Shown here: piece after piece, positions 1 to 64,000 of the stretch
Position numbering within the stretch: position 1 is the stretch's first letter
How the letters are laid out: every line of letters starts with the position of its first letter
Source: a virus
Reading direction: 5' to 3' (one strand)
DNA length: 64,000 bases
IMG/VR virus record: IMGVR_UViG_3300023184_000079
Location: 17,645-81,644 of that record
The notes under the pieces: model-generated
Told to the model about the DNA's origin: nothing
The model's input: the letters and a program-made list of their open reading frames with translations, nothing else
The model's database searches: none
Position numbers and translations under genes: made by a program

Positions 1-1253
1 TCAACAGTGGCTACCAAAGGATTTGTTGCCGACACCATATAGTTTGTGTATGACAACTCACGCCCAGCATCCCACTCATTTGGCGTGTTCATGTCTGTAA
101 GAATTCTTGTATCAAGACGATCATAGGCTAGCGTCCCCTGATTGGACGCAAGACGAACAGAATTGCTAGTGAATGCGTAAAAGCCAGAACCACCAAGCCC
201 GGTGATAACCGGGGGTTGACCCCCATAGGGGTAGTAATTAGGGTTATTTCCCTGTAGAGCGGTTGCTGGCGGAAGGTTATTACCCTCGCCATCCTTTAGT
301 GGGGCTCTTCCGCCACTGGTGTCTTTTTTGCGAATGTTGTGGATATGGTTATCGTCTGCGACAAGGATATTTCCTGTTGAGCCTCCTACTTTGCCTGTTC
401 CTTTTTTTACGATTTGATTATACTTGTTATCAGGCGCGGCCATATCAACTGAATCGGCAGAGGTACCATAATGCGAGTGATTTGGTATCAGATGCTGATG
501 GTTCATGCCGTGCTGATGGGGGTTCAGGATATGCTTGTGATTAGTGATGCTATGGACGTGAGGCATCGCGTGGCTGTGGGACGGAATAAGAAGAGCCGAA
601 CCAGCCCCGTGATGGTGTGTTATGTCGCGAATGACATTCGTACCAGACTTGGCCGTGCCAATTGCTGTCTCTTTCCCGGAGTCGTAGCCAACACCGGGGG
701 CATAACTAGGGCCGTCTTGCGGCTCGGCTTGGCCGTCATCAATGTTATTGTAATCAGTAATTGCATCAGCACCCTGAGTGTTCTGGGCACCGACAACAGT
801 CTTGTTGCGAAGATCAGGAACAACAATTGGCTGTGTAAAACCATACGAATGGTCGGCAATCTCACTTCCGTCGCAGACGACCCAACCATTTGGCGGCTGA
901 AGATTGGCAACTGGACGCCACCACGCAACAATTGTTCCAAGTGGAACGTCATTGAAGTTTAGGCCAGAGATAACATTGTAGAGATTCTTTCCAGATTTCT
1001 GCTCAGGATAGTTTCCGTAGCCACCGCCGGGAACACGCTCCTTATCGGACCAGCCGTAGGGTTTGCTTGCACCGCCGATCCATTGGGATTCAACGCCAGT
1101 TGGATACTGTGTTGCGCTGCTTTGTCCGGGTCCTCCGTCCGGGCCACCAATTATCTCATCGATTTTGTCCCAGTTGTAAGAAAGATCGTTGTGGCTGTAT
1201 TGGTCTGTTCCCAGATCCCATATGCGAAATCTTCCTAAAAGAGATTTTCGCAT
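1..1253 (-). CDS. Tail collar-domain fibre protein, C terminus beyond window
   Basis: Reads leftward from ATG at 1253 and stays open to the window edge (about 417 codons), so the C terminus is missing. Residues about 97-135 carry a phage tail-collar signature (PLGTIVAWW, PPNGWVVCDGSE, VPDLRNKTVVGA). Residues about 215-270 are crowded with HxH pairs (HSHAMPHVH, NHKHILNPHQHG), the type of motif that binds metal in T4-like fibre tips. The start lies 3 nt after the stop of the gene upstream, so it continues the leftward fibre operon. Role as receptor-binding fibre is inferred from the domain. Confidence 0.85.
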   Translation of the reverse strand, partial: MRKSLLGRFRIWDLGTDQYSHNDLSYNWDKIDEIIGGPDGGPGQSSATQYPTGVESQWIGGASKPYGWSDKERVPGGGYGNYPEQKSGKNLYNVISGLNFNDVPLGTIVAWWRPVANLQPPNGWVVCDGSEIADHSYGFTQPIVVPDLRNKTVVGAQNTQGADAITDYNNIDDGQAEPQDGPSYAPGVGYDSGKETAIGTAKSGTNVIRDITHHHGAGSALLIPSHSHAMPHVHSITNHKHILNPHQHGMNHQHLIPNHSHYGTSADSVDMAAPDNKYNQIVKKGTGKVGGSTGNILVADDNHIHNIRKKDTSGGRAPLKDGEGNNLPPATALQGNNPNYYPYGGQPPVITGLGGSGFYAFTSNSVRLASNQGTLAYDRLDTRILTDMNTPNEWDAGRELSYTNYMVSATNPLVATV

Positions 1254-1256
1254 TTA

Positions 1257-3617
1257 TTAAGCCCCAAACAAGAAGTAGTCGTCGTCTTCAAATCCCATTT
1301 CCTCGGGATAATGTGTGCCCTCTAAGTCAAGTTTGTCTAGATTGCGAGCGACGCCACCTTCATTAATAAAATGTTTTTGTTCATGAGGTTGGTAATCGTA
1401 ACCTGCAGTTTTGTTGGGCTTCTTGCTTTTCGGAGATTTCGGAGGCTGGGGGCTTTGCATTCTGCGGGAACCAATTTCGACATCCTGACCCTGCGCTTGC
1501 TGTTCAAGAATACGCACCTGCCTACGGATCCACTTCTCGCTATTTATTAGGGAGCGAGGGTCAGACGGTGTTGCAGAAAAGTTTCCGACTTTCACTCCAT
1601 TCCAATAAACGGTATAATGACCCGTTCCACCCAGAGTTACAATAAACTTTTCGCTCTCTAGGCGATCCTTGAGCGCTTTCACATCTCTGTTGGACACAGA
1701 GTAGTAATGGTCCTCAAGGCTTGCCTTACGCCCGCCGCTTAAATCTGTTGTACCCACGCCGTCTTGATGCCCCGGGCCTGCGTCATCCATTGTTTCAGGA
1801 GTTCCTGCTAGGGCGTCGTGCTCATCACCGCCGATTTCATTGGGGTTGAGTTTATCAACCTTTTCAATGTTTAAATCTTGAACCATAATGTCTTTAAGCG
1901 AGATGATATAGGGATGACCATCGTCATCGGGGAAAGCGGAATCGACACGGGTGACTTCGATGTATTGTGGATTGATTTCTTCGACCTTAATAACCTCGGG
2001 AAGTTCACCCTCGGGACCAATCTTGTAGACGCTACCGATTTCTAACTCGTCTCCTTCGGAATCCTGAATGCGGTCGCCATCGGCAGAACCCTCTTCATAA
2101 TCGTCTTCGCCCGGATATTCGTAAAATCGAACATCCTCACCCTCATCCTCGCTAGTTGCAGTAATAATCCAATTACGACTGCTTGCCATGACAAGATCCC
2201 CGGCAGGAGCAGACTCGTACGAACCGTTATCTACTGCGGAACCATAATCCGCATAATTCTCAGCCGGTAGGTAATCGTTATACGAAGGAGAGGAATCACC
2301 GGTATTGGTCATGTTATCGGTTTTAACAACAGTCTCTTCCTGAGGAGTTTCGTAGTCTTCGTAGAATTCTTCTATCTCAGGTTGTTCAAACTCAACCTCT
2401 TGTGTCTCCTCCATGACGGGATTCTGCGCTTGTTCAAAAGCCTTCTGCTCTTCGCGCTGTTGCTTGCGCTCTTCTGTTTCGCGTGCTTTTGTATCCCAAT
2501 ATTCGTTCAGGACCATCTCGGGTTTAAAGCGGCATTTAGTGCCCTCTGCTTCGCCCCAGCCGCCCTTGCAGGAGTTCTGAGTGTAAAGATGCTGGGACAA
2601 CGCACTGAGCGCAGAGCCGGGGTCATGGAGCGCTACAGCGTAGTCAACGAGATCAGCGTGATATGGGCACATTTTTGGCTTGCGAGCAGCCACGACTCTT
2701 AGCGTTTTGGTGATCTTGGGATACACGGGGAAGTTCAGTGTCTGGGGAACAGTGCTTGTTGGAGCCTGAGAAGGTTGTGCCGCAGGGGCTGGCTGCTGTG
2801 TAGGCTGATTTGTGGCCTCAATGGAGACAACAGGGCAGTCTGGAAGCGCCGGTACGTTTGAACAGGCCTGCTGGCCAATCACCACTGGTCGGTTGCACTT
2901 GCGACAGATGGCGCTATTGGGCTGGTCAGCGGCGACTTTCGATTCTTTTTTCTCTTTACCACTGGCCTCATCACGAGCCTTGGTGTATTCTTCGCCGAAA
3001 ACATTCTCAAAGAGTTCGTCAAGGGACTTGATTGCAGGGTTGTCTTCGCCGGAGTCTTCTTTGTCAGCAAACTCAATCATTGCAGGAATGCCTTCAGAGA
3101 TAAGTTCGGAAACGAGTTCCATTGCGCTGTCAATATCGTCTGCCTCTACATGATCGTGAATAACGCTGAGAGTGCCACCGATGTCGTTGACATCCTTTAG
3201 GTACTCATCGCCATCACCGTGTGTCATGTTATAATTGCCGGTGCCACCATTTTCGGGATGAGAGTTAATGCCATCAATTTCTATAGCAAAGGTGCCGGAA
3301 CTAGGTTCGGTAGTGCTTGTGTAATTGAATGGCGACTGATATGCGGGAACACCATCTGCATAATTTGTAGAACTCTCGTCGCCGGTCAATGCGTCTCCGA
3401 CGTCCTCGCCGCCCTTAAAGACGGCTTGACCAATAGCCCCTCTTGCGCCGAACCCAAGTGCTTTGCCTGCGAGACCGCCTAGACCGCCAGCGGCTGCCGC
3501 ACCTTCACCCGCAGCAGCAGCACCGGCACCAATACCGAGCGCCTCGGCAATTGGCGCGGCCAATGCAAGTAGCGGTGCAAAAGAAACTTTTTGGTTGGCC
3601 TGTCTCGCATTGTTCAT
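1257..3617 (-). CDS. Large phage protein with Gly/Ala-rich segment and zinc ribbons; frame continues upstream across a TAG
   Basis: First in-frame ATG is at 3617 (786 aa), but the same frame is open without any ATG, GTG or TTG back to a TAG at 3822-3824, and that extension holds two CxxC pairs (CEDCG, CYGCC). Residues 10-65 from the ATG form a hydrophobic Gly/Ala-rich stretch that could insert in a membrane; residues about 235-265 contain another CxxC (ICRKCNRPV). The rest is acidic and low complexity. I do not recognise the family. The position beside fibre genes suggests a virion or assembly protein. The true start is uncertain; the gene may be one 1028-codon unit with 3822-4343. Confidence 0.7.
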   Translation of the reverse strand: MNNARQANQKVSFAPLLALAAPIAEALGIGAGAAAAGEGAAAAGGLGGLAGKALGFGARGAIGQAVFKGGEDVGDALTGDESSTNYADGVPAYQSPFNYTSTTEPSSGTFAIEIDGINSHPENGGTGNYNMTHGDGDEYLKDVNDIGGTLSVIHDHVEADDIDSAMELVSELISEGIPAMIEFADKEDSGEDNPAIKSLDELFENVFGEEYTKARDEASGKEKKESKVAADQPNSAICRKCNRPVVIGQQACSNVPALPDCPVVSIEATNQPTQQPAPAAQPSQAPTSTVPQTLNFPVYPKITKTLRVVAARKPKMCPYHADLVDYAVALHDPGSALSALSQHLYTQNSCKGGWGEAEGTKCRFKPEMVLNEYWDTKARETEERKQQREEQKAFEQAQNPVMEETQEVEFEQPEIEEFYEDYETPQEETVVKTDNMTNTGDSSPSYNDYLPAENYADYGSAVDNGSYESAPAGDLVMASSRNWIITATSEDEGEDVRFYEYPGEDDYEEGSADGDRIQDSEGDELEIGSVYKIGPEGELPEVIKVEEINPQYIEVTRVDSAFPDDDGHPYIISLKDIMVQDLNIEKVDKLNPNEIGGDEHDALAGTPETMDDAGPGHQDGVGTTDLSGGRKASLEDHYYSVSNRDVKALKDRLESEKFIVTLGGTGHYTVYWNGVKVGNFSATPSDPRSLINSEKWIRRQVRILEQQAQGQDVEIGSRRMQSPQPPKSPKSKKPNKTAGYDYQPHEQKHFINEGGVARNLDKLDLEGTHYPEEMGFEDDDYFLFGA

Positions 3618-3821
3618 TGGCGCGTGGTCTTTAATGTACTCTTCGGGGCTTATGCCATTCTTTTCTTTGCAACAGCCATAGCAGACGCCCTCAACTAGGG
3701 GATCGCCACAGTCTTCACAGACGAGGTTGTTGGCATAATGACGATCTTCCCACTCAGCCTGCTCACGAACGTGAGAGTGCTGGGGGAGTCGTGAGCGCTC
3801 GTTGTACTGACCCGATGGGAA

Positions 3822-4343
3822 CTATCTATCTGTTTTCTCTGGATCGGGTTCGGCTGTTTCTGCGCGTTCCATAAACGATTCAAGATCATGTGGGACTGGC
3901 GGCATCTGGACCACATCCTCTGCATCATCCACGAACTTTTGCTCGGGGTTGCCTTCTTCGTCTTTACGATTGTTATAAAGTTCTTTCTCAACGTGACGGA
4001 CTACGGAGTTGCCACCGATGTCTGAGCGCATATGCTCGTCGTCATAATCTTCGCCCTCAGAAACTTCGTGAGGCGCGCCGGTCTCCCAATATTGTCGGGA
4101 GAGGCTTACAACGTCCCAGCCACTTTCTTTATTAAAAACAATAGTCTCATCCTTGTGGCAATTAGCCAGACGATATTGAGCAACATCGGGTTCTGGGCTG
4201 ATCGCCGATTCCCAATTGACAACGGCGGTCTTAACGACGCGGCCGTCTTCAAACTCTACGGTGTACTCTTTTGACTCCTTATTGAAGTCCAAAATGATTC
4301 CGGGTACGGCACCGGCAAAAACGGTCAGGCCAAGATGATTCAT
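3822..4343 (-). CDS. Unrecognised protein, possibly the N-terminal part of the following gene
   Basis: 173 aa from ATG at 4343 to TAG at 3822-3824. The N-terminal 60 residues look like a small beta-barrel (VPGIILDFNKESKEYTVEF), the remainder is acidic. It is in the same frame as the 786-aa reading frame downstream, and the 68 codons between contain no further stop and no usual start codon. Either the TAG is decoded (readthrough or suppression), or it is a nonsense mutation or sequence error, or translation restarts far downstream. No function assigned. Confidence 0.65.
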   Translation of the reverse strand: MNHLGLTVFAGAVPGIILDFNKESKEYTVEFEDGRVVKTAVVNWESAISPEPDVAQYRLANCHKDETIVFNKESGWDVVSLSRQYWETGAPHEVSEGEDYDDEHMRSDIGGNSVVRHVEKELYNNRKDEEGNPEQKFVDDAEDVVQMPPVPHDLESFMERAETAEPDPEKTDR

Positions 4344-4384
4344 ATCAGTAATTAATTGTCAGGGAGAGGGTTGTTTTATACGTT

Positions 4385-5056
4385 CTAGATTTTTATTATG
4401 TGCCATATTTCTATATATGGCGGGTCGGTTGTTGATGGCGAAGCGCTTGAATATGGAACTGTTTGGCTATGAGAGTGACCGTGAACATTGGAAGCAATCT
4501 CTGTTCTTGCTGTAAGAACGTGAGAATGATTATTTCCTGAACCATATTGAAAATCAATAGCAACGGAATGTTGGTGGGTAGATCCGATAACAGATTGGGT
4601 GCCGCTGGTTACGACCGCCGAAAAGTTTGTATCGGAGTTTCCTGTACTGTTGATGTACGCCCAATGGCCACCAGCATAAGTTTCGGCTGTCGTCGCCGTC
4701 GCGGCATTATAGGAATGAGTGTGGTTTGCGTTGGGTAGATTTCCACTAATTGCAAAATTGGGGGAGTGCGTATGATTTCTCAGATCTGTACTCGGCAAAG
4801 AATAGGATGCCCCTCCCGCACTACCGCTGCCCGAGGATTTAAGATATCTTCCACCATAAGTAGAAGTTTGCCCCGGTAGACGGAAATTTCCCGCGCCTTC
4901 TCCGCTAGTATTGTATGTCGTTCCTATCGCCACAAAAAGGGCGGGGTAGGTGGTATAAGACACAGGGAGTCCATTGCAATAAAGCCAGCCGGGGGGCGGT
5001 GTGCTATTTGCGCCTCCCAAATAGGGGACTATTGTTCCTGAGGGGATATTTGTCAT
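4385..5056 (-). CDS. Tail collar-domain fibre protein
   Basis: 223 aa. Begins directly with the collar motif (SGTIVPYLGG, PPPGWLYCNGLPVS, NFRLPGQTSTYGGRYLKS), followed by HxH-containing repeats (NHTHS, HQHS, NHSHV, HGHSHS) and a C-terminal YIEIWHIIKI typical of collar fibres. Its start overlaps the stop of the neighbour by 4 nt, so translation is probably coupled. A short receptor-binding fibre or adhesin is the likely role. The stop is TAG, with a TAA two codons further on. Confidence 0.87.
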   Translation of the reverse strand: MTNIPSGTIVPYLGGANSTPPPGWLYCNGLPVSYTTYPALFVAIGTTYNTSGEGAGNFRLPGQTSTYGGRYLKSSGSGSAGGASYSLPSTDLRNHTHSPNFAISGNLPNANHTHSYNAATATTAETYAGGHWAYINSTGNSDTNFSAVVTSGTQSVIGSTHQHSVAIDFQYGSGNNHSHVLTARTEIASNVHGHSHSQTVPYSSASPSTTDPPYIEIWHIIKI

Positions 5057-5751
5057 GTTTTTATTAGAAATCCTACGACTATTGCTGGTAGATCATTTGA
5101 TCCGGAAAAGTTTGAGGTTGGGTTTGTAACGTTTGTCGATGTATGAGCATGTGCGCCCGAGGTATTCATCCAACCAAATTCGGAAATGCTATGACTATGA
5201 TTGCCAGAATTGTAGTATGTATTTACCGCCGCAAAAGAATGCGAGTGACTACTGCTGTTTGCACCACCCGCAGTGCTGATAGTTCCTGAAGTTGCTTTAA
5301 TATTCGGATTTTGTGACGTGTTTCCTCCGATGTTTCCAGAATTCGTGCCGTGGCTGTGATCTCCAGAAGCATTCATCCACCCGGCGTAGCCATTGTCGTA
5401 GTTAGGAGACCCATGGTAATGCGTTCCAGTGCTTGCGGAAGAGTATGCAAGATCTGATGTTGCGCTGTGTGTATGGTTTGAGGCTCCCCCACTGCCTAAA
5501 GAGGAAGTTGTTCCCAAAGGAGTGTACCCAGATCCGAAATGAGGCAGAGCGAAATAACCGCTTGGCACTGCCGAACTGTTTATTGCTAGATACGCAGAGT
5601 CATATGCTCCGGCTATTACAGCCGAAAGTTCTGGGTAGAGCGATGTTTGTTTTGTGGTTCCATCACAAGCAAGCCAGCCAGAGGGTATGGTAGAAGACAA
5701 ATTCGGCAATATCATTCCGGTCTTAATTCCATGAAAGGGAATCTCAGCCAT
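5053..5751 (-). CDS. Tail collar-domain fibre protein
   Basis: 232 aa, paralogue of its neighbours: collar motif at the N terminus (GIKTGMILPNLS, PSGWLACDGTTK, FALPHFGSGYTPLG), then Ser/Gly-rich sequence with many HxH pairs (NHTHSA, GTHYHG, GDHSHG, SHSHSF, GAHAHT). The C terminus ends in a hydrophobic VVGFLIKT. It overlaps the upstream gene by 8 nt and the downstream start by 4 nt, showing one tightly packed fibre operon. Confidence 0.87.
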   Translation of the reverse strand: MAEIPFHGIKTGMILPNLSSTIPSGWLACDGTTKQTSLYPELSAVIAGAYDSAYLAINSSAVPSGYFALPHFGSGYTPLGTTSSLGSGGASNHTHSATSDLAYSSASTGTHYHGSPNYDNGYAGWMNASGDHSHGTNSGNIGGNTSQNPNIKATSGTISTAGGANSSSHSHSFAAVNTYYNSGNHSHSISEFGWMNTSGAHAHTSTNVTNPTSNFSGSNDLPAIVVGFLIKT

Positions 5752-6487
5752 TTGTCACCCCCGCATATACGATATATTTTACTTTTGTGTGCGGAGGAAG
5801 GTGCGATGAAGAGTTTGAAGCGATTGTTCCCGAGGAGAACGACAACGTATGGTCGTGGGCCTCATAACCAAGGTACGTTGTGGTTTCCACTGACGTTGTG
5901 TTGCTATTGCTGGACCTAACAATAGTATGACCATGATTGGCTGATGTCGTATTATACGTTGCGGTATGTGCGTGTGGAGAATAAGTCGTAGCAAGATCGT
6001 CAGGAGCGCCCTTATAGTTGCCGCTGCCGGTTCTGTATACGTTCGCCACCCCGCCGCCGCCTGACGCTGCGGAAGCGCTGTGAGTATGGGCGTGCTCTGC
6101 AACTGCTGGATAATTAACATTGTGATTATGCGCCGATTCGGAATTTGAAGACCAAGAATTAGTGTTGGTGGTCAAATTGTGGCTGTGTGTGTTTCCGCCC
6201 CCGGTGGTTGCAGAAGATCTGCTTGTCCCCATACGAAGGAACTTCCCGTCAAAGGATGGAAGCACAAACTGACTGCCCGAATTTGCACCAAAAGGAAACG
6301 CAGTGGCCTCGGCAGTAATCACCGAATAAAGGCGGCCGTAGGTGTTGATCGATTTCAAAGAGCCATCGCAAAGGAGCCAACCGGTAGGTATCGTTGCCCC
6401 CGGCCAAGCCATGACGGTTCCAATTGGAAAAGCAAAAACTGGCTTCCTCTTGTTTGCGTAGATCTTATTTCTTGTCGTTATAAACAT
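5744..6487 (-). CDS. Tail collar-domain fibre protein
   Basis: 247 aa. Residues about 20-85 form the collar domain (FPIGTVMAWPGATIPTGWLL, VLPSFDGKFLRMGTSR); the rest is Ser/Thr/Gly-rich with HxH motifs (NTHSHN, HAHTHS, HAHTAT, HDHTLS) and ends KVKYIVYAGVTNG. The ATG lies one codon after a TAG that ends the large fibre gene in the same frame, so readthrough of that TAG would join this domain to the C terminus of the large fibre. Role: receptor-binding or adhesin subunit. Confidence 0.87.
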   Translation of the reverse strand: MFITTRNKIYANKRKPVFAFPIGTVMAWPGATIPTGWLLCDGSLKSINTYGRLYSVITAEATAFPFGANSGSQFVLPSFDGKFLRMGTSRSSATTGGGNTHSHNLTTNTNSWSSNSESAHNHNVNYPAVAEHAHTHSASAASGGGGVANVYRTGSGNYKGAPDDLATTYSPHAHTATYNTTSANHGHTIVRSSNSNTTSVETTTYLGYEAHDHTLSFSSGTIASNSSSHLPPHTKVKYIVYAGVTNG

Positions 6488-6490
6488 GAT

Positions 6491-8404
6491 CTACACCAAG
6501 AAGTCGCCGATAGCAACCCACGTTTCTGGAGAACTTTTAATACAGACAAGAGTAGCCGTTGAATACTGGGCGCGCAATACGAAAGGTGCACTTCCGTCGC
6601 TGCTGACAATAGTCACACCGGACGCGGCGATTGTTACAGCACCCGCTCCTGTTTGAAGCAATTGAATCTGCGAGCCAAGAGCGAACACACCGGACGGAAT
6701 GTTTACCGTTACAGGGGAGGAACTATTGACGGTGTTTATCTTGTTGTCTTCTGCTCCTGCGGCTAATGTCGTGGGGGAGGTTGTGATCTCCGAGAAGGAC
6801 AGGTTCTTGATATCGCTGCCAAGTTTGGAATACGAAATACTTCCGGCAAGATCGGTGTTTGTAACGCTACCAGAAAGATTAAGTTTAGAATAGGCAATGG
6901 CCGCGCCCGACGCTACGTCGGCATTAGCAATGCTAGTGGCAAGATTTAACTTGCTATAGGCAATAGCCGCGCCAGAGGCAACGTCGGCATTTACGATGCT
7001 GGTTGCCAGATTGAGTTTGGAATAGGCAATCGCTGCGCCAGATGCTACGTCAGCATTAACAATGCTTGTGGCGAGATTAAGTTTGCTATATAAAATCGCA
7101 GCGCCAGAGGCAACGTCGGCGTTGACAACTCCACCCGTTAGATTGAGTTTGCTATATACGATTGCCGCGCTTACGGAAACGTCAGCGTTAACAACACCAC
7201 CCGATAGGTTTAGTTTTGCATAGCCTATAGAACTGTCGGTGATGCCGTGGGCGTGATCTGCACGGGCAAGGCGAGTGCTTGTACCTACGGCGGCGGTTCC
7301 AATAGCGGCTGGAGTAGCGGCTGCGGCCTGTCCAAGGACAAATGCAGTGGTGGCTATCTGTGTTGTGTTTGTATCAACCGCTGCCGTGGTTGCCAACGGT
7401 GCTCCGGTAAGAGACGGGCTTGCAAGGGTGGCGTATGCCTGAGCCTTAACAAAGGCGGTTGTAGCAACCTTTGTGGAACTGTCTGCGGTCAGGGCGGTTG
7501 TGGTTGTCGGGGCACCCGGCAAGGCAACGTCTGACTTGATTGTTGGTGCCGGATAAGTACCAGCAAGATCACCAGACGCAGGACCCGTAGGAGCGCGGGA
7601 ATCGGTAAGCGCAGCGTTGTCTGTGTAAACGGGTGTCTTGCCGTTTACGGTTAGCGTAGACGAGATCGCAAGACTTCCAGTTAGGGTTAATGCGGCCGAG
7701 CCTGAACGGGCGAGAGTAGCATCAATAGAGCCAGAGCCAGACGACCAGCCGAGAGAGCCTGCAGAGTTTATGCGGAAACGGTATTGGCTTTCTGACGCAA
7801 TAGAAACAGATAGGGCATTTGCCGAGTCATTTGTTGCACGACCAATGTCAACGGCACCAGCGCTATTGATACGAGCGCCGGAGCCCGAATAAGCAGAGGG
7901 GTTAGATCCGACAAGAACATCATTATCTGATCGAAGAAGTCCAGCCGAACCGCGATACAGGTTGGCATCGGTAGAGGAACTACCGCCAACGCCCCAACTC
8001 AATTCACCAGTTTTGCTTACTCTGAAAGAGGGTTGGGCATCTGCAACGGCGAGATAACTTCCAAATACATTTGTAGCGGCTGTCGCTGCAATTTCCCCAG
8101 ACGTAACCTTGCCGCTGGCCGCAACCTTAAACAGTTCGCTTGAAGAACTGCTGACCTTAAATAGGTCTGCGGTCTGACTCACAAGACCTTGGACTGCTAA
8201 AGGAGTTGTGCTTGTAGATGCAGAAAGCGAGAATAGGGCCGCACCGGCCTGACCCCGGAGAACGTTCTGTATCTTGATAACCTCATCCCAAAGGGGGGCA
8301 ACATGTGAATACAGAATATCCTGACCATTCAGGATTGTATCGGGCTTTAGTGTGGTGGACCCGGGGAAGTATGGCGTATACGGATCCGCAGGCGTATACG
8401 TCAT
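6491..8404 (-). CDS. Large tail fibre protein with 22-residue repeats
   Basis: 637 aa. The N-terminal 60 residues (short, Tyr/Pro-rich, then DEVIKIQNVLRG) would attach to the tail. The middle is Ser/Ala-rich with motifs common in tail fibres (SGDLAGTYPAPT, STKVATTAFVKAQ, TTQIATTAFV). Residues about 395-530 carry tandem repeats of 22 residues (YSKLNLATSIVNADVASGAA), and the C terminus is a small beta-rich domain (VTVNIPSGVFALGSQIQLLQ). Terminates at TAG, one codon before the in-frame ATG of a collar gene. A trimeric fibre is the expected fold; host receptor unknown. Confidence 0.85.
   Translation of the reverse strand: MTYTPADPYTPYFPGSTTLKPDTILNGQDILYSHVAPLWDEVIKIQNVLRGQAGAALFSLSASTSTTPLAVQGLVSQTADLFKVSSSSSELFKVAASGKVTSGEIAATAATNVFGSYLAVADAQPSFRVSKTGELSWGVGGSSSTDANLYRGSAGLLRSDNDVLVGSNPSAYSGSGARINSAGAVDIGRATNDSANALSVSIASESQYRFRINSAGSLGWSSGSGSIDATLARSGSAALTLTGSLAISSTLTVNGKTPVYTDNAALTDSRAPTGPASGDLAGTYPAPTIKSDVALPGAPTTTTALTADSSTKVATTAFVKAQAYATLASPSLTGAPLATTAAVDTNTTQIATTAFVLGQAAAATPAAIGTAAVGTSTRLARADHAHGITDSSIGYAKLNLSGGVVNADVSVSAAIVYSKLNLTGGVVNADVASGAAILYSKLNLATSIVNADVASGAAIAYSKLNLATSIVNADVASGAAIAYSKLNLATSIANADVASGAAIAYSKLNLSGSVTNTDLAGSISYSKLGSDIKNLSFSEITTSPTTLAAGAEDNKINTVNSSSPVTVNIPSGVFALGSQIQLLQTGAGAVTIAASGVTIVSSDGSAPFVLRAQYSTATLVCIKSSPETWVAIGDFLV
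6811..7225 (-). repeat. Coding tandem repeat, 66-bp unit, in the large tail fibre gene
   Basis: About six to seven copies of a 66-bp unit encode YSKLNL-x7-NADVASGAAI-type 22-residue repeats. Central copies are nearly identical at protein level and outer ones diverge (KLNLSGG, KLGSD), the pattern expected of repeat growth by recombination in a fibre shaft. Confidence 0.8.
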
Positions 8405-8407
8405 GGG

Positions 8408-8824
8408 TTACCCTACGACTTCTACAACCGCTGTCGCCGTGACATCATTGGTGCTGGTTAGGCGCAAGAAGTTTGGCGTGTAAGGAGAGAGTTCAATCGT
8501 CGCTTTTCCGGCAGCGCTGAACGTAACCTCGGGGCCACTTCCCCATCCGCCGGTAAACGTGTAGTAGGGATGAGCGTCTTGATGACCGGGGTTATAGTTT
8601 CTACCGGCGGAACGATTTGCAGCGTAAGCGGCTTCAACCTTAATCGTTGTTGCGTCATCAACTTCAATATGAACAGCAACATTTATTTGCGCACCAACAA
8701 CAGCATAAGAGGAAGCGCCATATACGTCGTTCGGACCAGTCGGACCAGTCGGACCAGTCGGACCATACGCCCCTGTGGATTCGTTGTTCCAGATTACTTG
8801 GACGCCACGATTAAGAACAGCCAT
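8408..8824 (-). CDS. Small virion protein with collagen-like GPT repeat
   Basis: 138 aa. Residues 18-31 are YGPTGPTGPTGPN, encoded by a perfect 9-bp tandem repeat, followed by a beta-rich domain of about 100 residues (VAVHIEVDDATTIKVEAAYA, YTFTGGWGSGPEVTFSAAGK). Short collagen-like segments are common in phage fibre proteins, where they trimerise. Starts 1 nt after the TAG of the preceding gene and sits between other tail genes. Confidence 0.75.
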   Translation of the reverse strand: MAVLNRGVQVIWNNESTGAYGPTGPTGPTGPNDVYGASSYAVVGAQINVAVHIEVDDATTIKVEAAYAANRSAGRNYNPGHQDAHPYYTFTGGWGSGPEVTFSAAGKATIELSPYTPNFLRLTSTNDVTATAVVEVVG

Positions 8825-8825
8825 G

Positions 8826-9266
8826 CTAGTCTTCCGTAATTGATAGAGCGCCTACGGCGAACGAAGCGGTATCGCCTTCAGCAATTGTCTTAGGAGTTGT
8901 AAGATCACTCCAGTAGAGAATGTTGCCAGCGGTAGAAGCGTCTAGGATGGCAAACTGATTAATGGTTCCCCAACCACCCGCACCAGCGGTTGCAAACGTA
9001 ATGGCATTACCATTTGTCTTTGTGGCAACTGTGCTACCTGTAGCGTTAGGCCAGTTAGTGTCGTCGTTTGTTACAGACACACGAGCATATGATGTGCCGC
9101 TAACTTCGTTTGTTTGCACTGTGGCATCCGTTAACGATCCAGAGGTGGTCCACAAACCAACATAGACGGTTGTCATGGCAGAGCCAAAACCCGGAATCTG
9201 GCTGTCCTGACCAAGAACTGCGTCTAGCAGCAGTTTGGAAAGATAATTGCTTTTACTTCCCGCCAT
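8826..9266 (-). CDS. Phage tail-associated structural protein (YVGLWTT family)
   Basis: 146 aa. Pattern matches a common phage virion family: N-terminal helix (SNYLSKLLLDAVLG), then TTVYVGLWTTSG, EVSGTSYARVSVTNDDTNWP, a GWGTINQFAILDAS strand and a C-terminal SFAVGALSITED. Such proteins are usually annotated as tail fibre or minor structural proteins. It resembles the 165-residue protein two genes upstream, suggesting duplication. Stop is TAG; a TAA follows five codons later in frame. Confidence 0.75.
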   Translation of the reverse strand: MAGSKSNYLSKLLLDAVLGQDSQIPGFGSAMTTVYVGLWTTSGSLTDATVQTNEVSGTSYARVSVTNDDTNWPNATGSTVATKTNGNAITFATAGAGGWGTINQFAILDASTAGNILYWSDLTTPKTIAEGDTASFAVGALSITED

Positions 9267-9440
9267 TTAGTTTTCTCCCTGAATTTCCCACTGTTGTTTA
9301 GTTTTATTCCATTCTATAACCGGGAGTTTCTGTATATCCTCGGCTGTTAAAGTTGAATGGATTGTAATATCTTCTGGCATCGCCCTTGTCAGTTGTCCAT
9401 CAAAGGCGCGAGGACCAGTGTACTTATTTTTTGTTGCCAT
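9267..9440 (-). CDS. Small tail-region protein
   Basis: 57 aa. ATG at 9440 is preferred because it falls 1 nt after the stop of the upstream gene. Sequence is polar (YTGPRAFDGQLTRAMPEDIT, LPVIEWNKTKQQWEIQG) with no recognised family. The frame is open a further 33 codons upstream, but those overlap the neighbour. Probably a structural accessory protein by position. Confidence 0.6.
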   Translation of the reverse strand: MATKNKYTGPRAFDGQLTRAMPEDITIHSTLTAEDIQKLPVIEWNKTKQQWEIQGEN

Positions 9441-9441
9441 T

Positions 9442-9939
9442 TTAGGTCTGGCGATAGGTGATTGTAATGCGCTCAGTGTCACCGTTTGAGAAGGTGCGTG
9501 TAGCCGCAAGATCTGCACCGAAGAGGCAGTCGTCGCCACCCTTGGTTACGGCTAGGCCGACAAACCAAAGTGTTGCGCCGTTCTGATTGGGCGAGCCAGT
9601 GAACGAGAATGTGACCTGCGGGGCAGTTGACTGATAAGAACCCGACGAGATCGTTGCTTGTGGCCAGCCAGTTCCGCCAGCGTCACGAGCGATTGGCTGA
9701 CGTGCATAGCCATTCGATGCAGCGGCCGAGGCGTGTGTGCCAAGTTCCGCAAGTTGTGAAGCAGGGTCTGGACCATTGACAACCGTCTTACTCGCACCGA
9801 CGCCGCCAGTTTTGCAGCCCATGCCGACATAAACGGTGGAGTCTGGAACCCACGGAATAGCGCTTGTACTTGTAGTAAAACCGCCTAGCCAAGTGTTGAT
9901 GAGACTCTGCTCACCTTTGGACCAAAGAATGTAAGCCAT
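9442..9939 (-). CDS. Phage tail-associated structural protein
   Basis: 165 aa. Shows the same signature order as the protein at 8826-9266: STVYVGMGCKTGG, NGYARQPIARDAGGTGWP, a strand ATLWFVGLAVTKGG and a C-terminal FSNGDTERITITYRQT. Good Shine-Dalgarno sequence (AGGAG) before ATG 9939, and a T4-late-like TATAAATAG about 30 nt upstream. A virion surface or fibre-associated role is inferred. Confidence 0.75.
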   Translation of the reverse strand: MAYILWSKGEQSLINTWLGGFTTSTSAIPWVPDSTVYVGMGCKTGGVGASKTVVNGPDPASQLAELGTHASAAASNGYARQPIARDAGGTGWPQATISSGSYQSTAPQVTFSFTGSPNQNGATLWFVGLAVTKGGDDCLFGADLAATRTFSNGDTERITITYRQT

Positions 9940-9968
9940 GTTATAAGATTTCTCCTAAAGTTCTTTCT

Positions 9969-9977
9969 CTATTTATA
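9969..9977 (-). promoter_or_regulatory. Candidate late promoter TATAAATAG
   Basis: On the minus strand TATAAATAG lies 30 nt before ATG 9939, followed by an AGGAG ribosome-binding site. It resembles T4-type late promoters and the TATAATAG motif placed directly before several tagged genes in this window. No -35 box is visible. Confidence 0.45.
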
Positions 9978-9986
9978 TTGTGGAGT

Positions 9987-10502
9987 TTAGTGTTTTATAT
10001 GTAGGTCGTGCGTTTGCGGTTTAAGACTCTTAGGATTAAGCACCTCGCACAGACCGCCCTGCTTCGTACCGTCGGTAAAGATTACCCACCACTTACGTGG
10101 ACGGAGTCCTAGATAAATCTCTGTCCGATCCCAATAAACTACTTCTGCAAGTTGTTGAGGGCCGCTTCCAACATGAGCAAAACAGAAGCCGGGGATGGGG
10201 CCGGGGTAGTCTCTGCTTGAAACAACCGAGTTATTGACCCCCGCTTTATCGCCTTTCATATCAAACTGGACTTCACGTACCCAGACAGAGGCCTTGAGTT
10301 CGCAACCATTGCACCAGCAGGTATCTTGGCGCTGTTCAGACTTAATGGTCAGAATATTGTCTATGGCGTCCTGCATTATTTTTTCCCGTATCGTTGCTTC
10401 TTCTTTATTTGAGCCAACCGGGGTCTTTGTTGCCAGAAAGGTATTGCCGTCACGGTATTCGTTGGCGTACTCTTCTTCTTTGATTTCTTCTTCTTCGTTC
10501 AT
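9987..10502 (-). CDS. Unrecognised acidic protein with two Cys pairs
   Basis: 171 aa from ATG 10502, which overlaps the stop of the giant gene upstream in an ATGA. Begins with a very acidic stretch (NEEEEIKEEEYANEY). Residues about 60-75 contain CWCNGCELKA, a possible metal site, and the C-terminal half is Trp/Tyr-rich (RPRKWWVIFTDGTKQGGL). No family recognised. The overlap says it is co-translated with the 1544-aa protein. Confidence 0.7.
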   Translation of the reverse strand: MNEEEEIKEEEYANEYRDGNTFLATKTPVGSNKEEATIREKIMQDAIDNILTIKSEQRQDTCWCNGCELKASVWVREVQFDMKGDKAGVNNSVVSSRDYPGPIPGFCFAHVGSGPQQLAEVVYWDRTEIYLGLRPRKWWVIFTDGTKQGGLCEVLNPKSLKPQTHDLHIKH

Positions 10503-13500
10503 ACTACGCCTTCTCCATCGCATACATCGCATTTGGCGGTGACTCTACCATCGGAGTCACAATCATAGCAAGTGGTTTGCCCGTGTCCATTGCATAATCC
10601 GCAAGTCACCCTCCCCGTGGCTTCACAACTCTCGCACGGCAGGCCATCAACGTGACCGTCTCCATCGCAATATCCACATTGCGCCTTGCCGCTCCCTATG
10701 TACATACCGGGACGGCGGCGGTCGGTGACGGCCATGTCGCATCCGTCGCATTTTAGTTTCTCCGTGCCATCGCACTTAGGACATTTTATATTAACTTCGC
10801 CATTTCCTTTACAATTGGAGCAAGTGTTGTCTGTTACTAAGCCGTGTCCATTGCAGATTTCGCAAATTTTCGAGAAATCCGAATACTCCGACAACCCATA
10901 ACCACTGCACGTGTCACACATCTTAAGGGCAACCTCGTCGTTGCTCCCGGTTTCCGCGTCCGCCTGCGTTAGATCCATTATTCGAAAATAACCGTTATTA
11001 AATCTCATTATCGCAAGATTTTTACCCCCAATAGTAGGATCAGTTATTTCGCTTTCTGTAGCGTCCGGCGGTTCTAGTTTCATTCTGCTCAAAGTAGAAA
11101 GCGACTCGGCCAAATCCATTTGCGAGACAGCATGCGTTCCGTCCCGGGCACCGTCGTCCATTCCCAATGCTAACATGTCTGATGCATTGTTGCGCATTGC
11201 AATTTGAACCCACGCTGCATATTCTTCGACATACCCAACAGCCGGAAAATTTTTACGCAAACTTGCGTTATGCCAAAGAATTTCAAGGCCTTGCCTATAG
11301 CCTTCCTCAAAATATTCGCTGATAATTCCGAAAGACTTCAAAAGATTTTTCATTCTGCGCTGATCCGTGCCTTTGTCGGTCGCAGCGAAACTTCCAGCGT
11401 AAGCAAGTATGTCGCTATTAACCGCGACAATAAGATCATTGGTAAAACCATTGTATTTTGCAGGAACTAGGTTAGTAGGATTTGCTATTTGTGCAAGCGT
11501 GTCAACGTCATTAAAATAAACAAATGGCGTTTTGGCGTCAAATGTTTTTGACCACATATCTAGTAAGTTGTCGTCTATCTTTCCACGCGCGAATTCAAGA
11601 ATCATTTGAAATTTTCTATACTCATTTTCTTCCCCGAGCAGGCCATCCGTTGTGCACTTGAAATAGTCAGAAAGAACTTCTGGATTTTCGTTATCAAGAT
11701 GATAAAGTTCCATTCCCAAAGTATTATAAAGACGCTTCCAGTCCTCTCTCTCTATCACGTTCCTCAGCCACCCCGGATCAGAACTTGTTTCGGCAACAAT
11801 TTCCGCAATATCATATATAATCTTTATGAACGTAATCTCAGCCGCTCTTTGTATTTGTTGAAGAGTAGTCGATGGAGATAATGAGGGATAATTATAAACT
11901 TCATTATTAATAAATACTGGCGTTTTTTCGCCATTACCATTGTCGTTAACAACCCACCAATCTGGACGTTCAATTTCTTGAAAAAGAGGCAACTGTTTAT
12001 CTTCTATGTAAATCGAATGATCTTCTTTAACCTTTTGATATATACGATTAAAATATTTCTGTTTTGCATTATCCACAGCCCGAGGGTCTGCCCGGTCTAA
12101 AACACCACCGTCTTCTAGTTCAACTTCTGCGTTATTGCCGTTGATATCCTGCTGAATCAAATTGAATTGTTGGGCGCTAAAGATATTCTTGAAAGTCTCA
12201 TAGTTTGAATAAAAATTTTGGTAGAATAGATATGCTCCGACACCGGGGTCTTCTGCAAAACTGCGCCGCCACTGCGTAAAAGAAATGTCTAAATCGCGCA
12301 GACACTGCCGAGTATCATCAATGGCATTTTCGGTTGCATAACTTTGCGATGCTATGGCGTCCAACAGGTCATTGCTGGAGACACTCTCATCAAGAAGGAA
12401 CTCTACCATTTTTTGAATTGTTTCATTGGGTCTTGTACTATTTGCAACAATAGAGCGCAGCCCCACTCCCACGTTTGGCTTGCTGCCCAAGTCAATGGCA
12501 GGGTCTACGCTTGTGTTGAGGTACGACATAATAACGTAATAGTAGGCAGCGTTTTTTGCGCCAACCTGATCATAGAAGTCGTCGCCCATAGTGTCTTTTT
12601 TGGTGTCCTCCCGGCCCCGGGCAAGTCGTTCTGATATAAGATCAATAATTTCATTGAACGGCTCCTCGGCCGCCCGATTGTTACCGAAAACTTCTGAACA
12701 GAAGGAATCTCCGTCACGGAAGGCGTCGCCGACACCTTTCATTTGTAAATCTTTGCTCCAATATCGCACCCCCTCTTTCGCCTTTGCCGAAAGCGTTTTT
12801 ATATTGCCAATCTCCTCCCCCTGCTCAATTCTGTAATAATTTTTGCCCTCGCGGAAAAAGAAAGTAATCAAAAGTATGATAACATCATGATATCTGTTTT
12901 TCGACCCTATATCTAACCCAACCAGTCCGATTATTTCTGCGACCATTGAGCGATAATCGTCCGGATACTCGGCCCATCTGGAAGCGTTTTCCAACGCCTC
13001 TTCGTAAATCTCGTCTTCAATTCTTGTCAAAAGGGTTTCCTCTTCAAAGAATTCGGCAACGTTGACTACAATATCTGTTCTAAGTTCTGAGTCAAACATT
13101 TTTTTGCCGGATATTCCAAGAGCGGCTTTAAATCCCTTTGCCTGCTCTGCCCGTCGCCGTGACCCCTCGAAGGCCTCCGACGACAGGCTTGCGTATTCGA
13201 CGACTCGTCGCTGCATTTCGTTGGCTCGTCGTATCTGTCTTCCCATCCCGCCGCCACGCAGCGCGTCTTTGTTGAGATAAATATCTATTAGGTTAATAAA
13301 AATATTAGAAGTATTTTTTTCAGAAATAGATGACGCTTGTATTAACTTGCGGTTCTCTCGCATCGGTCCAAAGTCTGGATCAACATGCTCTGTATTGTTC
13401 TCTTTCGACCACCGTATGCCCTGAAGAACTTCTTCTGGTGAGTAGGTGTTCATATACTCTTCAAGTTCTTTATCACCGCCCTCTTGATCGTCGCGAAGGA

Positions 13501-15133
13501 GGGGCATAATAAATCTTCCATATGCGTACTTGCCCTTTGCATTTAGATCTCTTAATGTCTCCCAATAATCTTCCCATGACATCGGCTCAAGAAGGTTTGT
13601 CTCGCCATTCTCTCTGACTCTTTCTTTTGAATTCTCATATTGGTCGTGATCTCCAGAAAGAAAATCTTCATAAAATTTAGATTTTCTTTCGCCAATGGCT
13701 TCTTCCGACGTGTCTACCCCAAGATATGCAAAAATATCTCTGAGCGCAAAGGCAGTCGGGTATGTTGGAATTCCATTTTTCCAAGAGTGCATGGCTGAAA
13801 GAACATATGAGCCCGGATCATTCATAATGGTAAACGTTGCTTGTGGAACTCCTTTGAGACGTACAGAGAAATCTCTGCTTATACCCTGATCGTGAGCGCG
13901 CTCGTAGTAGCCATGGCCGCCCCCAATACAATGGTCTAGAACCGCGCCCTCATTGGCGTAGTCGTCTTGCGTTTCCAGTTCGTAGAACTCCCAAGCGTCT
14001 GGTCTATTCTTATCCGGATCCACGCTTGGCACACCTTCTATCAAGCGCCCACCGAGACCGAAGTTTCTTGCGACAAAAGCCGTATTTGTGCTGCGCATGT
14101 TTTTCATTATGATTTTGGAGGCAACTGCAAGAACGGCAGCCGGAGTTTTGGCTTCATTAGCAAAGCGAATGGCAGGTCCTAGTACGTCGCGGTTATCATA
14201 TGGAATCTGTTCAGTTTCAAAATAATGTTTGGAATCGCCGTTTAAAAATGTATAGGGATTTGTTTTTAAATTTTGAACCAGTTCGCTATCAAGTTTGACG
14301 AAATCATAACTGTCAGTAACTTTCCTCTTTGAAAAAACATCCCAAGCCACTATTGCTTCCTTCATCTTCCTCAAGTCTTGGGCGCTTGTTGCGGCTCTGT
14401 ACATTAAATTAATAATGTCTGAAAAATAGTTTTTGTCTTCCATCATTTGCTTAAAAAGCAAATCAAAGAACTTCATAATTGCTCTATATCCACCGTCTGA
14501 ATTTGGATCCATCGGATCATATATCTTATAGAATCCATTTTTTAGCCTTTCTCGCGTCTGTCCTGTCGATTGAATTATTCCTTGCGGACCAACGTCACTA
14601 TCGTTTAGAAGCCACGGAATTTGCAGGGGGAAAATGGTAAATTTGTCAAGACAGGTCGTGAGGTTATCAATAAACTCCAGATACGTTTTTTCCGCTGATA
14701 AGTCATCAGAGATTAACCATTTCAAAGAATTTTGCTTTAAATCTTGATTAACCATTTCAAAGAATTTTGCTTTAAATCTTTTTGTTGAGGCGTTTGCAAT
14801 TATTTTTTCAAATGCCTGCTCTATACTCAGTATTGTTGCATCAGCCTCTACGATGAAAGATGCCGTGCGGGACAAGTAATCATAGACGACATCTGCGATG
14901 GCGTTACGGTCGCCGCTAGCGTCCTCAAACTTGACGTATCCGCCGGGGGTGATCTCTCCCTTGGCAAACAATCCTTGTGAGGAGTGGGGCAGGTATCCCG
15001 ATGCCATGAGATTGACCTCGGTTCTCAACTCCGGCATGCCCTCTTCCAGAAGAGCGAAGTGCGGATTATCCCCAATGTTTACATACGGCGCTTCGCCGTC
15101 AAAGGGAATAAATGCTATCCAATTCTTCGACAT
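10499..15133 (-). CDS. Giant PcfJ-like protein with C-terminal DnaJ-type zinc repeats
   Basis: 1544 aa. Residues about 375-470 contain a PcfJ-like core: EGAVLDHCIGGGHGYY, then SRDFSVRLKGVPQATFTI and a SYVLSAMHSWKNG segment. The C-terminal 150 residues hold about ten CxxC motifs, several of the DnaJ form CxxCxGxG (CDTCSGYG, CEICNGHG, CSNCKGNG, CGYCDGDG, CGLCNGHG). The middle is a long alpha-helical region without recognisable motifs. PcfJ-like proteins occur on conjugative elements and phages; their function is unknown to me. A perfect 35-bp tandem duplication lies at residues about 118-141. A TAATAGA motif directly precedes the start. Confidence 0.85.
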   Translation of the reverse strand: MSKNWIAFIPFDGEAPYVNIGDNPHFALLEEGMPELRTEVNLMASGYLPHSSQGLFAKGEITPGGYVKFEDASGDRNAIADVVYDYLSRTASFIVEADATILSIEQAFEKIIANASTKRFKAKFFEMVNQDLKQNSLKWLISDDLSAEKTYLEFIDNLTTCLDKFTIFPLQIPWLLNDSDVGPQGIIQSTGQTRERLKNGFYKIYDPMDPNSDGGYRAIMKFFDLLFKQMMEDKNYFSDIINLMYRAATSAQDLRKMKEAIVAWDVFSKRKVTDSYDFVKLDSELVQNLKTNPYTFLNGDSKHYFETEQIPYDNRDVLGPAIRFANEAKTPAAVLAVASKIIMKNMRSTNTAFVARNFGLGGRLIEGVPSVDPDKNRPDAWEFYELETQDDYANEGAVLDHCIGGGHGYYERAHDQGISRDFSVRLKGVPQATFTIMNDPGSYVLSAMHSWKNGIPTYPTAFALRDIFAYLGVDTSEEAIGERKSKFYEDFLSGDHDQYENSKERVRENGETNLLEPMSWEDYWETLRDLNAKGKYAYGRFIMPLLRDDQEGGDKELEEYMNTYSPEEVLQGIRWSKENNTEHVDPDFGPMRENRKLIQASSISEKNTSNIFINLIDIYLNKDALRGGGMGRQIRRANEMQRRVVEYASLSSEAFEGSRRRAEQAKGFKAALGISGKKMFDSELRTDIVVNVAEFFEEETLLTRIEDEIYEEALENASRWAEYPDDYRSMVAEIIGLVGLDIGSKNRYHDVIILLITFFFREGKNYYRIEQGEEIGNIKTLSAKAKEGVRYWSKDLQMKGVGDAFRDGDSFCSEVFGNNRAAEEPFNEIIDLISERLARGREDTKKDTMGDDFYDQVGAKNAAYYYVIMSYLNTSVDPAIDLGSKPNVGVGLRSIVANSTRPNETIQKMVEFLLDESVSSNDLLDAIASQSYATENAIDDTRQCLRDLDISFTQWRRSFAEDPGVGAYLFYQNFYSNYETFKNIFSAQQFNLIQQDINGNNAEVELEDGGVLDRADPRAVDNAKQKYFNRIYQKVKEDHSIYIEDKQLPLFQEIERPDWWVVNDNGNGEKTPVFINNEVYNYPSLSPSTTLQQIQRAAEITFIKIIYDIAEIVAETSSDPGWLRNVIEREDWKRLYNTLGMELYHLDNENPEVLSDYFKCTTDGLLGEENEYRKFQMILEFARGKIDDNLLDMWSKTFDAKTPFVYFNDVDTLAQIANPTNLVPAKYNGFTNDLIVAVNSDILAYAGSFAATDKGTDQRRMKNLLKSFGIISEYFEEGYRQGLEILWHNASLRKNFPAVGYVEEYAAWVQIAMRNNASDMLALGMDDGARDGTHAVSQMDLAESLSTLSRMKLEPPDATESEITDPTIGGKNLAIMRFNNGYFRIMDLTQADAETGSNDEVALKMCDTCSGYGLSEYSDFSKICEICNGHGLVTDNTCSNCKGNGEVNIKCPKCDGTEKLKCDGCDMAVTDRRRPGMYIGSGKAQCGYCDGDGHVDGLPCESCEATGRVTCGLCNGHGQTTCYDCDSDGRVTAKCDVCDGEGVV
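14711..14780 (-). repeat. Perfect 35-bp tandem duplication inside the 1544-aa gene
   Basis: Two identical 35-bp copies (14711-14745 and 14746-14780). Because 35 is not a multiple of three, the copies are read in different frames, giving RFKAKFFEMVN and then DLKQNSLKWLI, yet the gene stays open. Confidence 0.95.
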
Positions 15134-15137
15134 GTCT

Positions 15138-15143
15138 ATTATT
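15138..15143 (-). promoter_or_regulatory. AATAATAGAC motif before the 1544-aa gene
   Basis: AATAAT is followed by AGAC and then ATG 15133, a variant of the TAATAGAT motif found directly before tagged genes. It may be a -10-like late promoter box giving a leaderless mRNA; no Shine-Dalgarno sequence is visible. Confidence 0.4.
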
Positions 15144-15165
15144 TATGTTGCGCAAAAGAAGAATT

Positions 15166-15801
15166 CTATGGGGTAAAATTAATGCCGCTGTTCCAAATAA
15201 AATGGCTAGCCTTTTCCCAAAGTCGATCCTTTTGCTCCATGGACAGGCTGCCGTATCTCGGGTCATCATACATGTCTTTGACCTGCTTGATTAATTGTGA
15301 GCAATGATTATAAAATTCAATTTGCGCCTGCTTGTCCGGTTCTTGATTTGGCTGTCCCGCCCCCGGAAACTGGATAAGGTCGCCTGCGGTTTTGACCGCT
15401 TCTTTTTTCTTTTTTTTATTCACGGATTCAAGTGATTCATTTTCTAAGAGAATCTTGGCCCAGTCTGGTTGTCCGGGTTTATTTTCGCCCACGGGATAGC
15501 GTGGAAAATACAGATCTGACCCGACCTCGCCGCGCGGTTTTTTCTTTTCTTTTTTCTTACCTGATTGTTTGTCGTCAAATTTGACAGACCACACCTCATG
15601 CGATCCACAATCGGGACAAGTAGGTGGTATATCGAAGACATCATAGCCGCCTCGTTTTCCGCAGCCATAACATTCCATAGTGTTCCACAATTCGGATCGA
15701 AGACCGTCTTCAACTTCGTCCCAACTAAAATTACCTTTCTCGTCAACAGACTTTTTGAACCACTTCCAACGCTCGTTTGCTGTTTCAAATTTAAATGCCA
15801 T
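15166..15801 (-). CDS. Tagged protein (N-terminal FETANERW) with zinc ribbon
   Basis: 211 aa. Starts MAFKFETANERWKWF, the N-terminal tag shared by five consecutive genes. Residues about 44-68 form a zinc ribbon (CYGCGKRGG then CPDCGSHE). A Lys-rich linker (KKKEKKKPRG) and a helical C-terminal part follow. Last gene of the tagged cluster; stop is TAG. Outside the tag it is unlike its neighbours. I infer a cargo or accessory virion protein; the biochemical role is unknown. Confidence 0.75.
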   Translation of the reverse strand: MAFKFETANERWKWFKKSVDEKGNFSWDEVEDGLRSELWNTMECYGCGKRGGYDVFDIPPTCPDCGSHEVWSVKFDDKQSGKKKEKKKPRGEVGSDLYFPRYPVGENKPGQPDWAKILLENESLESVNKKKKKEAVKTAGDLIQFPGAGQPNQEPDKQAQIEFYNHCSQLIKQVKDMYDDPRYGSLSMEQKDRLWEKASHFIWNSGINFTP

Positions 15802-15805
15802 TGTT

Positions 15806-16315
15806 TCACATTCCTAAATGATCAAAAAACTTTTTTTCTTTGCTCTGTTCTTTGTTCCTAAGATCATGGACTCGCCATCGATGTTTTGATTCGTCGAATT
15901 CCAAGTTGTCAAATCTGGTTTTCCATTGTTCTCCGACGAGGGTTGGGTCCATAAAACCGGAATTTGCATAAGTCTTTTGCATGTCGTCAAAGATATAGTT
16001 CCAGTCTATTTTTCTTTCGTCTATAAATCCAGAGTTGTCATAGAAATCTTGAAGTATTTTATTATTGTATGGGCCTAGCCATTTTCCAATAACATACTCT
16101 GCCAATCTCTGCGGCCCCGCGCCATCCGCCCCCATGCCTTTTCTTACGACACCCCAAGCGTCTTGGATACTGTTGTTGTTGTTGTTATTCATCTCTGTTC
16201 GGACTTGTTGTGTTTCGTAATTTGGAGCATCTTGATACGGAGCGTCTTGATCAAAAAGGCGACCAGAGAGATACCACTTCCAACGCTCGTTCGCTGTTTC
16301 AAATTTAATCGCCAT
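15806..16315 (-). CDS. Tagged protein (N-terminal FETANERW), related to the NGWTNWDTW gene nearby
   Basis: 169 aa from ATG 16315, chosen because it gives MAIKFETANERWKWY, the shared tag. An Asn run (MNNNNNNS) lies at about residue 47. Its middle (WLGPYNNKILQDF, ERKIDWNYIFDDM) resembles the protein at 16834-17382 (ISPYNKNLMDEA, SKVNWQEIYDSIV), so the two bodies are probably homologous. Overlaps the upstream gene by 11 nt. Confidence 0.7.
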   Translation of the reverse strand: MAIKFETANERWKWYLSGRLFDQDAPYQDAPNYETQQVRTEMNNNNNNSIQDAWGVVRKGMGADGAGPQRLAEYVIGKWLGPYNNKILQDFYDNSGFIDERKIDWNYIFDDMQKTYANSGFMDPTLVGEQWKTRFDNLEFDESKHRWRVHDLRNKEQSKEKKFFDHLGM

Positions 16316-16844
16316 TTTTAAATTCAACCTGAACATTTCTCATCCTGTTAAAGACAACAGTCATATATAGGAAATCATAAACAAGTTTAAAAAAATCATT
16401 TGCATTCATATCATTGATATAAACATCTGGATCAGAGATAACCGCTTGAGCCACCATTTTGATATGTTCGGAAATTTCTAAAAGGGTTTGTTTTGCCTCG
16501 TCGGCCCATTTAGATTCACTCATCGGCCCTAAAAGTACCCAGTCCTTGTCTTCAGGCTCCCATCTCTTGAGCACCTCAACAAGACCAAGCGCAGCATCAT
16601 AAATAGTTTCGGCAGTTTCTGGAACTAAATCAATAGGGTCTCTTCCCTGAGCAAGAAGGGGGGACAGAAATTCATTATTGATATCGGTTAGCAAAGGTTG
16701 AATTCGGACAGCCTGATCAACATACTCTAGATCTTTGTCTACCCGATCCCATGATCCGTCGGTGGCTGGTTCATCCTGCCAATCGGACTGCTTACGATTG
16801 AACCACTTCCAACGCTCGTTTGCTGTTTCAAATTTAAATGCCAT
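16305..16844 (-). CDS. Tagged protein (N-terminal FETANERW), helical body
   Basis: 179 aa from ATG 16844 (MAFKFETANERWKWF). The body is acidic and helical (DKDLEYVDQAVRIQPLLTDI, ETIYDAALGLVEVLKRW) with no recognised motif. It overlaps both neighbours by about 11 nt, so the cluster is read as one operon. A start at 16898 would add 18 residues before the tag and is less likely. Confidence 0.7.
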   Translation of the reverse strand: MAFKFETANERWKWFNRKQSDWQDEPATDGSWDRVDKDLEYVDQAVRIQPLLTDINNEFLSPLLAQGRDPIDLVPETAETIYDAALGLVEVLKRWEPEDKDWVLLGPMSESKWADEAKQTLLEISEHIKMVAQAVISDPDVYINDMNANDFFKLVYDFLYMTVVFNRMRNVQVEFKNGD

Positions 16845-17382
16845 TGTTCTGTTCTTCCCATCTTCTGTTTTCTTCAATGCGGCCGACAATGGAATCATAA
16901 ATTTCTTGCCAATTCACTTTGGAGTCTTGAATTATGTGATCATTCATATCTGTTGGCTGCGGTTCTCCAAACAATCCATACGCTATGTTTCTCATTCTTT
17001 CAACATATTGCGTGCGAGCCTCGGGATCATTTGGATGACGCTCTTGTGCCCGCGCCATCCAGTCCTCTACGTCTCTCTCTCTCATGGCCGCTACTTCCTC
17101 TTCGTCGGTCCAATTCTGAGCCTCATCCATCAAGTTCTTATTGTAAGGACTTATAATGTTTTGCAGAGCCCAGTCGGATAGTTGCTGAACGGATCCACCG
17201 CGCTCAACGAGTTTGTAAGCATACGAAGACGTTTCTTCTTCGTTGTCAATTATTAAAGCAGTGTTCCAAGTGTCCCAGTTTGTCCAGCCATTATAGTTGT
17301 CCGCAGAAGGATCCATTGGGTCAATGACACTTTGCTTGTACCAGTCCCAACGTTCGTTTGCTGTTTCAAATCTAAATGCCAT
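16834..17382 (-). CDS. Tagged protein with NGWTNWDTW domain
   Basis: 182 aa. Tag MAFRFETANERWDWY, then KQSVIDPMDPSAD, identical to the next gene upstream, then NGWTNWDTWNTALIIDNEEE. That motif marks a small phage family seen in many tailed phages, of unknown function to me. The C-terminal part (SKVNWQEIYDSIVGRIEE) completes the family pattern. It is in frame with the upstream gene, separated from it by a TAG and ten sense codons. Confidence 0.75.
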   Translation of the reverse strand: MAFRFETANERWDWYKQSVIDPMDPSADNYNGWTNWDTWNTALIIDNEEETSSYAYKLVERGGSVQQLSDWALQNIISPYNKNLMDEAQNWTDEEEVAAMRERDVEDWMARAQERHPNDPEARTQYVERMRNIAYGLFGEPQPTDMNDHIIQDSKVNWQEIYDSIVGRIEENRRWEEQNNGI

Positions 17383-17389
17383 TGTAACT

Positions 17390-17395
17390 ATTACC
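17390..17395 (-). promoter_or_regulatory. TAATAG motif before a tagged gene
   Basis: GGTAAT then AGTTACA then ATG 17382; -10-like box with 7 nt to the start codon and no Shine-Dalgarno sequence. Same arrangement as before ATG 17973 and ATG 40956. Confidence 0.4.
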
Positions 17396-17409
17396 TTGCG
17401 CTTGGGGCA

Positions 17410-17973
17410 CTAAGGAAGCGTCCTTAAAACGCGCGCGATGTCTTCATGCTGACGACCAATCGTCTTAGCAGATTGATTAAACCAATCTTTCAACTGTGCG
17501 ATTGAGTTTATTGCGTCTTCATTTGGAAGCGCCTGCTGTTCTTCAATGGCGAGAACTGCATTGCCGACGAGATAGGACATCTGGCCGATGGCATCAAGAA
17601 TATTCTTTCTAAAGTCTGCCTCTGCCTTATTTGTCGGAATCCAGACATTTATGATTTCCTTGTAGCCGCTTTCAAATATTGCCGATTCGGCCTGCTTCAA
17701 GTAATTCAGATATTTTTCGATATGGCTTCGGATTTCGCCGCCCGTGTAATCGTCCAACAATTCTTCAAAGGCAGCGTCACTATAGTCTTCAAGGGCGTGG
17801 TTGTTCCCTCCCGCTAGGCTCCATGACAAATCGAACAATTGGTCAAGAGCCGCAAGTTTTTCCTCCAGACGAATTCTTTGTTCGCTGGCGTCCGCAGAAG
17901 GATCCATTGGGTCAATGACACTTTGCTTGTACCATTTCCATCGTTCATTTGCTGTTTCAAAACGAAATGCCAT
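17410..17973 (-). CDS. Tagged protein (N-terminal FETANERW), first of its cluster
   Basis: 187 aa. Tag MAFRFETANERWKWY followed by KQSVIDPMDPSAD, shared with the next gene, then a helical acidic body (IRLEEKLAALDQLFDLSWSL, YLNYLKQAESAIFESG). No family recognised. First gene after a terminator at 18061-18097, so it should have its own promoter; TATAGTAATAGAT sits directly before the ATG. Stop is TAG, in frame with the following gene. Confidence 0.75.
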   Translation of the reverse strand: MAFRFETANERWKWYKQSVIDPMDPSADASEQRIRLEEKLAALDQLFDLSWSLAGGNNHALEDYSDAAFEELLDDYTGGEIRSHIEKYLNYLKQAESAIFESGYKEIINVWIPTNKAEADFRKNILDAIGQMSYLVGNAVLAIEEQQALPNEDAINSIAQLKDWFNQSAKTIGRQHEDIARVLRTLP

Positions 17974-17980
17974 TGCATCT

Positions 17981-17989
17981 ATTACTATA
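17981..17989 (-). promoter_or_regulatory. Candidate late promoter directly before the FETANERW operon
   Basis: Minus strand reads TATAGTAATAGATGCA and then ATG 17973. With the upstream terminator at 18061-18097 this is the only promoter candidate for the five-gene tagged operon. Spacing from AGTAAT to ATG is 7 nt, which fits a leaderless start. Confidence 0.5.
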
Positions 17990-18060
17990 CGCTTAGGCTA
18001 TGAAGAAGGTAGTCATAGCCATTTCCTTCTAATAGTTTTACTAATTATATTTTTGTTTAG

Positions 18061-18097
18061 ACCAAAAAGAAAGAGCCGCCCCCGAAGGGACGGCTCT
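18061..18097 (-). terminator. Rho-independent terminator
   Basis: Minus strand: AGAGCCGTCCC TTCG GGGGCGGCTCT followed by TTTCTTTTT. A strong stem with tetraloop and U-tract, ending transcription of the genes at 18171 and above. A second hairpin (GGGGGTTCT arms, about 18106-18141) lies just before it. Confidence 0.9.
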
Positions 18098-18170
18098 GAG
18101 AGAGGGGTGGGGGTTCTGCGACGTAGCAAGAAGAACCCCCATATGAGGATGGATGGTGGAGAGAAAATCT

Positions 18171-18503
18171 CTAGGAGTTCATCTGCTTCTGCATCTCCAG
18201 CAGGCGCTGGATCTTGCTAGCAACCGACCCGCCAGAGCGAACCGGTGTGAACCCACAAGCCTTCTGGTATTCGCTGAAGTTGCCAAAGACCTTGATGATC
18301 GTTGCACCGTGCGGCCAGCAAATGTCCTGCTGGAAACGGTTGATCAACGACTCCTTGTCGGAACGCTTTGACCTTGCAGCGTAGGCGGGGAAGAAGTGCG
18401 CCTGCGTCGGAACCTCGCCGTACTTCTGGTGATACATCTGACCGGCAAGAATGCAGTTCTCGCGCGTCCAAGTTGTATCGTCGTTCGTGATCTTGCTAGC
18501 CAT
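18171..18503 (-). CDS. HEAR-type DNA-binding protein (homing-endonuclease-associated repeat)
   Basis: 110 aa from ATG 18503. The region DTTWTRENCILAGQMYHQKY, GEVPTQAHF, ICWPHGATIIKVFG, EYQKACGF follows the homing-endonuclease-associated repeat pattern (W-T...G-x-P-T...W-P...FG...AGF), a small DNA-binding module. No nuclease domain is present, so it may be a regulator or a free-standing DNA-binding protein. Overlaps the end of the HicA-like gene; a terminator follows. Confidence 0.65.
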   Translation of the reverse strand: MASKITNDDTTWTRENCILAGQMYHQKYGEVPTQAHFFPAYAARSKRSDKESLINRFQQDICWPHGATIIKVFGNFSEYQKACGFTPVRSGGSVASKIQRLLEMQKQMNS

Positions 18504-18504
18504 T

Positions 18505-18753
18505 TCAGTTTCCTTTTCGATTGGCTTTGATGGACTGCTTACCCATTGTATGGGAGTTTGCATTGAGAGTCAAACGACCCTCTATTTCCTTCCGATTGTT
18601 GAGTAACCAACGATGATCGGAAGGAGAATTCGGAACGGTTCCGACAAGCGCCTCGCCCTCATCATAAATTTTCCAATGAGAAGAGCGAGAACGCTTGACG
18701 GTAAGACCGTTCTTTTCCAGAAATCGAAGATATTTCCGGACTTCCTTGTCCAT
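18505..18753 (-). CDS. HicA-like small protein
   Basis: 82 aa. VRKYLRFLEKNGLTVKRSRS, SHWKIYDEGEALVGTVPNSP, SDHRWLLNNRKEIE matches the HicA/YcfA dsRNA-binding-like fold found in toxin-antitoxin loci and frequently as a lone gene in phages. The SHW position corresponds to the catalytic GSHH His of HicA toxins. No HicB partner is adjacent, so a toxin role is not supported. Stop lies 1 nt before the next start. Confidence 0.6.
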   Translation of the reverse strand: MDKEVRKYLRFLEKNGLTVKRSRSSHWKIYDEGEALVGTVPNSPSDHRWLLNNRKEIEGRLTLNANSHTMGKQSIKANRKGN

Positions 18754-19161
18754 CTAGAAGCAGTTCTTGATCTGGTCAAGCCGATTGCGAAGATCGCCAT
18801 TCTCGTTGCGGAGAGTGGTGTTCTCGTTGCGGAGGGTAACGACCTCGCGCTCCATGGACTCAATCGCACCGGCCAGCGAAGGAATCTGCGCCTGAGCAGC
18901 AACCTCGGCAGGCTTCTGCGGTTGCGGCTTGGTAGTTGGCTTGATCGGCTGCACAGTCGTAGCGGCCTGAATCTTCGCCGTGGCGTAGTACGCGGCCTGC
19001 ACCGATCCGTGCGTCTTGTTGCGAACCTTAGCGACCACACGAATCGCAGCGGCTGTAGAACAGCCTTCCTTGCTCTTGATGCTCTGAACGGCTTTGAAGT
19101 CGCTCATCTGCTGGCCGCGTGGGCGGCGAGTGGAAGGGGTGGTGGTGGTGGTGCCAGTCAT
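18754..19161 (-). CDS. Coiled-coil protein downstream of twin promoters
   Basis: 135 aa. Thr-rich N terminus, a middle that could be a small helical domain (AVQSIKSKEGCSTAAAIRVV), a Pro/Lys/Gln linker and a C-terminal leucine-zipper-like coiled coil (EREVVTLRNENTTLRNENGD). Possibly DNA-binding and dimeric; no family recognised. AAAGGAG precedes the ATG, and two TTGACA promoters lie upstream. Confidence 0.7.
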   Translation of the reverse strand: MTGTTTTTPSTRRPRGQQMSDFKAVQSIKSKEGCSTAAAIRVVAKVRNKTHGSVQAAYYATAKIQAATTVQPIKPTTKPQPQKPAEVAAQAQIPSLAGAIESMEREVVTLRNENTTLRNENGDLRNRLDQIKNCF

Positions 19162-19192
19162 TTAGACTCCTTTGGCTCCGGGGTGTAATTGG

Positions 19193-19221
19193 ATTATGCA
19201 CGAACCGTCTGTCGGTGTCAA
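19193..19221 (-). promoter_or_regulatory. Sigma-70-type promoter P2
   Basis: Minus strand TTGACA-17 nt-CATAAT, 31 nt upstream of ATG 19161. A palindrome CCGACAATCGG at 19229-19239, between P1 and P2, is a candidate operator, perhaps for the HTH protein encoded just upstream. Confidence 0.75.
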
Positions 19222-19239
19222 GCACCAACCGACAATCGG

Positions 19240-19268
19240 ATTGTAGACACATCCCAACGACATGTCAA
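19240..19268 (-). promoter_or_regulatory. Sigma-70-type promoter P1
   Basis: Minus strand TTGACA-17 nt-TACAAT, near consensus, just past the end of the 131-aa HTH gene. Tandem with P2, both reading toward the coiled-coil gene. Confidence 0.75.
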
Positions 19269-19660
19269 GTTGCTTGATTTTTTTGTTGCGCTCGCTTATC
19301 AGCACTGTAATGAGCGTTGCAAAATCCCTTACTGTGGTGGACTTTATCGCAGTCTTCAATACTGCAATTTTTATCATTCTCTTTCTTCTCGACAGTAGCA
19401 ACCTTGCCGCATTCGGCAAAAGCCTGATCGTCGTCGTACTCGGGATAGAAATCAATAATTGAACGACTACCCTCTGTAGAAATCATTTTATCCAAGGCAT
19501 TAAAATTTATCTTCGTACGTCGTCCAGACATAAAATCACTAAGACTCTTTGCCGAAACTCCGCACCGCTCTGCAAAAGCCCCTGCCGTCTCTTTCTCGCA
19601 GCACTCCTTGATCCAAGGGATCAGTGGCGCTACGGGAAGGACTCGGGGAAGTTTCATCAT
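19265..19660 (-). CDS. Repressor-like HTH protein with Cys/His C-terminal motif
   Basis: 131 aa. Residues 20-50 (TAGAFAERCGVSAKSLSDFM) look like a helix-turn-helix of the phage repressor type. The C-terminal CSIEDCDKVHHSKGFCNAHY is a C-x4-C-x9-C-x2-H metal-binding motif common in small phage proteins. Likely a transcription regulator; the palindrome between the downstream promoters is a candidate target. AAAGGAGA precedes the start. Confidence 0.65.
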   Translation of the reverse strand: MMKLPRVLPVAPLIPWIKECCEKETAGAFAERCGVSAKSLSDFMSGRRTKINFNALDKMISTEGSRSIIDFYPEYDDDQAFAECGKVATVEKKENDKNCSIEDCDKVHHSKGFCNAHYSADKRAQQKNQAT

Positions 19661-19685
19661 ACATCTCTCCTTTGAAAGTAAACAA

Positions 19686-19715
19686 ACCCTAGTCGGACAC
19701 CTTTGGCGATGTCAA
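19686..19715 (-). promoter_or_regulatory. Weak promoter for the HTH gene
   Basis: TTGACA-18 nt-TAGGGT on the minus strand, ending about 25 nt before ATG 19660. The -35 is perfect, the -10 poor. Confidence 0.4.
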
Positions 19716-20192
19716 CTACGAGTCAGTTGATACCAACTTGTTTTTCTTATGAACCTCACGATGATGTGTGGCGCAGAGCCACACGATGTCGAACGGCTTG
19801 CTATAGTCCTCATGGTGCGCATGTACGTTTTCGTTAGTGCCGCACACTTCGCAGTCTTTACGCTCTAGACGACCACGGCGAATAGCGCCGCGCGTCTTCT
19901 CCCGCGCCTGTATCTTTAGGTAGCGGTCTTTATCATGCCGTCGTTTTCGGTCGGCGGCGCTACGGAGTTCCCTCGCGTCTGGACGCTGGCTGTACTCCTT
20001 CTTGTATTCTCTCACCTTTTCTCTATTTGTTTCTTTCCAATTTCTGGAGCAGGCGAGAATGCGATCCTTATTCTCTTCATAATAAGCGGCCGTCTTTTCT
20101 TTATTCTTTTTGCGCCAATTTTCAGCCTTGATGCGATTCTTGCATCGTTTGCATTTATCGCATTTACAACCGACTGGTGTATCAAATGCCAT
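19716..20192 (-). CDS. HNH endonuclease
   Basis: 158 aa. N-terminal CKCDKCKRCKNRI, a long Lys/Arg/Glu-rich helical middle, and a C-terminal HNH domain: CEVCGTNENVHAHHEDYSKP followed by IVWLCATHHREVH. This is the common free-standing phage HNH type with a zinc-binding CxxC. It sits next to a tRNA gene, a frequent location for homing-type endonucleases. Nicking or cutting of DNA is inferred. Confidence 0.85.
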   Translation of the reverse strand: MAFDTPVGCKCDKCKRCKNRIKAENWRKKNKEKTAAYYEENKDRILACSRNWKETNREKVREYKKEYSQRPDARELRSAADRKRRHDKDRYLKIQAREKTRGAIRRGRLERKDCEVCGTNENVHAHHEDYSKPFDIVWLCATHHREVHKKNKLVSTDS

Positions 20193-20211
20193 ATCCCTCT
20201 CCTTTAGTTAG

Positions 20212-20284
20212 TCCGCGAGGCTGGGATCGAACCAGCGACCATTCGCTTAGAAGGCGAAGACTCTATCCACTGAGTTACTCGCGG
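20212..20284 (-). tRNA. tRNA-Arg (anticodon UCU)
   Basis: 73-nt cloverleaf: acceptor CCGCGAG/CTCGCGG, anticodon stem TTCGC/GCGAA with loop CTTCTAA (anticodon TCT), T arm with GGTTCGATCCC. CCA is not encoded. Supplies decoding of AGA, which is common in this AT-richer genome. Its 5' end overlaps the 3' end of the next gene by 10 nt. Confidence 0.95.
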
Positions 20285-20469
20285 GTACTTTTGGGCGGTC
20301 GCCCACGACGTTTCTTCTGCTCTGGATAGCGCCATACCAGAACAGTATCAGACAGCCACTCGCCTGTAATGCCCAACTTCGCAAGTCCCTTCTCGGTTCT
20401 TTTGATCTCGGCCTCATCTTTGTCGCGCACAGCGATAGCGTGCTGCATCTTGAGTTGAGTCTCTGTCAT
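20275..20469 (-). CDS. Small protein with AT-hook
   Basis: 64 aa. Helical N terminus rich in charged residues and a C-terminal KKRRGRPPKS, a classical AT-hook that binds the minor groove of AT-rich DNA. Its ATG overlaps the previous stop as ATGA. Its last codons lie inside the tRNA-Arg gene. Confidence 0.65.
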   Translation of the reverse strand: MTETQLKMQHAIAVRDKDEAEIKRTEKGLAKLGITGEWLSDTVLVWRYPEQKKRRGRPPKSTRE

Positions 20470-20708
20470 GGCATTGGAGGAGCGTCAGGTATTTCTTCCA
20501 AATAGACCTTGTTGAGATGTCTCTCAATATGAGGGAGCGCTGCATACAGAACCTCTCGGACGACGCAAGTCTCACACCCACAGAATGGAGCGCAGGCATC
20601 GTCGTCGCATTCTTCTTCACCATCATCCATAAGAACACTAAAGCATTTGTTTAAATGATCCAACGCAACTTTATGTGCTTCGGCCCAGTAATTCGTATTA
20701 TCAATCAT
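20466..20708 (-). CDS. Small Cys-rich protein
   Basis: 80 aa. Acidic middle followed by CAPFCGCETC, a possible metal site, and a helical C terminus. No family recognised. The start is coupled to the small ORF upstream (TAATG) and the stop to the AT-hook gene (ATGA). Confidence 0.65.
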   Translation of the reverse strand: MIDNTNYWAEAHKVALDHLNKCFSVLMDDGEEECDDDACAPFCGCETCVVREVLYAALPHIERHLNKVYLEEIPDAPPMP

Positions 20709-20806
20709 TAGCGCGGCGGCTTATCAAGAGCAAGAAAAATAATGGCAACAAAAAGAAGAGCGCCAAAAGTGCGCAACTGCTCAGTGGTGAGGAATGTGGT
20801 GAGCAT
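20708..20806 (-). CDS. Short predicted membrane peptide
   Basis: 32 codons from ATG 20806. The second half (FGALLFVAIIFLALD) would span a membrane once. The stop shares its last base with the next ATG (TAATG), as in coupled phage operons. A competing 26-codon frame begins at 20861. Function unknown. Confidence 0.4.
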   Translation of the reverse strand: MLTTFLTTEQLRTFGALLFVAIIFLALDKPPR

Positions 20807-20860
20807 GTGTGTTGTTTGTTGTTTGCGATGTCTGCAAGATAAATGTCAGAAGTGTAATCA

Positions 20861-21103
20861 TCATCCATTTTTTTCTACCATAGACGGCCATTGCAAAATA
20901 TCGGGACGCAACGTATTGATGACATGAATGAATCGCTCATTCGACTCGTCTCTGCCAAAGTGCATATACATTGGGTAAAAACCATTTATGCCGATTTCAA
21001 CAATCTTTGTTCCGTCTTTGTTTTCAATGAAGTTGACCTCCCAGCCATCCTCCATGTCCATACTGAACGAAGTTTTTGTCTTACTCTTTTCCACTTGAAC
21101 CAA
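20861..21103 (-). CDS. Unrecognised small protein
   Basis: 80 aa, beta-rich in the first half (EDGWEVNFIENKDGTKIVEI). No motif recognised. Its start overlaps the end of dut by 23 nt, so the two are probably co-translated. Confidence 0.6.
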   Translation of the reverse strand: MVQVEKSKTKTSFSMDMEDGWEVNFIENKDGTKIVEIGINGFYPMYMHFGRDESNERFIHVINTLRPDILQWPSMVEKNG

Positions 21104-21536
21104 ATCCTTTCTCTCCCCGATCTGACTCGGAGAGTTCGTTTACTTCATTCAAATACACAATGTAATTTGGAATGAACACAATTTGCGCAATTCGTTCTGC
21201 CGGAAGAATAGAGTAAACGGAATCGCTAAGGTTCTGAAGGATGATCTTTATCTCTCCACGATAGCCCGTATCAATGAGACCGGGAGCATTGAGAACAAAA
21301 ATCTGATCAACCGCCAGACCAGAACGAGACAGGATAGCGGCGTGGTGACTTGTCAGCCCTTGGGACATATCCAGAGCGATGCCTGTGCCGACAAGGGCAT
21401 TCTTCCCCGGAGAGATATCTACTCCTTCATCCGCATAAAGATCAAAGGCTGCATCGGTCTTGTGTGCCTTCTTAGGGGCTACTGCCGTTTTGGTAAGCCG
21501 TCGATAACTTACCGTAGGATAATCAGAAGAAAACAT
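21081..21536 (-). CDS. dut: dUTP diphosphatase
   Basis: 151 aa, normal length for the trimeric family. All five motifs are present: DAAFDLYAD (I), SRSGLAVDQ (II), GLIDTGYRGEIKI (III), LPAERIAQIVF (IV) and the C-terminal RGEKGFGSSG (V). It hydrolyses dUTP to dUMP and pyrophosphate, keeping uracil out of phage DNA and feeding dTMP synthesis. No thymidylate synthase lies in the window. Confidence 0.95.
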   Translation of the reverse strand: MFSSDYPTVSYRRLTKTAVAPKKAHKTDAAFDLYADEGVDISPGKNALVGTGIALDMSQGLTSHHAAILSRSGLAVDQIFVLNAPGLIDTGYRGEIKIILQNLSDSVYSILPAERIAQIVFIPNYIVYLNEVNELSESDRGEKGFGSSGKE

Positions 21537-21544
21537 TTTGACAT

Positions 21545-21739
21545 CTACTTCCTCTTTGTTACCAGAATAAGTTTTGGATACATTGTATTGTCCAGAGAGG
21601 GTATAGACTTTACTTCCATTACTCTGTTTTTGTGTTTATTGTTGTAGTAGGCTACTTGACTGTAAAGATTATCAAGTTTCTTACTGAACTTATTACAACA
21701 CTTCTTAGTAAGAAGATTTCTTTTTTTTGCGTTAGCCAT
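21545..21739 (-). CDS. Unrecognised basic small protein
   Basis: 64 aa, strongly basic with two Cys (KKCCNKFSKKLDNL). It overlaps the upstream gene by 8 nt. No known family. Confidence 0.5.
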   Translation of the reverse strand: MANAKKRNLLTKKCCNKFSKKLDNLYSQVAYYNNKHKNRVMEVKSIPSLDNTMYPKLILVTKRK

Positions 21740-21920
21740 TTTGGATTTCCAATACTTTTATAGAACAATTAAACTTTTCAAAATTATTAATCATATTCAT
21801 CAAATCTGAATAACAAGAATTTTTATCAATAGTTATTGTATATTCTTCAGATGAATAAAAGAACCAAAGGGTTTTCCAATTCTTCTTTGGTGCAGTAGTT
21901 ATCTTCAGTTGATAACTCAA
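21732..21920 (-). CDS. Unrecognised small protein behind a structured leader
   Basis: 62 aa with an apparent TTG start at 21920 preceded by AAGGTG. Beta-strand pattern (SYQLKITTAPKKNWKTLWFF) and a helical end. First reading frame after the structured RNA at 21948-22056, so the leader may control it and the following dut genes. AT-rich relative to its neighbours. Confidence 0.5.
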   Translation of the reverse strand: MSYQLKITTAPKKNWKTLWFFYSSEEYTITIDKNSCYSDLMNMINNFEKFNCSIKVLEIQNG

Positions 21921-21947
21921 ACTTTCACCTTTTCCCTTCTATCAAAA

Positions 21948-22056
21948 CCCCCGGTGTCCCACCCGGCTGTTTCGGTCAGCCTGCTACCCAACGTGTCGCG
22001 CTCCCACGTCTAGACCCGACCCTCTGACGGTCTACGACCCGAGTGCGAACCGGGGA
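21948..22056 (-). ncRNA. Candidate structured RNA or leader with its own promoter
   Basis: A closing stem CCCCGGT/ACCGGGG (22049-22055 with 21949-21955) encloses three hairpins: TAGACC/GGTCTA (22029-22034 with 22011-22016), ACGTG/CACGT (22005-22009 with 21991-21995) and GGCTG/CAGCC (21977-21981 with 21965-21969). It is GC-rich amid AT-rich genes and has a promoter directly upstream. It has no TpsiC arm in the right place, so it is not a tRNA. A riboswitch-like leader or free small RNA are both possible. Confidence 0.6.
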
Positions 22057-22062
22057 AGTAGT

Positions 22063-22090
22063 ATTGTAGCATAATTTCCAAAAATGACAA
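22063..22090 (-). promoter_or_regulatory. Promoter of the structured RNA
   Basis: Minus strand TTGTCA-16 nt-TACAAT with the predicted start about 7 nt before the closing stem. The RNA would begin almost exactly at the fold. Confidence 0.7.
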
Positions 22091-22141
22091 CCTGCTCATG
22101 CTTTTCTGGGTGGACGAGGAGAGCATACTCCTTTTGGCTGC

Positions 22142-22657
22142 TCAATGCAAGCCTTTCAGGATCTTAGTAGTCCGTGCTATTAGAACGGTCTGTCTAGCAG
22201 CCCAACGCACCTGCCTATCTGAGACAACCTTCAACGAGGCGTGTGATAGCGCAACCCCGCCACATCCCCATGCATGGATGTTGTATGTATTGATGATCCG
22301 CTGTGCTTGGATCATTTGCTGTATAGGTGTGGCTTTGTCTGCCGACGGTGCCATGTCAAGGCCACCGAACTCTTCGGAGTTCCAGTTTGCGGCGAACACA
22401 CCAAGCCCTCCGGGGTACGTCCAGTTCCTTGTTTGATGCCAAGCAATTCCCCACTTACCATCTCCCGGCTGCTCACAGCGACCCAGAGCAATGAACACCT
22501 TCCAGTTTGGGACAAGAGTCTCTAGACGGGTGTGCCTTACTGGCTTGTCTGCGCTTCTCATACTGAATAGTACCCGTGCCGAAGCAAAAGACGGATACAC
22601 ACAGACGCAAGCGAGCAAGGATAAAACGATACTGATTGTTATTATTCTCTTATTCAT
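22142..22657 (-). CDS. Secreted Rpf-like transglycosylase-domain protein
   Basis: 171 aa from ATG 22657, which overlaps the upstream stop as ATGA. Residues 1-27 (MNKRIITISIVLSLLACVCV) form a signal peptide. The body matches the resuscitation-promoting-factor/transglycosylase-like fold: IALGRCEQPGDGKWGIAWH, YPGGLGVFAANW, FGGLDMAPSADKATPIQQM and a Trp-Gly-Cys near the end. The Glu of CEQP is the expected catalytic acid. The fold is typical of actinobacteria and their phages. Likely cleaves peptidoglycan outside the membrane. Confidence 0.75.
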   Translation of the reverse strand: MNKRIITISIVLSLLACVCVYPSFASARVLFSMRSADKPVRHTRLETLVPNWKVFIALGRCEQPGDGKWGIAWHQTRNWTYPGGLGVFAANWNSEEFGGLDMAPSADKATPIQQMIQAQRIINTYNIHAWGCGGVALSHASLKVVSDRQVRWAARQTVLIARTTKILKGLH

Positions 22658-23079
22658 GCGATCCCCACCATTCTCCCGCAGGTCCAGTCGCTCCAGCCGC
22701 GTGTCTGCCAGAACCAGTAGGCGATTCTGGTATTCCACACTGGATCAAAGATGTTAGCGCCAAGCCTCCAGCCTTCACCGTTGTACAACTTGTTTATTTG
22801 GAACAAGCCGTAGTCTCCTGTGTGGCTGACGGCGCGAGGAGTCCATACGGATTCACACGCGACGATCAGCATGGCGTTGCTAGCCTCTGACCCAAAGCCG
22901 ATGCGAACAACACATTGCAACTCAGGCTTCGTCCAATTCGCAGGACGATGATTGCAAGCGTACATGCGGCGTGTCTGGGTGTTGTGTTCGTGAGGGTTAG
23001 GGACCTTCACTGATGCTGCCGCTATTGAGACGACAGTTAGAAATAACGAACAAACGATGAATGTTAATAGCACCTTCAC
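22654..23079 (-). CDS. Secreted lysozyme-like (SLT-type) protein
   Basis: 141 aa with GTG start at 23079 and GGAGG ahead. Signal peptide MKVLLTFIVCSLFLTVVSIA. Then VACESVWTPRAVSHTGDYGL and FQINKLYNGEGWRLG: catalytic-type Glu followed by the GLFQIN motif of soluble lytic transglycosylases and lysozymes, then FDPVWNTRIAYWFWQTRGW. It is coupled to the Rpf-like gene, so two wall-active enzymes are co-expressed. Confidence 0.75.
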   Translation of the reverse strand: MKVLLTFIVCSLFLTVVSIAAASVKVPNPHEHNTQTRRMYACNHRPANWTKPELQCVVRIGFGSEASNAMLIVACESVWTPRAVSHTGDYGLFQINKLYNGEGWRLGANIFDPVWNTRIAYWFWQTRGWSDWTCGRMVGIA

Positions 23080-23196
23080 GGGCTACCTCCTTCTCATACC
23101 GTCCCTTTTGGGTGGTTAGTCACACGGCTTTTTTGTGACGGAAATGCGGATCGTCAACATCTCCTAAACAAGTAGTTCCCTTATTATGGTTCGTGC

Positions 23197-23382
23197 CTAC
23201 GATTTATAATAGCCTGTCTCCTCCACCCGCTTTACCTGAGCCTTTAGTTTATCCACATTTGCCGTAGGTGTGTTCTTGCCGTGACCGGGCAGCGGATTGC
23301 CCATCTTTTTTGCCCCACGAATGATGCGACGCATCTTCGCAGCCTCCATCTTATTCTTCTTGATGCTTCCGATATTTGCCAT
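23197..23382 (-). CDS. Small basic protein
   Basis: 61 aa from ATG 23382. Very rich in Lys/Arg (NKMEAAKMRRIIRGAKKMG), possibly nucleic-acid binding. Starts 1 nt after the upstream stop. The 114 bases between its end and the GTG at 23079 hold no clear gene. Confidence 0.55.
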   Translation of the reverse strand: MANIGSIKKNKMEAAKMRRIIRGAKKMGNPLPGHGKNTPTANVDKLKAQVKRVEETGYYKS

Positions 23383-23383
23383 A

Positions 23384-23830
23384 TCAGCCCTTCTCGTTGA
23401 CGATTTCTTCTGCCAGCATATCAGCAATGACGGCCAACACGTCGTCGGAGTCGCGCTGCTGCTTTAGCAGAGTATCGTACTCTTCGTCGGTCAGCGCCCT
23501 ACTAAACGTGATTTGCACAAAGCGCGAACCGTTGAACCCGTTATGCGACGGATTCAAATTGAGCGTTTTTGCGACTCCGTGTTCGTCCATATGCTCTGGC
23601 AGGGTGAGCGAATCGTACTCCTCCGGGTCAAGCGTGATGTGCATGCGCACTCTCTGCCCAATGACCTTGGAGTCCGGGTCGCCAGCCTCGCCGCTCCATG
23701 CGTTTCCCACAATTGCGCTGACCGAAGGCAGCGTGACCATCATCAATCCGCTCTGAATGATGTCCCGCTTCACATCTGCACCGTTGTGATAGATGACTTG
23801 AACCTTGGGTTCTGCGATATTGATTTCCAT
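23384..23830 (-). CDS. Unrecognised protein
   Basis: 148 aa from ATG 23830, preceded by AAAGGAC. Beta-rich N terminus, a GNAWSGEAGDPDSKVIGQRV segment and a helical acidic C terminus. No family recognised. Confidence 0.6.
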   Translation of the reverse strand: MEINIAEPKVQVIYHNGADVKRDIIQSGLMMVTLPSVSAIVGNAWSGEAGDPDSKVIGQRVRMHITLDPEEYDSLTLPEHMDEHGVAKTLNLNPSHNGFNGSRFVQITFSRALTDEEYDTLLKQQRDSDDVLAVIADMLAEEIVNEKG

Positions 23831-23929
23831 TGTGCTTGTCCTTTGTTCGTGGTTGCACATTGTTGTCGCCTCTTATGACCAAAATCTTACTACAGAAAAA
23901 TTTGCTTTGTGTTAAAATCTTTTTGCAAT

Positions 23930-24253
23930 TTATTCGCAGAAATCTGGTTCCGTTGCAAAGCATCCATTCACGCGCCCATGAATATCTACGACACGACTAG
24001 GGTGTCCGAAACGCGCAATCCACTCTTCAATGGTGTACAGCGTGATGTCCTTGCGCTGGGGCCGCCACTCCGTCTCAATCCAGTCCGCGAGCGTCATGGC
24101 ACCCTCGCTTATTGCAGCATCAAACTCTGCAAGCCTTGCTAGGTAAGTTTCCACCGTTTTGACATCTTGCGTTTCACGCAGGTGGGCTATTCTATTTTTC
24201 AGCGACTTTTTGTATTGCGCGTCTTGGGTCTTGCTTTCGTCGCACAGCGCCAT
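23930..24253 (-). CDS. Unrecognised protein
   Basis: 107 aa; helical N-terminal half (KSLKNRIAHLRETQDVKTVE) and a Trp/Ile-rich second half (LYTIEEWIARFGHPSRVVDI). It ends near a gene-poor AT-rich gap of about 100 bases (23831-23929). Directly follows the glycosylase-like gene. Confidence 0.6.
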   Translation of the reverse strand: MALCDESKTQDAQYKKSLKNRIAHLRETQDVKTVETYLARLAEFDAAISEGAMTLADWIETEWRPQRKDITLYTIEEWIARFGHPSRVVDIHGRVNGCFATEPDFCE

Positions 24254-24255
24254 CC

Positions 24256-24726
24256 TTAGACTCCTTGTCCTTGCAATTTACGAGGGTAGCCCCATACATA
24301 CGGAAGGTCGTCAGGGACATGCCCGTAGAACGGAGAGTAGTGGTCAGGGTTTTTTCGCATGAGATTGGATTGATGAGAAACATGGATCTCCATATCACCC
24401 CACCAGCCGGGATGACTAGCAATCACAAATGGTTCACGATAATGCTTGTGGTAAAAGGCGGATCGCACCCTCTCCATGCAGTTGTCGATGTAGCCTCTAT
24501 CCGTCCACTCGTCGCAAATCGCTTCGGTGTAATGGAGCAGGGCGTACTCCCAGCCTTGCCACATGACAACAGCAGGATGATTCCGCCAGCCCTTGCGATG
24601 CGTTGGCTGCACACCGCAAAGGATGTTCATAATCTGCAAGCACTCCACGCGCTGCTTACCCAGCCGCTGTCTATCTAAAACAGCGGCGCAGTCTGCATAA
24701 ACTATTTCAGGAATAAAGGTCTGCAT
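24256..24726 (-). CDS. Pyrimidine-dimer-DNA-glycosylase-like protein
   Basis: 156 aa. Begins MQTFIPEIVYADCAAVLD and has RQRLGKQRVECLQI, WRNHPAVVMWQGWEYALL, YTEAICDEWTDRGY, SHQSNLMRKNPDHYSPFYG and DDLPYVWGYP, the signature of the MSMEG_6728/Pyr_excise-like family. The family is named after T4 endonuclease V, but activity of these members is not proven to my knowledge. Sits directly beside the helicase, so a DNA repair role is likely. Confidence 0.8.
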   Translation of the reverse strand: MQTFIPEIVYADCAAVLDRQRLGKQRVECLQIMNILCGVQPTHRKGWRNHPAVVMWQGWEYALLHYTEAICDEWTDRGYIDNCMERVRSAFYHKHYREPFVIASHPGWWGDMEIHVSHQSNLMRKNPDHYSPFYGHVPDDLPYVWGYPRKLQGQGV

Positions 24727-26607
24727 TCAGAACGCTCCGTTGATGATCCGTGCAAGCAAGCCTACCAGAATCGACTCGTCCTCGTCCACTTCACGACCGT
24801 CGATAGCAGCGGAGATAATCTGGTTTTTACGATCCAGCAAGGCGGCAAGAGTCTCATCTACCGTGTCCTCTGCCATGAGGTAGTAGCAGGTGACGGGATT
24901 CTGCTGACCGCTGCGGTGGCAGCGATCCTCCGCCTGATGGTGGCGCACGGGAGACCATGCCAACTCCGCAAAGGCGACGTTAGAGCAAACATCCTGCCAG
25001 CCGTCAATACCCTCGGCAGCCGCGTCAATGTTCGCCACAACCAGCCGCACGTTGTCGTCATTGATAAATGCGTCAATCGCTTTCTGACGCTTCTCGGCAC
25101 TCATGCCGCCGTAAATCTTGACAGCCTTGTCACCGAACTCGTCCATGAGACGATTGACCGTTCGGCGATGGATGCAGTAAATCAGCAACTTCTCATTATC
25201 GTTGGTCATAAAATCGCGCACCCAATCAACGATGCCGCTCATCTTCCCATCAACACAGGTCTGGCGCAACGCACCCAGCCGCACCAGAGCCTCTGCCTTT
25301 TCGGCACGAAACATCCGCTCCGCAATGGCGTAGCCACGACGCTCCGCACGAAGGGACGGCGGCATCGAAGCCAACTCAGATTGCAAGCCAGAGTCACGAG
25401 CGACCCGATCTTCAACCCAATAGCGCAAGTCGCGCATGATGTTGTCATAGTCACCACGATTGGTGATTTTCAGGGGCAGGCTAATGCGCTCCTTCGGCGG
25501 CAGTTCGCCCATGATCTCGTCCTTTGTGCGACGGATGACGATGCCGTACTCGCGCAACTTCTGCGACAACTCAAACAGATTGCTAGATCCGCTGATGTCC
25601 CAGCCGTACCCGTTGTGGACGGGGCGGCAGTACCGCTCCATAAAATACCACTTATTGCGACCCTGTAGGAAGTCGTCAAAGCGACCCAACACCTGTAGTT
25701 GCGAAACGATTTCAGCAGGACGGTTCACCATTGGCGTGCCGGACAAGGCGATGCGGAAATCCACGCGCGCAGCAAGGTTGAGAAGAGTCTTGGTGCGCTT
25801 CGCCTTTGGGTTCTTGATGAAGTGCGCTTCGTCGATAATGACGCTCTTGTAATCGAACACAGAGAGATGTCCATCTTTGACCGTGGTCAGCGGCGACCAC
25901 GCCTCCACGATGTCGTAGTTCATCACAACGACATCGGTGTCAGCCGGAATAATGTTCTTGGCGCTGGCAATATGGGCGGGAGCATTTTCGGTATTTTTCT
26001 TGCCGCTAGCGACGTACACCTTGAGGTCGGGGAAGAAGCGATTGATCTGGCGCTCCCATCCCAACTTGACCGACGCAGGGCAAACAACAGCCACCGGCAG
26101 CCGGTCTGCAACGACACACGCAGCCATTGCCGAAAGCGTTTTGCCCGTGCCCATGTCGTCAGCAATGTAGACCTTGCGGTTCTCTAACGCCCAATGCACA
26201 GCGGCACGTTGATAGCCGCGCAGGTCGCCTACAAGCCCCGGCACGTTTACCGGCGGTGCGTCAGCAGCAGAAGCCTTCTCACGGTTGTTGGCGTGGCGCA
26301 CAGGAGCATCATCGTGGCGCTTCTTGACCTCAGAGAGCAGCGCCTTGGCGTCCTTCGACATCTCTAGGTCGTAGTCCCGAATCAGACGAGACAGGTTGTC
26401 GATGATGCGCGGCTCTGCAGGCACCGTCCAAGCCCCGACGTTCTCACCCTTATAGGGGAAATACTTTGGATGAAACTTGACGCGGGCGTCCTGCGTGCGG
26501 AGAACGCGCAGGCAACCAACGATGAGGTCAAACTCATTGCGGTCAAGATCATGGATTGCTACTCCGAAACCGGAGCCGTCCTTTAGTGCGCCTACATACT
26601 TCAACAA
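24727..26607 (-). CDS. SNF2-type DNA helicase/translocase
   Basis: 626 aa, TTG start at 26607 after AAAGG. Motif I DDMGTGKTLSA, Ia AVVCPASVKLGW, II IIDEAHFIKNPKAKRT, III ALSGTPMVNRP, IV LLIYCIHRRTVNRLM, V VVANIDAAAEGIDG and VI WSPVRHHQAEDRCHRSGQ are all present. The pattern is nearest to SMARCAL1-type annealing helicases in phages. It probably remodels forks or recombination intermediates. The N-terminal 130 residues are a family-specific substrate domain. Confidence 0.92.
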   Translation of the reverse strand: MLKYVGALKDGSGFGVAIHDLDRNEFDLIVGCLRVLRTQDARVKFHPKYFPYKGENVGAWTVPAEPRIIDNLSRLIRDYDLEMSKDAKALLSEVKKRHDDAPVRHANNREKASAADAPPVNVPGLVGDLRGYQRAAVHWALENRKVYIADDMGTGKTLSAMAACVVADRLPVAVVCPASVKLGWERQINRFFPDLKVYVASGKKNTENAPAHIASAKNIIPADTDVVVMNYDIVEAWSPLTTVKDGHLSVFDYKSVIIDEAHFIKNPKAKRTKTLLNLAARVDFRIALSGTPMVNRPAEIVSQLQVLGRFDDFLQGRNKWYFMERYCRPVHNGYGWDISGSSNLFELSQKLREYGIVIRRTKDEIMGELPPKERISLPLKITNRGDYDNIMRDLRYWVEDRVARDSGLQSELASMPPSLRAERRGYAIAERMFRAEKAEALVRLGALRQTCVDGKMSGIVDWVRDFMTNDNEKLLIYCIHRRTVNRLMDEFGDKAVKIYGGMSAEKRQKAIDAFINDDNVRLVVANIDAAAEGIDGWQDVCSNVAFAELAWSPVRHHQAEDRCHRSGQQNPVTCYYLMAEDTVDETLAALLDRKNQIISAAIDGREVDEDESILVGLLARIINGAF

Positions 26608-26630
26608 GATGTTTCCTTTCTACAAATACA

Positions 26631-26659
26631 ACTCTATCACATGTTGTTGTAAAACACAA
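26631..26659 (-). promoter_or_regulatory. Promoter of the helicase gene
   Basis: Minus strand TTGTGT-17 nt-TAGAGT, preceded by the TAAACACAATC box that also lies upstream of the other early promoters here. Gives a leader of about 20 nt with a ribosome-binding site. Confidence 0.5.
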
Positions 26660-26689
26660 GTTAAGATTGTGTTTAGTAGTTATTGCGAT

Positions 26690-26926
26690 TTATTGGTTGG
26701 GGAGGTGACCGCTGCTCTCATCGCCGGGATCGCTGTTTGTGAAGAAGGGAGCAGCGGCTGTAGTTACGCAGACGACCTGCCGCTCGTACTCCACAACGTC
26801 ATCTGCAACGTCGCCCGCCTCAGCAGTACGCACCAGCGTTTCGGCATCAGCCGCCGTGAATGCAGACACAAGCACAACGCACTTGGCGGTTGCCGTGTAT
26901 ATGACCTCAAATGTTTGGAGTTTCAT
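26690..26926 (-). CDS. Unrecognised small protein
   Basis: 78 aa. The first half has a ferredoxin-like strand-helix pattern (TFEVIYTATAKCVVLVSAFT, AADAETLVRTAEAG) often seen in small phage proteins. It overlaps the upstream HTH gene by 20 nt. Confidence 0.6.
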   Translation of the reverse strand: MKLQTFEVIYTATAKCVVLVSAFTAADAETLVRTAEAGDVADDVVEYERQVVCVTTAAAPFFTNSDPGDESSGHLPNQ

Positions 26927-27410
26927 TATTCTTCTTCTCCATTACGGCAATACAAAAGTTATTCCAGTTGCCAAACTTACGATAGATTGTTGTAAACACT
27001 GGGTGGTCGTTATTGGCGCTGTGCCAATCAGAACTTTTCGGGAGCCTGCCATGTGTTTGCTCCCAGCAAATCGCTGCGTAAATACATTTGCTAATCGGCC
27101 ACTTGGTCTTGGCGCGTGCTGCGGCAGCGAGAGAGAGCGTAGAGTCTTTGACCACACCATAACGAACAAGCGTGCTGCGAGAAGTGCCAAGAGCACTTTC
27201 GATTGTCTCCCAAGTAATCTCAGGATTCTCCAAAATCATTCTGTTTGCGTCAGCAACAAGCATACCGATGCGAGCACCTTTATACTCGGTCCCAATAATC
27301 TGCCGTACTCGCTCACGACTGATCTGAAACATTCCGCCAATGTCGGCAAGTGTCGCCCCATCTGCGCGAAGCGCAAGCATTACCTCTACACGAGAATCGT
27401 TTGTTGTCAT
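26907..27410 (-). CDS. HTH protein with HEAR-like C-terminal domain
   Basis: 167 aa from ATG 27410. Residues about 15-40 (ATLADIGGMFQISRERVRQI) closely resemble sigma-70 region 4 or a similar winged HTH. The C-terminal CWEQTHGRLPKSSDWHSAN and FTTIYRKFGNWNNF follow the homing-endonuclease-associated-repeat pattern. Most likely a DNA-binding regulator with two binding modules; a phage sigma-like factor is possible but regions 1-2 are absent. Confidence 0.65.
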   Translation of the reverse strand: MTTNDSRVEVMLALRADGATLADIGGMFQISRERVRQIIGTEYKGARIGMLVADANRMILENPEITWETIESALGTSRSTLVRYGVVKDSTLSLAAAARAKTKWPISKCIYAAICWEQTHGRLPKSSDWHSANNDHPVFTTIYRKFGNWNNFCIAVMEKKNNETPNI

Positions 27411-27421
27411 ATCATATACTC

Positions 27422-27667
27422 CTAAAATGGATTGCTGGATTTGGTGGCGACGGTGCTGGTAATGATCGCTTGAAAGCATTCAGGATGAAAGGCTGGCGGA
27501 CGACCACGACGGTGCGAACGGGGTATGGGCAGATTGCAACGCTGACAATCTTGCTCATAAAACTTGGGCTTGCTCCCTGCACAGGGCAAGCACCGCTTGC
27601 GCGGACGACCCTTCTTGCCCGTTGCCGGGATGACGGTGCCGCACGATATGCACTGGCTAATAGACAT
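27422..27667 (-). CDS. Zinc-ribbon protein with AT-hook-like motif
   Basis: 81 aa from ATG 27667. SQCISCGTVIPATGKKGRPR then CLPCAG, followed by CQRCNLPIPRSHRRGRPPAF. Two zinc-binding CxxC repeats, each with a GRP basic motif. Likely DNA-binding. It overlaps the membrane-protein gene upstream by 11 nt. Confidence 0.65.
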   Translation of the reverse strand: MSISQCISCGTVIPATGKKGRPRKRCLPCAGSKPKFYEQDCQRCNLPIPRSHRRGRPPAFHPECFQAIITSTVATKSSNPF

Positions 27668-27833
27668 GTAAAGAAACAACCTCCAAAGTGATTGCCGATC
27701 CAATAATAATACCAGAAATAAGCGAAATGATTATTTTGACTTTCATGTTACCGATTCGGATTTCGCATCGACGATTGCCGTTGTCAAGCCCGGAAAGGTA
27801 TCCGCGAAGGTAACTATTACGATTGTACATCAT
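27657..27833 (-). CDS. Small single-pass membrane protein
   Basis: 58 aa from ATG 27833, 13 nt after the upstream stop. Arg-rich N-terminal half, then a membrane segment KVKIIISLISGIIIGSAITL. Longer in-frame starts overlap the neighbouring gene fully and are unlikely. Function unknown. Confidence 0.55.
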   Translation of the reverse strand: MMYNRNSYLRGYLSGLDNGNRRCEIRIGNMKVKIIISLISGIIIGSAITLEVVSLHVY

Positions 27834-27846
27834 TACTCCCTGTTTG

Positions 27847-28305
27847 TCAAATCGGTTCTTGAGAAGGATAGCCGTCAATGCTGGGGTACAGCCAAAAAGA
27901 AATGGTGCCGCCGTAAAACGACATGTCATAACGCACCCCGCCAATAACGTCATGCTCAGGCATCGTGCTAACTTGTCCCATTGCAGAGAGGCATCTTTCT
28001 TTGTCAATGCCACGGAGTTCAGAAAAACTTTCAATCTGTTTATATAATGTATTGATGGCGTTTTCTCGTGAATCGCATAGAATCGGATCGCCGTCATAGA
28101 CACCATTCACGTTTGTCCCGACAATAAACTTGCCATGAATACGGACATGGTACAGACCCCATTCTTCCTCGTTGTAAAGACCACTAATCAGACGTAGGCA
28201 GTCCTCAATAAGAGGGGTGTCTACCGTAATGCTAGTGAGCCGAAGCGAGTCCAGAGCCGCACAGAGCGTGTGTGCTTGTGCAATACCAATCTCTACCGAT
28301 CTCAT
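27847..28305 (-). CDS. Unrecognised protein
   Basis: 152 aa. Helical N terminus and a beta-rich middle (EEWGLYHVRIHGKFIVGTNV). Overlaps the upstream membrane gene by 4 nt, so coupled. No family recognised. Confidence 0.6.
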   Translation of the reverse strand: MRSVEIGIAQAHTLCAALDSLRLTSITVDTPLIEDCLRLISGLYNEEEWGLYHVRIHGKFIVGTNVNGVYDGDPILCDSRENAINTLYKQIESFSELRGIDKERCLSAMGQVSTMPEHDVIGGVRYDMSFYGGTISFWLYPSIDGYPSQEPI

Positions 28306-28520
28306 CGCGCGTCCTTTTTAGTCAGCGGAGCCTTGCGAATGTTATTGACCGTAATCACCAGTAGAGCGGCAACGATGCAGCCTACGCTGGTACCGATAAC
28401 TGCATCAAACTTGCTGCCCGCCATGTAAACCTCAGTCACAGCGCACATCTCAACAAGTACGAACATCGTCAATGCGATTAGGTATGTGACGATTTTTTCA
28501 TTTGCGGTCATGGTGGTCAT
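28302..28520 (-). CDS. Small two-pass membrane protein
   Basis: 72 aa from ATG 28520 (ATGA overlap with the gene upstream). Two hydrophobic segments, IVTYLIALTMFVLVEMCAV and FDAVIGTSVGCIVAALLVIT, then a basic tail. Topology like a small phage membrane protein; no specific function. Confidence 0.6.
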   Translation of the reverse strand: MTTMTANEKIVTYLIALTMFVLVEMCAVTEVYMAGSKFDAVIGTSVGCIVAALLVITVNNIRKAPLTKKDAR

Positions 28521-28711
28521 GCTACCACCACCCAATCCATCGTCGTGCGGAGCAGGTTGTTGTAGTCGCCAGACATTGCTTCCTTCATGTAGGAATCAAC
28601 CTCTGCCTTGTCTGCGCCAGCAGCCTTCAGAGCCTTGCTGACGGTGCCAAGGATGCCAAACGCATTTCCGTCCTTGCCGATCAGACTCACGGTGATGTCA
28701 TACTTCGCCAT
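28517..28711 (-). CDS. Conserved small phage protein
   Basis: 64 aa: MAKYDITVSLIGKDGNAFGI, LGTVSKALKAAGADKAEVDS, YMKEAMSGDYNNLLRTTMDW. This exact pattern recurs in many phage and bacterial small proteins of unknown function. Coupled to both neighbours by short overlaps. Confidence 0.75.
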   Translation of the reverse strand: MAKYDITVSLIGKDGNAFGILGTVSKALKAAGADKAEVDSYMKEAMSGDYNNLLRTTMDWVVVA

Positions 28712-28844
28712 TTACTTCTTCTCCTTTGGGGTTTTCTTTTGGGGTTTTCTTAGGCTTAGGAATACTCTTACCACTAGCAGAATCTTCCATACGAATACCA
28801 TACTTCGCAAGGATTTGCTCAACCGTGAGGCGGTCGTCAGTCAC
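28698..28844 (-). CDS. Small Lys/Pro-rich protein
   Basis: 48 codons with a GTG start at 28844 that overlaps the previous stop as GTGA. First half is helical (DRLTVEQILAKYGIRMED), second half is basic and proline-rich (SIPKPKKTPKENPKGEE). Its stop overlaps the next start. Coupling at both ends supports a real gene. Confidence 0.6.
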   Translation of the reverse strand: MTDDRLTVEQILAKYGIRMEDSASGKSIPKPKKTPKENPKGEEVNGEV

Positions 28845-29086
28845 AGGTACGTCCCCCTGAGCGGTCCCCAGTTAGAGGGGCGTCGGCTGGGGTTTGCCGG
28901 TTCGATGTCCATTTTCTCAATCTCAACGATGCAGTCACACTTGGAACACACGAGAGACTGCGGGGAAGGCGTACCGTCGTGGCACACCCAATCTTCCTCA
29001 CGGGTGATGGGGTCGTCGTGCCGGGTGGCACAGGTCACGCAGTACGTTTCGTCGTCCTGCCGGTATGCAATGGGGTCTGTTTCCAT
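28841..29086 (-). CDS. Small zinc-binding protein
   Basis: 81 aa from ATG 29086. CVTCATRHDDPITREEDW and CSKCDCIVEIEK supply four Cys as two CxxC pairs; the first resembles tags of small actinophage proteins. The promoter -10 box lies 7 nt before the start, which fixes the start codon. Confidence 0.65.
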   Translation of the reverse strand: METDPIAYRQDDETYCVTCATRHDDPITREEDWVCHDGTPSPQSLVCSKCDCIVEIEKMDIEPANPSRRPSNWGPLRGTYL

Positions 29087-29093
29087 GTGATGA

Positions 29094-29122
29094 ATGATAG
29101 GATACAATGTTTAGAAAGTCAA
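29094..29122 (-). promoter_or_regulatory. Early promoter, leaderless type
   Basis: TTGACT-17 nt-TATCAT, 7 nt, then ATG 29086. TAAACACAATC box upstream of the -35. Confidence 0.65.
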
Positions 29123-29148
29123 ATGAAGATTGTGTTTAGATATTTATG

Positions 29149-29994
29149 CTAGATATCTTTGATGCCGTGAAACAGGATACCCGTCTTGACAGCGGACAAG
29201 TCACTCAACTTGTTTTCTAGCGCCGCAGCCATGCGCTCCAACGCCTCGTCGTCCATTGTGTCCGCAGCCGTAGCCGTCGGAGCAATCGGGGCAATGAAAG
29301 CGCCACTAGCAATGAGCGTATCCAACAGCGAGCGCACGGAGTCCGTAAAGGAATCGTTATACTTTGTCATATTCAACGATCCAGTCAGTAACGCGCCGAT
29401 GCGGTCAAATGTCGCCAAACGCTTTTCGGACACGGTGGGAACCGGGATAGCCGGGGACTCGCACACCTCGTCCTCGTAGTACAGGGTAGACAGAAGCAGC
29501 CGACCGTCGCGCTGGCGCAGCGCAATCGTGTGCTGCCGCTGCCGGTAGACGAACGAACCCACGGCGATTCGGTCGCCAACGAGAGCGCAAATCTCTGCAT
29601 AGCGAGCGGGAGCCTCTTTGCCTGCTTTTGCTTTCTTGTCTACACCCACAAAGTAGGTGTCCTCAAACCAGATCGGGTCAATCTTGTCCACGAAATCTGT
29701 CAAGATGATGGTCTTGCAAGCCTCGGGCATGAGGCTGTCAATCGCATCGTCGGGGACGTGAATAAACACGCCCTCATTCACCTCGTAGCCCTTGCGGAGA
29801 TCCGCCAACTCAACATTGTTGTCGTCGCTGTCCACGCGGCGTTGCGCGATGGGGAAGCCATTGGGAGCAATCTGGCGGAAGGAGATGTTGTGCGACTCCC
29901 GCGCCTTGTAGAGGCTCACGGGCGCGTCCACGGCAATCGCCACATCATCGCCCTCGTAATCAAAAGAAATCGTTCCTGTCCAGATGCTACGCAT
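29149..29994 (-). CDS. ku: Ku-family DNA end-binding protein
   Basis: 281 aa from ATG 29994, giving MRSIWTGTISFDYEGDDVAI, the classical start of prokaryotic Ku. Further matches: APVSLYKARESHNISFRQIA, RKGYEVNEGVFIHVPDDAID, TDFVDKIDPIWFEDTYFVGV, GDRIAVGSFVYRQRQHTIAL and LSTLYYEDEV. It should bind double-strand DNA ends as a dimer for end joining, as phage Ku proteins of Corndog and Omega are thought to do when genomes circularise. No LigD or ligase is in the window. Overlaps the upstream gene by 8 nt. Confidence 0.9.
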   Translation of the reverse strand: MRSIWTGTISFDYEGDDVAIAVDAPVSLYKARESHNISFRQIAPNGFPIAQRRVDSDDNNVELADLRKGYEVNEGVFIHVPDDAIDSLMPEACKTIILTDFVDKIDPIWFEDTYFVGVDKKAKAGKEAPARYAEICALVGDRIAVGSFVYRQRQHTIALRQRDGRLLLSTLYYEDEVCESPAIPVPTVSEKRLATFDRIGALLTGSLNMTKYNDSFTDSVRSLLDTLIASGAFIAPIAPTATAADTMDDEALERMAAALENKLSDLSAVKTGILFHGIKDI

Positions 29995-30277
29995 TGGTGG
30001 CCTCATTGTCGTCGTAGTTGTCGGCGTGGTCCCGATTGCCGATGTACTCACACGTCATATGCAGGCGCAAAATCGTGCCGTCGTAGTAGGTCAGGGTCAG
30101 ACTGCCAAGGCTGATGTCGGCATTCGCAACGTGCCCGTCGTATCCCACGGTCTCGCCTTTGCGTACCCACTCCGCGTAGTCGCGGAGGATCTCCTCCGGC
30201 GTGTTGTTGTGAATCACCAGCATCTCCTGAGTTTCGTCGTACTCGCGGTCGTTGGCTTCGTAGTGGTCGGTTGTCAT
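29987..30277 (-). CDS. Unrecognised small protein upstream of ku
   Basis: 96 aa from ATG 30277, fixed by the -10 box ending 6 nt earlier. Acidic ends with a beta-rich middle (SLGSLTLTYYDGTILRLHMT). It overlaps the Ku start, so both are expressed together. Confidence 0.65.
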   Translation of the reverse strand: MTTDHYEANDREYDETQEMLVIHNNTPEEILRDYAEWVRKGETVGYDGHVANADISLGSLTLTYYDGTILRLHMTCEYIGNRDHADNYDDNEATNA

Positions 30278-30283
30278 ATAAGT

Positions 30284-30311
30284 ATTATACACACGGGTGG
30301 TCAGATTGCAA
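30284..30311 (-). promoter_or_regulatory. Early promoter, leaderless type
   Basis: TTGCAA-16 nt-TATAAT, 6 nt, then ATG 30277. Perfect -10 box; drives the small gene and ku. Confidence 0.7.
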
Positions 30312-30346
30312 GTTGTGTTTGCGTTTAGTTATTTACACAATATAAA

Positions 30347-30421
30347 TGGGGAAGCCCGGAATCGAACCGGGGCGCCAACAGCGTCAAGCCTGTTGTGTCG
30401 CTACCCTACGACCACCTCCCC
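30347..30421 (-). tRNA. tRNA-like gene with enlarged anticodon loop
   Basis: Acceptor GGGGAGG/CTTCCCC, D stem GTCG/CGAC, T arm CCCGG-TTCGATT-CCGGG are all good. The anticodon arm is CAACAG/CTGTTG around an 8-nt loop GCTTGACG instead of 5 bp and 7 nt, and the variable loop is 4 nt. The isotype cannot be assigned safely. Either a non-canonical tRNA, perhaps affecting frame, or a decaying gene. Confidence 0.75.
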
Positions 30422-30600
30422 TAAAGGGTTTTCCGCCAGAAAGGTAAGAGCATCGGAGGTCAAGTCAGCCAATGCTTTTTGCTCTCTATTACGAAGCCAC
30501 CGGAGATCAAACCCGGTTTCTTCTTTTTGACCGTGAGCCTTTTCGAAATCTGTCTCTTGGTGACGGAAATCGCGTAACTCAACGTGGTGGAAAGGTTTGT

Positions 30601-30927
30601 TTAGTCGTCTCTGCTGACCTTCCGCGCCTCCACAGCGAGCAGCACCTCGTAGACCTCGCCGTCGGCAATGATGTCTCGCTCGTCGTCAGTCAGGTCGCTT
30701 TCGCAGACGATGATAAGGTCGCTGCGTTTGCAGCCACCCCACGAACCATCTGGGGAAGCCCAGATAATGTTTGTCTTGTGCAGCGGACTCCTGATTTCGT
30801 CTTGGATTTCTTCCATCATATTTACGAGTCCCCAGAGAATAGACTCTTTGTCCTCACCGATGATTGTGATGAGCAACTCCAACTGCTCAGAGAGCATTTG
30901 GCTATCAATACTGGTCTTGTCAATCAT
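30601..30927 (-). CDS. Unrecognised acidic protein
   Basis: 108 aa. Helical N terminus (QMLSEQLELLITIIGEDKES), then SPDGSWGGCKRSDLIIVCES and a helical C-terminal part. AAGGAG precedes the ATG, and a TTGACA promoter lies 25 nt upstream. Between its end and the tRNA (30422-30600) one frame is open but lacks a start codon. Confidence 0.65.
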   Translation of the reverse strand: MIDKTSIDSQMLSEQLELLITIIGEDKESILWGLVNMMEEIQDEIRSPLHKTNIIWASPDGSWGGCKRSDLIIVCESDLTDDERDIIADGEVYEVLLAVEARKVSRDD

Positions 30928-30951
30928 GCAGCGGACTCCTTGTGTATTTAT

Positions 30952-30980
30952 AGACTAGGGCATGTTGCCCTGAATGTCAA
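30952..30980 (-). promoter_or_regulatory. Early promoter with short leader
   Basis: TTGACA-17 nt-TAGTCT with TAAACACAA upstream; here a 24-nt leader with AAGGAG precedes ATG 30927, unlike the leaderless members. Confidence 0.7.
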
Positions 30981-31015
30981 GTTGCGTTTGTGTTTAGATG
31001 ATTTGCGGGATTTAT

Positions 31016-31564
31016 TTACATCCCGACGGCAGCCTGAGCCGCATCGATCTTTTCTTCGTACCACTTGTGGTACTTGTCGTCAAAAGTTCCCTCGTCGTCA
31101 ATCACAGGGTAGTCGCTTAGAGAGATGTCGCAATGAATCTTGATCTCTCCGTTCCGGATCACCTCGCCGCCGCAGAAGCCGCAGCCTTCTTCGATGTATG
31201 CCTGCCGAAACGTAAGGTTAGGATACATTTGACTAATGCTTACGAGAGCCTCGGTCATGGGCGACCACGCCGTAAGGTAGAAGAAGTTGGCGGACAAGGG
31301 GTTAGAGGACTCCAACAGTTGCACGTCGTAATCGCCCCACTTGGTGCCCCACAGACGAAGCGCCGTGTCGTAGCCTGTGTCGGAGAACACGGTCATGGTG
31401 CCGTCGTCGATGGTCTTGTGAGCGTCCTTGGGTAGCGGCAGAAGGGTACGGCAAATCTGGTACTCCTCGTCGTGGGTCGTCGGCACAGACACGGCATCCA
31501 TGAAACTCTTTACGTCCTCTGCCGTGCCGTCCACCTGCAAATAGTTTGTGCAATGATTAGGCAT
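31016..31564 (-). CDS. Api92-like ferredoxin-fold protein
   Basis: 182 aa. ATG 31564 is favoured because AGGAGG lies 6 nt before it and the family begins MPN-x-C-x-N. MPNHCTNYLQVDGTAEDV, RTLLPLPKDAH, LRLWGTKWGDYDVQLLES, YLTAWSPMTEALVSISQMYP and EEGCGFCGGEV match the phage Api92/DUF1281-like family. Function unknown; such genes sit in early accessory regions. Confidence 0.8.
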   Translation of the reverse strand: MPNHCTNYLQVDGTAEDVKSFMDAVSVPTTHDEEYQICRTLLPLPKDAHKTIDDGTMTVFSDTGYDTALRLWGTKWGDYDVQLLESSNPLSANFFYLTAWSPMTEALVSISQMYPNLTFRQAYIEEGCGFCGGEVIRNGEIKIHCDISLSDYPVIDDEGTFDDKYHKWYEEKIDAAQAAVGM

Positions 31565-31736
31565 CGCCATCCTCCTTTGGAAACGTCTGTGGAAGGTTCA
31601 GTTCCTTTTCCAGATCGCGGATTGCCTGCACCGCTTCGGGTGCCGCGCCAGCCGCGTTTTCGGGCAAACGCTTTTTCAGGCTTGCGTAGAGATTTCGCAG
31701 AATATACTCCTGCGCTTTTTTGGTCTGCATACTCAT
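31557..31736 (-). CDS. Small helical protein
   Basis: 59 codons from ATG 31736, overlapping the previous stop as ATGA. Amphipathic helices (KKAQEYILRNLYASLKKRLP, EAVQAIRDLEKELNLP). Its 3' end carries the AGGAGG used by the Api92-like gene. Confidence 0.6.
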   Translation of the reverse strand: MSMQTKKAQEYILRNLYASLKKRLPENAAGAAPEAVQAIRDLEKELNLPQTFPKEDGDA

Positions 31737-31930
31737 GCTTTCTCCACTTCGTGAATAGGACAGGACTCGCTGTCATGCTGAAGCGAAAACTGCAATGTAT
31801 CGTCATGGTCCATAACGTGGACCATAATCCATCCAGTACAGTCAAGGCGAGGGCGAACCGTCACCTGCTTTTCGCTGTAGTCAATGAAAAACTTTTCACT
31901 GACTGCGTTCTCGTGAATCTGCATACTCAT
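31733..31930 (-). CDS. Unrecognised small protein
   Basis: 65 aa, beta-rich (EKFFIDYSEKQVTVRPRLDC, TGWIMVHVMDHDDTLQFSL). Coupled by ATGA overlaps to the genes on both sides. Confidence 0.6.
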   Translation of the reverse strand: MSMQIHENAVSEKFFIDYSEKQVTVRPRLDCTGWIMVHVMDHDDTLQFSLQHDSESCPIHEVEKA

Positions 31931-32097
31931 ACTTTCTCCACTTCGATGTCATGAGATATGGCAGCAACATCCCAGCCGTAGTGGTCCTTGAGATAAACGT
32001 TCGCCTTGGCGATGATCTGTCCCTCGTCCATGTCCTCGGTGTCAGTCACGAAGGTGCGTAGGACGAGGTTGGAAGCGATAAACAGGACGCTGTGCAT
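31927..32097 (-). CDS. Unrecognised small protein
   Basis: 56 codons from ATG 32097 (MHSVLFIASNLVLRTFVTDT), ending with ATGA overlap on the next gene. The alternating beta pattern suggests a compact fold. AAAGGAG precedes the start. No family recognised. Confidence 0.55.
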   Translation of the reverse strand: MHSVLFIASNLVLRTFVTDTEDMDEGQIIAKANVYLKDHYGWDVAAISHDIEVEKV

Positions 32098-32175
32098 ATA
32101 GTCTCCTTTTGTTAGTTGGCGTAGACGGTGGTCGCCGTGCCGTTATGATCGACGATGATCCAGCCGCAGCCGCCG

Positions 32176-32424
32176 TCAGTCTCGGAAGCAGCAATCGTCC
32201 CAGCGGTCGCCGTGCAAGGCTGCCGTCTCCCGGCACAGATTGCGCTGCGCCTCCCATATCTTGCTATCGGCGGCTACGCAGTCGTCGCAACTGCACCAAC
32301 CTGTCTGGTCCCCTCTGCCACCGTTCTGCAGCCCTCCCTCCTCGCAGCGGTCGATCTCTGCCGCGAGGATTGCCGCGTCAACATTCTGTTGGGCCTTGCT
32401 GATCTTGCTGATGTCGTTGCTCAT
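32176..32424 (-). CDS. Small Cys-containing protein
   Basis: 82 aa. Helical N-terminal half, then TGWCSCDDCVAADSKIWEAQ, which looks metal-binding, and DDCCFRD at the end. A +1 frame continuing past its stop is open for about 25 codons (EFTDGGCGWIIVDHN-like, to 32110), with no usual start codon. Leaderless promoter directly upstream. Confidence 0.6.
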   Translation of the reverse strand: MSNDISKISKAQQNVDAAILAAEIDRCEEGGLQNGGRGDQTGWCSCDDCVAADSKIWEAQRNLCRETAALHGDRWDDCCFRD

Positions 32425-32430
32425 GTCAGT

Positions 32431-32459
32431 AGACTACTACCTTTCGGGTCAGATGTCAA
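32431..32459 (-). promoter_or_regulatory. Early promoter, leaderless type
   Basis: TTGACA-17 nt-TAGTCT, 6 nt, then ATG 32424; TAAACACAATC box upstream. Confidence 0.75.
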
Positions 32460-32498
32460 GTTGAGATTGTGTTTAGTGATTTTTGCAGTTTTTTGGAT

Positions 32499-33419
32499 TT
32501 ACTGCTTTTCGATTTTCTTCTGAGCCTTGGCCTTGGCTTCGGCGGCGACGGCTTCAGGCGTGGTCCCAATCTTCTGAGCGATTGCCGACACAACCCAAGC
32601 CTCGTTTTCGACGGTCCACGCCCGATCCGTCAGGGCGTAGTCCGAATCCCAAGCGTGAGCATCGCTGACCTCGCGGAGCCAAGTCTTGGCCTGAGCCAGC
32701 GTCGTGATCTGCTCCTTGCGGGTGTACTCTCCGCGCTCCGTCATCTGAGGAGCGCCGTGCAGCGTAGTGGTCGAACCATCGGGCAGGAGCGCCTTTTCCA
32801 ACTTCTTGGCGAGCCGCTCTGCCTTGCAGCGGGCGGCCTCTTCGCGCGCCGCGATCTTTGCGACCGGCAAACCATCCGTCCACTCGGTCGGGGCCGACGG
32901 GTAGCAGACGGAGCAAAGCACCTTGCCCCAGTCAGCGACGGCCTCTGCCTCAGTCCTGTCGCTGAGGTGGGTGAGCCACTGGTAGTCGGTCGTGTCGTAA
33001 CACGTCGAGCAGTGCATCGACTCGTGGATGTGGCCGTTGGTGTTCGTGACAAAAAAGTAGCGCGACCACCTCCATTCGTACCACACTATGTGCAGTTCAG
33101 TCTGTTCTGCGCGGAGGGCGCTCATTTCGTCTGCCATGACGCGGTACTTGGCGGCGGCACTCTGCCGCCAAGAATCGGCAGACGATTCGCAGGTTGCGAC
33201 GGCCTCGGCGAACGTCATCTGCCATTGGCGCTCGGGGCGTCGGCCATACGTGTCGGTACGCTCGGGCGCGACTTTCTTGTCCCCGGCGCAATCGTGGATC
33301 TGGTCGGCCTGCCAACCCATCGTCTGGGTGAGCCGGTACTGCATCTCTGCAAGTTCTGCGAGTCGCGTGTCGATTTCTACGATGCGCTCGCGAGTCGGTT
33401 TTGTGGTGAGTGTGCTCAT
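32499..33419 (-). CDS. Conserved actinophage-type protein with Cys motifs
   Basis: 306 aa. Helical N-terminal 110 residues, then WSRYFFVTNTNGHIHESMHC, STCYDTTDYQWLTHLSDRTE and WGKVLCSVCYPSAPTEWTDG. This HxH...C-x2-C...C-x2-C pattern recurs in many actinophage proteins of unknown function and probably binds zinc. C-terminal part is helical and Lys/Ala-rich. Own leaderless promoter. Confidence 0.75.
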   Translation of the reverse strand: MSTLTTKPTRERIVEIDTRLAELAEMQYRLTQTMGWQADQIHDCAGDKKVAPERTDTYGRRPERQWQMTFAEAVATCESSADSWRQSAAAKYRVMADEMSALRAEQTELHIVWYEWRWSRYFFVTNTNGHIHESMHCSTCYDTTDYQWLTHLSDRTEAEAVADWGKVLCSVCYPSAPTEWTDGLPVAKIAAREEAARCKAERLAKKLEKALLPDGSTTTLHGAPQMTERGEYTRKEQITTLAQAKTWLREVSDAHAWDSDYALTDRAWTVENEAWVVSAIAQKIGTTPEAVAAEAKAKAQKKIEKQ

Positions 33420-33421
33420 GT

Positions 33422-33613
33422 CTAAAGACTACTACCTTTCGGGTCGGATGTCAAGTTGAGATTGTGTTTAGTGATTTTTGCAGTTTTTCGGCGGTAGTGA
33501 TTTATTGCTTTTTTCTTGCTGGCGAACCAACGTTCGCTTATCACTTCGCCGCCGCCGTCGCACAGGCGCACGACGTAAACGTCGTCAATGCGTAACACCT
33601 GATACACCCTCAC
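33422..33613 (-). CDS. Small protein whose end encodes the next promoter
   Basis: 63 aa with GTG start at 33613 overlapping the upstream stop (GTGA). VYQVLRIDDVYVVRLCDGGG suggests a small beta fold. The C-terminal NLNLTSDPKGSSL is simply the early-promoter repeat read as protein, so the gene and promoter share DNA. Confidence 0.55.
   Translation of the reverse strand: MRVYQVLRIDDVYVVRLCDGGGEVISERWFASKKKAINHYRRKTAKITKHNLNLTSDPKGSSL
33426..33454 (-). promoter_or_regulatory. Early promoter, leaderless type
   Basis: TTGACA-17 nt-TAGTCT, 6 nt, then ATG 33419. Lies inside the 3' end of the preceding gene. Confidence 0.75.
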
Positions 33614-34410
33614 CCCACCATCGTCATGGGGTGAGGGACCGGCACGGTGTTGGGCTTGCGAATCGCCTCAATCGCAGCAAGGGTCGCTTGCGCCTCCTCC
33701 GTCCACGCCTTCTGCGCCGCCGTAACCCTCTCCGGGGCGTCAGCGGTGATGCGGAACAGATCGCCGCCAACAGCCACGCCGTTGGTGGTGCCCACCATGA
33801 TGCGGGGATTCTTGCGCCACACCGGTAGCGTCCAGCCCGTGTTCGGCAGCGTCAGGCTGCCCACGGTGTCGTGCAGACCCTCGTTCTTGCGAGCCTCCAC
33901 CTCCCACGGCAGGCTTTCGTACCGCGCGTGAGCAGCGCCGGAACGCTGCGTGCTCTTGGCACGGCTGTCGCGGAGCGCCGTCTGGTACTTCTTGTGGAAC
34001 AGGGGGTCTCGCTCCGCCTGCGCCGCGTGGGTCAACTCATGCCACAGGACGCGGGACGCCTGATCGTCGGTCAGCCGCGCGCTGACGGTGATGTAGTGAT
34101 AGGTCGTGACAGGCTCGGCAGCCGCGTTCAGTTGGCATCCCAACCTCGTACCCTTGTACGCACCCAGCAGGCGCACGCCCTTGGAGCGGCGGACGTAGAC
34201 CGGGCGAACAAGACCGAAGTGCTTGACGGCAGCGGCGAGCATGTCGTCGTCCAAGCGCCACGGGGCGCTGTTGCCAGACTTCGCGCGCTGGCGGTTGTCG
34301 CGGCAGTCGGGGCACTTGGTGACGGGCCGACCGCGCTTGCCGGTCAACTGAATCACGTTAGTGCAGCCGTCGGTCGCGCAGGTCTTGGTGGTGTCGGTGG
34401 TGGTGTTCAT
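33610..34410 (-). CDS. Zinc-finger and HExxH metallopeptidase-like protein
   Basis: 266 aa from ATG 34410, fixed by the promoter spacing. N-terminal CATDGCTNVIQLTGKRGRPV and KCPDCRD form a zinc ribbon with an AT-hook-like GKRGRP. Residues about 145-165 (SRVLWHELTHAAQAERDPLF) contain HELTH, the HExxH zinc-protease motif, and SLPWEVEA further on could supply the third ligand Glu, as in SprT-like and minigluzincin families. DNA-associated protease activity is inferred. Confidence 0.7.
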   Translation of the reverse strand: MNTTTDTTKTCATDGCTNVIQLTGKRGRPVTKCPDCRDNRQRAKSGNSAPWRLDDDMLAAAVKHFGLVRPVYVRRSKGVRLLGAYKGTRLGCQLNAAAEPVTTYHYITVSARLTDDQASRVLWHELTHAAQAERDPLFHKKYQTALRDSRAKSTQRSGAAHARYESLPWEVEARKNEGLHDTVGSLTLPNTGWTLPVWRKNPRIMVGTTNGVAVGGDLFRITADAPERVTAAQKAWTEEAQATLAAIEAIRKPNTVPVPHPMTMVG

Positions 34411-34417
34411 AAAAGTG

Positions 34418-34446
34418 ATCTTACTACCTTTCGGTCGGGATGTCAA
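34418..34446 (-). promoter_or_regulatory. Early promoter, leaderless type
   Basis: TTGACA-17 nt-TAAGAT, 7 nt, then ATG 34410. Confidence 0.75.
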
Positions 34447-34765
34447 GGGGATTTGTGTTACGATTGCGTTTGGCTACAGTCGCAATGACATCGCGCATCG
34501 TGTCGGCGGAAGCGATCAGAGTACCATCGGACCACGCCTCCCAGCCGTAGTGCTCGCAGGAGCCGCGACCCGCCGAATAACCGGGCCACGTCGTCTTGTA
34601 AACGACGACGGGCAGCAGGTCCGCCTTGGGCACGTAGGCGATGCGCGACGAAAGACTGCCCAGCATAGTCTCCTTCTTTCCGGGGTAAGCCTGAGCCACC
34701 CCCCATTCGGCCTGCTTCCACGCCTTCCGGTCGGAGAGGTCAGTAGTGATGGTGTCGTTGTTCAT
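34424..34765 (-). CDS. Unrecognised early protein
   Basis: 113 aa. MLGSLSSRIAYVPKADLLPV and YGWEAWSDGTLIASADTMRD suggest a small alpha/beta fold; no family recognised. Its last codons overlap the promoter of the next gene. Confidence 0.6.
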   Translation of the reverse strand: MNNDTITTDLSDRKAWKQAEWGVAQAYPGKKETMLGSLSSRIAYVPKADLLPVVVYKTTWPGYSAGRGSCEHYGWEAWSDGTLIASADTMRDVIATVAKRNRNTNPLDIPTER

Positions 34766-34771
34766 GTCTAC

Positions 34772-34800
34772 AGACTACATTCTTTCGGGTTGAATGTCAA
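34772..34800 (-). promoter_or_regulatory. Early promoter, leaderless type
   Basis: TTGACA-17 nt-TAGTCT, 6 nt, then ATG 34765. Confidence 0.75.
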
Positions 34801-34823
34801 GGGGATTTGTGTTACGATTGCGT

Positions 34824-35150
34824 TTACCGCGCCGGAGCCGCGCAGAAGCGGCCCGTGGTCCGGCAGCGCCAGCAGACGCGCTTGCCACAGCCGCAGGTGC
34901 AGAGGGTGCCGGAGCGGTCGTAGACAGCGGCGCAGCCGCCGACGACGTGCGCGCCTTGCTCGCGCATGGCATGGCCGATGCGCTTGATGGCCGTCTTACG
35001 GTCTAGCGCAGCGAGAGCCTGCACGTCCGCCGTGGGGCGGCGCTTGACCGGGCTAGCCGTGTGGATACGGAAGGTCGTCGGGTCTGCTGCCAACGCAAGT
35101 GCGCGGTGGGAGAAGCCGGAGCCGGGGCGGTTGGTGTTCTTGATCTTCAT
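34824..35150 (-). CDS. Small protein with C-terminal Cys cluster
   Basis: 108 aa. Basic N terminus and a C-terminal CTCGCGKRVCWRCRTTGRFC, eight Cys-rich residues likely to bind zinc. Own leaderless promoter. Resembles small actinophage zinc proteins only in style. Confidence 0.6.
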   Translation of the reverse strand: MKIKNTNRPGSGFSHRALALAADPTTFRIHTASPVKRRPTADVQALAALDRKTAIKRIGHAMREQGAHVVGGCAAVYDRSGTLCTCGCGKRVCWRCRTTGRFCAAPAR

Positions 35151-35156
35151 ACTTAG

Positions 35157-35185
35157 AGACTACTACATTTTGGGTCAGATGTCAA
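35157..35185 (-). promoter_or_regulatory. Early promoter, leaderless type
   Basis: TTGACA-17 nt-TAGTCT, 6 nt, then ATG 35150. Confidence 0.75.
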
Positions 35186-35209
35186 GAGGTCATAACATAA
35201 ACTCAACAC

Positions 35210-35238
35210 TTGACAAATGCCCGATTCTTTGCTACAGT
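35210..35238 (+). promoter_or_regulatory. Plus-strand promoter opposing the early genes
   Basis: TTGACA-17 nt-TACAGT on the plus strand, followed after 7 nt by an ATG. Could drive a tiny leaderless ORF or an antisense RNA into the gene at 35334. Confidence 0.55.
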
Positions 35239-35245
35239 GTGTATA

Positions 35246-35287
35246 ATGAAGAGAGTGCGCCTAAAAAAGTCGATTTATACAAACTAA
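35246..35287 (+). CDS. Possible 13-residue leaderless peptide
   Basis: ATG placed 7 nt after a plus-strand -10 box; codes for the basic peptide MKRVRLKKSIYTN and stops at TAA beside the oppositely oriented terminator. The spacing copies the leaderless promoters of the region. Could equally be chance within an antisense transcript. Confidence 0.25.
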   Translation: MKRVRLKKSIYTN

Positions 35288-35320
35288 AAAAAAAAGAAGG
35301 GCGGAGCCGAAGCCCCGCCC
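35286..35320 (-). terminator. Rho-independent terminator
   Basis: Minus strand GGGCGGGGC TTCG GCTCCGCCC followed by TTC and a run of ten T. Ends the 170-aa gene transcript. Confidence 0.9.
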
Positions 35321-35333
35321 CTCCGTCCAATCG

Positions 35334-35846
35334 TTACACCCGGTTCGCGCACACCGGGCCGATGCCCCGGTCAATGGACTCGGGATCGGTCAGAGTGCGA
35401 CCGCAGATCGCGCAGACCCCGAAGCGGGCACCAAACTCCTGCGCCTGCTGCATCGTGATGCGGTTAGCCAGCGACAGGAGTCGCACGGCACCGGGCGCGT
35501 ACTCCCATCCCAACACATCAGTGCGTAAGACCTTGGCATACAGATTGCCGCTCGTGCGCGACCTCTGCACCTTGTACACGGCCTCCTCTCTCATGTAGCA
35601 GCCCTCCGCCAGCGGCTCCACAGCGGGAGCAGCGGCACGGGCCTCGCGGCGCACCGCCGCCAGACCAGCCTTGAGGAGGTCAATGGTGTTGGGCGGAAAA
35701 GCCACCGTCCACACCGTGGCGGCAGCCTCCAGCGTCGTCGTGATGTCGGCCTCGTCTGTCCCAAGGATGGTCAGGTGCTCGCGCAGAAGGTCGCTGGCAA
35801 ACTTGACCTGCGCGGGAGAGGCGGGGCGGGTGCGGGTGTTGTTCAT
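35334..35846 (-). CDS. DUF6011-like zinc protein
   Basis: 170 aa. Helical N terminus; C-terminal FGVCAICGRTLTDPESIDRG and IGPVCANRV follow the CxxCGRxLTDPxSxxxGxGPxC motif of DUF6011-type phage proteins, presumably zinc-binding. It has its own promoter and a terminator, so it is a single-gene unit. Function unknown. Confidence 0.75.
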   Translation of the reverse strand: MNNTRTRPASPAQVKFASDLLREHLTILGTDEADITTTLEAAATVWTVAFPPNTIDLLKAGLAAVRREARAAAPAVEPLAEGCYMREEAVYKVQRSRTSGNLYAKVLRTDVLGWEYAPGAVRLLSLANRITMQQAQEFGARFGVCAICGRTLTDPESIDRGIGPVCANRV

Positions 35847-35852
35847 GTCTGT

Positions 35853-35881
35853 AGACTATCTACTCTCTGTGAGAATGTCAA
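35853..35881 (-). promoter_or_regulatory. Early promoter, leaderless type
   Basis: TTGACA-17 nt-TAGTCT, 6 nt, then ATG 35846. The spacer is diverged from other family members while both boxes are kept. Confidence 0.75.
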
Positions 35882-35949
35882 GGTGATTCATGTTAGGATT
35901 GTGTTTACTCTGCTAGGGCGGCGGAGCCGCCCCGCGCGGGGGGTCAGGG

Positions 35950-36318
35950 TCAGGCGACCCTTGCGACCGCCCAGACGTACTCCGCAGCCTCGTCTCGCGT
36001 CCAGCCCCGAGCGGCGTACTCCGGGGCGAAGCGGTCGTCGTCGTCTAGCCCGTCGATCTGCCACAGGCTGTCCGCCAGAGTCAGCCCCGACAAGCCAGCC
36101 GTGTCCTCGTCGTGACAGACCGCGAGGGTGGCGGAGTCGTACCAGCCGTTTTGCGACACGCCGGGGCAACCGGACAGCGCCTGCAGGGCAGAGATGAGGC
36201 TGCCGCCGAACAGGAAGTCTGCGACCTCCTGAGCCGTGACGGCAAAGCCGGTGATCTTAGACTGACAGGCGGTGCCGACGTAGTGGGCCACGTCGGCAGG
36301 CTGCATATACTTGCTCAT
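35950..36318 (-). CDS. Unrecognised early protein
   Basis: 122 aa. Helical N-terminal part (KITGFAVTAQEVADFLFGGS), then an acidic middle (IDGLDDDDRFAPEYAARGWT). Third gene of a coupled three-gene unit. A GC-rich hairpin (about 35910-35930) follows it but has no T-run. Confidence 0.6.
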   Translation of the reverse strand: MSKYMQPADVAHYVGTACQSKITGFAVTAQEVADFLFGGSLISALQALSGCPGVSQNGWYDSATLAVCHDEDTAGLSGLTLADSLWQIDGLDDDDRFAPEYAARGWTRDEAAEYVWAVARVA

Positions 36319-36638
36319 GCTGTCTGCTCCTTGGTTGCGTAAGCGATTGCGGCAAGTGCCGCACGCTTGGTATCAAACACATCGCTTAGTCCGTAGCCGA
36401 CTGCTCGGTCGCCGGTCGTGGTGTCCAAGATGTACCAGTCAAAACGCTCCACGTCGTGCCACGAGTGACAGCCTCGTCCGCTGATCTTGCCTGCGACGAT
36501 CCGGTTGCCGTCAATGTTGGTTAGCCAGCGGAATCGGCGCTCGTTGCGATGTAGTGTCTCGCACTTCTCGTGTTCGCATGGGGTAGACCACTCGTTGCGA
36601 TCAGGGACGTATCGGTTTGTGGTGGTGGTTATGCTCAT
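36315..36638 (-). CDS. Unrecognised early protein
   Basis: 107 aa. CEHEKCETLHRNERRFRWLT may bind metal; the rest is a mixed fold. ATGA overlaps at both ends place it in the middle of a three-gene unit. Confidence 0.6.
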   Translation of the reverse strand: MSITTTTNRYVPDRNEWSTPCEHEKCETLHRNERRFRWLTNIDGNRIVAGKISGRGCHSWHDVERFDWYILDTTTGDRAVGYGLSDVFDTKRAALAAIAYATKEQTA

Positions 36639-36922
36639 GCCGTCACCTCCACCGCAACCCAGATGCCGTCGGAGCGGTAGGTGAAGGTCTGCCCGTCGTG
36701 GAAGGCGGCGATGCGGCTGCGAATGCCGCGCAGGCGCTTCACTTCGGCGGCGACGTAGGCGCGAGGGGTCAGGTAGCGGTAGCCGTCGAAGATCTCGTTG
36801 TCGTCGCGGTGGCGGAAGGCGTAGGCAATATGAGCCTCGCTGATCTCCGCGTACATGGCGTCAGTCTCCGCGTCCGCCGCGTTGTAGGTGATGGTGTTGT
36901 TGTCGTTCATGCGATTGCTCAT
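36635..36922 (-). CDS. Unrecognised early protein
   Basis: 95 aa; acidic N terminus and a helical middle (LTPRAYVAAEVKRLRGIRSR). First gene of a three-gene unit behind a leaderless promoter, which places the start at 36922 rather than at the later ATG. Confidence 0.6.
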   Translation of the reverse strand: MSNRMNDNNTITYNAADAETDAMYAEISEAHIAYAFRHRDDNEIFDGYRYLTPRAYVAAEVKRLRGIRSRIAAFHDGQTFTYRSDGIWVAVEVTA

Positions 36923-36928
36923 GTCTAA

Positions 36929-36957
36929 AGACTACTACCTTTCGGGTCGGATGTCAA
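36929..36957 (-). promoter_or_regulatory. Early promoter, leaderless type
   Basis: TTGACA-17 nt-TAGTCT, 6 nt, then ATG 36922. Confidence 0.75.
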
Positions 36958-36958
36958 G

Positions 36959-37228
36959 TTAAGATTGTGTTGGGCGGTAGTGATCGTCTTGGCACTCTTC
37001 GCACCACTGCTCCGGTGCTGCCATCCACGAGACGGCATTGGCCTGCGTCTCAAACTGCATGATCGTGCTGTGCTGCTCGCAGATCAGAGTCCACGGCAGG
37101 TCGGGGTCGCAAGCCTGTTCGGCGCTGCTGACCAGCACGACGAGCGTGCCCGTGCTGCGCGCGAAAGAGGCGCGGCGGAAGCCGCAGTAGGTGCGAGCCT
37201 CCGCAATCGCCTGCTGACGGGCAGTCAC
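36959..37228 (-). CDS. Unrecognised small protein
   Basis: 89 aa with GTG start at 37228 overlapping the previous stop as GTGA. TARQQAIAEARTYCGFRRAS, then a beta-rich middle and a C-terminal EQWCEECQDDHY. The longer open frame to 37342 is probably an overlap artefact. Confidence 0.55.
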   Translation of the reverse strand: MTARQQAIAEARTYCGFRRASFARSTGTLVVLVSSAEQACDPDLPWTLICEQHSTIMQFETQANAVSWMAAPEQWCEECQDDHYRPTQS

Positions 37229-37536
37229 GCCCCCACCTCCCAAGCACCGTCGCGGCTGGCATTGGCGACGACGTACAGGATCGCGATGACCTCCGCCGGA
37301 GTCATGTCGGGAACGTACGCGGAGATCACATCGGCGCACCATTCGTTGCCGTCGTTGTCGTTGCCCTCGCCCCAGCCGAAGAGGGCGGCGCGGGACACGA
37401 GGCTACGGAACCGCATCGGCATGCGGTAGACGTAGCCGTCAATCTTGTTGCCAGACGGCTGCCCTTCGACCATGCGGTCGGGGTCGCAGTCAATCAGGTG
37501 GTCAGGGTTCACGGTGTCGTACATGTCTTTGTTCAT
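37225..37536 (-). CDS. Unrecognised early protein
   Basis: 103 aa. VYRMPMRFRSLVSRAALFGW and DMTPAEVIAILYVVANASRD suggest a helical fold. Promoter spacing confirms ATG 37536. Confidence 0.6.
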   Translation of the reverse strand: MNKDMYDTVNPDHLIDCDPDRMVEGQPSGNKIDGYVYRMPMRFRSLVSRAALFGWGEGNDNDGNEWCADVISAYVPDMTPAEVIAILYVVANASRDGAWEVGA

Positions 37537-37542
37537 GTCTGT

Positions 37543-37571
37543 AGACTACTACCTTTCGAGTCAGATGTCAA
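37543..37571 (-). promoter_or_regulatory. Early promoter, leaderless type
   Basis: TTGACA-17 nt-TAGTCT, 6 nt, then ATG 37536. Confidence 0.75.
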
Positions 37572-37640
37572 GGGGATTTGTGTTATTTTTGTGTTTACTC
37601 TACTTGGGCGGCGGAGCCGCCCCGCGCGCGGGGTCAGGCC

Positions 37641-37907
37641 CTAGAGATGTCGAACGCTTGGCTCGGCGTGGTTGATCGTCACGAGATCCGTACCCGTCAC
37701 GATATGCACGGAGTTGAACCTGCCGCGAGCGTTGATTTTGATATGGTTGTTTTGCTCGCGCTCGCGGTAGTAGAAACTGCGGCCATCCTGCCCCATGTAC
37801 TGCCACGGCAGATGCGCTTTGGCAGGCGCGCGTGTGAGGTAGGCGGTGAGGGGCGCGAAGTCGTGCTGCGGGTCGTAGTTCATGGTGTCCTTCGGGTCGT
37901 ATTCCAT
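37641..37907 (-). CDS. Unrecognised small protein
   Basis: 88 aa from ATG 37907, 1 nt after the upstream stop. WQYMGQDGRSFYYREREQNN and INARGRFNSVHIVTGTDLVT look beta-rich. A GC-rich hairpin like the one near 35920 lies downstream (about 37604-37625). Confidence 0.55.
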   Translation of the reverse strand: MEYDPKDTMNYDPQHDFAPLTAYLTRAPAKAHLPWQYMGQDGRSFYYREREQNNHIKINARGRFNSVHIVTGTDLVTINHAEPSVRHL

Positions 37908-37908
37908 T

Positions 37909-38253
37909 TTACTGGCAGTCGCCGCAGAGGGTCTGGGCGCCAGTCCACGCGAGGTTGTCGGTGTCGCCACAGTCGTCGCAGCAGCCGCTGCGAGGAGCCA
38001 TCAGGCCAGCCGAAGGAGCAGCCGGAGTCGTCGTCCACCCATCGGTGAAGTCGAAGATGTAGGCGACCTTGCCGTTACCGAGGTCGCGCTGGTCGAACAC
38101 GTCGCCTAGCGTCACCTGCTTGAGGCCGCCGCTCTTGAGGTGGACGGTGACGTGGCTGCCAACGCCGAAGCCGTGGCCCTGACCATTCTGGACGCGGACG
38201 GCCCAGCCGTCTCCGAATCGGGTAAACGTGCCCTGCGGGTGCTTGGTGCTCAT
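37909..38253 (-). CDS. Protein with C-terminal zinc ribbon
   Basis: 114 aa. N-terminal small beta barrel (RFGDGWAVRVQNGQGHGFGV) and C-terminal CCDDCGDTDNLAW then LCGDC, a zinc ribbon. The first domain could bind nucleic acid; this is a guess. Own leaderless promoter. Confidence 0.6.
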   Translation of the reverse strand: MSTKHPQGTFTRFGDGWAVRVQNGQGHGFGVGSHVTVHLKSGGLKQVTLGDVFDQRDLGNGKVAYIFDFTDGWTTTPAAPSAGLMAPRSGCCDDCGDTDNLAWTGAQTLCGDCQ

Positions 38254-38255
38254 AT

Positions 38256-38498
38256 TTAGAGACTACTACCTTCCGGGTCGGATGTCAAGTTAGGATTGTG
38301 TTTAGTCACAGCAGCGAAGCGGTGATTCTCGCAAGCGGCGATGAACCGCTCGCGGGAGAAATGAACGTTGTCACGGGCGTAGGTGGCCGCGATTTCGTCG
38401 CGCACCGTCTCCCATTCGGACCGGCTGCTGATGGACCAGCGCAGGCACCGGACCGTCTCTGCCATGTCCTCGTAATGTCGCCGGGATAGCGACGACAT
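38256..38498 (-). CDS. Small conserved-type phage protein
   Basis: 80 aa. SRRHYEDMAETVRCLRW, WETVRDEIAATYARDNVHFS, RERFIAACENH match a small helical family frequent in phages, unknown in function. The last residues (NPNLTSDPEGSSL) are the promoter repeat read as protein, as in the gene at 33422. Confidence 0.65.
   Translation of the reverse strand: MSSLSRRHYEDMAETVRCLRWSISSRSEWETVRDEIAATYARDNVHFSRERFIAACENHRFAAVTKHNPNLTSDPEGSSL
38260..38288 (-). promoter_or_regulatory. Early promoter, leaderless type
   Basis: TTGACA-17 nt-TAGTCT, 6 nt, then ATG 38253. Embedded in the 3' end of the preceding gene. Confidence 0.75.
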
Positions 38499-38857
38499 TA
38501 GAGGCGCTCCAGCAGCAGGCGGACCTGCGGGTCAACAGCCACAGCGTTGAGCGCAATCCAGTCGCTGTCAGACTCCGACAGATCCAGCGTGTAGTCGGAG
38601 GCGATGGCGATGCCGCCGAGGTCCGGGTGCTGCTCAACCGTCACAAAGCGAACGCGGTAGGTGCTGTGGTCAAGCCCGTGGGAGTCGCAGCCGCGACCGA
38701 CCAACGTCTCCACAGCCGACCGCAGGGCGGCAAACGTGGTGCCGCGATTGGCGACCTCAGCAATGGCCGTCTGCATACCACGGCTCATCACCTTGGCGGC
38801 TTCAGCGTCCTCTAGGGCTTTGTCGCGCTTGCTCTGGCTCTGATGATTGGCGCTCAC
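38498..38857 (-). CDS. Unrecognised early protein
   Basis: 119 aa. Helical N terminus (DAEAAKVMSRGMQTAIAEVA) and beta-rich C terminus (YRVRFVTVEQHPDLGGIAIA). Overlaps the next start by one base. No family recognised. Confidence 0.6.
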   Translation of the reverse strand: MSANHQSQSKRDKALEDAEAAKVMSRGMQTAIAEVANRGTTFAALRSAVETLVGRGCDSHGLDHSTYRVRFVTVEQHPDLGGIAIASDYTLDLSESDSDWIALNAVAVDPQVRLLLERL

Positions 38858-38859
38858 GC

Positions 38860-39162
38860 CTACACCCCCGTTCCGAAATCGACGTTCTCAAAGCAGGAGG
38901 CGCGGTAGGCGACTTCGCCGATCTGGTCGCAGTAGACGCCGAAGACCTCGCCGTGAATGAAGGTCTGGGTGTCGCGCTTGAAGGTGCGGCGGACGTTGTA
39001 AAGGTCGTTTTCGATGGTGATCTCAACGCGGTAGCCCTTCCCGGCAGGGAGAATGAACGTGTCGTCTTGGACGAACCAACGTCCGCCGCTGATGGCGAGA
39101 AGGTTGCTCCATCCGATCTGGCGCTCAATCGTGCAGGCTTCTGGCTTCGTCAAAATGCTCAT
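38860..39162 (-). CDS. Unrecognised early protein
   Basis: 100 aa from ATG 39162 (ATGA overlap). Beta-rich (GRWFVQDDTFILPAGKGYRV, EITIENDLYNVRRTFKRDTQ). Second gene of the operon behind the 39492 promoter. Confidence 0.6.
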   Translation of the reverse strand: MSILTKPEACTIERQIGWSNLLAISGGRWFVQDDTFILPAGKGYRVEITIENDLYNVRRTFKRDTQTFIHGEVFGVYCDQIGEVAYRASCFENVDFGTGV

Positions 39163-39485
39163 GCCGTCACCTCCTCGCTGCACCACTGGCAGACGCACTG
39201 GATGTCGGCAGGCACGGTCTGGTCAAGGCGCGCGACAACGGTGGCGGGATCAATGCCGATGCCGCGCAGCCAGTGCGCCTGATCGTCTCGCTTGAAGGCG
39301 AGGCGCGCGGCCAAGTTGATCTCGCGCGTCAGCGCGCCCGAATGCGTGGTGCCGGTCAGCGTGGCGATCTGGCGCTTGCAGCGGACGAGCCTGCTCACGA
39401 TGTCGTGGTAGGCAACAACGGCCTGCGCGACGTGGAGGAGATTCTCCGGGGCGATGGTGATGTTCGTGCTCTCGGTCTGGTTCAT
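39159..39485 (-). CDS. Unrecognised early protein, first of the early region
   Basis: 108 aa from ATG 39485, which the -10 box fixes. Helical body (LLHVAQAVVAYHDIVSRLVR) and a C-terminal CVCQWCSEE that could bind metal. First leftward gene after the 0.9-kb gene-free stretch. Confidence 0.65.
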   Translation of the reverse strand: MNQTESTNITIAPENLLHVAQAVVAYHDIVSRLVRCKRQIATLTGTTHSGALTREINLAARLAFKRDDQAHWLRGIGIDPATVVARLDQTVPADIQCVCQWCSEEVTA

Positions 39486-39491
39486 AGGCAC

Positions 39492-39519
39492 AGTATACAC
39501 AACTACGGTCAGATGTCAA
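39492..39519 (-). promoter_or_regulatory. Early promoter, leaderless type
   Basis: TTGACA-16 nt-TATACT, 6 nt, then ATG 39485. The best -10 of the family. Confidence 0.8.
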
Positions 39520-39854
39520 GCCCCATAGGGCAGATTTTTTCTACATATTTTTCAGAGGAACGTACGCACACGCATATAGCATGGGGGCGGGGGGTCTGTC
39601 AAGTACCAACTGTCAATGCCGCCTAGCATACCCTGAACGACATGTCAAGGACTCTAATGCCGAACTGCGGCTGTTCGGGAGAGGGGGGCCGGGTGGGTCC
39701 GGGTCCCATCAAAGACTCAGGACGGACGGTTCTGGCGACATAGCATATATACACTTACTATGTGGCACTATGGCTGGCTGTAAGGTAGATAGGTGATGGC
39801 CGCTCCTAGCATACAGCATAGGCAATGTCAAGTAAGTGAATGAGTAAGTCTTAC
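39520..39854. other. Gene-free region with repeated TTGACA and TAGCATA elements
   Basis: No convincing coding frame. The minus strand holds at least four TTGACA hexamers (complements near 39597, 39613, 39641, 39821), two of them followed 17 nt later by TAGG, plus several copies of TAGCATA or its complement. It separates the leftward early genes from the structured region to the right. An origin or control region is possible; nothing proves it. Confidence 0.4.
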
Positions 39855-39883
39855 TTGACAAACAGGCAGGATTGTGCTATGAT
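39855..39883 (+). promoter_or_regulatory. Plus-strand promoter into the gene-free region
   Basis: TTGACA-17 nt-TATGAT on the plus strand. No gene follows for over 1 kb, so the product would be a noncoding RNA. Confidence 0.65.
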
Positions 39884-39889
39884 ATGGTG

Positions 39890-40378
39890 GGGGGAGCCAC
39901 GGGATGGGCATGACGAGCGGGTAAGCGGGTTCGTTTGGGGTAAAGAGGCGCGCACTTCAGGACAGTTAATAGTAAATATTTGGCTTACCTAAGCGAAATA
40001 ACAGATGTCAAGTATGGCAAGTTCATTAGGGGGCAAACTCGCTCTTTACTGTCCAAGTGGTACAAGTTAGTACAGAGTAATCCGCAGTAGGGTGAACAGG
40101 TTCAAGGGCAAAGAAAAACCCCCTGAAAGGTGCGAAGCGGGTGGCTGCTGATGTGCTGGAGGTTCTTCTTCTCCTATACTGGAGAGGTATTACTTCTATT
40201 GGTCTGAGGGGGAGGGTTTGGGTTATGGCCGCCTTCGGATCCCCCTATGGTTCTTCGCCGCCTTGTATGGGCAGATCAGTACACGGGAAGCGAATGTGCT
40301 GAATTGGCGGCATTCTTCACCCCTCAAAGGGCAGTGCCCGTTACGGTCGGTTAACCCATACTGATCTGCTGTTATTGA
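39890..40378 (+). ncRNA. Candidate large structured noncoding RNA
   Basis: About 490 nt without a gene, downstream of a good plus-strand promoter. Visible pairings: GTAAGC with GCTTAC, GTAAAGAG with CTCTTTAC, GGACAGT (39960-39966) with ACTGTCC (40048-40054), TCTCC with GGAGA, and an 11-bp stem GCAGATCAGTA/TACTGATCTGC near 40271 and 40358 closing a domain with inner ACGGG/CCCGT. No T-run ends it. Strand and boundaries are uncertain. Confidence 0.4.
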
Positions 40379-40915
40379 CTATAGCAGAGTGGGAGGATCC
40401 CAGAATTCAAGCCATTGATCCCGATCTACATCGGTGCCAGTAAATATATCTAGGGGCGAAAATTTTGCATCAAGAAACCTATGATAGTATTCTGGTTTGA
40501 TATCTGAATTATGTCTTCCTGTAAGGTTTGCCGAACTTAGATCCAATTCAGTATCCAGTGTTGCACGAGGAATATTATTCGGATCTCTGAGCGAATATAT
40601 TGCCATGTTTGGCAATGCTGAGTCTGCCGCCTCGCCAGCATATTCTTCCCATCTATCAGATATAAAATCTTGATCCGACCATTTATCGCGCTCAATGCCT
40701 TCCCATTCGCATGGAGGAGACAAACAATTGCCTACCAGTTCACCTTCACGAACAAGGTCTTTCCATGTTTGCGGTTGTCTAATAGTCCATCCATCGGGGA
40801 ATGTATAGATAATTTTGCTAGTATCTTCTGGGAGTTGGGCCGCTCTATTCAGAAGTTGAGTGGTTGTTTCTGCCGCTTGATGCAGCATCTCCGCTCTTGT
40901 TTCAATACGCTTCAT
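40379..40915 (-). CDS. Tagged protein (MKRIETR) with PcfJ-like core
   Basis: 178 aa. Tag MKRIETRAEMLHQAA, then IIYTFPDGWTIRQPQTWKDL, VREGELVGNCLSPPCEWEG and MAIYSLRDPNNIPRATLDTE. The EGE-x-V-x-NC then I-x-L-R-D-P-x-x-x-P-x-A order is the same as in the pentapeptide protein at 46389 and resembles a minimal PcfJ-like core. Divergently arranged with the gene at 40956. Function unknown; suspected capsid cargo. Confidence 0.75.
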   Translation of the reverse strand: MKRIETRAEMLHQAAETTTQLLNRAAQLPEDTSKIIYTFPDGWTIRQPQTWKDLVREGELVGNCLSPPCEWEGIERDKWSDQDFISDRWEEYAGEAADSALPNMAIYSLRDPNNIPRATLDTELDLSSANLTGRHNSDIKPEYYHRFLDAKFSPLDIFTGTDVDRDQWLEFWDPPTLL

Positions 40916-40920
40916 TATCT

Positions 40921-40926
40921 ATTATC
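40921..40926 (-). promoter_or_regulatory. TAATAGAT motif before a tagged gene
   Basis: Minus strand GATAAT-AGATA-ATG 40915. Part of a 40-bp divergent control region shared with the plus-strand gene at 40956. Confidence 0.5.
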
Positions 40927-40942
40927 TTGCCGCCATCTTATA

Positions 40943-40948
40943 TATAAT
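40943..40948 (+). promoter_or_regulatory. TATAATAGAT motif before a tagged gene
   Basis: TATAAT-AGATACC-ATG 40956: consensus -10 box 7 nt before the start codon, no -35 and no Shine-Dalgarno sequence. Confidence 0.55.
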
Positions 40949-40955
40949 AGATACC

Positions 40956-41528
40956 ATGTGGCGTATATCAACTAGAAAAGAAATGCTATTTAAGACGGCG
41001 GAAGAAGAGAGGGTAGAAGTTAACCCAAACACAAGAAATCAGTCTCAATGGTATTTTAATATCTATGAGATTAGTGAGGTTTATGGCGGTTCAGAAGAGG
41101 GTGGTTGGTATTATACTGCTGGCGAGCCTGTTGAAAGCATAAAACTTAAAAATCCTTTTCCGGAGAATGCGTACATTTCCCCACAAGAAGATGGCGGTAA
41201 CGAGGCATATTTTGAAAAAGAAAATACAGAAGTAGACGATTTTCTTAAGTTTTTTGAAAGCAAAGGGTATACTTTTAATGGCAAAAACAGATTCAAAACA
41301 AGCCCCCAACAAGCCGAACAAGAGGATTTCGCTAACGCGCAAAGAAATTATGGTCCCGATGAGGCTGCTGAAGTTTATTTAGAGGGTTCTAAAGCCATGG
41401 AAGAGTTCGCTCAAGGGCATCCGGAATTGTTGGACAAGTGGTACATGGATCAATACACCGATTATTCTTATCGGATTGAAGACCACCCCGGCAGATCATT
41501 CCCCCAACAGGGGCAATACTACCAATAA
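40956..41528 (+). CDS. Tagged protein (MWRISTR), plus strand
   Basis: 190 aa. Tag MWRISTRKEMLFKTA, a variant of MKRIETR. The body is Tyr/Glu-rich (YFNIYEISEVYGGSEEGGWY, NTEVDDFLKFFESKGYTF) without recognised motif, and ends in a Gln-rich tail. Followed after 3 nt by a second, truncated copy of the tag. AT-rich compared with the early genes. Confidence 0.7.
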   Translation: MWRISTRKEMLFKTAEEERVEVNPNTRNQSQWYFNIYEISEVYGGSEEGGWYYTAGEPVESIKLKNPFPENAYISPQEDGGNEAYFEKENTEVDDFLKFFESKGYTFNGKNRFKTSPQQAEQEDFANAQRNYGPDEAAEVYLEGSKAMEEFAQGHPELLDKWYMDQYTDYSYRIEDHPGRSFPQQGQYYQ

Positions 41529-41531
41529 CCT

Positions 41532-41627
41532 ATGTGGCGCATATCTACTAGACGAGAGATGTTATCTGATTTTGATGACGGTAAAAATCCGTTTGACCTC
41601 CGCTCACGTTGCGGACCTCAAAACTAA
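41532..41627 (+). pseudogene. Tag-only remnant of a tagged gene
   Basis: 31 codons: MWRISTRREMLSDFDDGKNP and a short tail, stop TAA at 41625. It carries the complete tag but no body, 3 nt after an intact tagged gene and at the edge of the hairpin-rich gene-free stretch. Probably left by recombination that removed or never completed a body; a functional short peptide cannot be excluded. Confidence 0.55.
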
Positions 41628-41670
41628 TACAATACTCATAAAAAGTGAAGATAACGTATTAGTTTTGAGG
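41616..41670 (+). repeat. 15-bp perfect inverted repeat
   Basis: CCTCAAAACTAATAC at 41616-41630 pairs with GTATTAGTTTTGAGG at 41656-41670 across a 25-nt loop. It spans the stop of the tag-only ORF. No T-run follows, so it is not a classical terminator. Confidence 0.85.
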
Positions 41671-42089
41671 AGAGTCTTTGACGTTGTTCACGTATAGAGT
41701 GTATTGCGTGTGATCTGGTGCGACGCTCATGTGTCCATTACGAGACTCTCGTATGTCCAATAGTGTGGTTGTTATGTCGTCTTTGACGTTGTAGATAAGC
41801 CCGGTGTGTATCTACATGTGTGTGCGGAACCGTATCAGTTTGATACGCTATAGCACATGGCGTGTTGTGTACTACTGCAGGTGTACGCCATCATGTATCC
41901 TCTGCAGGCGATTACCTGCAAATGGCTTGTATCTCTCTAGGTGGTACTTTCCAAGTGTAGGATCGGTTCTAGGCATTACCGCTTGTTGTGTCTAGGCATT
42001 CGTGAAGATTGGGTCTGAGAGGTTCTCTTTGTCTGCGAAATATCGTGCATACGGACGATATTTCGTGCATACTTGGGTCGTGAATCTGG
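41671..42089. ncRNA. Hairpin-rich gene-free stretch, possible structured RNA
   Basis: No gene. Successive perfect stems: TACGAG/CTCGTA (41739-41753), GTAGATA/TATCTAC (41791-41815), CGTATCA/TGATACG (41831-41847), ATGGCGT/ACGCCAT (41857-41891), TGCAGG/CCTGCA (41903-41920) and CGAAATATCGT/ACGATATTTCG (42036-42065). Direct repeats GTCTTTGACGTTGT (41674, 41779) and TCTAGGCATT (41968, 41991) also occur. The density suggests a functional RNA or a recombination/replication region; strand unknown. Confidence 0.45.
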
Positions 42090-42153
42090 CTCGCATAAAG
42101 ATGCGAGTTAAAGGCGTTTAACCCTGCGTAATCGCTTATTTATGCGAGTTAAC
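42090..42153 (+). repeat. Flanking repeat, left copy
   Basis: About 62 bp similar to 46221-46280: both contain GCGAGTTAAAG, TAACC, AATCGC and TTTATGCGA in the same order. Internally CTCGCAT (42090-42096) can pair with either of two ATGCGAG copies (42101-42107 or 42142-42148). Lies at the end of the leftward tagged cluster. Confidence 0.6.
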
Positions 42154-42793
42154 GTAGCAAAGATGCTAGTTTATCGTATTGGAAATAAGACTCATTTAAT
42201 GATATCGCCTCTGGTGAAATCGGCCCTTTGTATGAAAAAGTTTTTAAATTGAATATTGATTCTTGAACAAATTTCGGCTGATCTATTATGTGAGATTGCG
42301 ACTCAGCGTACTCGCCAAGTGATTGCTGCCCCGGCTCAAGTTTGTGATGAATATTAATTAGATTTTTGGGATGAAGTCTAAAGTGTTCAGGTAAGGAATC
42401 AATACCCTCAATCTCCATATTTGTATCTAGGGCATCTTCATCAAAATCTACTTTTGATGGATCCAGTTGTCTTGCGTCTATTTTGAATTGACAAAACGTT
42501 TTACTGTCAGTTCTTAGATAAACATGATTTGCTCTTGGTTCCCCAACTGTTCTATCGTAGACACTTTTACCAAGAACGTCCCATGGTATTAGACCGTTTT
42601 GCAATATGCTTTGAATAGTTTTAATTCCCTCTTCATCAATTCTTGCAGACATATTTTGATGATATACAAAAGGATATGTCTGAATGAACGTATTCCACCA
42701 ACGCTGATCAACAGCCATGCTTAAAAGCGTAAACCTGTGGCCGCCCTGTGAATAGCCATAGATCATCTCTTTTCTTGTTTCAATACGTTTCAC
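42149..42793 (-). CDS. Tagged protein (MKRIETR), ADP-ribosyltransferase-like
   Basis: 214 aa with GTG start at 42793 overlapping the preceding TAG. Tag MKRIETRKEMIYGYS. YPFVYHQNMSARIDEEGIKT, IQSILQNGLIPWDVL and ANHVYLRTDSKTFCQFKIDA follow the pattern of small ART-like folds (YH...SIL-x-x-GL-x-P...VYL). SLGEYAESQSHIID near the end is shared with the C-terminal half of the 471-aa protein at 44296, so this is a paralogue of that half. Activity not proven. Confidence 0.7.
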   Translation of the reverse strand: MKRIETRKEMIYGYSQGGHRFTLLSMAVDQRWWNTFIQTYPFVYHQNMSARIDEEGIKTIQSILQNGLIPWDVLGKSVYDRTVGEPRANHVYLRTDSKTFCQFKIDARQLDPSKVDFDEDALDTNMEIEGIDSLPEHFRLHPKNLINIHHKLEPGQQSLGEYAESQSHIIDQPKFVQESIFNLKTFSYKGPISPEAISLNESYFQYDKLASLLR

Positions 42794-43599
42794 TATTGAA
42801 ATCCCATTTCAAATGATCCCGGCTCTGAGCCCATCTCTTCATGAAGCGGATTCATTGTTCTTTGGCGTTCTGTGGCCACCCATATAGCGGCTTGTGTATC
42901 GCGAGGAGATTGGCCGTATTCCTTCGCAATTCTCCGAATAGCGTTTTGAATTGCTCTTCTTGCTGGATTTCCCACACTTCGCAAAGAATCAAATCCTGCT
43001 GCTCTTGCAATAATGACATCTACGGCAATTGCATCAGGATCGCCAGTCATGGCTTTAAAGAATTCAGTGACCTTGGGTCCGGTAACATACTGTTCAAAAT
43101 TTGATTCGTCTGCTATGAGAACATTGAAAGCGGCTCTAAGGTTTGATGAATTCTTAAGTTTTATTTCATCAAACGGAAATGTCGGACCGACTGGGTGAGT
43201 ATCCATAGGACCCCTCCCCCATGGACCGGCCGACCATTCGCCTTGTTCATTTATTTCAGCCACAGGATTCGTAACGAAGCCTGCTCCATGTTTTAAAACG
43301 TAAGAGATTATCTCTTTTGCTTTTCTAACATTAATTGCCCATTCTACTTGTGGACTGGTGACTGCGATGACAGCGGCCACTCTTTCGGGAGATACTGCGC
43401 CATTGAATTCGTCACTTATATTTTGACAAAGGTTGAAAGCATTTGGGTACCAGTTAACCCCTTCGGAAAAAGCGCGTTCTTTTCCATAAATATTAAGAAT
43501 TTTTCTAAACCGTCTGGAATAGAGATTTTCCTGACTGTTATCTTTAATACTGGCCGCAGCATTAAAGATCATTTGATCTCTGGTTTCAAGACGTTTCAT
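42793..43599 (-). CDS. Tagged protein (MKRLETR) of a phage DUF7178-like family
   Basis: 268 aa. Tag MKRLETRDQMIFNAA. Body: PERVAAVIAVTSPQVEWAIN, VTGPKVTEFFKAMTGDPDAI, AVDVIIARAAGF and PRDTQAAIWVATERQRTM. The order AalSP-x-x-x-W-x-x-N, GD-x-x-A-V-x-D and Q-A-x-x-W is one I associate with a conserved phage family (DUF7178-like), perhaps related to helix-hairpin-helix DNA glycosylases. DNA-related function inferred weakly. Confidence 0.7.
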   Translation of the reverse strand: MKRLETRDQMIFNAAASIKDNSQENLYSRRFRKILNIYGKERAFSEGVNWYPNAFNLCQNISDEFNGAVSPERVAAVIAVTSPQVEWAINVRKAKEIISYVLKHGAGFVTNPVAEINEQGEWSAGPWGRGPMDTHPVGPTFPFDEIKLKNSSNLRAAFNVLIADESNFEQYVTGPKVTEFFKAMTGDPDAIAVDVIIARAAGFDSLRSVGNPARRAIQNAIRRIAKEYGQSPRDTQAAIWVATERQRTMNPLHEEMGSEPGSFEMGFQ

Positions 43600-43601
43600 A
43601 T

Positions 43602-44294
43602 CTATCCTATACCAAGTGTTTGTGTTGCTTGTTGACCGACTTCAGACCAATAGTCCTCACTGGGAAATCTTCCGGGATTGTTGGGGTCACCATTCTGTAT
43701 CAACTTCATGTTGTTTGTTGATAGTTCCTGTATATCGGGAGGCAAAGAATTGAAATACTCTTCTGTTTGCGGTTCAATAAATTGTATGCCGCTTTCAACC
43801 AATTTCTGAGCCATCGCGTTTGCATCAATTTCTTGCTCTCTTCTCTGGTGTATCTTTTGTGTTTCCAACCAATCAGTGGTTCGTTCACGAGGCGCATTTT
43901 CAAATTCTCTTTCTTCCATATATTGGTACAGATGCTGTAACTCATGGATAAAAATGTAGTTTGCATTTTTTGGAGTTTGATATTGAAAAAGATATATTCT
44001 ATACTCTTTGCCGCGCTGCGGCCTCCTCCACTGAACGCTGACGTTCTTGTAGTTTCCAATTCTAATTATCAAAGGAGCATCTAATCCAAAAACTGGATCA
44101 AATATTAACTTATTGACAAGATCCTCATTGACTTTAAAATACGGCAAATACTCACCAACAACATCAACTTCGACTTTGACAGGAGAATTGTGCCGTGCGG
44201 GACCTTGTCGGTTTTTGATTGCTTCTGCAAATGGTTGCCAATCATTGGCTGCTGGTACAGAAAGCATTTGCATTCTTGTTTCTATGCGCTTCAT
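43602..44294 (-). CDS. Tagged protein (MKRIETR) with zinc-peptidase-like motif
   Basis: 230 aa from ATG 44294, giving the tag MKRIETRMQMLSVPA. NYIFIHELQHLYQYMEEREF contains HELQH, of the HExxH form, and REQEIDANAMAQKLVESG provides an Asp/Glu-containing helix as a possible third ligand, as in many small metallopeptidases. A phage protease acting on host or virion protein is possible. Start lies 1 nt after the TAG of the gene upstream. Confidence 0.7.
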   Translation of the reverse strand: MKRIETRMQMLSVPAANDWQPFAEAIKNRQGPARHNSPVKVEVDVVGEYLPYFKVNEDLVNKLIFDPVFGLDAPLIIRIGNYKNVSVQWRRPQRGKEYRIYLFQYQTPKNANYIFIHELQHLYQYMEEREFENAPRERTTDWLETQKIHQRREQEIDANAMAQKLVESGIQFIEPQTEEYFNSLPPDIQELSTNNMKLIQNGDPNNPGRFPSEDYWSEVGQQATQTLGIG

Positions 44295-44295
44295 A

Positions 44296-45711
44296 CTACC
44301 GCGCAGGCCCGAGAAAAAGTTTATCCAGTTCATCACCCGTGAGTGGCCGACCCCATGCGTCTAAGACGACGGGCAGCACTATATCCGCTATCGCTTCTAA
44401 AGGCACAGTTCCCCAATATGCGAGAGTCTTGTTATGTTGAAGAGATTTCTGAGTAACATCTGGGTCATCAAGAATCTCTGCATTTTCCTCTGCCCAAGCC
44501 CCAAGACTTTCTGGGCCACTTTCCGGCCACCATTCTGGATGGCTTGTAGGATAGGACCGAATTCCATCAAACATCTCATTATTTGGATTTTTAAGATATT
44601 CGTCTTCAACATAGTCTTCATCTGCTGAGAATCTTGATGCTTCTAGTTTGCGTAGGTCTATAGTGAGTCTTACGCCGTCTCCATGAAAGTGGGGACTTAT
44701 ATCCTTAACATGCATATAAACAAATCCTGCTCTAGGGATAACGTGTGCGAGGCCGTCGTCAATATACTTTTCTTCTACTCTTGAATTTGGAATTTCATCC
44801 CATGGCATTAGGCCGTTTTTGAGGATTCCCTCAAGGCTTTCATAACTTGTGTCATGGTAGGCATAGGGGCCGTTTTGTTCAATCCATTCTTGTAAATCTT
44901 CTGGCCGCATAGCCATTGCCTTTTTGGAGAACATTGGCTGATATTTGTAGCGGGGAGTGCCATCTTCATATTGAGTGAATTCGTCTTCGTAATCATCGTA
45001 GGCAATAGTGTTGACGCTGTTTGGCGAGGGCTCAGTTCCTGCTGGGTAATATGAGGCGATACTTATATTTTGAGCCGGGATTACACCAAGATATACGAAA
45101 GCGCCATTAGAACGTAATTCTTTCCACAACTCGGTCAAATCACTTCTTTGTTGACGGCTCATTTTCATAATTTCATCGAAAAGAATACCGCCCGATGTGT
45201 CATTTTCCATCCAGTAGAAAAAACTTTCGGCATTTTGTGGTGCTTCTGGGGCTTTGTTTCCATTTATTCCCCATTCAACAAAGAATTCGGGGAATCCTGC
45301 TTCTCTGATATCAACGTATGCCTCTTCCCAACCTTCTACTGTGCCATCATATGCATCGCTTACACGAACAGCAAGAAATTGATTTAATTCCTCTGGATCA
45401 GGAATAATCTTTTGAAGATCAAGTCCAGTAATTTTAAGAATGACTGGATCTCCGCCCGGATATCCCTCGCTCTTAGCAAGAGAACTTTCGTTGAAGGACC
45501 ATTCTTGAGCCGTGGCTATTGTAGAAGCAAGATAAACTCCATTCTCAGCCACACTGTGCCTTGGGAAATTCTTATTTGCAATACCTCTACCAGTCGGCGT
45601 CAAGCCATGATCCCGAATAGACTGGAGGTTGAGTTCGCTAGTGACGTGATACCATACGTTTGTATCGTATGGCATAGAGAGCATCTGTCGTCTTGTTTCT
45701 ATGCGTTTCAT
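44296..45711 (-). CDS. Tagged protein (MKRIETR) with two ADP-ribosyltransferase-like halves
   Basis: 471 aa. Tag MKRIETRRQMLSMPY, then VWYHVTSELNLQSIRDHGLT with NGVYLASTIATAQEW, the YH-x-T...L-x-S-I...HGL...YL layout of Tpt1/DarT-type ART folds. The second half repeats it: YAYHDTSYESLEGILKNGLM, GFVYMHVKDISPHFHGDGVR. T4 packs the ADP-ribosyltransferase Alt in its head; this supports a cargo role by analogy. Target and activity unknown. Confidence 0.75.
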   Translation of the reverse strand: MKRIETRRQMLSMPYDTNVWYHVTSELNLQSIRDHGLTPTGRGIANKNFPRHSVAENGVYLASTIATAQEWSFNESSLAKSEGYPGGDPVILKITGLDLQKIIPDPEELNQFLAVRVSDAYDGTVEGWEEAYVDIREAGFPEFFVEWGINGNKAPEAPQNAESFFYWMENDTSGGILFDEIMKMSRQQRSDLTELWKELRSNGAFVYLGVIPAQNISIASYYPAGTEPSPNSVNTIAYDDYEDEFTQYEDGTPRYKYQPMFSKKAMAMRPEDLQEWIEQNGPYAYHDTSYESLEGILKNGLMPWDEIPNSRVEEKYIDDGLAHVIPRAGFVYMHVKDISPHFHGDGVRLTIDLRKLEASRFSADEDYVEDEYLKNPNNEMFDGIRSYPTSHPEWWPESGPESLGAWAEENAEILDDPDVTQKSLQHNKTLAYWGTVPLEAIADIVLPVVLDAWGRPLTGDELDKLFLGPAR

Positions 45712-45717
45712 TATCTA

Positions 45718-46170
45718 TTATTGTCTAGTCGGCGCAGGATAAGTTGCAAAACCTATCTGACTGGGATACAGATACGATGGCAGGTAATTATGCTCATCGG
45801 TAAGGAGTTCTGGGTCAATCATTTGGCGGCTTTTCAGGCCTTTTCTTCTGCCCCGCATTACTTGAACTGGCACAAGTTGATTGTCTTCTGCCGCCATCAA
45901 GCGGTGATTGCCTTCTGATACATGAGCCTGACCTGTTAAGTCATTGTAATCAACAATGATTGCATTATCATACTGCTGGCCGCGAAGTTCTTCAACTTTG
46001 TCCCAATCAGCGATATCATTGCCTTCCATACCACGAAGATCACCGGCTCTGACGTATTCCACATTAGGATAGCCGGGTAATGTGACTGGGTGTTTTGCTC
46101 TTTCTTCGTTAGGAACTTTATTCCAAAGCCATGAGAGCATTTGCCGTCTTGTTTCTACACGTTTTGCCAT
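45718..46170 (-). CDS. Tagged protein (MAKRVETR) with ParB-like motif
   Basis: 150 aa. Tag MAKRVETRRQMLSWL. The middle (NAIIVDYNDLTGQAHVSEGN, HRLMAAEDNQLVPVQVMRGR) resembles the ParB/sulfiredoxin-fold nuclease pattern, in which G-N-H-R is the nucleotide-binding GxxR box. First gene of the leftward tagged operon, so expression depends on the divergent region at 46171-46388. Confidence 0.65.
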   Translation of the reverse strand: MAKRVETRRQMLSWLWNKVPNEERAKHPVTLPGYPNVEYVRAGDLRGMEGNDIADWDKVEELRGQQYDNAIIVDYNDLTGQAHVSEGNHRLMAAEDNQLVPVQVMRGRRKGLKSRQMIDPELLTDEHNYLPSYLYPSQIGFATYPAPTRQ

Positions 46171-46220
46171 CGTACACCTTATGTCGTAGATATGGATCGA
46201 ATGCGTGGTCTTCTTATTCG

Positions 46221-46280
46221 CTCATATACGCGAGTTAAAGCAGTATAACCTAGAATAATCGCAAGTTTATGCGAATAACG
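46221..46280 (+). repeat. Flanking repeat, right copy
   Basis: Second copy of the element at 42090-42153, same orientation, about 4.1 kb away. The pair brackets the five-gene leftward tagged operon. It lies in the divergent promoter region. Confidence 0.6.
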
Positions 46281-46320
46281 ACATACCCAATTTTAAACAT
46301 CAATTATGTCGATTTTGGAA

Positions 46321-46346
46321 TGAACATTATCTCTTATCGGGATGAG
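46321..46346 (+). repeat. 26-bp direct repeat, left copy
   Basis: TGAACATTATCTCTTATCGG and the next six bases recur at 48241-48266 with one mismatch. The two copies bracket the pentapeptide gene. Confidence 0.85.
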
Positions 46347-46375
46347 AGTTTCTATTATTTTGCCGTTATCTCAGA

Positions 46376-46381
46376 TATAAT
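46376..46381 (+). promoter_or_regulatory. TATAATAGAT motif before the pentapeptide gene
   Basis: TATAAT-AGATATA-ATG 46389: same box and 7-nt spacing as at 40943-40948. Confidence 0.55.
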
Positions 46382-46388
46382 AGATATA

Positions 46389-48236
46389 ATGGCGTTCCGC
46401 ATAGAGACTCGTCAAGAGATGTTGTCCGGTTTTCGTTATGCCGCCATCATTAAAGAGCAAAAACAGTTTGGATACTTCCTTGGCTCTTGGGTTTTTTCTG
46501 ATGTAGATGATGCCACCAAAGCAGCGAATACCCGCCAACAGATTCTTAATACGAAAAATGTAAAAGAAAACGAAGAAACAAGATACGTTGTTGAACAAGT
46601 ATTGACTTCGCTTGATGACTCCGCTTGGCGCTGGTTTGAATATGCCACAAAGTGGACACTGCATTACACCAAGCAAGTCGCTGCTGAAGGGCTGGTTCCT
46701 GAGGAGTATAAGACAAGACTCAACGGTCTAGTTGAGAACCTCATCACTCAAGTCAATCAAGGCTCTGCTAATCACACTCGGATGCAGTCTCCAGAACAAT
46801 ATTCTCAATGGACTCCAAAACAATTAGAAGAGTGGAACAAAGAGAACAATCAAGGGGATAGGCTTCAAGGATCAAAGTTTTATAAGAACAACGTTATTTA
46901 CACGTTTCCAGATGGCTCGACTATGGTTCGACTTGAGAACGAAAAAGACTACGAGATGGTTGGAGAGAAACTCTTTAACTGCGTAAGACACGAGCAACCA
47001 AATGGATGGAAGAACCATCCGGGAATGATCGCTCTTGTTGATCCAGAAGGAAATCCAAAAGCGGTTGCTAGGTTTGGTGGAGATGGACAAAGGATAATAA
47101 GTCCCGGCGAACCACAGTACATGAAGATTTGCTATGAGTTCCAATCTCAAGAGAAAGGTCATCCGGTAATAGCATACAACTACGGAGAATACCTGTTTGA
47201 GTTTCTTGAAAAAACGACTCCTGAGGACTTAGGATTCGAAGGAGAAGCATGGGAAAACGAATCCAAAGTTCAACCACCACATGAAATTGTTAAAAGATAT
47301 AAACAAGGAGAGAGGGATTTCCAAAGTATGGACCTGAAGGGCGCGGACCTGCGTGGCGCGAACCTGTCTCGCGCGGTCCTGCGTGGCGCGAACCTGCAGG
47401 ACGCGAAACTGCGTGGCGCGAACCTGTATCGCGCGGACCTGTCTGACGCGGACCTGAAGGGCGCGAACGCTGGCGGCGCGGACATGAAGCGCGCGAACCT
47501 GAATGGCGCGAACCTGATTGGCGCGCTCCTGTCTCGCGCGGACCTAAATAGCGCGGACCTGAAGGGCGCGGACCTGTCTGGCGCGCGCCTGTTCAAAACG
47601 GACCTGTATGGCGCGGACCTGTATGGCGCGAACCTGTCTGGCGCGGATCTGACGGAAGCGGACATGAATGGCGCGGACCTGTCTGGCTCGGACCTGTCTG
47701 GCGCGAATCTGACTGGCACGGACCTGCGTGGCGCGATCCTGCGTGGCGCGAACCTGTCTGGCGCGTTCCTGTCTCGCGCGGATCTGATTGACGCGATCCT
47801 GTCTGGCGCGAACCTGTCTCTCGCGGACCTAAATCACGCGATCCTGCGTGGCGCGATCCTGCGTGGCGCGAATCTGACTGGCACGGACCTGTATCGCGCG
47901 GACCTGTATGGCGCGAACGTGACTGACGCGAACCTGAAGGGCGCGAACCTAAATAGCGCGATCCTGACTGGCGCGAACCTGTCTGGCGTAGACCTGTCTG
48001 GCGTAGACCTGCGTGGCGCGAAACTGATTAGCGCGAACCTGTCTGGCTCGGACCTGTCTGGCGCGGACCTGAAGGGCGCGGACCTGTCTGGCGCGGATCT
48101 GACGGGTGCGAACCTGACGGGTGCGAACCTGACGGGTGCGAATCTGTATCACGCGAACCTGTCTGACGCGGACCTGTCTGGCGCGAATCTAGAGGGCGCG
48201 AACATGACTGGCGTAATAGACAATCAAAGTTATTAG
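46389..48236 (+). CDS. Tagged protein with PcfJ-like domain and about 59 pentapeptide repeats
   Basis: 615 aa from ATG 46389, chosen because it gives the tag MAFRIETRQEMLSGF and follows the TATAATAGAT box; an ATG at 46269 would add 40 residues. Residues about 165-250 hold the PcfJ-like core (VIYTFPDGSTMVRLENEKDY, GEKLFNCVRHEQPNGW, MIALVDPEGNPKAVARFGGD), shared with the protein at 40379. From about 313 to the end run A-[DN]-L-x-G pentapeptides, which form a right-handed beta helix. In Qnr/MfpA such helices mimic DNA and bind gyrase, so a host-directed role is conceivable. Confidence 0.85.
   Translation: MAFRIETRQEMLSGFRYAAIIKEQKQFGYFLGSWVFSDVDDATKAANTRQQILNTKNVKENEETRYVVEQVLTSLDDSAWRWFEYATKWTLHYTKQVAAEGLVPEEYKTRLNGLVENLITQVNQGSANHTRMQSPEQYSQWTPKQLEEWNKENNQGDRLQGSKFYKNNVIYTFPDGSTMVRLENEKDYEMVGEKLFNCVRHEQPNGWKNHPGMIALVDPEGNPKAVARFGGDGQRIISPGEPQYMKICYEFQSQEKGHPVIAYNYGEYLFEFLEKTTPEDLGFEGEAWENESKVQPPHEIVKRYKQGERDFQSMDLKGADLRGANLSRAVLRGANLQDAKLRGANLYRADLSDADLKGANAGGADMKRANLNGANLIGALLSRADLNSADLKGADLSGARLFKTDLYGADLYGANLSGADLTEADMNGADLSGSDLSGANLTGTDLRGAILRGANLSGAFLSRADLIDAILSGANLSLADLNHAILRGAILRGANLTGTDLYRADLYGANVTDANLKGANLNSAILTGANLSGVDLSGVDLRGAKLISANLSGSDLSGADLKGADLSGADLTGANLTGANLTGANLYHANLSDADLSGANLEGANMTGVIDNQSY
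47334..48218 (+). repeat. 15-bp coding tandem repeats (pentapeptide region)
   Basis: About 59 units of the form GGCGCGGACCTGTCT with variation mainly at the codon for the fifth residue. GC content rises sharply compared with flanking AT-rich DNA. Nucleotide identity among units is high, which suggests recent expansion. Confidence 0.9.
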
Positions 48237-48240
48237 AGGA

Positions 48241-48266
48241 TGAACGTTATCTCTTATCGGGATGAG
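48241..48266 (+). repeat. 26-bp direct repeat, right copy
   Basis: Partner of 46321-46346. It overlaps the last codons of the leftward gene at 48254. Confidence 0.85.
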
Positions 48267-48523
48267 CAACAACCATCGCAACCATGTACTGCTGCTAGAA
48301 ATGGTTTGACTGTTAATAGGTATTCGTCTGGGTCGGGGTGGCCGATTCCATGCGGGCAGATACGTTCCATGAATCCCCAGTCTCCACGCCAGTGTTGCCG
48401 CCATGATCTCATGTGATGGTCAGACATCTTGTGAATCGTGCAGTATTCGCCCTTGCACTGGTCTGGACCGTGCGTTCCGTAAAGCACCTGATCGCTGTTT
48501 TCTAGTTGGTGAGTGGTAGTCAT
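48254..48523 (-). CDS. Conserved actinophage-type small protein
   Basis: 89 aa from ATG 48523. CTIHKMSDHHMRSWRQHWRG and FMERICPHGIGHPDPDEY are the signature of a small protein family frequent in actinophages (CaIH...SdH...HWR.dr..mERiCpHGiGHPDPD). Metal binding by Cys/His is likely, function unknown. The start is coupled to the upstream stop (TAATG). Confidence 0.8.
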   Translation of the reverse strand: MTTTHQLENSDQVLYGTHGPDQCKGEYCTIHKMSDHHMRSWRQHWRGDWGFMERICPHGIGHPDPDEYLLTVKPFLAAVHGCDGCCSSR

Positions 48524-48741
48524 TATTTGTCCAATGCTGCACGAATGGATCTGCGAATGGCGCAAGCAATCTCAATATTAAAATACATGCCGTTTGCACT
48601 GCTCTCTACATCAACAAGCCAGTCAAGATCATATAACTTGTTCTTGTGAACCGCATTTTCAATCTGTGCCTTGTTCCTCTTGGCCTGAAGATCGTAATGT
48701 CTGGCTACGGCAACTGCTCTGCGGATTTCGTCAATGGTCAT
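48523..48741 (-). CDS. Unrecognised small helical protein
   Basis: 72 aa (DEIRRAVAVARHYDLQAKRN, IEIACAIRRSIRAALDK). No family recognised. Precedes the conserved actinophage-type gene. Confidence 0.6.
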   Translation of the reverse strand: MTIDEIRRAVAVARHYDLQAKRNKAQIENAVHKNKLYDLDWLVDVESSANGMYFNIEIACAIRRSIRAALDK

Positions 48742-48758
48742 GTTTGCATCATAGCGGA

Positions 48759-48869
48759 CTATCGACCAAAAATAAAGCGGAACTTTTTTCGTAGGTTCAT
48801 GGGGCGATGCATGCGCATGAGGTCGCGCTCTTTGGCTCGGTATTGAAGATGCATGCTGTGGTGAGTCAT
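48759..48869 (-). CDS. Short basic peptide
   Basis: 36 codons from ATG 48869 with AGGAG 6 nt upstream (AERDLMRMHRPMNLRKKF-like basic, His/Met-rich sequence). Short but with a good ribosome-binding site and operon position. Function unknown. Confidence 0.4.
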   Translation of the reverse strand: MTHHSMHLQYRAKERDLMRMHRPMNLRKKFRFIFGR

Positions 48870-48926
48870 TATTTCTCCTGTTTTTGTCACAAGCGTGTAA
48901 CGAAGTTTGTATTTGGCCGAAATTTA

Positions 48927-48952
48927 GCCCGCCTAACGTGCTCAGGGCGGGC
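48927..48952 (-). terminator. Hairpin terminator behind the lysis-like pair
   Basis: GCCCGCC...GGCGGGC stem; on the minus strand followed by TAAATTT, a weak U-tract. A second perfect stem TAGACTACT/AGTAGTCTA (48987-49006) lies next to it, with a T-run on the plus-strand side. Confidence 0.5.
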
Positions 48953-49008
48953 TTAGAGGGATCTGTGGCGCGTTTTAAGCGCTTTGTAGACTACTAGAGT
49001 AGTCTAGC

Positions 49009-49227
49009 CTAGTTTTTTTCTGGAGGCTCTGTATATAGCGCTTTAAGCGTCTTAGCATCCTCTACCTTTTGAACCTTATTACCGACTCCCAAAAAGGCCA
49101 GCAGCACAAGGACCACAACTTCGACAGGAATCTCCGGATACAGTCTTGCTACGAAGGCAGCAAAAGCGAAAGCAAAGGCGTAAATCCTTGCCGGATTTGC
49201 TTTCGCGAAATCTTTGACGTTATTCAC
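49009..49227 (-). CDS. Small membrane protein, possible holin
   Basis: 72 aa. Two hydrophobic segments (RIYAFAFAFAAFVARLY and VEVVVLVLLAFLGVGN) and a charged tail. Size and topology fit a class II holin or phage membrane protein. Overlaps a TM-coiled-coil gene by 8 nt. No endolysin is adjacent, so holin is only a suggestion. Confidence 0.5.
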   Translation of the reverse strand: MNNVKDFAKANPARIYAFAFAFAAFVARLYPEIPVEVVVLVLLAFLGVGNKVQKVEDAKTLKALYTEPPEKN

Positions 49228-49675
49228 TGATTGGCTGAATTCTATCTAAAAGATCTTTTAATATATCTGCATTAATAGTTTCTTTGATGCCAAATATAAA
49301 GTCTCTTAGAATTTTATTTTCTCTTCTTAAGCGGCCATTCTCTTGTTTCGTGCCTGAATGTTGCTGGGCAAGGAGTTCATGGGCGGCGTTTAGGCTGGCG
49401 TACTTGTCACGCCAACTATCAACCTCGTCTCTAAGGACCCTAACCTCGGTGCGAAGTTTTGTAACTTCATCATGGAGTTCTGCCCGAATCTGTTCTGCTA
49501 CTTCAGACTGTAATTTTTGTAAATCCACAGAATCACGCATCTCTCTTCTTTGGTCAACGTTGCGTTGTTTAAACCACACAGTTCCAAAATTTAAAACAAA
49601 ATATCCCGCTAGGGCTGTGACCACGACCCAAAGGCCGTCATAGCCGGAAATTTGGAATAAATCAACAATACCCAT
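49220..49675 (-). CDS. Membrane-anchored coiled-coil protein
   Basis: 151 aa. One N-terminal membrane segment (GLWVVVTALAGYFVLNFGTV) followed by a long coiled coil (LRTEVRVLRDEVDSWRDKYA, KQENGRLRRENKILRDFIFG). Such proteins often sit beside holins in phages. A spanin-like or structural role is speculative. Confidence 0.6.
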   Translation of the reverse strand: MGIVDLFQISGYDGLWVVVTALAGYFVLNFGTVWFKQRNVDQRREMRDSVDLQKLQSEVAEQIRAELHDEVTKLRTEVRVLRDEVDSWRDKYASLNAAHELLAQQHSGTKQENGRLRRENKILRDFIFGIKETINADILKDLLDRIQPISE

Positions 49676-49712
49676 CTTATCAATTAATAGACAGAACTAT
49701 CGAGAAAAAACA

Positions 49713-52700
49713 TTAATCTTCTTTGTAACCAACGGGTTGCAGACAAAGAACATAAGAATGATCGTCGTGACAGAAATGAAAACTCCATCTTTCGTCTTCA
49801 ACAGCCTTTTTAATGTCTTCTAAAGCCCAAGCGTCTTGCTGTTTTGCGTCTTCAGAGATATTGGTATTATCTTGTTCTTTGGGATTAAGTTTGCCGCGTG
49901 AAAGGTCTTTAAGCCACGACTCTACGGACTTGTGTGCCTCTTTCCAAGATTCAAATGCTCCGACAATATCATAGCCCATGTCGCCGTCCAAAACAATTTC
50001 CCATGGTTCTTTTTTGGCACTTTCAAAGACTTTTTGCATCCAAACACCAGATGAATCGACTAATTCTGATCCGCTGTCCCCAACCATTGGTTTGTTAGTC
50101 AGAAATTCCGATCCATTGAAAAGGTAGTACGGAGAGAATAGATTTTTTAACTGCTCCACTTCATTTTCAGAAAAGCCGCCACTCTTCAGTTTAGTGTTAA
50201 TACGATTAACAAGATTGAACATTGCCGTACGATGCGACGGCACCGCCGCGATGTCAAGCAAATTTGCATGTAAATTTGCATCTATAATATCATTTTGATA
50301 TGCGTTATCAATAAACTCACTGATTGACCCGTGATAATCATAATATTGAAATTCATTTTTTATTCGCTGCGTGGCAGGCAAATCAGGCGTGCCCCAATCG
50401 AAATACCGTATGGTATCGAAGAGTTTATTGTTTTGAATTGGCGTCTCTGGTTTTTCTTCTTGAGATTCTAAATAGGAATACTCTTCAACAAGGCTAAAAA
50501 ATTTGTTTATGTTTTGTTTTTCTATTGACATTCCGTTAAGAATAGATATAACTTCTTGTTGGGATCTGGCCGATTGTATTTTTTTAAGAATTAAATCAGA
50601 ATAATCGTCTACGTCTTCTGACAGAACATTAGAAGCGAATAGCATAGCCATTGCGTTAAGGTTGTTTTCCGTTTTAATATCGTCTACTCCAACCGATAAT
50701 AAGTTTAGGTCTTCACGGAATTTTCCTGCTGCTTCGTATTCTTTTGGAAGTTTTTGATATGTCATATATAAAGCGTTTGCAACGTCGTTAAAGAATTTTG
50801 GCGCCGACGGGGAATCTTTTGAAAAATGCAAAAACAATTCTATCCAACCAATATAAGGAGGTTCAAACGCATTATCAAACTCAAGAAAATATTGCTCTAT
50901 TTTGTTTTTATCATAAGCCTCATTAAAATCAAGTGGTTCGGCAAAAAATCGCTTAGCGGCGTCTCTTCCGGCATCAAATATCGCCTGACTAACGGCATCT
51001 GTAATATCTGTTGGCCGGAGACGTACTTGAACATTGTTACCCTCCTCGTCTTCTTCAACCTCTCCATAATCTTGATACTCTTCCGATTTAGATAATGCAA
51101 TTCCTTCTTTTATAAAGTTTATTGATGATTGAACATCAGATCTTCTATAGTGAGGTGCCCAATCTTGCAAATCTTGCATATCGGCTGGTGGAATATGTTC
51201 TTGATACAAGAAATCACCATCAAGAAAATTAATATCAATTTCATCTTGAAAACGAGTTTCTGTTTCAATACTTTGTATGTGACCATATTTCTCGCCATCG
51301 TATTCTTTATCAAGAAAACGGAGAATTCTTTTAACAATGGGAATCGGTTCGTGGTTTGATGGCCCAAAAAACTCCATGAGATTGTATTCTTTTGGAGATA
51401 CAGAGTTTTTTATGTCCTCTGAAAAACTCAACACTTCCCCATCAGATTTTCCAAAATAATATGCTGAGCCTTTAGAAGCACCGTCTTTGCCTATCTCAAT
51501 AGCAAATCCGTTTCCCGCATCTAAAGTATTTCCATATTTATCGTCCGATCCAATGCAATGGCCCATCGCCCATCCGTTGTACAGCAAATCAACTGGCTCA
51601 GTTAGAAGTTTTGCGTAATATCCATTGTTTGATATTTCTTCTGGAAGTTCCAAATCTTTGCCATAGTCAATATATAGCATGGTATTCTTGATTACTTTGT
51701 CGTTAAAAAATCCTCTAATTATGCCTTGAGGATATTCTTTTGAACTTAAACTTTGCATCTCGCGCATAATTTGAAGATCTCTAAAAAGGCTCGGTCTCGC
51801 GGCGAAGGGACCCGTGGTTGTAGATGGCGAACTTGGGAGTGGAAGCAATGAAGGAATATCCTTCAGATTGAATTTGAACGGTTTCAGTTTGCCGTTCTCG
51901 TTCCGATTTTCAATTCTAAATTTATTTGTTATAAATTGGAATTTGAACATTTCTGCAAGAATTCTCTCGGCACTGGCAAAATTTGGTAAATAAACAGAAT
52001 GCCCGCGCTGGTCACGATCGTCGCTCATGAGATAAGCGGGATCTTCTTTAATTTTTTCACATATTGCTTTGTAGAACCCGTAAATACCAGTAAAATTCTT
52101 TTGTCCTCCATTATAATAATCCGGATAATGGATATCAAACTTATCTTTTGTTCGTGCAAAAATGCTTGCGTCGTTACGACTTGCAAACCTTTCCGGATCT
52201 TCCTGTATTTTTGAAGCAATTTCTTCAAAATTATCCGGAATATAATAATAACTGTACCCTTCGGCTGGAGCCTCGTCGTCTGACCCGGTGTTAACGACAA
52301 TATTTGCTTCTATAAAATATTTTAAGACTTTGTATATATCAAAAAGCGGCTTTGCTTCTTCATAGGTCGGAAAACGTTCTTGCGGGAGGCTTATTCCGAT
52401 TCCTTCGTATATTTTCCTTGAGTTATTCCATATACGACGCGGATCCAATCTAGCAGGGACATCTCCCCGTAGGTGTGTTAACCCGCCATAGCCATTAGTA
52501 TCGGGGCCCTCGGCAAGCGCTTTTTCAATAGCAGAAGCGTATGGTTCATAAAGATTTTCAGATATTGCGTCCAACTTTTTTTTATTTTGGTCGCAAACAT
52601 CTCTGACAGTAATGGCGATGGCTTCTTCGGGACTACTACCGGCAGCCAAAAACGGATCGAAAGAATAGAAATCCGGATTTGTTTGTATTCGCCAACCCAT

Positions 52701-52874
52701 CTTGTTAATTTTTGCCGCTTTTTTGATATCAAAATACCCGGGATCATTCTCGCTCCATTCTTGCGGCGGTTCGGGGCGATCCTTATAGCGCCAACTTGGG
52801 CCTAGCGAATCAAAAGAGTCTTCCGGATTTCTCCAATAAAGCCATTTTCTATATGCTTTTTGATTGTTGTCCAT
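49713..52874 (-). CDS. Giant PcfJ-like protein
   Basis: 1053 aa from ATG 52874 (a GTG two codons earlier is possible). Residues about 420-490 contain YNGWAMGHCIGSD, then GFAIEIGKDGASKGSAYYFG and SDGEVLSFSEDIKNS, the same HCIG-centred core as in the 1544-aa protein at 10499, without its zinc repeats. The rest is helical and rich in Asn/Tyr/Phe. Second of two giant paralogue-like proteins. AT-rich. Function unknown; possibly virion-associated. Confidence 0.8.
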   Translation of the reverse strand: MDNNQKAYRKWLYWRNPEDSFDSLGPSWRYKDRPEPPQEWSENDPGYFDIKKAAKINKMGWRIQTNPDFYSFDPFLAAGSSPEEAIAITVRDVCDQNKKKLDAISENLYEPYASAIEKALAEGPDTNGYGGLTHLRGDVPARLDPRRIWNNSRKIYEGIGISLPQERFPTYEEAKPLFDIYKVLKYFIEANIVVNTGSDDEAPAEGYSYYYIPDNFEEIASKIQEDPERFASRNDASIFARTKDKFDIHYPDYYNGGQKNFTGIYGFYKAICEKIKEDPAYLMSDDRDQRGHSVYLPNFASAERILAEMFKFQFITNKFRIENRNENGKLKPFKFNLKDIPSLLPLPSSPSTTTGPFAARPSLFRDLQIMREMQSLSSKEYPQGIIRGFFNDKVIKNTMLYIDYGKDLELPEEISNNGYYAKLLTEPVDLLYNGWAMGHCIGSDDKYGNTLDAGNGFAIEIGKDGASKGSAYYFGKSDGEVLSFSEDIKNSVSPKEYNLMEFFGPSNHEPIPIVKRILRFLDKEYDGEKYGHIQSIETETRFQDEIDINFLDGDFLYQEHIPPADMQDLQDWAPHYRRSDVQSSINFIKEGIALSKSEEYQDYGEVEEDEEGNNVQVRLRPTDITDAVSQAIFDAGRDAAKRFFAEPLDFNEAYDKNKIEQYFLEFDNAFEPPYIGWIELFLHFSKDSPSAPKFFNDVANALYMTYQKLPKEYEAAGKFREDLNLLSVGVDDIKTENNLNAMAMLFASNVLSEDVDDYSDLILKKIQSARSQQEVISILNGMSIEKQNINKFFSLVEEYSYLESQEEKPETPIQNNKLFDTIRYFDWGTPDLPATQRIKNEFQYYDYHGSISEFIDNAYQNDIIDANLHANLLDIAAVPSHRTAMFNLVNRINTKLKSGGFSENEVEQLKNLFSPYYLFNGSEFLTNKPMVGDSGSELVDSSGVWMQKVFESAKKEPWEIVLDGDMGYDIVGAFESWKEAHKSVESWLKDLSRGKLNPKEQDNTNISEDAKQQDAWALEDIKKAVEDERWSFHFCHDDHSYVLCLQPVGYKED

Positions 52875-52957
52875 GTACACTTTAATGTCAGCAGGCAGCG
52901 TGAATGAAGGTCTTTTATCATACCCGTTTTAGTCAACTGCTTCCTGCGAAGGATTTT

Positions 52958-53203
52958 TTAAGACTTGCAAGCACAGTTGCCGCCGCACGGGCATCCGTTG
53001 TCCACCAGATGTCTCATTTCGCTAGCGAGGTCTTTAGCAATCTCATACACGGCAATCTCATAAAAATCCGTATTTACAGGAAGATCATGGAACCATTGTC
53101 CGAGACGGGACCCAAGAGAATTGGTTAGAAATTCTGTCAGTTCGTCTTTGGGCGGGTTATTTTCAAATTCTTTCCCATCAAACAATTCAAGTTGATCACT
53201 CAT
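52958..53203 (-). CDS. Unrecognised small protein
   Basis: 81 aa from ATG 53203. Begins SDQLELFDG, continues with helices and ends in NGCPCGGNCACKS, a Cys-rich tail able to bind metal. Overlaps the gene upstream by 8 nt. Confidence 0.6.
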   Translation of the reverse strand: MSDQLELFDGKEFENNPPKDELTEFLTNSLGSRLGQWFHDLPVNTDFYEIAVYEIAKDLASEMRHLVDNGCPCGGNCACKS

Positions 53204-53342
53204 TTGGCTTTTCCTTGCTTTCTTTTTTAATTTCTTCAACCTTTTCGGATTTCTCCATATAGAGTTCCGTTGTTGTTTTCGCTTTTGTGCTGTTGACTCC
53301 GCCCTCTGTCATGGTGACGATGACGGTCTTTTCATTCTGCAT
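53196..53342 (-). CDS. Small Lys/Glu-rich protein
   Basis: 48 codons from ATG 53342 (QNEKTVIVTMTEGGVNSTKA followed by a charged helix). Overlaps neighbours at both ends, consistent with a coupled operon. Confidence 0.5.
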   Translation of the reverse strand: MQNEKTVIVTMTEGGVNSTKAKTTTELYMEKSEKVEEIKKESKEKPNE

Positions 53343-53511
53343 TAAAATTCTCCACTATCTTCCAAAATTCTTTTCGTTTTTGTATGAAATCATCTACGCA
53401 TTTTTGAGAACAAAAATTATATTCAATTTCTTCTCCTGCCGAGGTAGGAGCGTAAAAGGATACAATTGTTCCAAATATGGTCATAGGCTTTTTACAAGAA
53501 TAGCACTTCAC
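53332..53511 (-). CDS. Small zinc-binding protein
   Basis: 59 codons with GTG start at 53511. KCYSCKKPM and FCSQKCVDDFIQKRKEFW supply two Cys pairs in the layout of MYM/TRASH-type treble-clef fingers. Overlaps the next gene. Confidence 0.5.
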   Translation of the reverse strand: MKCYSCKKPMTIFGTIVSFYAPTSAGEEIEYNFCSQKCVDDFIQKRKEFWKIVENFNAE

Positions 53512-53526
53512 ATATCTTATATTTCG

Positions 53527-53934
53527 CTAACTGTTATAAGACAATAAAACAGTTATATAATGACCAATTAATTTAGGAAGATTAACATCTTCAGAATCGT
53601 AATTAGCCACTGGCGTAAGCACAAAAAAATAATTGCCTTCTGCCGATTTATCAAAAAGGAAACCACCGGAACGAATAAAATACTTATTGTACTTCAGAGT
53701 ATCTTTATCAGGGGTTTCAATCTTGGAAGAACAAAAACCCATATCATTTAATTGAAATAATTTTTTCTCTTCATCAAAAATGGCTGTAATGACAATGTTT
53801 TCTTCCGTGTCAAGATTGTAAAAGGGCAACGAAACCCGGATATTTGTTGTCTCACCGGGTGCGTCCTTTACATGCTCATATTCAGCAAACGGAAGGATCT
53901 TGCCAAAAGTTTTTTCAAAAAGTTCTTCTACCAT
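53527..53934 (-). CDS. Unrecognised beta-rich protein
   Basis: 135 aa. VEELFEKTFGKILPFAEYEH, then strands (IVITAIFDEEKKLFQLNDMG, EGNYFFVLTPVANYDSEDV). No family recognised. Confidence 0.6.
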   Translation of the reverse strand: MVEELFEKTFGKILPFAEYEHVKDAPGETTNIRVSLPFYNLDTEENIVITAIFDEEKKLFQLNDMGFCSSKIETPDKDTLKYNKYFIRSGGFLFDKSAEGNYFFVLTPVANYDSEDVNLPKLIGHYITVLLSYNS

Positions 53935-54077
53935 TCTTCATCTCCTATATCGATATAACTAGACAAATCGTCTTCTTTTTCGCCCCATTCGTCATCGTTA
54001 GATGAGTCCCATTCTTGATAAGACGAATCATCTACGACATCTTCATAGTCGCGATCATCTGGATCAATCCATGACAT
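53928..54077 (-). CDS. Small highly acidic protein
   Basis: 49 codons from ATG 54077 with a strong GGAGGTG ahead. Almost half Asp/Glu (DPDDRDYEDVVDDSSYQEWD). Ends with ATGGTAG overlapping the next start. Could be a DNA mimic or a chaperone-like peptide, but nothing specific supports this. Confidence 0.5.
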   Translation of the reverse strand: MSWIDPDDRDYEDVVDDSSYQEWDSSNDDEWGEKEDDLSSYIDIGDEEW

Positions 54078-54094
54078 TGATTTCACCTCCTTTA

Positions 54095-55450
54095 TTATAT
54101 CAGATAAATGTCTTTAAGCGCAACCCAAACATCAATATGCTCATGATTTGGGTATTGATTCCCAATTTCATAATGGATAAGCGCTAGACGGTCTCTTGGA
54201 TCAACACTTATAACTTTTACTTCTGACTGGGCAGGGATCGCGCCATAAGTTCCGCGTTCTTCTTCTTCGTGCCCCATGTCAAAAAATTCTGGGTGCCAAC
54301 CGAGGTCTTCATCCATAAAAATGAAGTTTCCATCTTCCATGCGGTCAATTGGCGCTGCATCGGGGTGCGCATGAAGTCCGCCTCTGCGCTCTCCCCAAAA
54401 CTCTTTTGTGGTGTATGCAGACACATCACCACCCTCCATAAGTGTATGCTTTATATATTTTATAATGTCATTAATAGGATTTATCTCTTTATCGCCTTTT
54501 ACGGTCAATATTGTGAATGAAGAATTCACTCTCTTCCTTAAATCCTCTAGCCTCTCAACATTTTTGACAAATTTCCCACCCGGACCTCTATAAACTTTTG
54601 CATCGCCAAATCCGGGAATCTCTGTAGGCTGTTTATTCGGCTTTTTGGGTTCTTGATAGCGTGTGTCTAAGTCAAGAGGACGTTGAGCCTGTTCGTAAGG
54701 CAACCATGGCTCTCTGTGGTGTTCTCCCTCTTCGTCCTGCTTTTCTATATTGAACTGCAATGCCTCTTCCTCTGGACTCCATAGCGTCATATTCGTACTC
54801 GGATTGACCGGAACTTCAGCGTCATATCCGAATTCGCCCGGTTCGCCCCGTGAGCGGTCTTTTAAGGCCTCTGGGAGCCTTCCCGGTATCTCCGGTGCCT
54901 CAAACAGTTGCTGCTGGTCCTCGGACGGCTTAGAGCGCTGTATGGCTTCCTGAGAGTCCTCATCTAATTTCTCTTTTTTGGAATGCCAGTACAATGCCAA
55001 TACATGCGAGCAAAGACGCCCTTCATATTTTTTCCATTGCCTTGTGCGGTTCCACACATATCGGTTCCAAGTGCATTCACACGCCCACGAACGAATAAAA
55101 AGAGATCTAGGATCTGAATTGGCTGTCCATATTTGAGATTTATAAACAGAATTGTCGCCAACAACTGTGCCCTCTATATAAATCGGTCCCTCAGGCAATT
55201 CAAAATCGTGTAATTTCTTTTCGCTTATGTAGACCTTGCCGTCGGCTACAAGTCTCTTTGCCTTGTTCTCAACATCAACCCAAGCAGACTCATGCTGAAT
55301 GCGTCCAAGTTTCTCTATGTTTATGCCCTCTGGAAAATATTCAAAAGGCTCTTTGATATTGAGCCGGTCTTCTAAACTAAGCACCGGAGACTCTTTCTCT
55401 AACCTTTTTGTCATCTTGTTTATGAACGACGTAAATGTGATTGATTTCAT
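54095..55450 (-). CDS. SWIM zinc-finger protein
   Basis: 451 aa from ATG 55450; ATG 55414 is also possible since both overlap the upstream gene. Residues about 124-158 form a SWIM finger: CECTWNRYVWNRTRQWKKY and then LCSHVLALYWH, the CxC-x(n)-CxH pattern. SWIM fingers bind DNA or protein. The linker is Pro/Glu-rich, and the C-terminal domain ends YPNHEHIDVWVALKDIYLI. Similar proteins occur near structural genes in large actinophages. Role unknown. Confidence 0.75.
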   Translation of the reverse strand: MKSITFTSFINKMTKRLEKESPVLSLEDRLNIKEPFEYFPEGINIEKLGRIQHESAWVDVENKAKRLVADGKVYISEKKLHDFELPEGPIYIEGTVVGDNSVYKSQIWTANSDPRSLFIRSWACECTWNRYVWNRTRQWKKYEGRLCSHVLALYWHSKKEKLDEDSQEAIQRSKPSEDQQQLFEAPEIPGRLPEALKDRSRGEPGEFGYDAEVPVNPSTNMTLWSPEEEALQFNIEKQDEEGEHHREPWLPYEQAQRPLDLDTRYQEPKKPNKQPTEIPGFGDAKVYRGPGGKFVKNVERLEDLRKRVNSSFTILTVKGDKEINPINDIIKYIKHTLMEGGDVSAYTTKEFWGERRGGLHAHPDAAPIDRMEDGNFIFMDEDLGWHPEFFDMGHEEEERGTYGAIPAQSEVKVISVDPRDRLALIHYEIGNQYPNHEHIDVWVALKDIYLI

Positions 55451-56459
55451 ATTCTGGGTGCATATATTCCCATAACCGTCTAACGTGGCTTATGGTGTAG
55501 GGGACGCTTGTTTGCGTAGATATTATCAAATCTTGTTCCGGTGTGTAAAATCCTTCAACCATTCCAAACGGATTGTATTCGCCGATATCAACGCGCTCGT
55601 CACCGGGCTGTCCGGTTCTAATTCTGTCTTCTTCAATGTCGTATATAAACGGAATTGGCCCGGGGATGTCTATATCCTTCTTTGCACCGGTATGGACGCC
55701 CACTTCTCCACCGGGTCTTGACATTTCATTGTCTGGATAAAAGAATTCGTCGTTGTCGCGAATTTCTTCTTCATGACCCGTAGGTTTTTCTTTTGGATGA
55801 TCAAAAGAGACATGATTTAACATGTGTTTGTAATCAGAAAAAGAATCACCACAAGTAATACATTGGTAAGGTTCTTCGGTAAGTGAGCCATCTTCAGAAC
55901 GCATTGTTCCTTGTCCCGGAAAAGTTCCTCTATCTTTTTCTTGAATTTGGATGTCTGTTCGGATATCGTCATCAGTTTTATTCCAAAGTTTTGGAACTGT
56001 CTGCCAATTAGAGCCGGGATCAGAAGCCGTCTTGCTCAACCCTACGGGGAGCGGAATACCGTCCTTGTTTGTAATCAACGCCAACTCTAATGGATGGTCT
56101 AATTGATTCCTTCCTATCTGTGGGGAACCAGCCCAACTCTTAAGCATTTTATATAGAGTATCTAAATCAATATTTGATTGCTCTATTACAAATACACAAG
56201 TCCAATGATGACTTATTGTGACTGTTCCATGAGCAACGGGTCCATGAGCATCAAGAGCATTACCAAGTGCTGCGTAGCCGTCATCATGACCATCACTCTC
56301 AAAAACAACAAATTCTTTTTTGCCTACAGCGACCCATTTGTAGTTCTCCGAGGCTTGGGGCATGCTGTATCCAGCCGACTCTTGCCAGTTGTTTTGTAAT
56401 TCTTGAGGTTGTTGCGCTGGGTAGGCGTCTCCGCCCCAGCCTAAAGATTCTTTATTCAT
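55377..56459 (-). CDS. Protein with classical C2H2 zinc finger
   Basis: 360 aa from ATG 56459; an in-frame ATG at 56564 would extend across the hairpin at 56463-56483. Residues about 205-235, YQCITCGDSFSDYKHMLNHV and SFDHPKEKP, fit C-x2-C-x12-H-x4-H with the conserved Phe and Leu. N-terminal half is alpha/beta, the rest acidic with GPIPFIYDIEEDRIRTGQPG. No family recognised. Confidence 0.7.
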   Translation of the reverse strand: MNKESLGWGGDAYPAQQPQELQNNWQESAGYSMPQASENYKWVAVGKKEFVVFESDGHDDGYAALGNALDAHGPVAHGTVTISHHWTCVFVIEQSNIDLDTLYKMLKSWAGSPQIGRNQLDHPLELALITNKDGIPLPVGLSKTASDPGSNWQTVPKLWNKTDDDIRTDIQIQEKDRGTFPGQGTMRSEDGSLTEEPYQCITCGDSFSDYKHMLNHVSFDHPKEKPTGHEEEIRDNDEFFYPDNEMSRPGGEVGVHTGAKKDIDIPGPIPFIYDIEEDRIRTGQPGDERVDIGEYNPFGMVEGFYTPEQDLIISTQTSVPYTISHVRRLWEYMHPEYEINHIYVVHKQDDKKVRERVSGA

Positions 56460-56462
56460 AAT

Positions 56463-56483
56463 AAAAAAAAGCCCGTACAGGGC
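56463..56483 (-). terminator. Short terminator-like hairpin at a gene start
   Basis: Minus strand GCCC-TGTAC-GGGC then eight T, ending 3 nt before ATG 56459. Small stem but perfect. Either it ends upstream transcription or acts as an attenuator of the C2H2 gene. Confidence 0.5.
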
Positions 56484-56623
56484 CGAAGGAGTTGAGCCGG
56501 AAGACAGGCTGGAAGAGGGTTGGGTGTTTTCTTGCGCCAGTCCCCCGGCTCGGTGATATTGCAAATCTCATTTCTGAGAAGAAACTAGGATCACCTCCAT
56601 CAAACTTTCCTGTCTTCCATCTA

Positions 56624-56806
56624 TTATTCATCGCTGAGACCCAATATGTAGAGTGCTTTTTCTTGATCTCCACATTTTATTGCTGCTTCGGCAATGCGCA
56701 AATCAATTTTAGATCTTGCAATTTCCATCGCCGCCGCTGGCTCCCACCCGACTTTTACAAGGCATTCCTTTCGCCATGCGAAAACTTGATCGTTTTTCTC
56801 ATCCAT
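56624..56806 (-). CDS. Small conserved actinophage-type protein
   Basis: 60 aa from ATG 56806. VFAWRKECLVKVGWEPAAAM, EIARSKIDLRIAEAAIKCGD and ALYILG follow a pattern common in actinophages (R...L...G...A..iA...DlH.A....G....al.IL). Function unknown. Confidence 0.65.
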   Translation of the reverse strand: MDEKNDQVFAWRKECLVKVGWEPAAAMEIARSKIDLRIAEAAIKCGDQEKALYILGLSDE

Positions 56807-56813
56807 TGTCGCC

Positions 56814-57323
56814 TTACGAATTTTGGTCTTCATCTACATCAAAAAATTCTGCCGCTTCTTTAATCTTTTCCATTGTTTGGTGCGCTTCTATACTGCCGTG
56901 AATTGAAACCTCGGCAAGTTGAATTGCAACAGCAAGCGCGTCCGGAACAATTTTTAAAGCGTCTAAAGGAGTTGCGGCATCAGTAATTGTATATGGTATA
57001 CCGTTTTTAATAAAAATTAAAATAAAAGATGATACATTGTCTTGCGATACGGCTTTTGATGCCAGTTGTTTTGATCGAAAAAATTGTTTTAATGTTGTTA
57101 TTTTTTCAATATTTTTTGCTGCACAAACATGATGACAATCAACTAGGCCATCCATCTGACCATTCACTTTTGGATCTTCTTCATCCCAGATGATCTGGTA
57201 ATAGTTGAAGCCATCTTCTTGAACACAACCCTCCACAACCCCTCTAGCACCCTTGGCGGCTAAATATATTGCCGAATAACCATCTTGCAATTCTACAACA
57301 GTGCCTACAGGTAAAAATTTCAT
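56814..57323 (-). CDS. Unrecognised protein
   Basis: 169 aa. N-terminal beta barrel (LPVGTVVELQDGYSAIYLAA) with KGARGVVEGCVQEDGFNYYQ, then a helical C-terminal half. Start coupled to the upstream stop by ATGA. No family recognised. Confidence 0.6.
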   Translation of the reverse strand: MKFLPVGTVVELQDGYSAIYLAAKGARGVVEGCVQEDGFNYYQIIWDEEDPKVNGQMDGLVDCHHVCAAKNIEKITTLKQFFRSKQLASKAVSQDNVSSFILIFIKNGIPYTITDAATPLDALKIVPDALAVAIQLAEVSIHGSIEAHQTMEKIKEAAEFFDVDEDQNS

Positions 57324-57556
57324 TTAACAATTCCGTTATTTGTGTTTATTTTAGAGTTTTCTGCACCGCCAGAAGGTGGTTTTGGTTCTGGGAGACCAGA
57401 CAGAGACACTCGCGATGGAGAACCGCCCGCGCCATTCACCGTAGAAACACCAAAAGCAAATACTCTTTTCCATTCGCCGGGTTCTTGAGGCGGTGTAGAA
57501 AAATCGTTTGTGATTCGGGATTCACCTTTTTCGTTTACCCATTCGTATTCCAGCAT
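57320..57556 (-). CDS. Unrecognised small protein
   Basis: 78 aa. Polar, with a Gly/Pro/Ser-rich C-terminal half (GLPEPKPPSGGAENSKINTN) likely disordered. Coupled to the next gene. Confidence 0.55.
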   Translation of the reverse strand: MLEYEWVNEKGESRITNDFSTPPQEPGEWKRVFAFGVSTVNGAGGSPSRVSLSGLPEPKPPSGGAENSKINTNNGIVK

Positions 57557-57557
57557 T

Positions 57558-57827
57558 TTAGCCCTCTATGCCACTTGCATACGTTTTTAGATATCTATTA
57601 ATAATTCGATAGGCATTTCTAAGAGGCTTTTTGACATCTTCATAGTCTTCTCTTTCAAAATGCGAAATTGCCCGGACAAGGTCGTTCTGAAGATCAAACA
57701 AAACTTTCGCTTCTGGAACCTGTGATCTCGGGCGGCGAGGTTTAAATTTATCAGGGCCAGCAGGCGGAGAACCGAATGAAAAGGGATCAGTGCTAAACGG
57801 TTTTAATGGATCATTATTCTTTGGCAT
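57558..57827 (-). CDS. Unrecognised small protein
   Basis: 89 aa. Pro-rich N terminus, basic patch KFKPRRPRSQ, and a helical C terminus (LVRAISHFEREDYEDVKKPL). No family recognised; overlaps the upstream gene by 14 nt. Confidence 0.55.
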   Translation of the reverse strand: MPKNNDPLKPFSTDPFSFGSPPAGPDKFKPRRPRSQVPEAKVLFDLQNDLVRAISHFEREDYEDVKKPLRNAYRIINRYLKTYASGIEG

Positions 57828-58101
57828 TGTTTTCCTCCTTCTGATACTTCTCGTAAATGTAATCTTTGAGGAACCCAGACAATCGTGTATGAATTCTCTC
57901 TACCTCTTTAGTTAACGGTCTGTACACAATAACTTCATTTAAATTATTATAATTTTCCGCAACATCCTGAGATTGCATTGCTCCGGACACCAAATGAAGG
58001 ATAGAAACAACATCTTCCAAGTCATTTACGCCGATTTCAACCATGCCCGTTAGGACGAGTGGTGGTTCTTCAATATTCTCTTTATTGTCTTCACTTTTCA
58101 T
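57814..58101 (-). CDS. Unrecognised acidic protein
   Basis: 95 aa; NDLEDVVSILHLVSGAMQSQ and a charged helical C terminus. Similar in size and composition to its upstream neighbour; the overlap of 11 nt suggests co-translation. Confidence 0.55.
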   Translation of the reverse strand: MKSEDNKENIEEPPLVLTGMVEIGVNDLEDVVSILHLVSGAMQSQDVAENYNNLNEVIVYRPLTKEVERIHTRLSGFLKDYIYEKYQKEENNAKE

Positions 58102-58441
58102 CTGTTTCTAGACCCCAATCAGGCATTTCTGGTGCCATTATTGTAACAGACAATATGTCCTCAACAAAAAATATTTTTTTGTTATTTTGAGAATCCTCAA
58201 GAAAGAAATGAGCAATAGACTTCGCATCAAGAAGCGTGTTCAGCCAAACATGTGCAAAATCTGTAATCTCTTTAACATTTTCCGGCGAGTCTTCTTTCAT
58301 ATAGTAAAAAACATGCGATGCAAAAAGAGGATCATTTCGGCTTTTGAGATAAAAAATCATGTCAATTTCTACATTGACCATACCTTCAACCATTTCGTCA
58401 TCCTCTTCAAAAAAGTTATCCATCGATTGCCTCTTTGCCAT
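58091..58441 (-). CDS. Unrecognised acidic protein
   Basis: 116 aa. MVNVEIDMIFYLKSRNDPLF and SIAHFFLEDSQNNKKIFFVE suggest an alpha/beta fold. Acidic N terminus (FFEEDDEMVEG). No family recognised. Confidence 0.55.
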   Translation of the reverse strand: MAKRQSMDNFFEEDDEMVEGMVNVEIDMIFYLKSRNDPLFASHVFYYMKEDSPENVKEITDFAHVWLNTLLDAKSIAHFFLEDSQNNKKIFFVEDILSVTIMAPEMPDWGLETDEK

Positions 58442-58664
58442 TAAAATCTACTAAACGTAGCATTTGTTTGCAAAGAGAACAAACAAATAGGTTTGTAGGA
58501 ACTTGACGATGAATCCGTGTGTCTTCATCGATAACCCAATCAATAGCCGATGCAGGGTGAGGGCACGGTGTTTGCGGAATTTCTCCTGCACGGGCTTTTG
58601 CGGCTTCTTTTGCGCGCATGATTGCTGGATCTGGCGATTCAATATGTTTAAGAACGTCAGACAT
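58416..58664 (-). CDS. Small protein with possible zinc site
   Basis: 82 aa. PCPHPASAIDWVIDEDTRIH then FVCSLCKQML: C-x-H and CxxC spaced as in small zinc ribbons of phages. Overlaps the next gene by 26 nt. Confidence 0.6.
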   Translation of the reverse strand: MSDVLKHIESPDPAIMRAKEAAKARAGEIPQTPCPHPASAIDWVIDEDTRIHRQVPTNLFVCSLCKQMLRLVDFNGKEAIDG

Positions 58665-58668
58665 ATAC

Positions 58669-58983
58669 CTAATCCATCACATACCATGTTGGATTAGTGC
58701 AAGACTCACAAGTACAAATTTTCTTCTTTTTTTTAACGCTCTTAGCAAACGGGCTATTGGAATCAGCAGATGTTGCCACCTCTTTCTCAACAAGACTTAT
58801 ATAGCGCTCAAGATACCAAGCGGCTTTTTTAAGATCTTCAAGTTCCTTCCCCTTGCGTTTTGCACGGGAAACATACTTGACAACATTGCCAAGATGGTAG
58901 GGAAGATCCCAAGCCTCAATAACATCAATGGTCTCATGCGGACCAAAATTATAATGAGGCGGATGATTTACCATATCAGCCAT
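58669..58983 (-). CDS. DUF3310 protein with C-terminal CxxC
   Basis: 104 aa. VNHPPHYNFGPHETIDVIEA, YHLGNVVKYVSRAKRKGKEL, EDLKKAAWYLERYISLVEKE is the DUF3310 signature, a widespread phage family of unknown function sometimes called nucleotide-kinase-like. An extra Lys-rich linker leads to CTCESCTNP, a metal-binding tail. Confidence 0.88.
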   Translation of the reverse strand: MADMVNHPPHYNFGPHETIDVIEAWDLPYHLGNVVKYVSRAKRKGKELEDLKKAAWYLERYISLVEKEVATSADSNSPFAKSVKKKKKICTCESCTNPTWYVMD

Positions 58984-59212
58984 TGTTGTCTTGTCCCTTC
59001 AGTTCGGAATAACCTTCCTCAAGGTAGGAATCAACCTCGCCCTTGAGAAATTTCCTACGTGATTCAACAAACTGCTGGACAGCGTCGGCAGAATCGTCAG
59101 CGTTAAAAACCCAAGTTTCCGTACGACCTTCGGAAATATCGGCCGATTCGTAATTCCCGAGATTCGCCTTGACACCTGCACGATATGAGATTGTGACCTC
59201 TTTGAGTTCCAT
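58976..59212 (-). CDS. Conserved-type small phage protein
   Basis: 78 aa. ELKEVTISYRAGVKANLGNY, ESADISEGRTETWVFNADD resembles small phage proteins whose start reads E-V-x-I-x-Y-x-x-x-x-N-L-G-x-Y-x-S, of unknown function. Overlaps DUF3310 by 8 nt. Confidence 0.6.
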   Translation of the reverse strand: MELKEVTISYRAGVKANLGNYESADISEGRTETWVFNADDSADAVQQFVESRRKFLKGEVDSYLEEGYSELKGQDNNG

Positions 59213-59389
59213 TTACTCTGATCCCATCTTTTTGCTATCACAAAGGAGACGAATGCCCTGATCTTCCTCGGCTTTTTTCATAGCCTCTTCCAAAGCCTTT
59301 GTAAGATTGTCAGAGGTACTTTGAGGTATAGAACCGCCATTCATATTCCAAATGGCAAAATAGACATAATTTTTCTTGGTATCGCTCAT
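59213..59389 (-). CDS. Small helical protein
   Basis: 58 codons from ATG 59389, coupled by ATGA to the phosphoesterase. NYVFAIWNMN-like strand, then a charged helix (LTKALEEAMKKAEEDQGIRL). Stop is immediately followed by the next ATG. Confidence 0.6.
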   Translation of the reverse strand: MSDTKKNYVYFAIWNMNGGSIPQSTSDNLTKALEEAMKKAEEDQGIRLLCDSKKMGSE

Positions 59390-60420
59390 GCTAGAACCAT
59401 TTCTTCGTCATAGATATTTCCATAATGTTTGCCTCCATATATATAACCATTGTTAACGGCACGAACAAGTTCAACATGGAAGTTTGAGGTTCGTGTGGAA
59501 AAATGTCCCACAGCAAATCCCGGCTGCCAGTTTGTTTCGCCGATTTTGTACTCGGCATTACGCATACAGAGACAACCCTGTTCATACCAAGTAAGGTTAC
59601 GATAGCCATACTTGGGGTATTCCGCCATGCGGTGGGTATGACCCATCATGCCAGAGATAAGGGTGTTATTTAGACGAGCCTTAGCACTTGCGCCAGCATC
59701 AGAACGGACAACATGACCATGCTCAAACACAAACTCAGGACGAATACGGAATCCGCTACGTCCATAGAGTGTGATTTCTAGTTCCTCCAATTGCAAAAGA
59801 GCCTCCGGCTTTAAAGCACGAAGGCTTGAAAGAGAACGAGCGTTATTTTCAACATAAGAGAGAAGTCGTTCGTCATGGTTGCCGAGTGTTTCGCGAATTA
59901 CGGCATTGGGAGCGATATCACGAAGGGTCCTTCTGAAATCGACACCCATATCAATTTCCTCTTGCAATTCGTCAAGGCGTTCTAATCCCTGATTAAACCG
60001 AGATAATTGGAAAAAGTCATTCACATCTCCATTAATCACGATGCAATGAGGCTTAATGTCTTCAATAAGTAGAAAAGTCGAAGCCAACAGAGTTTCATTG
60101 TGATAAGGGAAATGGATGTCTGAGACGGATACGACAACCTCAAATTGTTCATCCGTTGTTGAAGAAACAAGCGGGGCTAAACCATCCCCCCATTTTTCGG
60201 CAACAGGAATAACAAATCCCTCACCGGGGACGTATCGGCCTTGGCGTGAACGTAGGTTGCGGTACTCCGATACACGACCACGCAGACCGGATACCGAGAC
60301 ATCGACTCCAAAACGGCTATAAACCTCTTGAGCGAGGTCCTGCCAAGATGGTGCGCCGTCATCGGGCGTAGCGCCCTTTGGTTTGCGCTCTATACAGTAT
60401 TCAAGGATTTCTTTATTCAT
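59386..60420 (-). CDS. Calcineurin-like metallophosphoesterase with N-terminal HTH
   Basis: 344 aa. Metal-binding motifs in order: SVSDIHFPYH, VINGDVNDFFQLSRF, ETLGNHDERLLSY, FEHGHV and MMGHTHRMAEYPKYG. The first 60 residues (WQDLAQEVYSRFGVDVSVSG) look like a small HTH or terminase-like DNA-binding domain. Hydrolysis of a phosphodiester or nucleotide is expected; substrate unknown. Overlaps the portal gene by 8 nt, so it belongs to the head operon. Confidence 0.85.
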   Translation of the reverse strand: MNKEILEYCIERKPKGATPDDGAPSWQDLAQEVYSRFGVDVSVSGLRGRVSEYRNLRSRQGRYVPGEGFVIPVAEKWGDGLAPLVSSTTDEQFEVVVSVSDIHFPYHNETLLASTFLLIEDIKPHCIVINGDVNDFFQLSRFNQGLERLDELQEEIDMGVDFRRTLRDIAPNAVIRETLGNHDERLLSYVENNARSLSSLRALKPEALLQLEELEITLYGRSGFRIRPEFVFEHGHVVRSDAGASAKARLNNTLISGMMGHTHRMAEYPKYGYRNLTWYEQGCLCMRNAEYKIGETNWQPGFAVGHFSTRTSNFHVELVRAVNNGYIYGGKHYGNIYDEEMVLA

Positions 60421-62539
60421 TGGGTTCCTGAATTAGTTTGATTGAACGGGATTTTTTTGCTGTTGGTAGTTTCTTTATAGCAGATTCTACATCTAACTGC
60501 AAATCCTCAGACGATTTTTTTTCGCCTTCGACTGAACCCTGTCTATTATATTGGAGTCCGGGCCGACGTTCATTACTAATTTCAGGAACTGGTCCCTTTT
60601 CAGAACCGATTGGGCCTGCTGGGGGCGGCCCACCACCGGGCGGAGTTCCGCCCATACCACCGGGTCCAAGACCCTCACCCATACCGCCGGGTGCTGGCGG
60701 CATCGCAATTGGTCCTCCACCGGGGGCCATGCCGGGACCGACACCACCCTCTTGAGGGGCTGCACCCTCTTGTCCCATTGTCGCAATTTCGGCTGCGAGG
60801 TCTGGGGGGATGGGAAGACCTTTTCTAACAAGAATCTTGTACGTTTCCATCTTTGCCTCTTGCTGAGCAACTGTTTTGGAAATCATCTCTGTCTGCATTT
60901 CGTCAAGACTATCCTTAAACTCAAACGGAATGCCGACCATAAGGTGTTCATCAGAAATTGGAACACCCATTGTGCGTAGAGTCTGAAGGAACTGTCGCTC
61001 CGTTGCCTCGTCGCGCATGTCTAGGACAGCCATATTCATATCTGGAATAAGAAGTTTTTGACGTTTTTCTATTCGGAAACCCTCTTTCGCTTCCGGATCG
61101 GGAACGACGACTTCTTCGTAAATGGGGACACGAGTTTGTCCCTTCTTCTCATAATCGTAATGGCCGTGGGCTTCCGCAATAACCATCGCTCTTTCTCTAT
61201 AATGCCTCTTCAAATAATCCTGATAGGTGCGAAGCATCTGATTCATAAACTCTGCTTGAAGGGCTGAAGAGGCGTAGGGCTGAGAGTTCACGCCGCCGCC
61301 AAGTAGCGATGGGTTAATACCAAAGACCTGCATGAGGCGGCGCTCAATGCGGTCAAAATCGTTCCAGAGGTCCGGCACTTGCTCACGACCAAAGACATTT
61401 GTAACGTCAAGAGCGAAATGATGAACAAGTAGGCGGAAATCCGAGGATAAAGCGATATCCATGTCATCACGGAATTGCTCCAATTCGCCCGGGCCGGGAA
61501 TCCATGGACCCTGCCCATCACCGAGATCCGTAGCGCCGAGTTTGGCGAGGATGAGAGGGGAATAGAGACGTTCTGCGATGGCATCCTGCGATGCAAGCAA
61601 TTTCTCTTCATGTATGAGCATGCGAAGGCCACGAAGAAGGATCGGTGTGCCGTGATCGTCCCAAGGATTTGCACGAAAGGCAATTTGCTTCATCAAAACG
61701 TCAGAAACGGGAAATGCCTCACTACGTTCTAGGAACGGAATAAGGTCGCCGTAATTCTGAACGAGCATCTTGTATTCTTCGGTCGGCTGCTTGGTACGAG
61801 CGATGCGCTTCAAATAATCCGGGGGTACGATCTTCATCTGCTTGGATCCGAGAAGCGGATAGTTCTCAATAATTACATCTTCGGGATTAATAAGTTCTTC
61901 GCGTTCCCATGTTCCGAGATGTTCGTTAAAAGATGCAAGCGGGAATGCCTCGCCAATCATCCAGTATTCGCGCCCAAGGGACACGAGAAACTCTGGGTAG
62001 TTCAACTGATCAAGAAAAACATCTTCGTAGAAAGATGTTAGTTGATTATCTTTGCATTCAAAATACATTCCCGAAAGCGGGAAGCGCGTAAATATATCAA
62101 CAAGAATTGGAATAAGATAGTGCGTCATATAAAACAAACGCATCCACTTGTGCAACTTATGACGATGTCCTTCGTCCGCCATATTCCATGGTAAACCCGA
62201 AAGATCCCAATACTCCATTGGGTCATAGAAACGCGGAATGGCGGAATACACGTCGCCCATATTTGACGACTTATTGAATCCTCCGCTCTTGCTCATGCGA
62301 GAATTTCGCATGGCCCTTGTAAGACGCGCGTTTTCTTGAATTGAGGAGACGGTCTGATCGTTAGCGCCGGGGATGGATGACGCGGTGCGTGAGAGATCGT
62401 CGCGCAGAGATCCGCCCGACGCCATGCCATACATTTCCTGAACAGACTTCATTGCCCTGCCGGGATGACGAGGCAGGATGAGTTTCTGATCCCGAAGTCT
62501 CTGAAGTTCTTGGTCTAGTTTTATTGTATTTTTTGGCAT
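60413..62539 (-). CDS. Portal protein
   Basis: 708 aa. Typical portal layout: helical N terminus, core segments (YDPMEYWDLSGLPWNMADEG, LGREYWMIGEAFPLASFNEH, WERKEELINPEDV-like), a VFGINPSLLGGGVNSQPYAS loop and a Gln/Met-rich helical stem and crown. The last 120 residues are Gly/Pro-rich and disordered. It forms the dodecameric ring for DNA packaging at one head vertex. Strongest evidence that the window is a tailed phage. Terminase and major capsid lie outside. Confidence 0.85.
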   Translation of the reverse strand: MPKNTIKLDQELQRLRDQKLILPRHPGRAMKSVQEMYGMASGGSLRDDLSRTASSIPGANDQTVSSIQENARLTRAMRNSRMSKSGGFNKSSNMGDVYSAIPRFYDPMEYWDLSGLPWNMADEGHRHKLHKWMRLFYMTHYLIPILVDIFTRFPLSGMYFECKDNQLTSFYEDVFLDQLNYPEFLVSLGREYWMIGEAFPLASFNEHLGTWEREELINPEDVIIENYPLLGSKQMKIVPPDYLKRIARTKQPTEEYKMLVQNYGDLIPFLERSEAFPVSDVLMKQIAFRANPWDDHGTPILLRGLRMLIHEEKLLASQDAIAERLYSPLILAKLGATDLGDGQGPWIPGPGELEQFRDDMDIALSSDFRLLVHHFALDVTNVFGREQVPDLWNDFDRIERRLMQVFGINPSLLGGGVNSQPYASSALQAEFMNQMLRTYQDYLKRHYRERAMVIAEAHGHYDYEKKGQTRVPIYEEVVVPDPEAKEGFRIEKRQKLLIPDMNMAVLDMRDEATERQFLQTLRTMGVPISDEHLMVGIPFEFKDSLDEMQTEMISKTVAQQEAKMETYKILVRKGLPIPPDLAAEIATMGQEGAAPQEGGVGPGMAPGGGPIAMPPAPGGMGEGLGPGGMGGTPPGGGPPPAGPIGSEKGPVPEISNERRPGLQYNRQGSVEGEKKSSEDLQLDVESAIKKLPTAKKSRSIKLIQEPNE

Positions 62540-62587
62540 GGATCCTCTGATTTTAATCCATTATAGCAGTCTTTATGATTTTCGCAA

Positions 62588-62758
62588 TTATGCATGACGA
62601 AATTCGCTAGCCCAACGCGGGTTAACATGATTAACATACCAATCTACGCATTCTTGAGCATTATCAACATTATACTTATGGGTTAAATGTTTTGCTGCCT
62701 GAAGCGGAGACATTCCTTCTTTGGATAGCCCATTTAGAACGTCCATTATCCCCTTCAT
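62588..62758 (-). CDS. Small helical protein
   Basis: 56 codons from ATG 62758, 11 nt after the upstream stop (DVLNGLSKEGMSPLQAAKHL, AQECVDWYVNHVNPRW). Lies between the 274-aa gene and the portal in the head operon. Function unknown. Confidence 0.6.
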   Translation of the reverse strand: MKGIMDVLNGLSKEGMSPLQAAKHLTHKYNVDNAQECVDWYVNHVNPRWASEFRHA

Positions 62759-62769
62759 CTGGGATTGGC

Positions 62770-63594
62770 TTATCTCAGAAGTTTTTTTTTACCGTATTTT
62801 TTGCCACCATCACGGGCAATTTCGACAACTGCATCTTTTATATTATGTGACAATTCATTATACTTATCATCTTGCATCAACTGCTCAATTGCGTTTTCTT
62901 TTTTGTTATCAGGAATTTCCTGTTCAAAAATTATAGACGCTTTTTCTTTAAGGTCGTAAGCGAGATCTCTAATATTGCCTATTTTTTTTTTAGAGGCTAC
63001 TGGTCGTGCTTGACCTTTGTTTGGAAAAACTTTGGTGTTGTCACCAACATTAAACTCAGGCTGCATTGGGATGTCTGCATTAACGCGGTTGACAAGAGGA
63101 TGATCCATTTCTAAATCAGCAACGTAATCAGCGCGATCCTGAGGGTGCTGTAGTTCTTTACGATGACGAACCGAATCAATCTCTGGTGCCTCTTGGGATG
63201 TGTGCCATTCGTCACCCGCTGTGTCGGGATTCAATTTTGGAGAAGGCTCACCGGAAAGTTCTCCATGCTCACCGGCTTTGGGGAGTTCATCGCGACGAGT
63301 GTAATAGTTGTCGCCATCTTCAACATCAGCCGCTAGGAGTTCAATCTGACCGTGGACAATCTTAGAGATGTGATCGGTGTCAGCGTAGTTGAATTCTTCA
63401 CAGGCGTCTTGGATCATTCCGTCAATCTTGTCCTGAACTAAGGCAAGACGAGAATTGAATTCAGAAATGTTTGAAGACTTCTCTAGAAACGGATAAAGTG
63501 CTTCCGAACGGCTAACCGCGATAGCAGCGGCCTTGCGGAGCGAATCGCCCTCGCCGTCTGAGATAATTTCAAGATATTCAAAAATGTCGGCCAT
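62770..63594 (-). CDS. Head-operon protein of unknown function
   Basis: 274 aa, acidic and mostly helical with a Pro/Glu-rich middle (GELSGEPSPKLNPDTAGDEW) and a Lys-rich C terminus (DGGKKYGKKKLLR). Upstream of the portal. Could be a minor head or adaptor protein; no family recognised. Start shares a base with the preceding stop (TAATG). Confidence 0.65.
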   Translation of the reverse strand: MADIFEYLEIISDGEGDSLRKAAAIAVSRSEALYPFLEKSSNISEFNSRLALVQDKIDGMIQDACEEFNYADTDHISKIVHGQIELLAADVEDGDNYYTRRDELPKAGEHGELSGEPSPKLNPDTAGDEWHTSQEAPEIDSVRHRKELQHPQDRADYVADLEMDHPLVNRVNADIPMQPEFNVGDNTKVFPNKGQARPVASKKKIGNIRDLAYDLKEKASIIFEQEIPDNKKENAIEQLMQDDKYNELSHNIKDAVVEIARDGGKKYGKKKLLR

Positions 63595-64000
63595 TAGAGA
63601 TATAATCCTTCGTCTGGAACAGAATTAAAAGATGTTTTTTTATTCTGTATCTTTTGACTCTTTTCAATTTTAGAAATACGCAATGCGTTTCTGCGAGCAT
63701 TTTCTGCGTTTTCAATATACTTTGTAATAAATTCTTGACGAATGTCTTCATTAAGATAGGCCGCTGCACTAGCAACTCGGCGCTTTGCGTGGGAGCGGAC
63801 GGCACCAGCGTCAGACATCATCTCTTCAGGAAGGTCTGTGATCATAAGGATCGGATCTTCACGAACAAACTTGTCTACGTCTTCAACGACATTGGAGGCG
63901 GCATCTTCAGCGGCTCCATCCAACCAGTCAGCACTGTGCTGAGTGAAGGCGGAGGAATATATCTCTTTGCCGATCTCATATGTGGGAAGTTCCGCAATCT
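63594..64000 (-). CDS. Head-operon protein, N terminus beyond window
   Basis: Open from the window edge to TAA at 63594, about 135 codons visible, start outside (a TTG at 63923 is unlikely to be the start because the frame continues upstream as YEIGKEIYSSAFTQHSADWL). Helical, with EEMMSDAGAVRSHAKRRVAS and LNEDIRQEFITKYIENAENA. Family not recognised. Confidence 0.7.
   Translation of the reverse strand, partial: IAELPTYEIGKEIYSSAFTQHSADWLDGAAEDAASNVVEDVDKFVREDPILMITDLPEEMMSDAGAVRSHAKRRVASAAAYLNEDIRQEFITKYIENAENARRNALRISKIEKSQKIQNKKTSFNSVPDEGLYL

What the first reader, a model, noticed from the sequence alone, without database searches (positions are those of the whole stretch)
40379..48236. 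A shared N-terminal tag (MKRIETRxxML) on dissimilar proteins
Seen directly: MKRIETRAEML, MKRIETRKEMI, MKRLETRDQMI, MKRIETRMQML, MKRIETRRQML, MAKRVETRRQML, MAFRIETRQEML, MWRISTRKEML and MWRISTRREML begin nine consecutive or near-consecutive reading frames whose bodies differ (PcfJ-like, ART-like, HELQH peptidase-like, DUF7178-like, ParB-like, pentapeptide). A short conserved N terminus on unrelated bodies is what T4 uses to send internal proteins and Alt into the prohead. I infer a capsid-targeting or other sorting signal for a set of co-injected effectors. Alternatives: a signal for a phage nucleus-like compartment, or a shared translation-enhancing start.
Basis: partly seen in the sequence, partly recalled or inferred. 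Interest (0 to 1): 0.88.

Follow-up and report, generated by a model that had tools for sequence, protein, structure and literature searches.

The report
Shared packaging tag on phage cargo proteins
About fifteen otherwise unrelated proteins of an uncultured tailed phage begin with the same short tag and behave like swappable cargo near the head genes, so the tag is most likely a label that loads host-attacking proteins into the phage head for injection, as phages T4 and P1 do with unrelated labels.

Summary
All nine tags exist (one heads a 31-residue stub). In the 81.6-kb phage record the tag scores 28-34 bits on nine full-length proteins; no unrelated ORF exceeds 6.6. A protein beside the major head gene (18 bits) links this tag to a sister tag, MAF[RK]FETANERW, on five more consecutive genes here and on three genes of two close relatives. 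Third codon positions vary, so the peptide is what is conserved. The tagged genes behave as cargo: the slot after the head-protein gene is empty in two relatives and holds one or two tagged genes in others. In more distant relatives the same bodies (PcfJ-like, ART-like, ParB-like, DUF7178, DUF7249) are internal domains of 700-2600-residue 'polyvalent' proteins; for C1 and C7 homology starts where the tag ends. Phage polyvalent proteins are predicted to be packaged in virions, and P1 DarB is sent into the head by an N-terminal signal. Best explanation: a lineage-specific capsid-targeting signal that lets effector domains be packaged as separate proteins. Packaging is inferred, not shown. The tag was found in only three IMG/VR contigs. 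A new variant of a known kind.

The parts
40379..40915 (-). C1: tag MKRIETRAEML + PcfJ-like body, 178 aa
   Evidence: residues 14-147 match residues 411-578 of a 2581-aa protein of relative G021, 35%, E=8e-22; that protein carries PcfJ PF14284
40945..40953 (+). TAATAGATA element just before the C2 start; the same element precedes C1, C7 and C9
40956..41528 (+). C2: tag MWRISTRKEML + body with phrog_7302 stretch, 190 aa
   Evidence: phrog_7302 E=5e-7
41532..41627 (+). C3: tag MWRISTRREML on a 31-aa stub, perhaps a cargo remnant
42149..42793 (-). C4: tag MKRIETRKEMI + ART-like body, GTG start, 214 aa
   Evidence: paralogous to C7; matches a 1558-aa and a 1534-aa protein of relatives
42793..43599 (-). 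C5: tag MKRLETRDQMI + DUF7178, 268 aa
   Evidence: PF23802 E=8e-24, residues 27-245
43602..44294 (-). C6: tag MKRIETRMQML + HELQH-containing body, 230 aa
   Evidence: DUF6782 metallopeptidase only E=0.015
44296..45711 (-). C7: tag MKRIETRRQML + two ART-like stretches, 471 aa
   Evidence: residues 11-114 match residues 1386-1480 of a 1973-aa protein of relative G024, E=8e-11; C-terminal stretch with conserved YH.T / PR..HVY / DED motifs
45718..46170 (-). C8: tag MAKRVETRRQML + ParB-like body, 150 aa
   Evidence: phrog_723 E=0.007; matches the N-terminal part of a 724-aa DUF7178 protein of relative G026, E=7e-5
46389..48236 (+). C9: tag MAFRIETRQEML + PcfJ-like region + pentapeptide repeats, 615 aa
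   Evidence: PF00805 E=1e-99; 34% identical to the body of A1 (L001:10405-11385)
15166..15801 (-). B1: sister tag MAFKFETANERWKWFKKS, 211 aa
15806..16315 (-). B2: sister tag MAIKFETANERWKWY, 169 aa
16305..16844 (-). B3: sister tag MAFKFETANERWKWF, 179 aa
16834..17382 (-). B4: sister tag MAFRFETANERWDWYKQS + DUF7249, 182 aa
   Evidence: PF23907 E=1.6e-6; body matches an 815-aa protein of relative G021, E=6e-16
17410..17973 (-). B5: sister tag MAFRFETANERWKWYKQS; 27 of the first 28 residues identical to B4, different body, 187 aa

Best explanation
The tag is a lineage-specific capsid-targeting (prohead-packaging) signal. Proteins that carry it are made late, bind the inside of the assembling head through the N-terminal peptide, are packaged with the DNA and injected into the next host, where the bodies (ART-like, ParB-like, putative peptidase, PcfJ-like and others) act on host defences or host machinery. 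It serves the purpose that fused giant polyvalent proteins serve in related phages: instead of many effector domains on one polypeptide, this phage gives each effector its own copy of a signal. Cargo genes are gained and lost as tagged units in a few slots. Shown: a shared peptide under protein-level selection, unrelated bodies, cargo slots occupied or empty among relatives, bodies fused in giants of relatives. Inferred: late expression, packaging, injection, and any removal of the tag by the head protease.
For: (1) The tag is far beyond chance and conserved at protein level. (2) The bodies are not one domain: clear body similarities are only A1/C9/C1 (PcfJ-like) and C4/C7 (ART-like); B4 and B5 share 27 of their first 28 residues and no detected similarity after. 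(3) Slot after the major head gene: L002 and L003 have no gene there, L070 one tagged gene, L004 two, this phage two. A second slot, with five tagged genes here, is empty in G023 and G002 and holds an unrelated ORF in G001. (4) The phage has a head maturation protease, major head protein and portal. (5) Bodies are domains of giants in relatives: C1 in a 2581-aa and a 1973-aa protein; C7 in the 1973-aa, a 1558-aa and a 1534-aa protein; C4 in the last two; B4 in an 815-aa protein; C5- and C8-like regions together in one 724-aa protein. Matches begin at residue 14 of C1 and 11 of C7, where the tag ends. In G021 the two largest giants lie 7.5-20 kb downstream of the portal gene; here the tagged cluster lies 12-20 kb downstream of it. 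(6) Precedents: T4 Ip1-3 share only an N-terminal leader that directs packaging (PMC12373910), of which 10 residues suffice (PMC9026906); the first 30 residues of P1 DarB suffice (PMC9024508); phage polyvalent proteins are predicted to be packaged (PMC5512222).
Against: No virion proteome and no cultured relative with the tag. The tag does not resemble the N terminus of this phage's head protein (-6 bits), and no cleavage motif could be established: K-x-A was only mildly enriched in the giants. The giants of relatives show no recognisable copy of the tag at their N termini. Several body labels (ART, metallopeptidase, ParB) rest on weak hits, and the structure prediction failed.
Confidence: 0.68

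Rival explanations
1. The tag is a sorting or docking signal for another place: a replication compartment, the host membrane, or a phage complex such as the tail or neck, not the prohead interior.
For: A short N-terminal peptide on unrelated proteins fits any targeting. Five tagged genes lie next to tail genes (15166-17973).
Against: The phage is related to 150-kb actinobacterial myophages, not to nucleus-forming jumbo phages. Two tagged genes follow the major head gene directly, and several bodies are domains of giants of the predicted-injected polyvalent kind.
Confidence: 0.15
2. The shared start is mainly a recombination handle: a conserved gene start that lets bodies be swapped by homologous recombination, with no role as a peptide.
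For: Cargo slots are variable; B4 and B5 share an almost identical start with different bodies; a tag-only stub remains at 41532-41627; a TAATAGATA element often precedes the tag.
Against: Third codon positions vary much more than first and second (56% against 85% agreement); a DNA handle should keep them. The handle could be a by-product of a targeting peptide.
Confidence: 0.08
3. The tag is a translation-enhancing or leaderless start and the amino acids are incidental.
For: A TAATAG-type element precedes several tagged starts and two structural genes, several of them without a clear Shine-Dalgarno sequence.
Against: Synonymous variation inside a fixed peptide. The upstream element is missing before A1, B1, C4, C6 and C8, and the structural genes lack the tag.
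Confidence: 0.04
4. The N terminus is part of a folded unit, or a partner-binding helix used after injection, for example to recruit a common host or phage protein.
For: The pattern R-[ILV]-[ES]-T-R-x-[EQ]-M-[LI] could form a short amphipathic helix (inference).
Against: Similarity stops after 11-18 residues and body matches to giants start right after it; too short for a domain. Binding a common partner in the infected cell is not excluded.
Confidence: 0.05

Closest known systems
T4 internal proteins IPI-III and Alt with their capsid-targeting sequence (PMC9026906, PMC12373910)
   Same: About 10-residue N-terminal leader on otherwise unrelated accessory proteins, several loci, an ART among the cargo, phage with a head protease
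   Different: Different phage lineage and tag; many more tagged proteins here (15 in a partial genome); packaging and cleavage not shown
P1 DarB and the Dar system (PMC9024508)
   Same: N-terminal packaging signal on a large effector; head-borne defence-blocking proteins
   Different: In P1 the signal was shown for one giant protein; here one signal is shared by many small proteins
Polyvalent proteins of phages and conjugative elements (Iyer et al. 2017, PMC5512222)
   Same: Overlapping kinds of domains (ART, ParB-like, peptidase-like), predicted packaging; relatives of this phage encode giants with the same domains
   Different: Here the domains are mostly separate proteins, each with the tag
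Bixzunavirus (Ceeclamvirinae) and Puppervirus actinobacterial myophages
   Same: Major head protein 50-53% identical; the same small gene lies just before the major head gene
   Different: No cultured phage searched has a close match to the tagged bodies tested or a full-length match to the giants tested

Membership tests
Capsid-targeting sequence (T4 CTS kind) | Short N-terminal peptide shared by otherwise unrelated proteins | tested here: met
Capsid-targeting sequence (T4 CTS kind) | Carriers are accessory genes in variable loci | tested here: met
   empty and occupied sites among head and tail genes; late expression itself not measured
Capsid-targeting sequence (T4 CTS kind) | Phage encodes a head maturation protease | tested here: met
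   phrog_18299 E=2e-22 in L001:13762-16296
Capsid-targeting sequence (T4 CTS kind) | Tag removed by the head protease | tested here: inconclusive
   no convincing cleavage motif
Capsid-targeting sequence (T4 CTS kind) | Tag is necessary and sufficient for packaging into heads | not testable with these tools
   needs virion proteomics and fusions
Capsid-targeting sequence (T4 CTS kind) | Sequence homology to the T4 leader | not tested
   too short for a meaningful homology test; called analogous only
Polyvalent proteins | Several unrelated effector domains on one polypeptide | tested here: not met
   tagged proteins show one kind of domain each, except C9 (PcfJ-like + pentapeptide)
Polyvalent proteins | Domain repertoire of polyvalent proteins | tested here: met
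   bodies match domains of giants of relatives
Phage-nucleus import | Nucleus-forming jumbo phage with chimallin | not tested
   chimallin was not searched; head-protein kinship is to actinobacterial myophages
ADP-ribosyltransferase (C4, C7) | Match to an ART family model or fold | tested here: inconclusive
   PARP E=0.015, DUF7002 0.008, KptA 0.05, all below cut-off; conserved H, Y and DED motifs; fold prediction failed

The most novel reading that the evidence does not exclude
One phage lineage has converted the polyvalent-protein strategy (many effector domains on one giant) into a modular tag-and-cargo system in which at least fifteen independent effectors each carry the same packaging tag and are gained and lost as cassettes in fixed slots. 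The tag would then be a reading key for the injected-effector repertoire of such phages.
Probability: 0.5. Interest if true: 0.82.

Novelty: new variant of a known kind. Interest (0 to 1): 0.74.

Why it matters
If right, it extends T4-like capsid targeting to a large, unrelated myophage group, links it directly to polyvalent proteins, and gives a sequence rule for picking injected effectors, most of unknown function, straight from genome sequence. It also makes testable how a phage chooses which proteins to inject.

Tried and rejected
Exact tag-1 pattern in IMG/VR: no match. A relaxed tag-1 pattern gave four contigs, none with the tag at the start of a real protein. Sister-tag patterns found only the two known relatives in IMG/VR and three chance hits in GTDB genomes. 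The idea that the tag copies the N terminus of the head protein: rejected. The idea that K-x-A is the head-protease site between tag and body and between giant domains: only mild enrichment (9 against 3.5, 6 against 4.4, 11 against 5.4 expected, with the remaining proteins also above expectation), not pursued. Structure of C7 with a two-row alignment: mean pLDDT 29, discarded. Related-locus searches for the DUF7178 protein and for the ART alignment gave nothing usable. The collection searches may leave out the window's own record, so its absence from hit lists means nothing.

Full report
What is there. The window is bases 17645-81644 of an 81,644-base IMG/VR virus record. Its left flank was fetched as L001. 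The major head protein is 50-53% identical to those of actinobacterial myophages such as Gordonia phage Pupper and Mycobacterium phages Alice and Tonenili, whose genomes are about 150 kb, so the record is probably about half a genome and the counts below are lower bounds.

Observation. One, at 41532, heads a stub of 31 residues. Two starts were corrected (44294 and 46389). A comparison of all ORF N termini, made without the tag as input, recovered the tag as two clusters and found no comparable cluster in nine related contigs apart from paralogous tail genes, low-complexity frames and chance pairs. With a scoring matrix the nine full-length tag-1 proteins reach 28.5-34.4 bits, the bridging protein 18.2, and the best other ORF 6.6. 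The motif is R-[ILV]-[ES]-T-R-x-[EQ]-M-[LI], preceded by MK, MW, MAK or MAF.

More than reported. MAFRIETRVEML stands on a 326-residue protein (A1, L001:10405-11385) and MAFRIETAAERLEWYKFS on a 191-residue protein (A2, L001:11375-11950), both directly downstream of the major head gene (L001:12039-13109). Five consecutive genes at 15166-17973 begin MA[FI][RK]FETANERW. A2 bridges the two tags. Three more sister-tagged genes lie in two close relatives, again directly after the head gene.

Peptide, not DNA. Within tag 1 first and second codon positions agree in 85% of pairs and third positions in 56%; for the sister tag 90% and 74%. The conserved thing is the amino-acid sequence. A short upstream element (TAATAGATA or similar) precedes some tagged starts: four of its six copies in the record abut tagged genes, and TAATAG also precedes two structural genes. 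Late expression is inferred from this and from gene position.

Bodies. Pfam, PHROGs and pairwise comparisons give DUF7178 (C5), DUF7249 (B4), pentapeptide repeats (C9), a PcfJ-like group (C1, C9, A1), an ART-like pair (C4, C7), a weak ParB-like match (C8) and a weak metallopeptidase match (C6). B4 and B5 share 27 of their first 28 residues and have unrelated bodies.

Cargo slots. Behind the head-protein gene L002 and L003 pass directly to the next conserved gene; L070 carries one tagged gene there, L004 two, this phage two. The slot with the five sister-tagged genes is empty in G023 and G002 and holds an unrelated ORF in G001. The contigs of G001, G002 and G023 show no portal match and seem not to cover the portal-side cluster at 40-48 kb, so its absence from them says nothing.

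Link to polyvalent proteins. In more distant relatives the same bodies are inside giants. C1 residues 14-147 match a 2581-aa protein of G021 (35%, E=8e-22), which has a PcfJ domain. C7 residues 11-114 match a 1973-aa protein of G024 (E=8e-11), which also has a C1-like region. C4 and C7 match a 1558-aa protein of G009 twice and a 1534-aa protein of G021. B4 matches an 815-aa protein of G021 (E=6e-16). C5- and C8-like regions are fused in a 724-aa protein of G026. For C1 and C7 the matches start where the tag ends. In G021 the two largest giants lie 7.5-20 kb downstream of the portal gene; here the tagged cluster lies 12-20 kb downstream of it. A published analysis defines such giants as polyvalent proteins and predicts that phage-borne ones are packaged in the capsid (PMC5512222).

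How it most likely works. In T4 ten N-terminal residues send internal protein III into the head, and the leaders are cut off by the head protease (PMC9026906); Ip1-3 share nothing but that leader and each blocks a different restriction enzyme (PMC12373910). In P1 the first 30 residues of the giant DarB direct a foreign protein to the capsid (PMC9024508). By analogy the tag here recruits each cargo protein to the assembling head; the phage encodes a head maturation protease. Packaging, injection and cleavage are inferred. I put 0.68 on capsid targeting; the rest goes mainly to other kinds of targeting.

Limits. No proteome, no culture, no fold support, weak labels for several bodies, and no resemblance of the tag to the head protein of the phage. 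The tag was found only in three IMG/VR contigs, this one included, and in no GTDB genome beyond chance (sister tag only).

Noticed in passing
window 40945-40953, 46378-46386, and upstream of C1, C7, B4, B5: TAATAGAT(A) element directly before several tagged starts; six TAATAGATA copies in the record, four at tagged genes. Possible late -10 or leaderless start element; before C7 it doubles as the TAA TAG stop pair of C8.
   Followed up: partly
window 49713-52880: 1055-aa untagged protein between the tagged cluster and the portal-side genes; an internal start at 52700 gives MGWRIQTNPDFYS, weakly tag-like (5.7 bits, near the chance maximum).
   Followed up: partly
window 32000-40000: Block of 60-62% G+C in a genome otherwise at 37-54%, ending just before the tagged cluster.
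   Followed up: no
window 30347-30421: tRNA-like gene with a four-base anticodon call (ttga); also tRNA-Arg(tct) at 20211-20284.
   Followed up: no
window 10499-15133: 1544-aa tail-region protein with a DnaJ-type CXXCXGXG zinc motif at residues 1406-1457 (E=6e-6, below the curated cut-off).
   Followed up: no
L126:11526-16130 (relative G021): 1534-aa protein fusing an ART-like region to a poly(A) polymerase / tRNA nucleotidyltransferase (PF01743, E=4e-23).
   Followed up: no
window 24256-26607: Pyrimidine-dimer DNA glycosylase (PF03013) next to an SNF2-type helicase.
   Followed up: no
L001 13762-16296 and relatives: Head-protease proteins of the clade have a recurrent ASL stretch (often TASL) about 20-30 residues from the start, a possible self-cleavage site.
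   Followed up: partly
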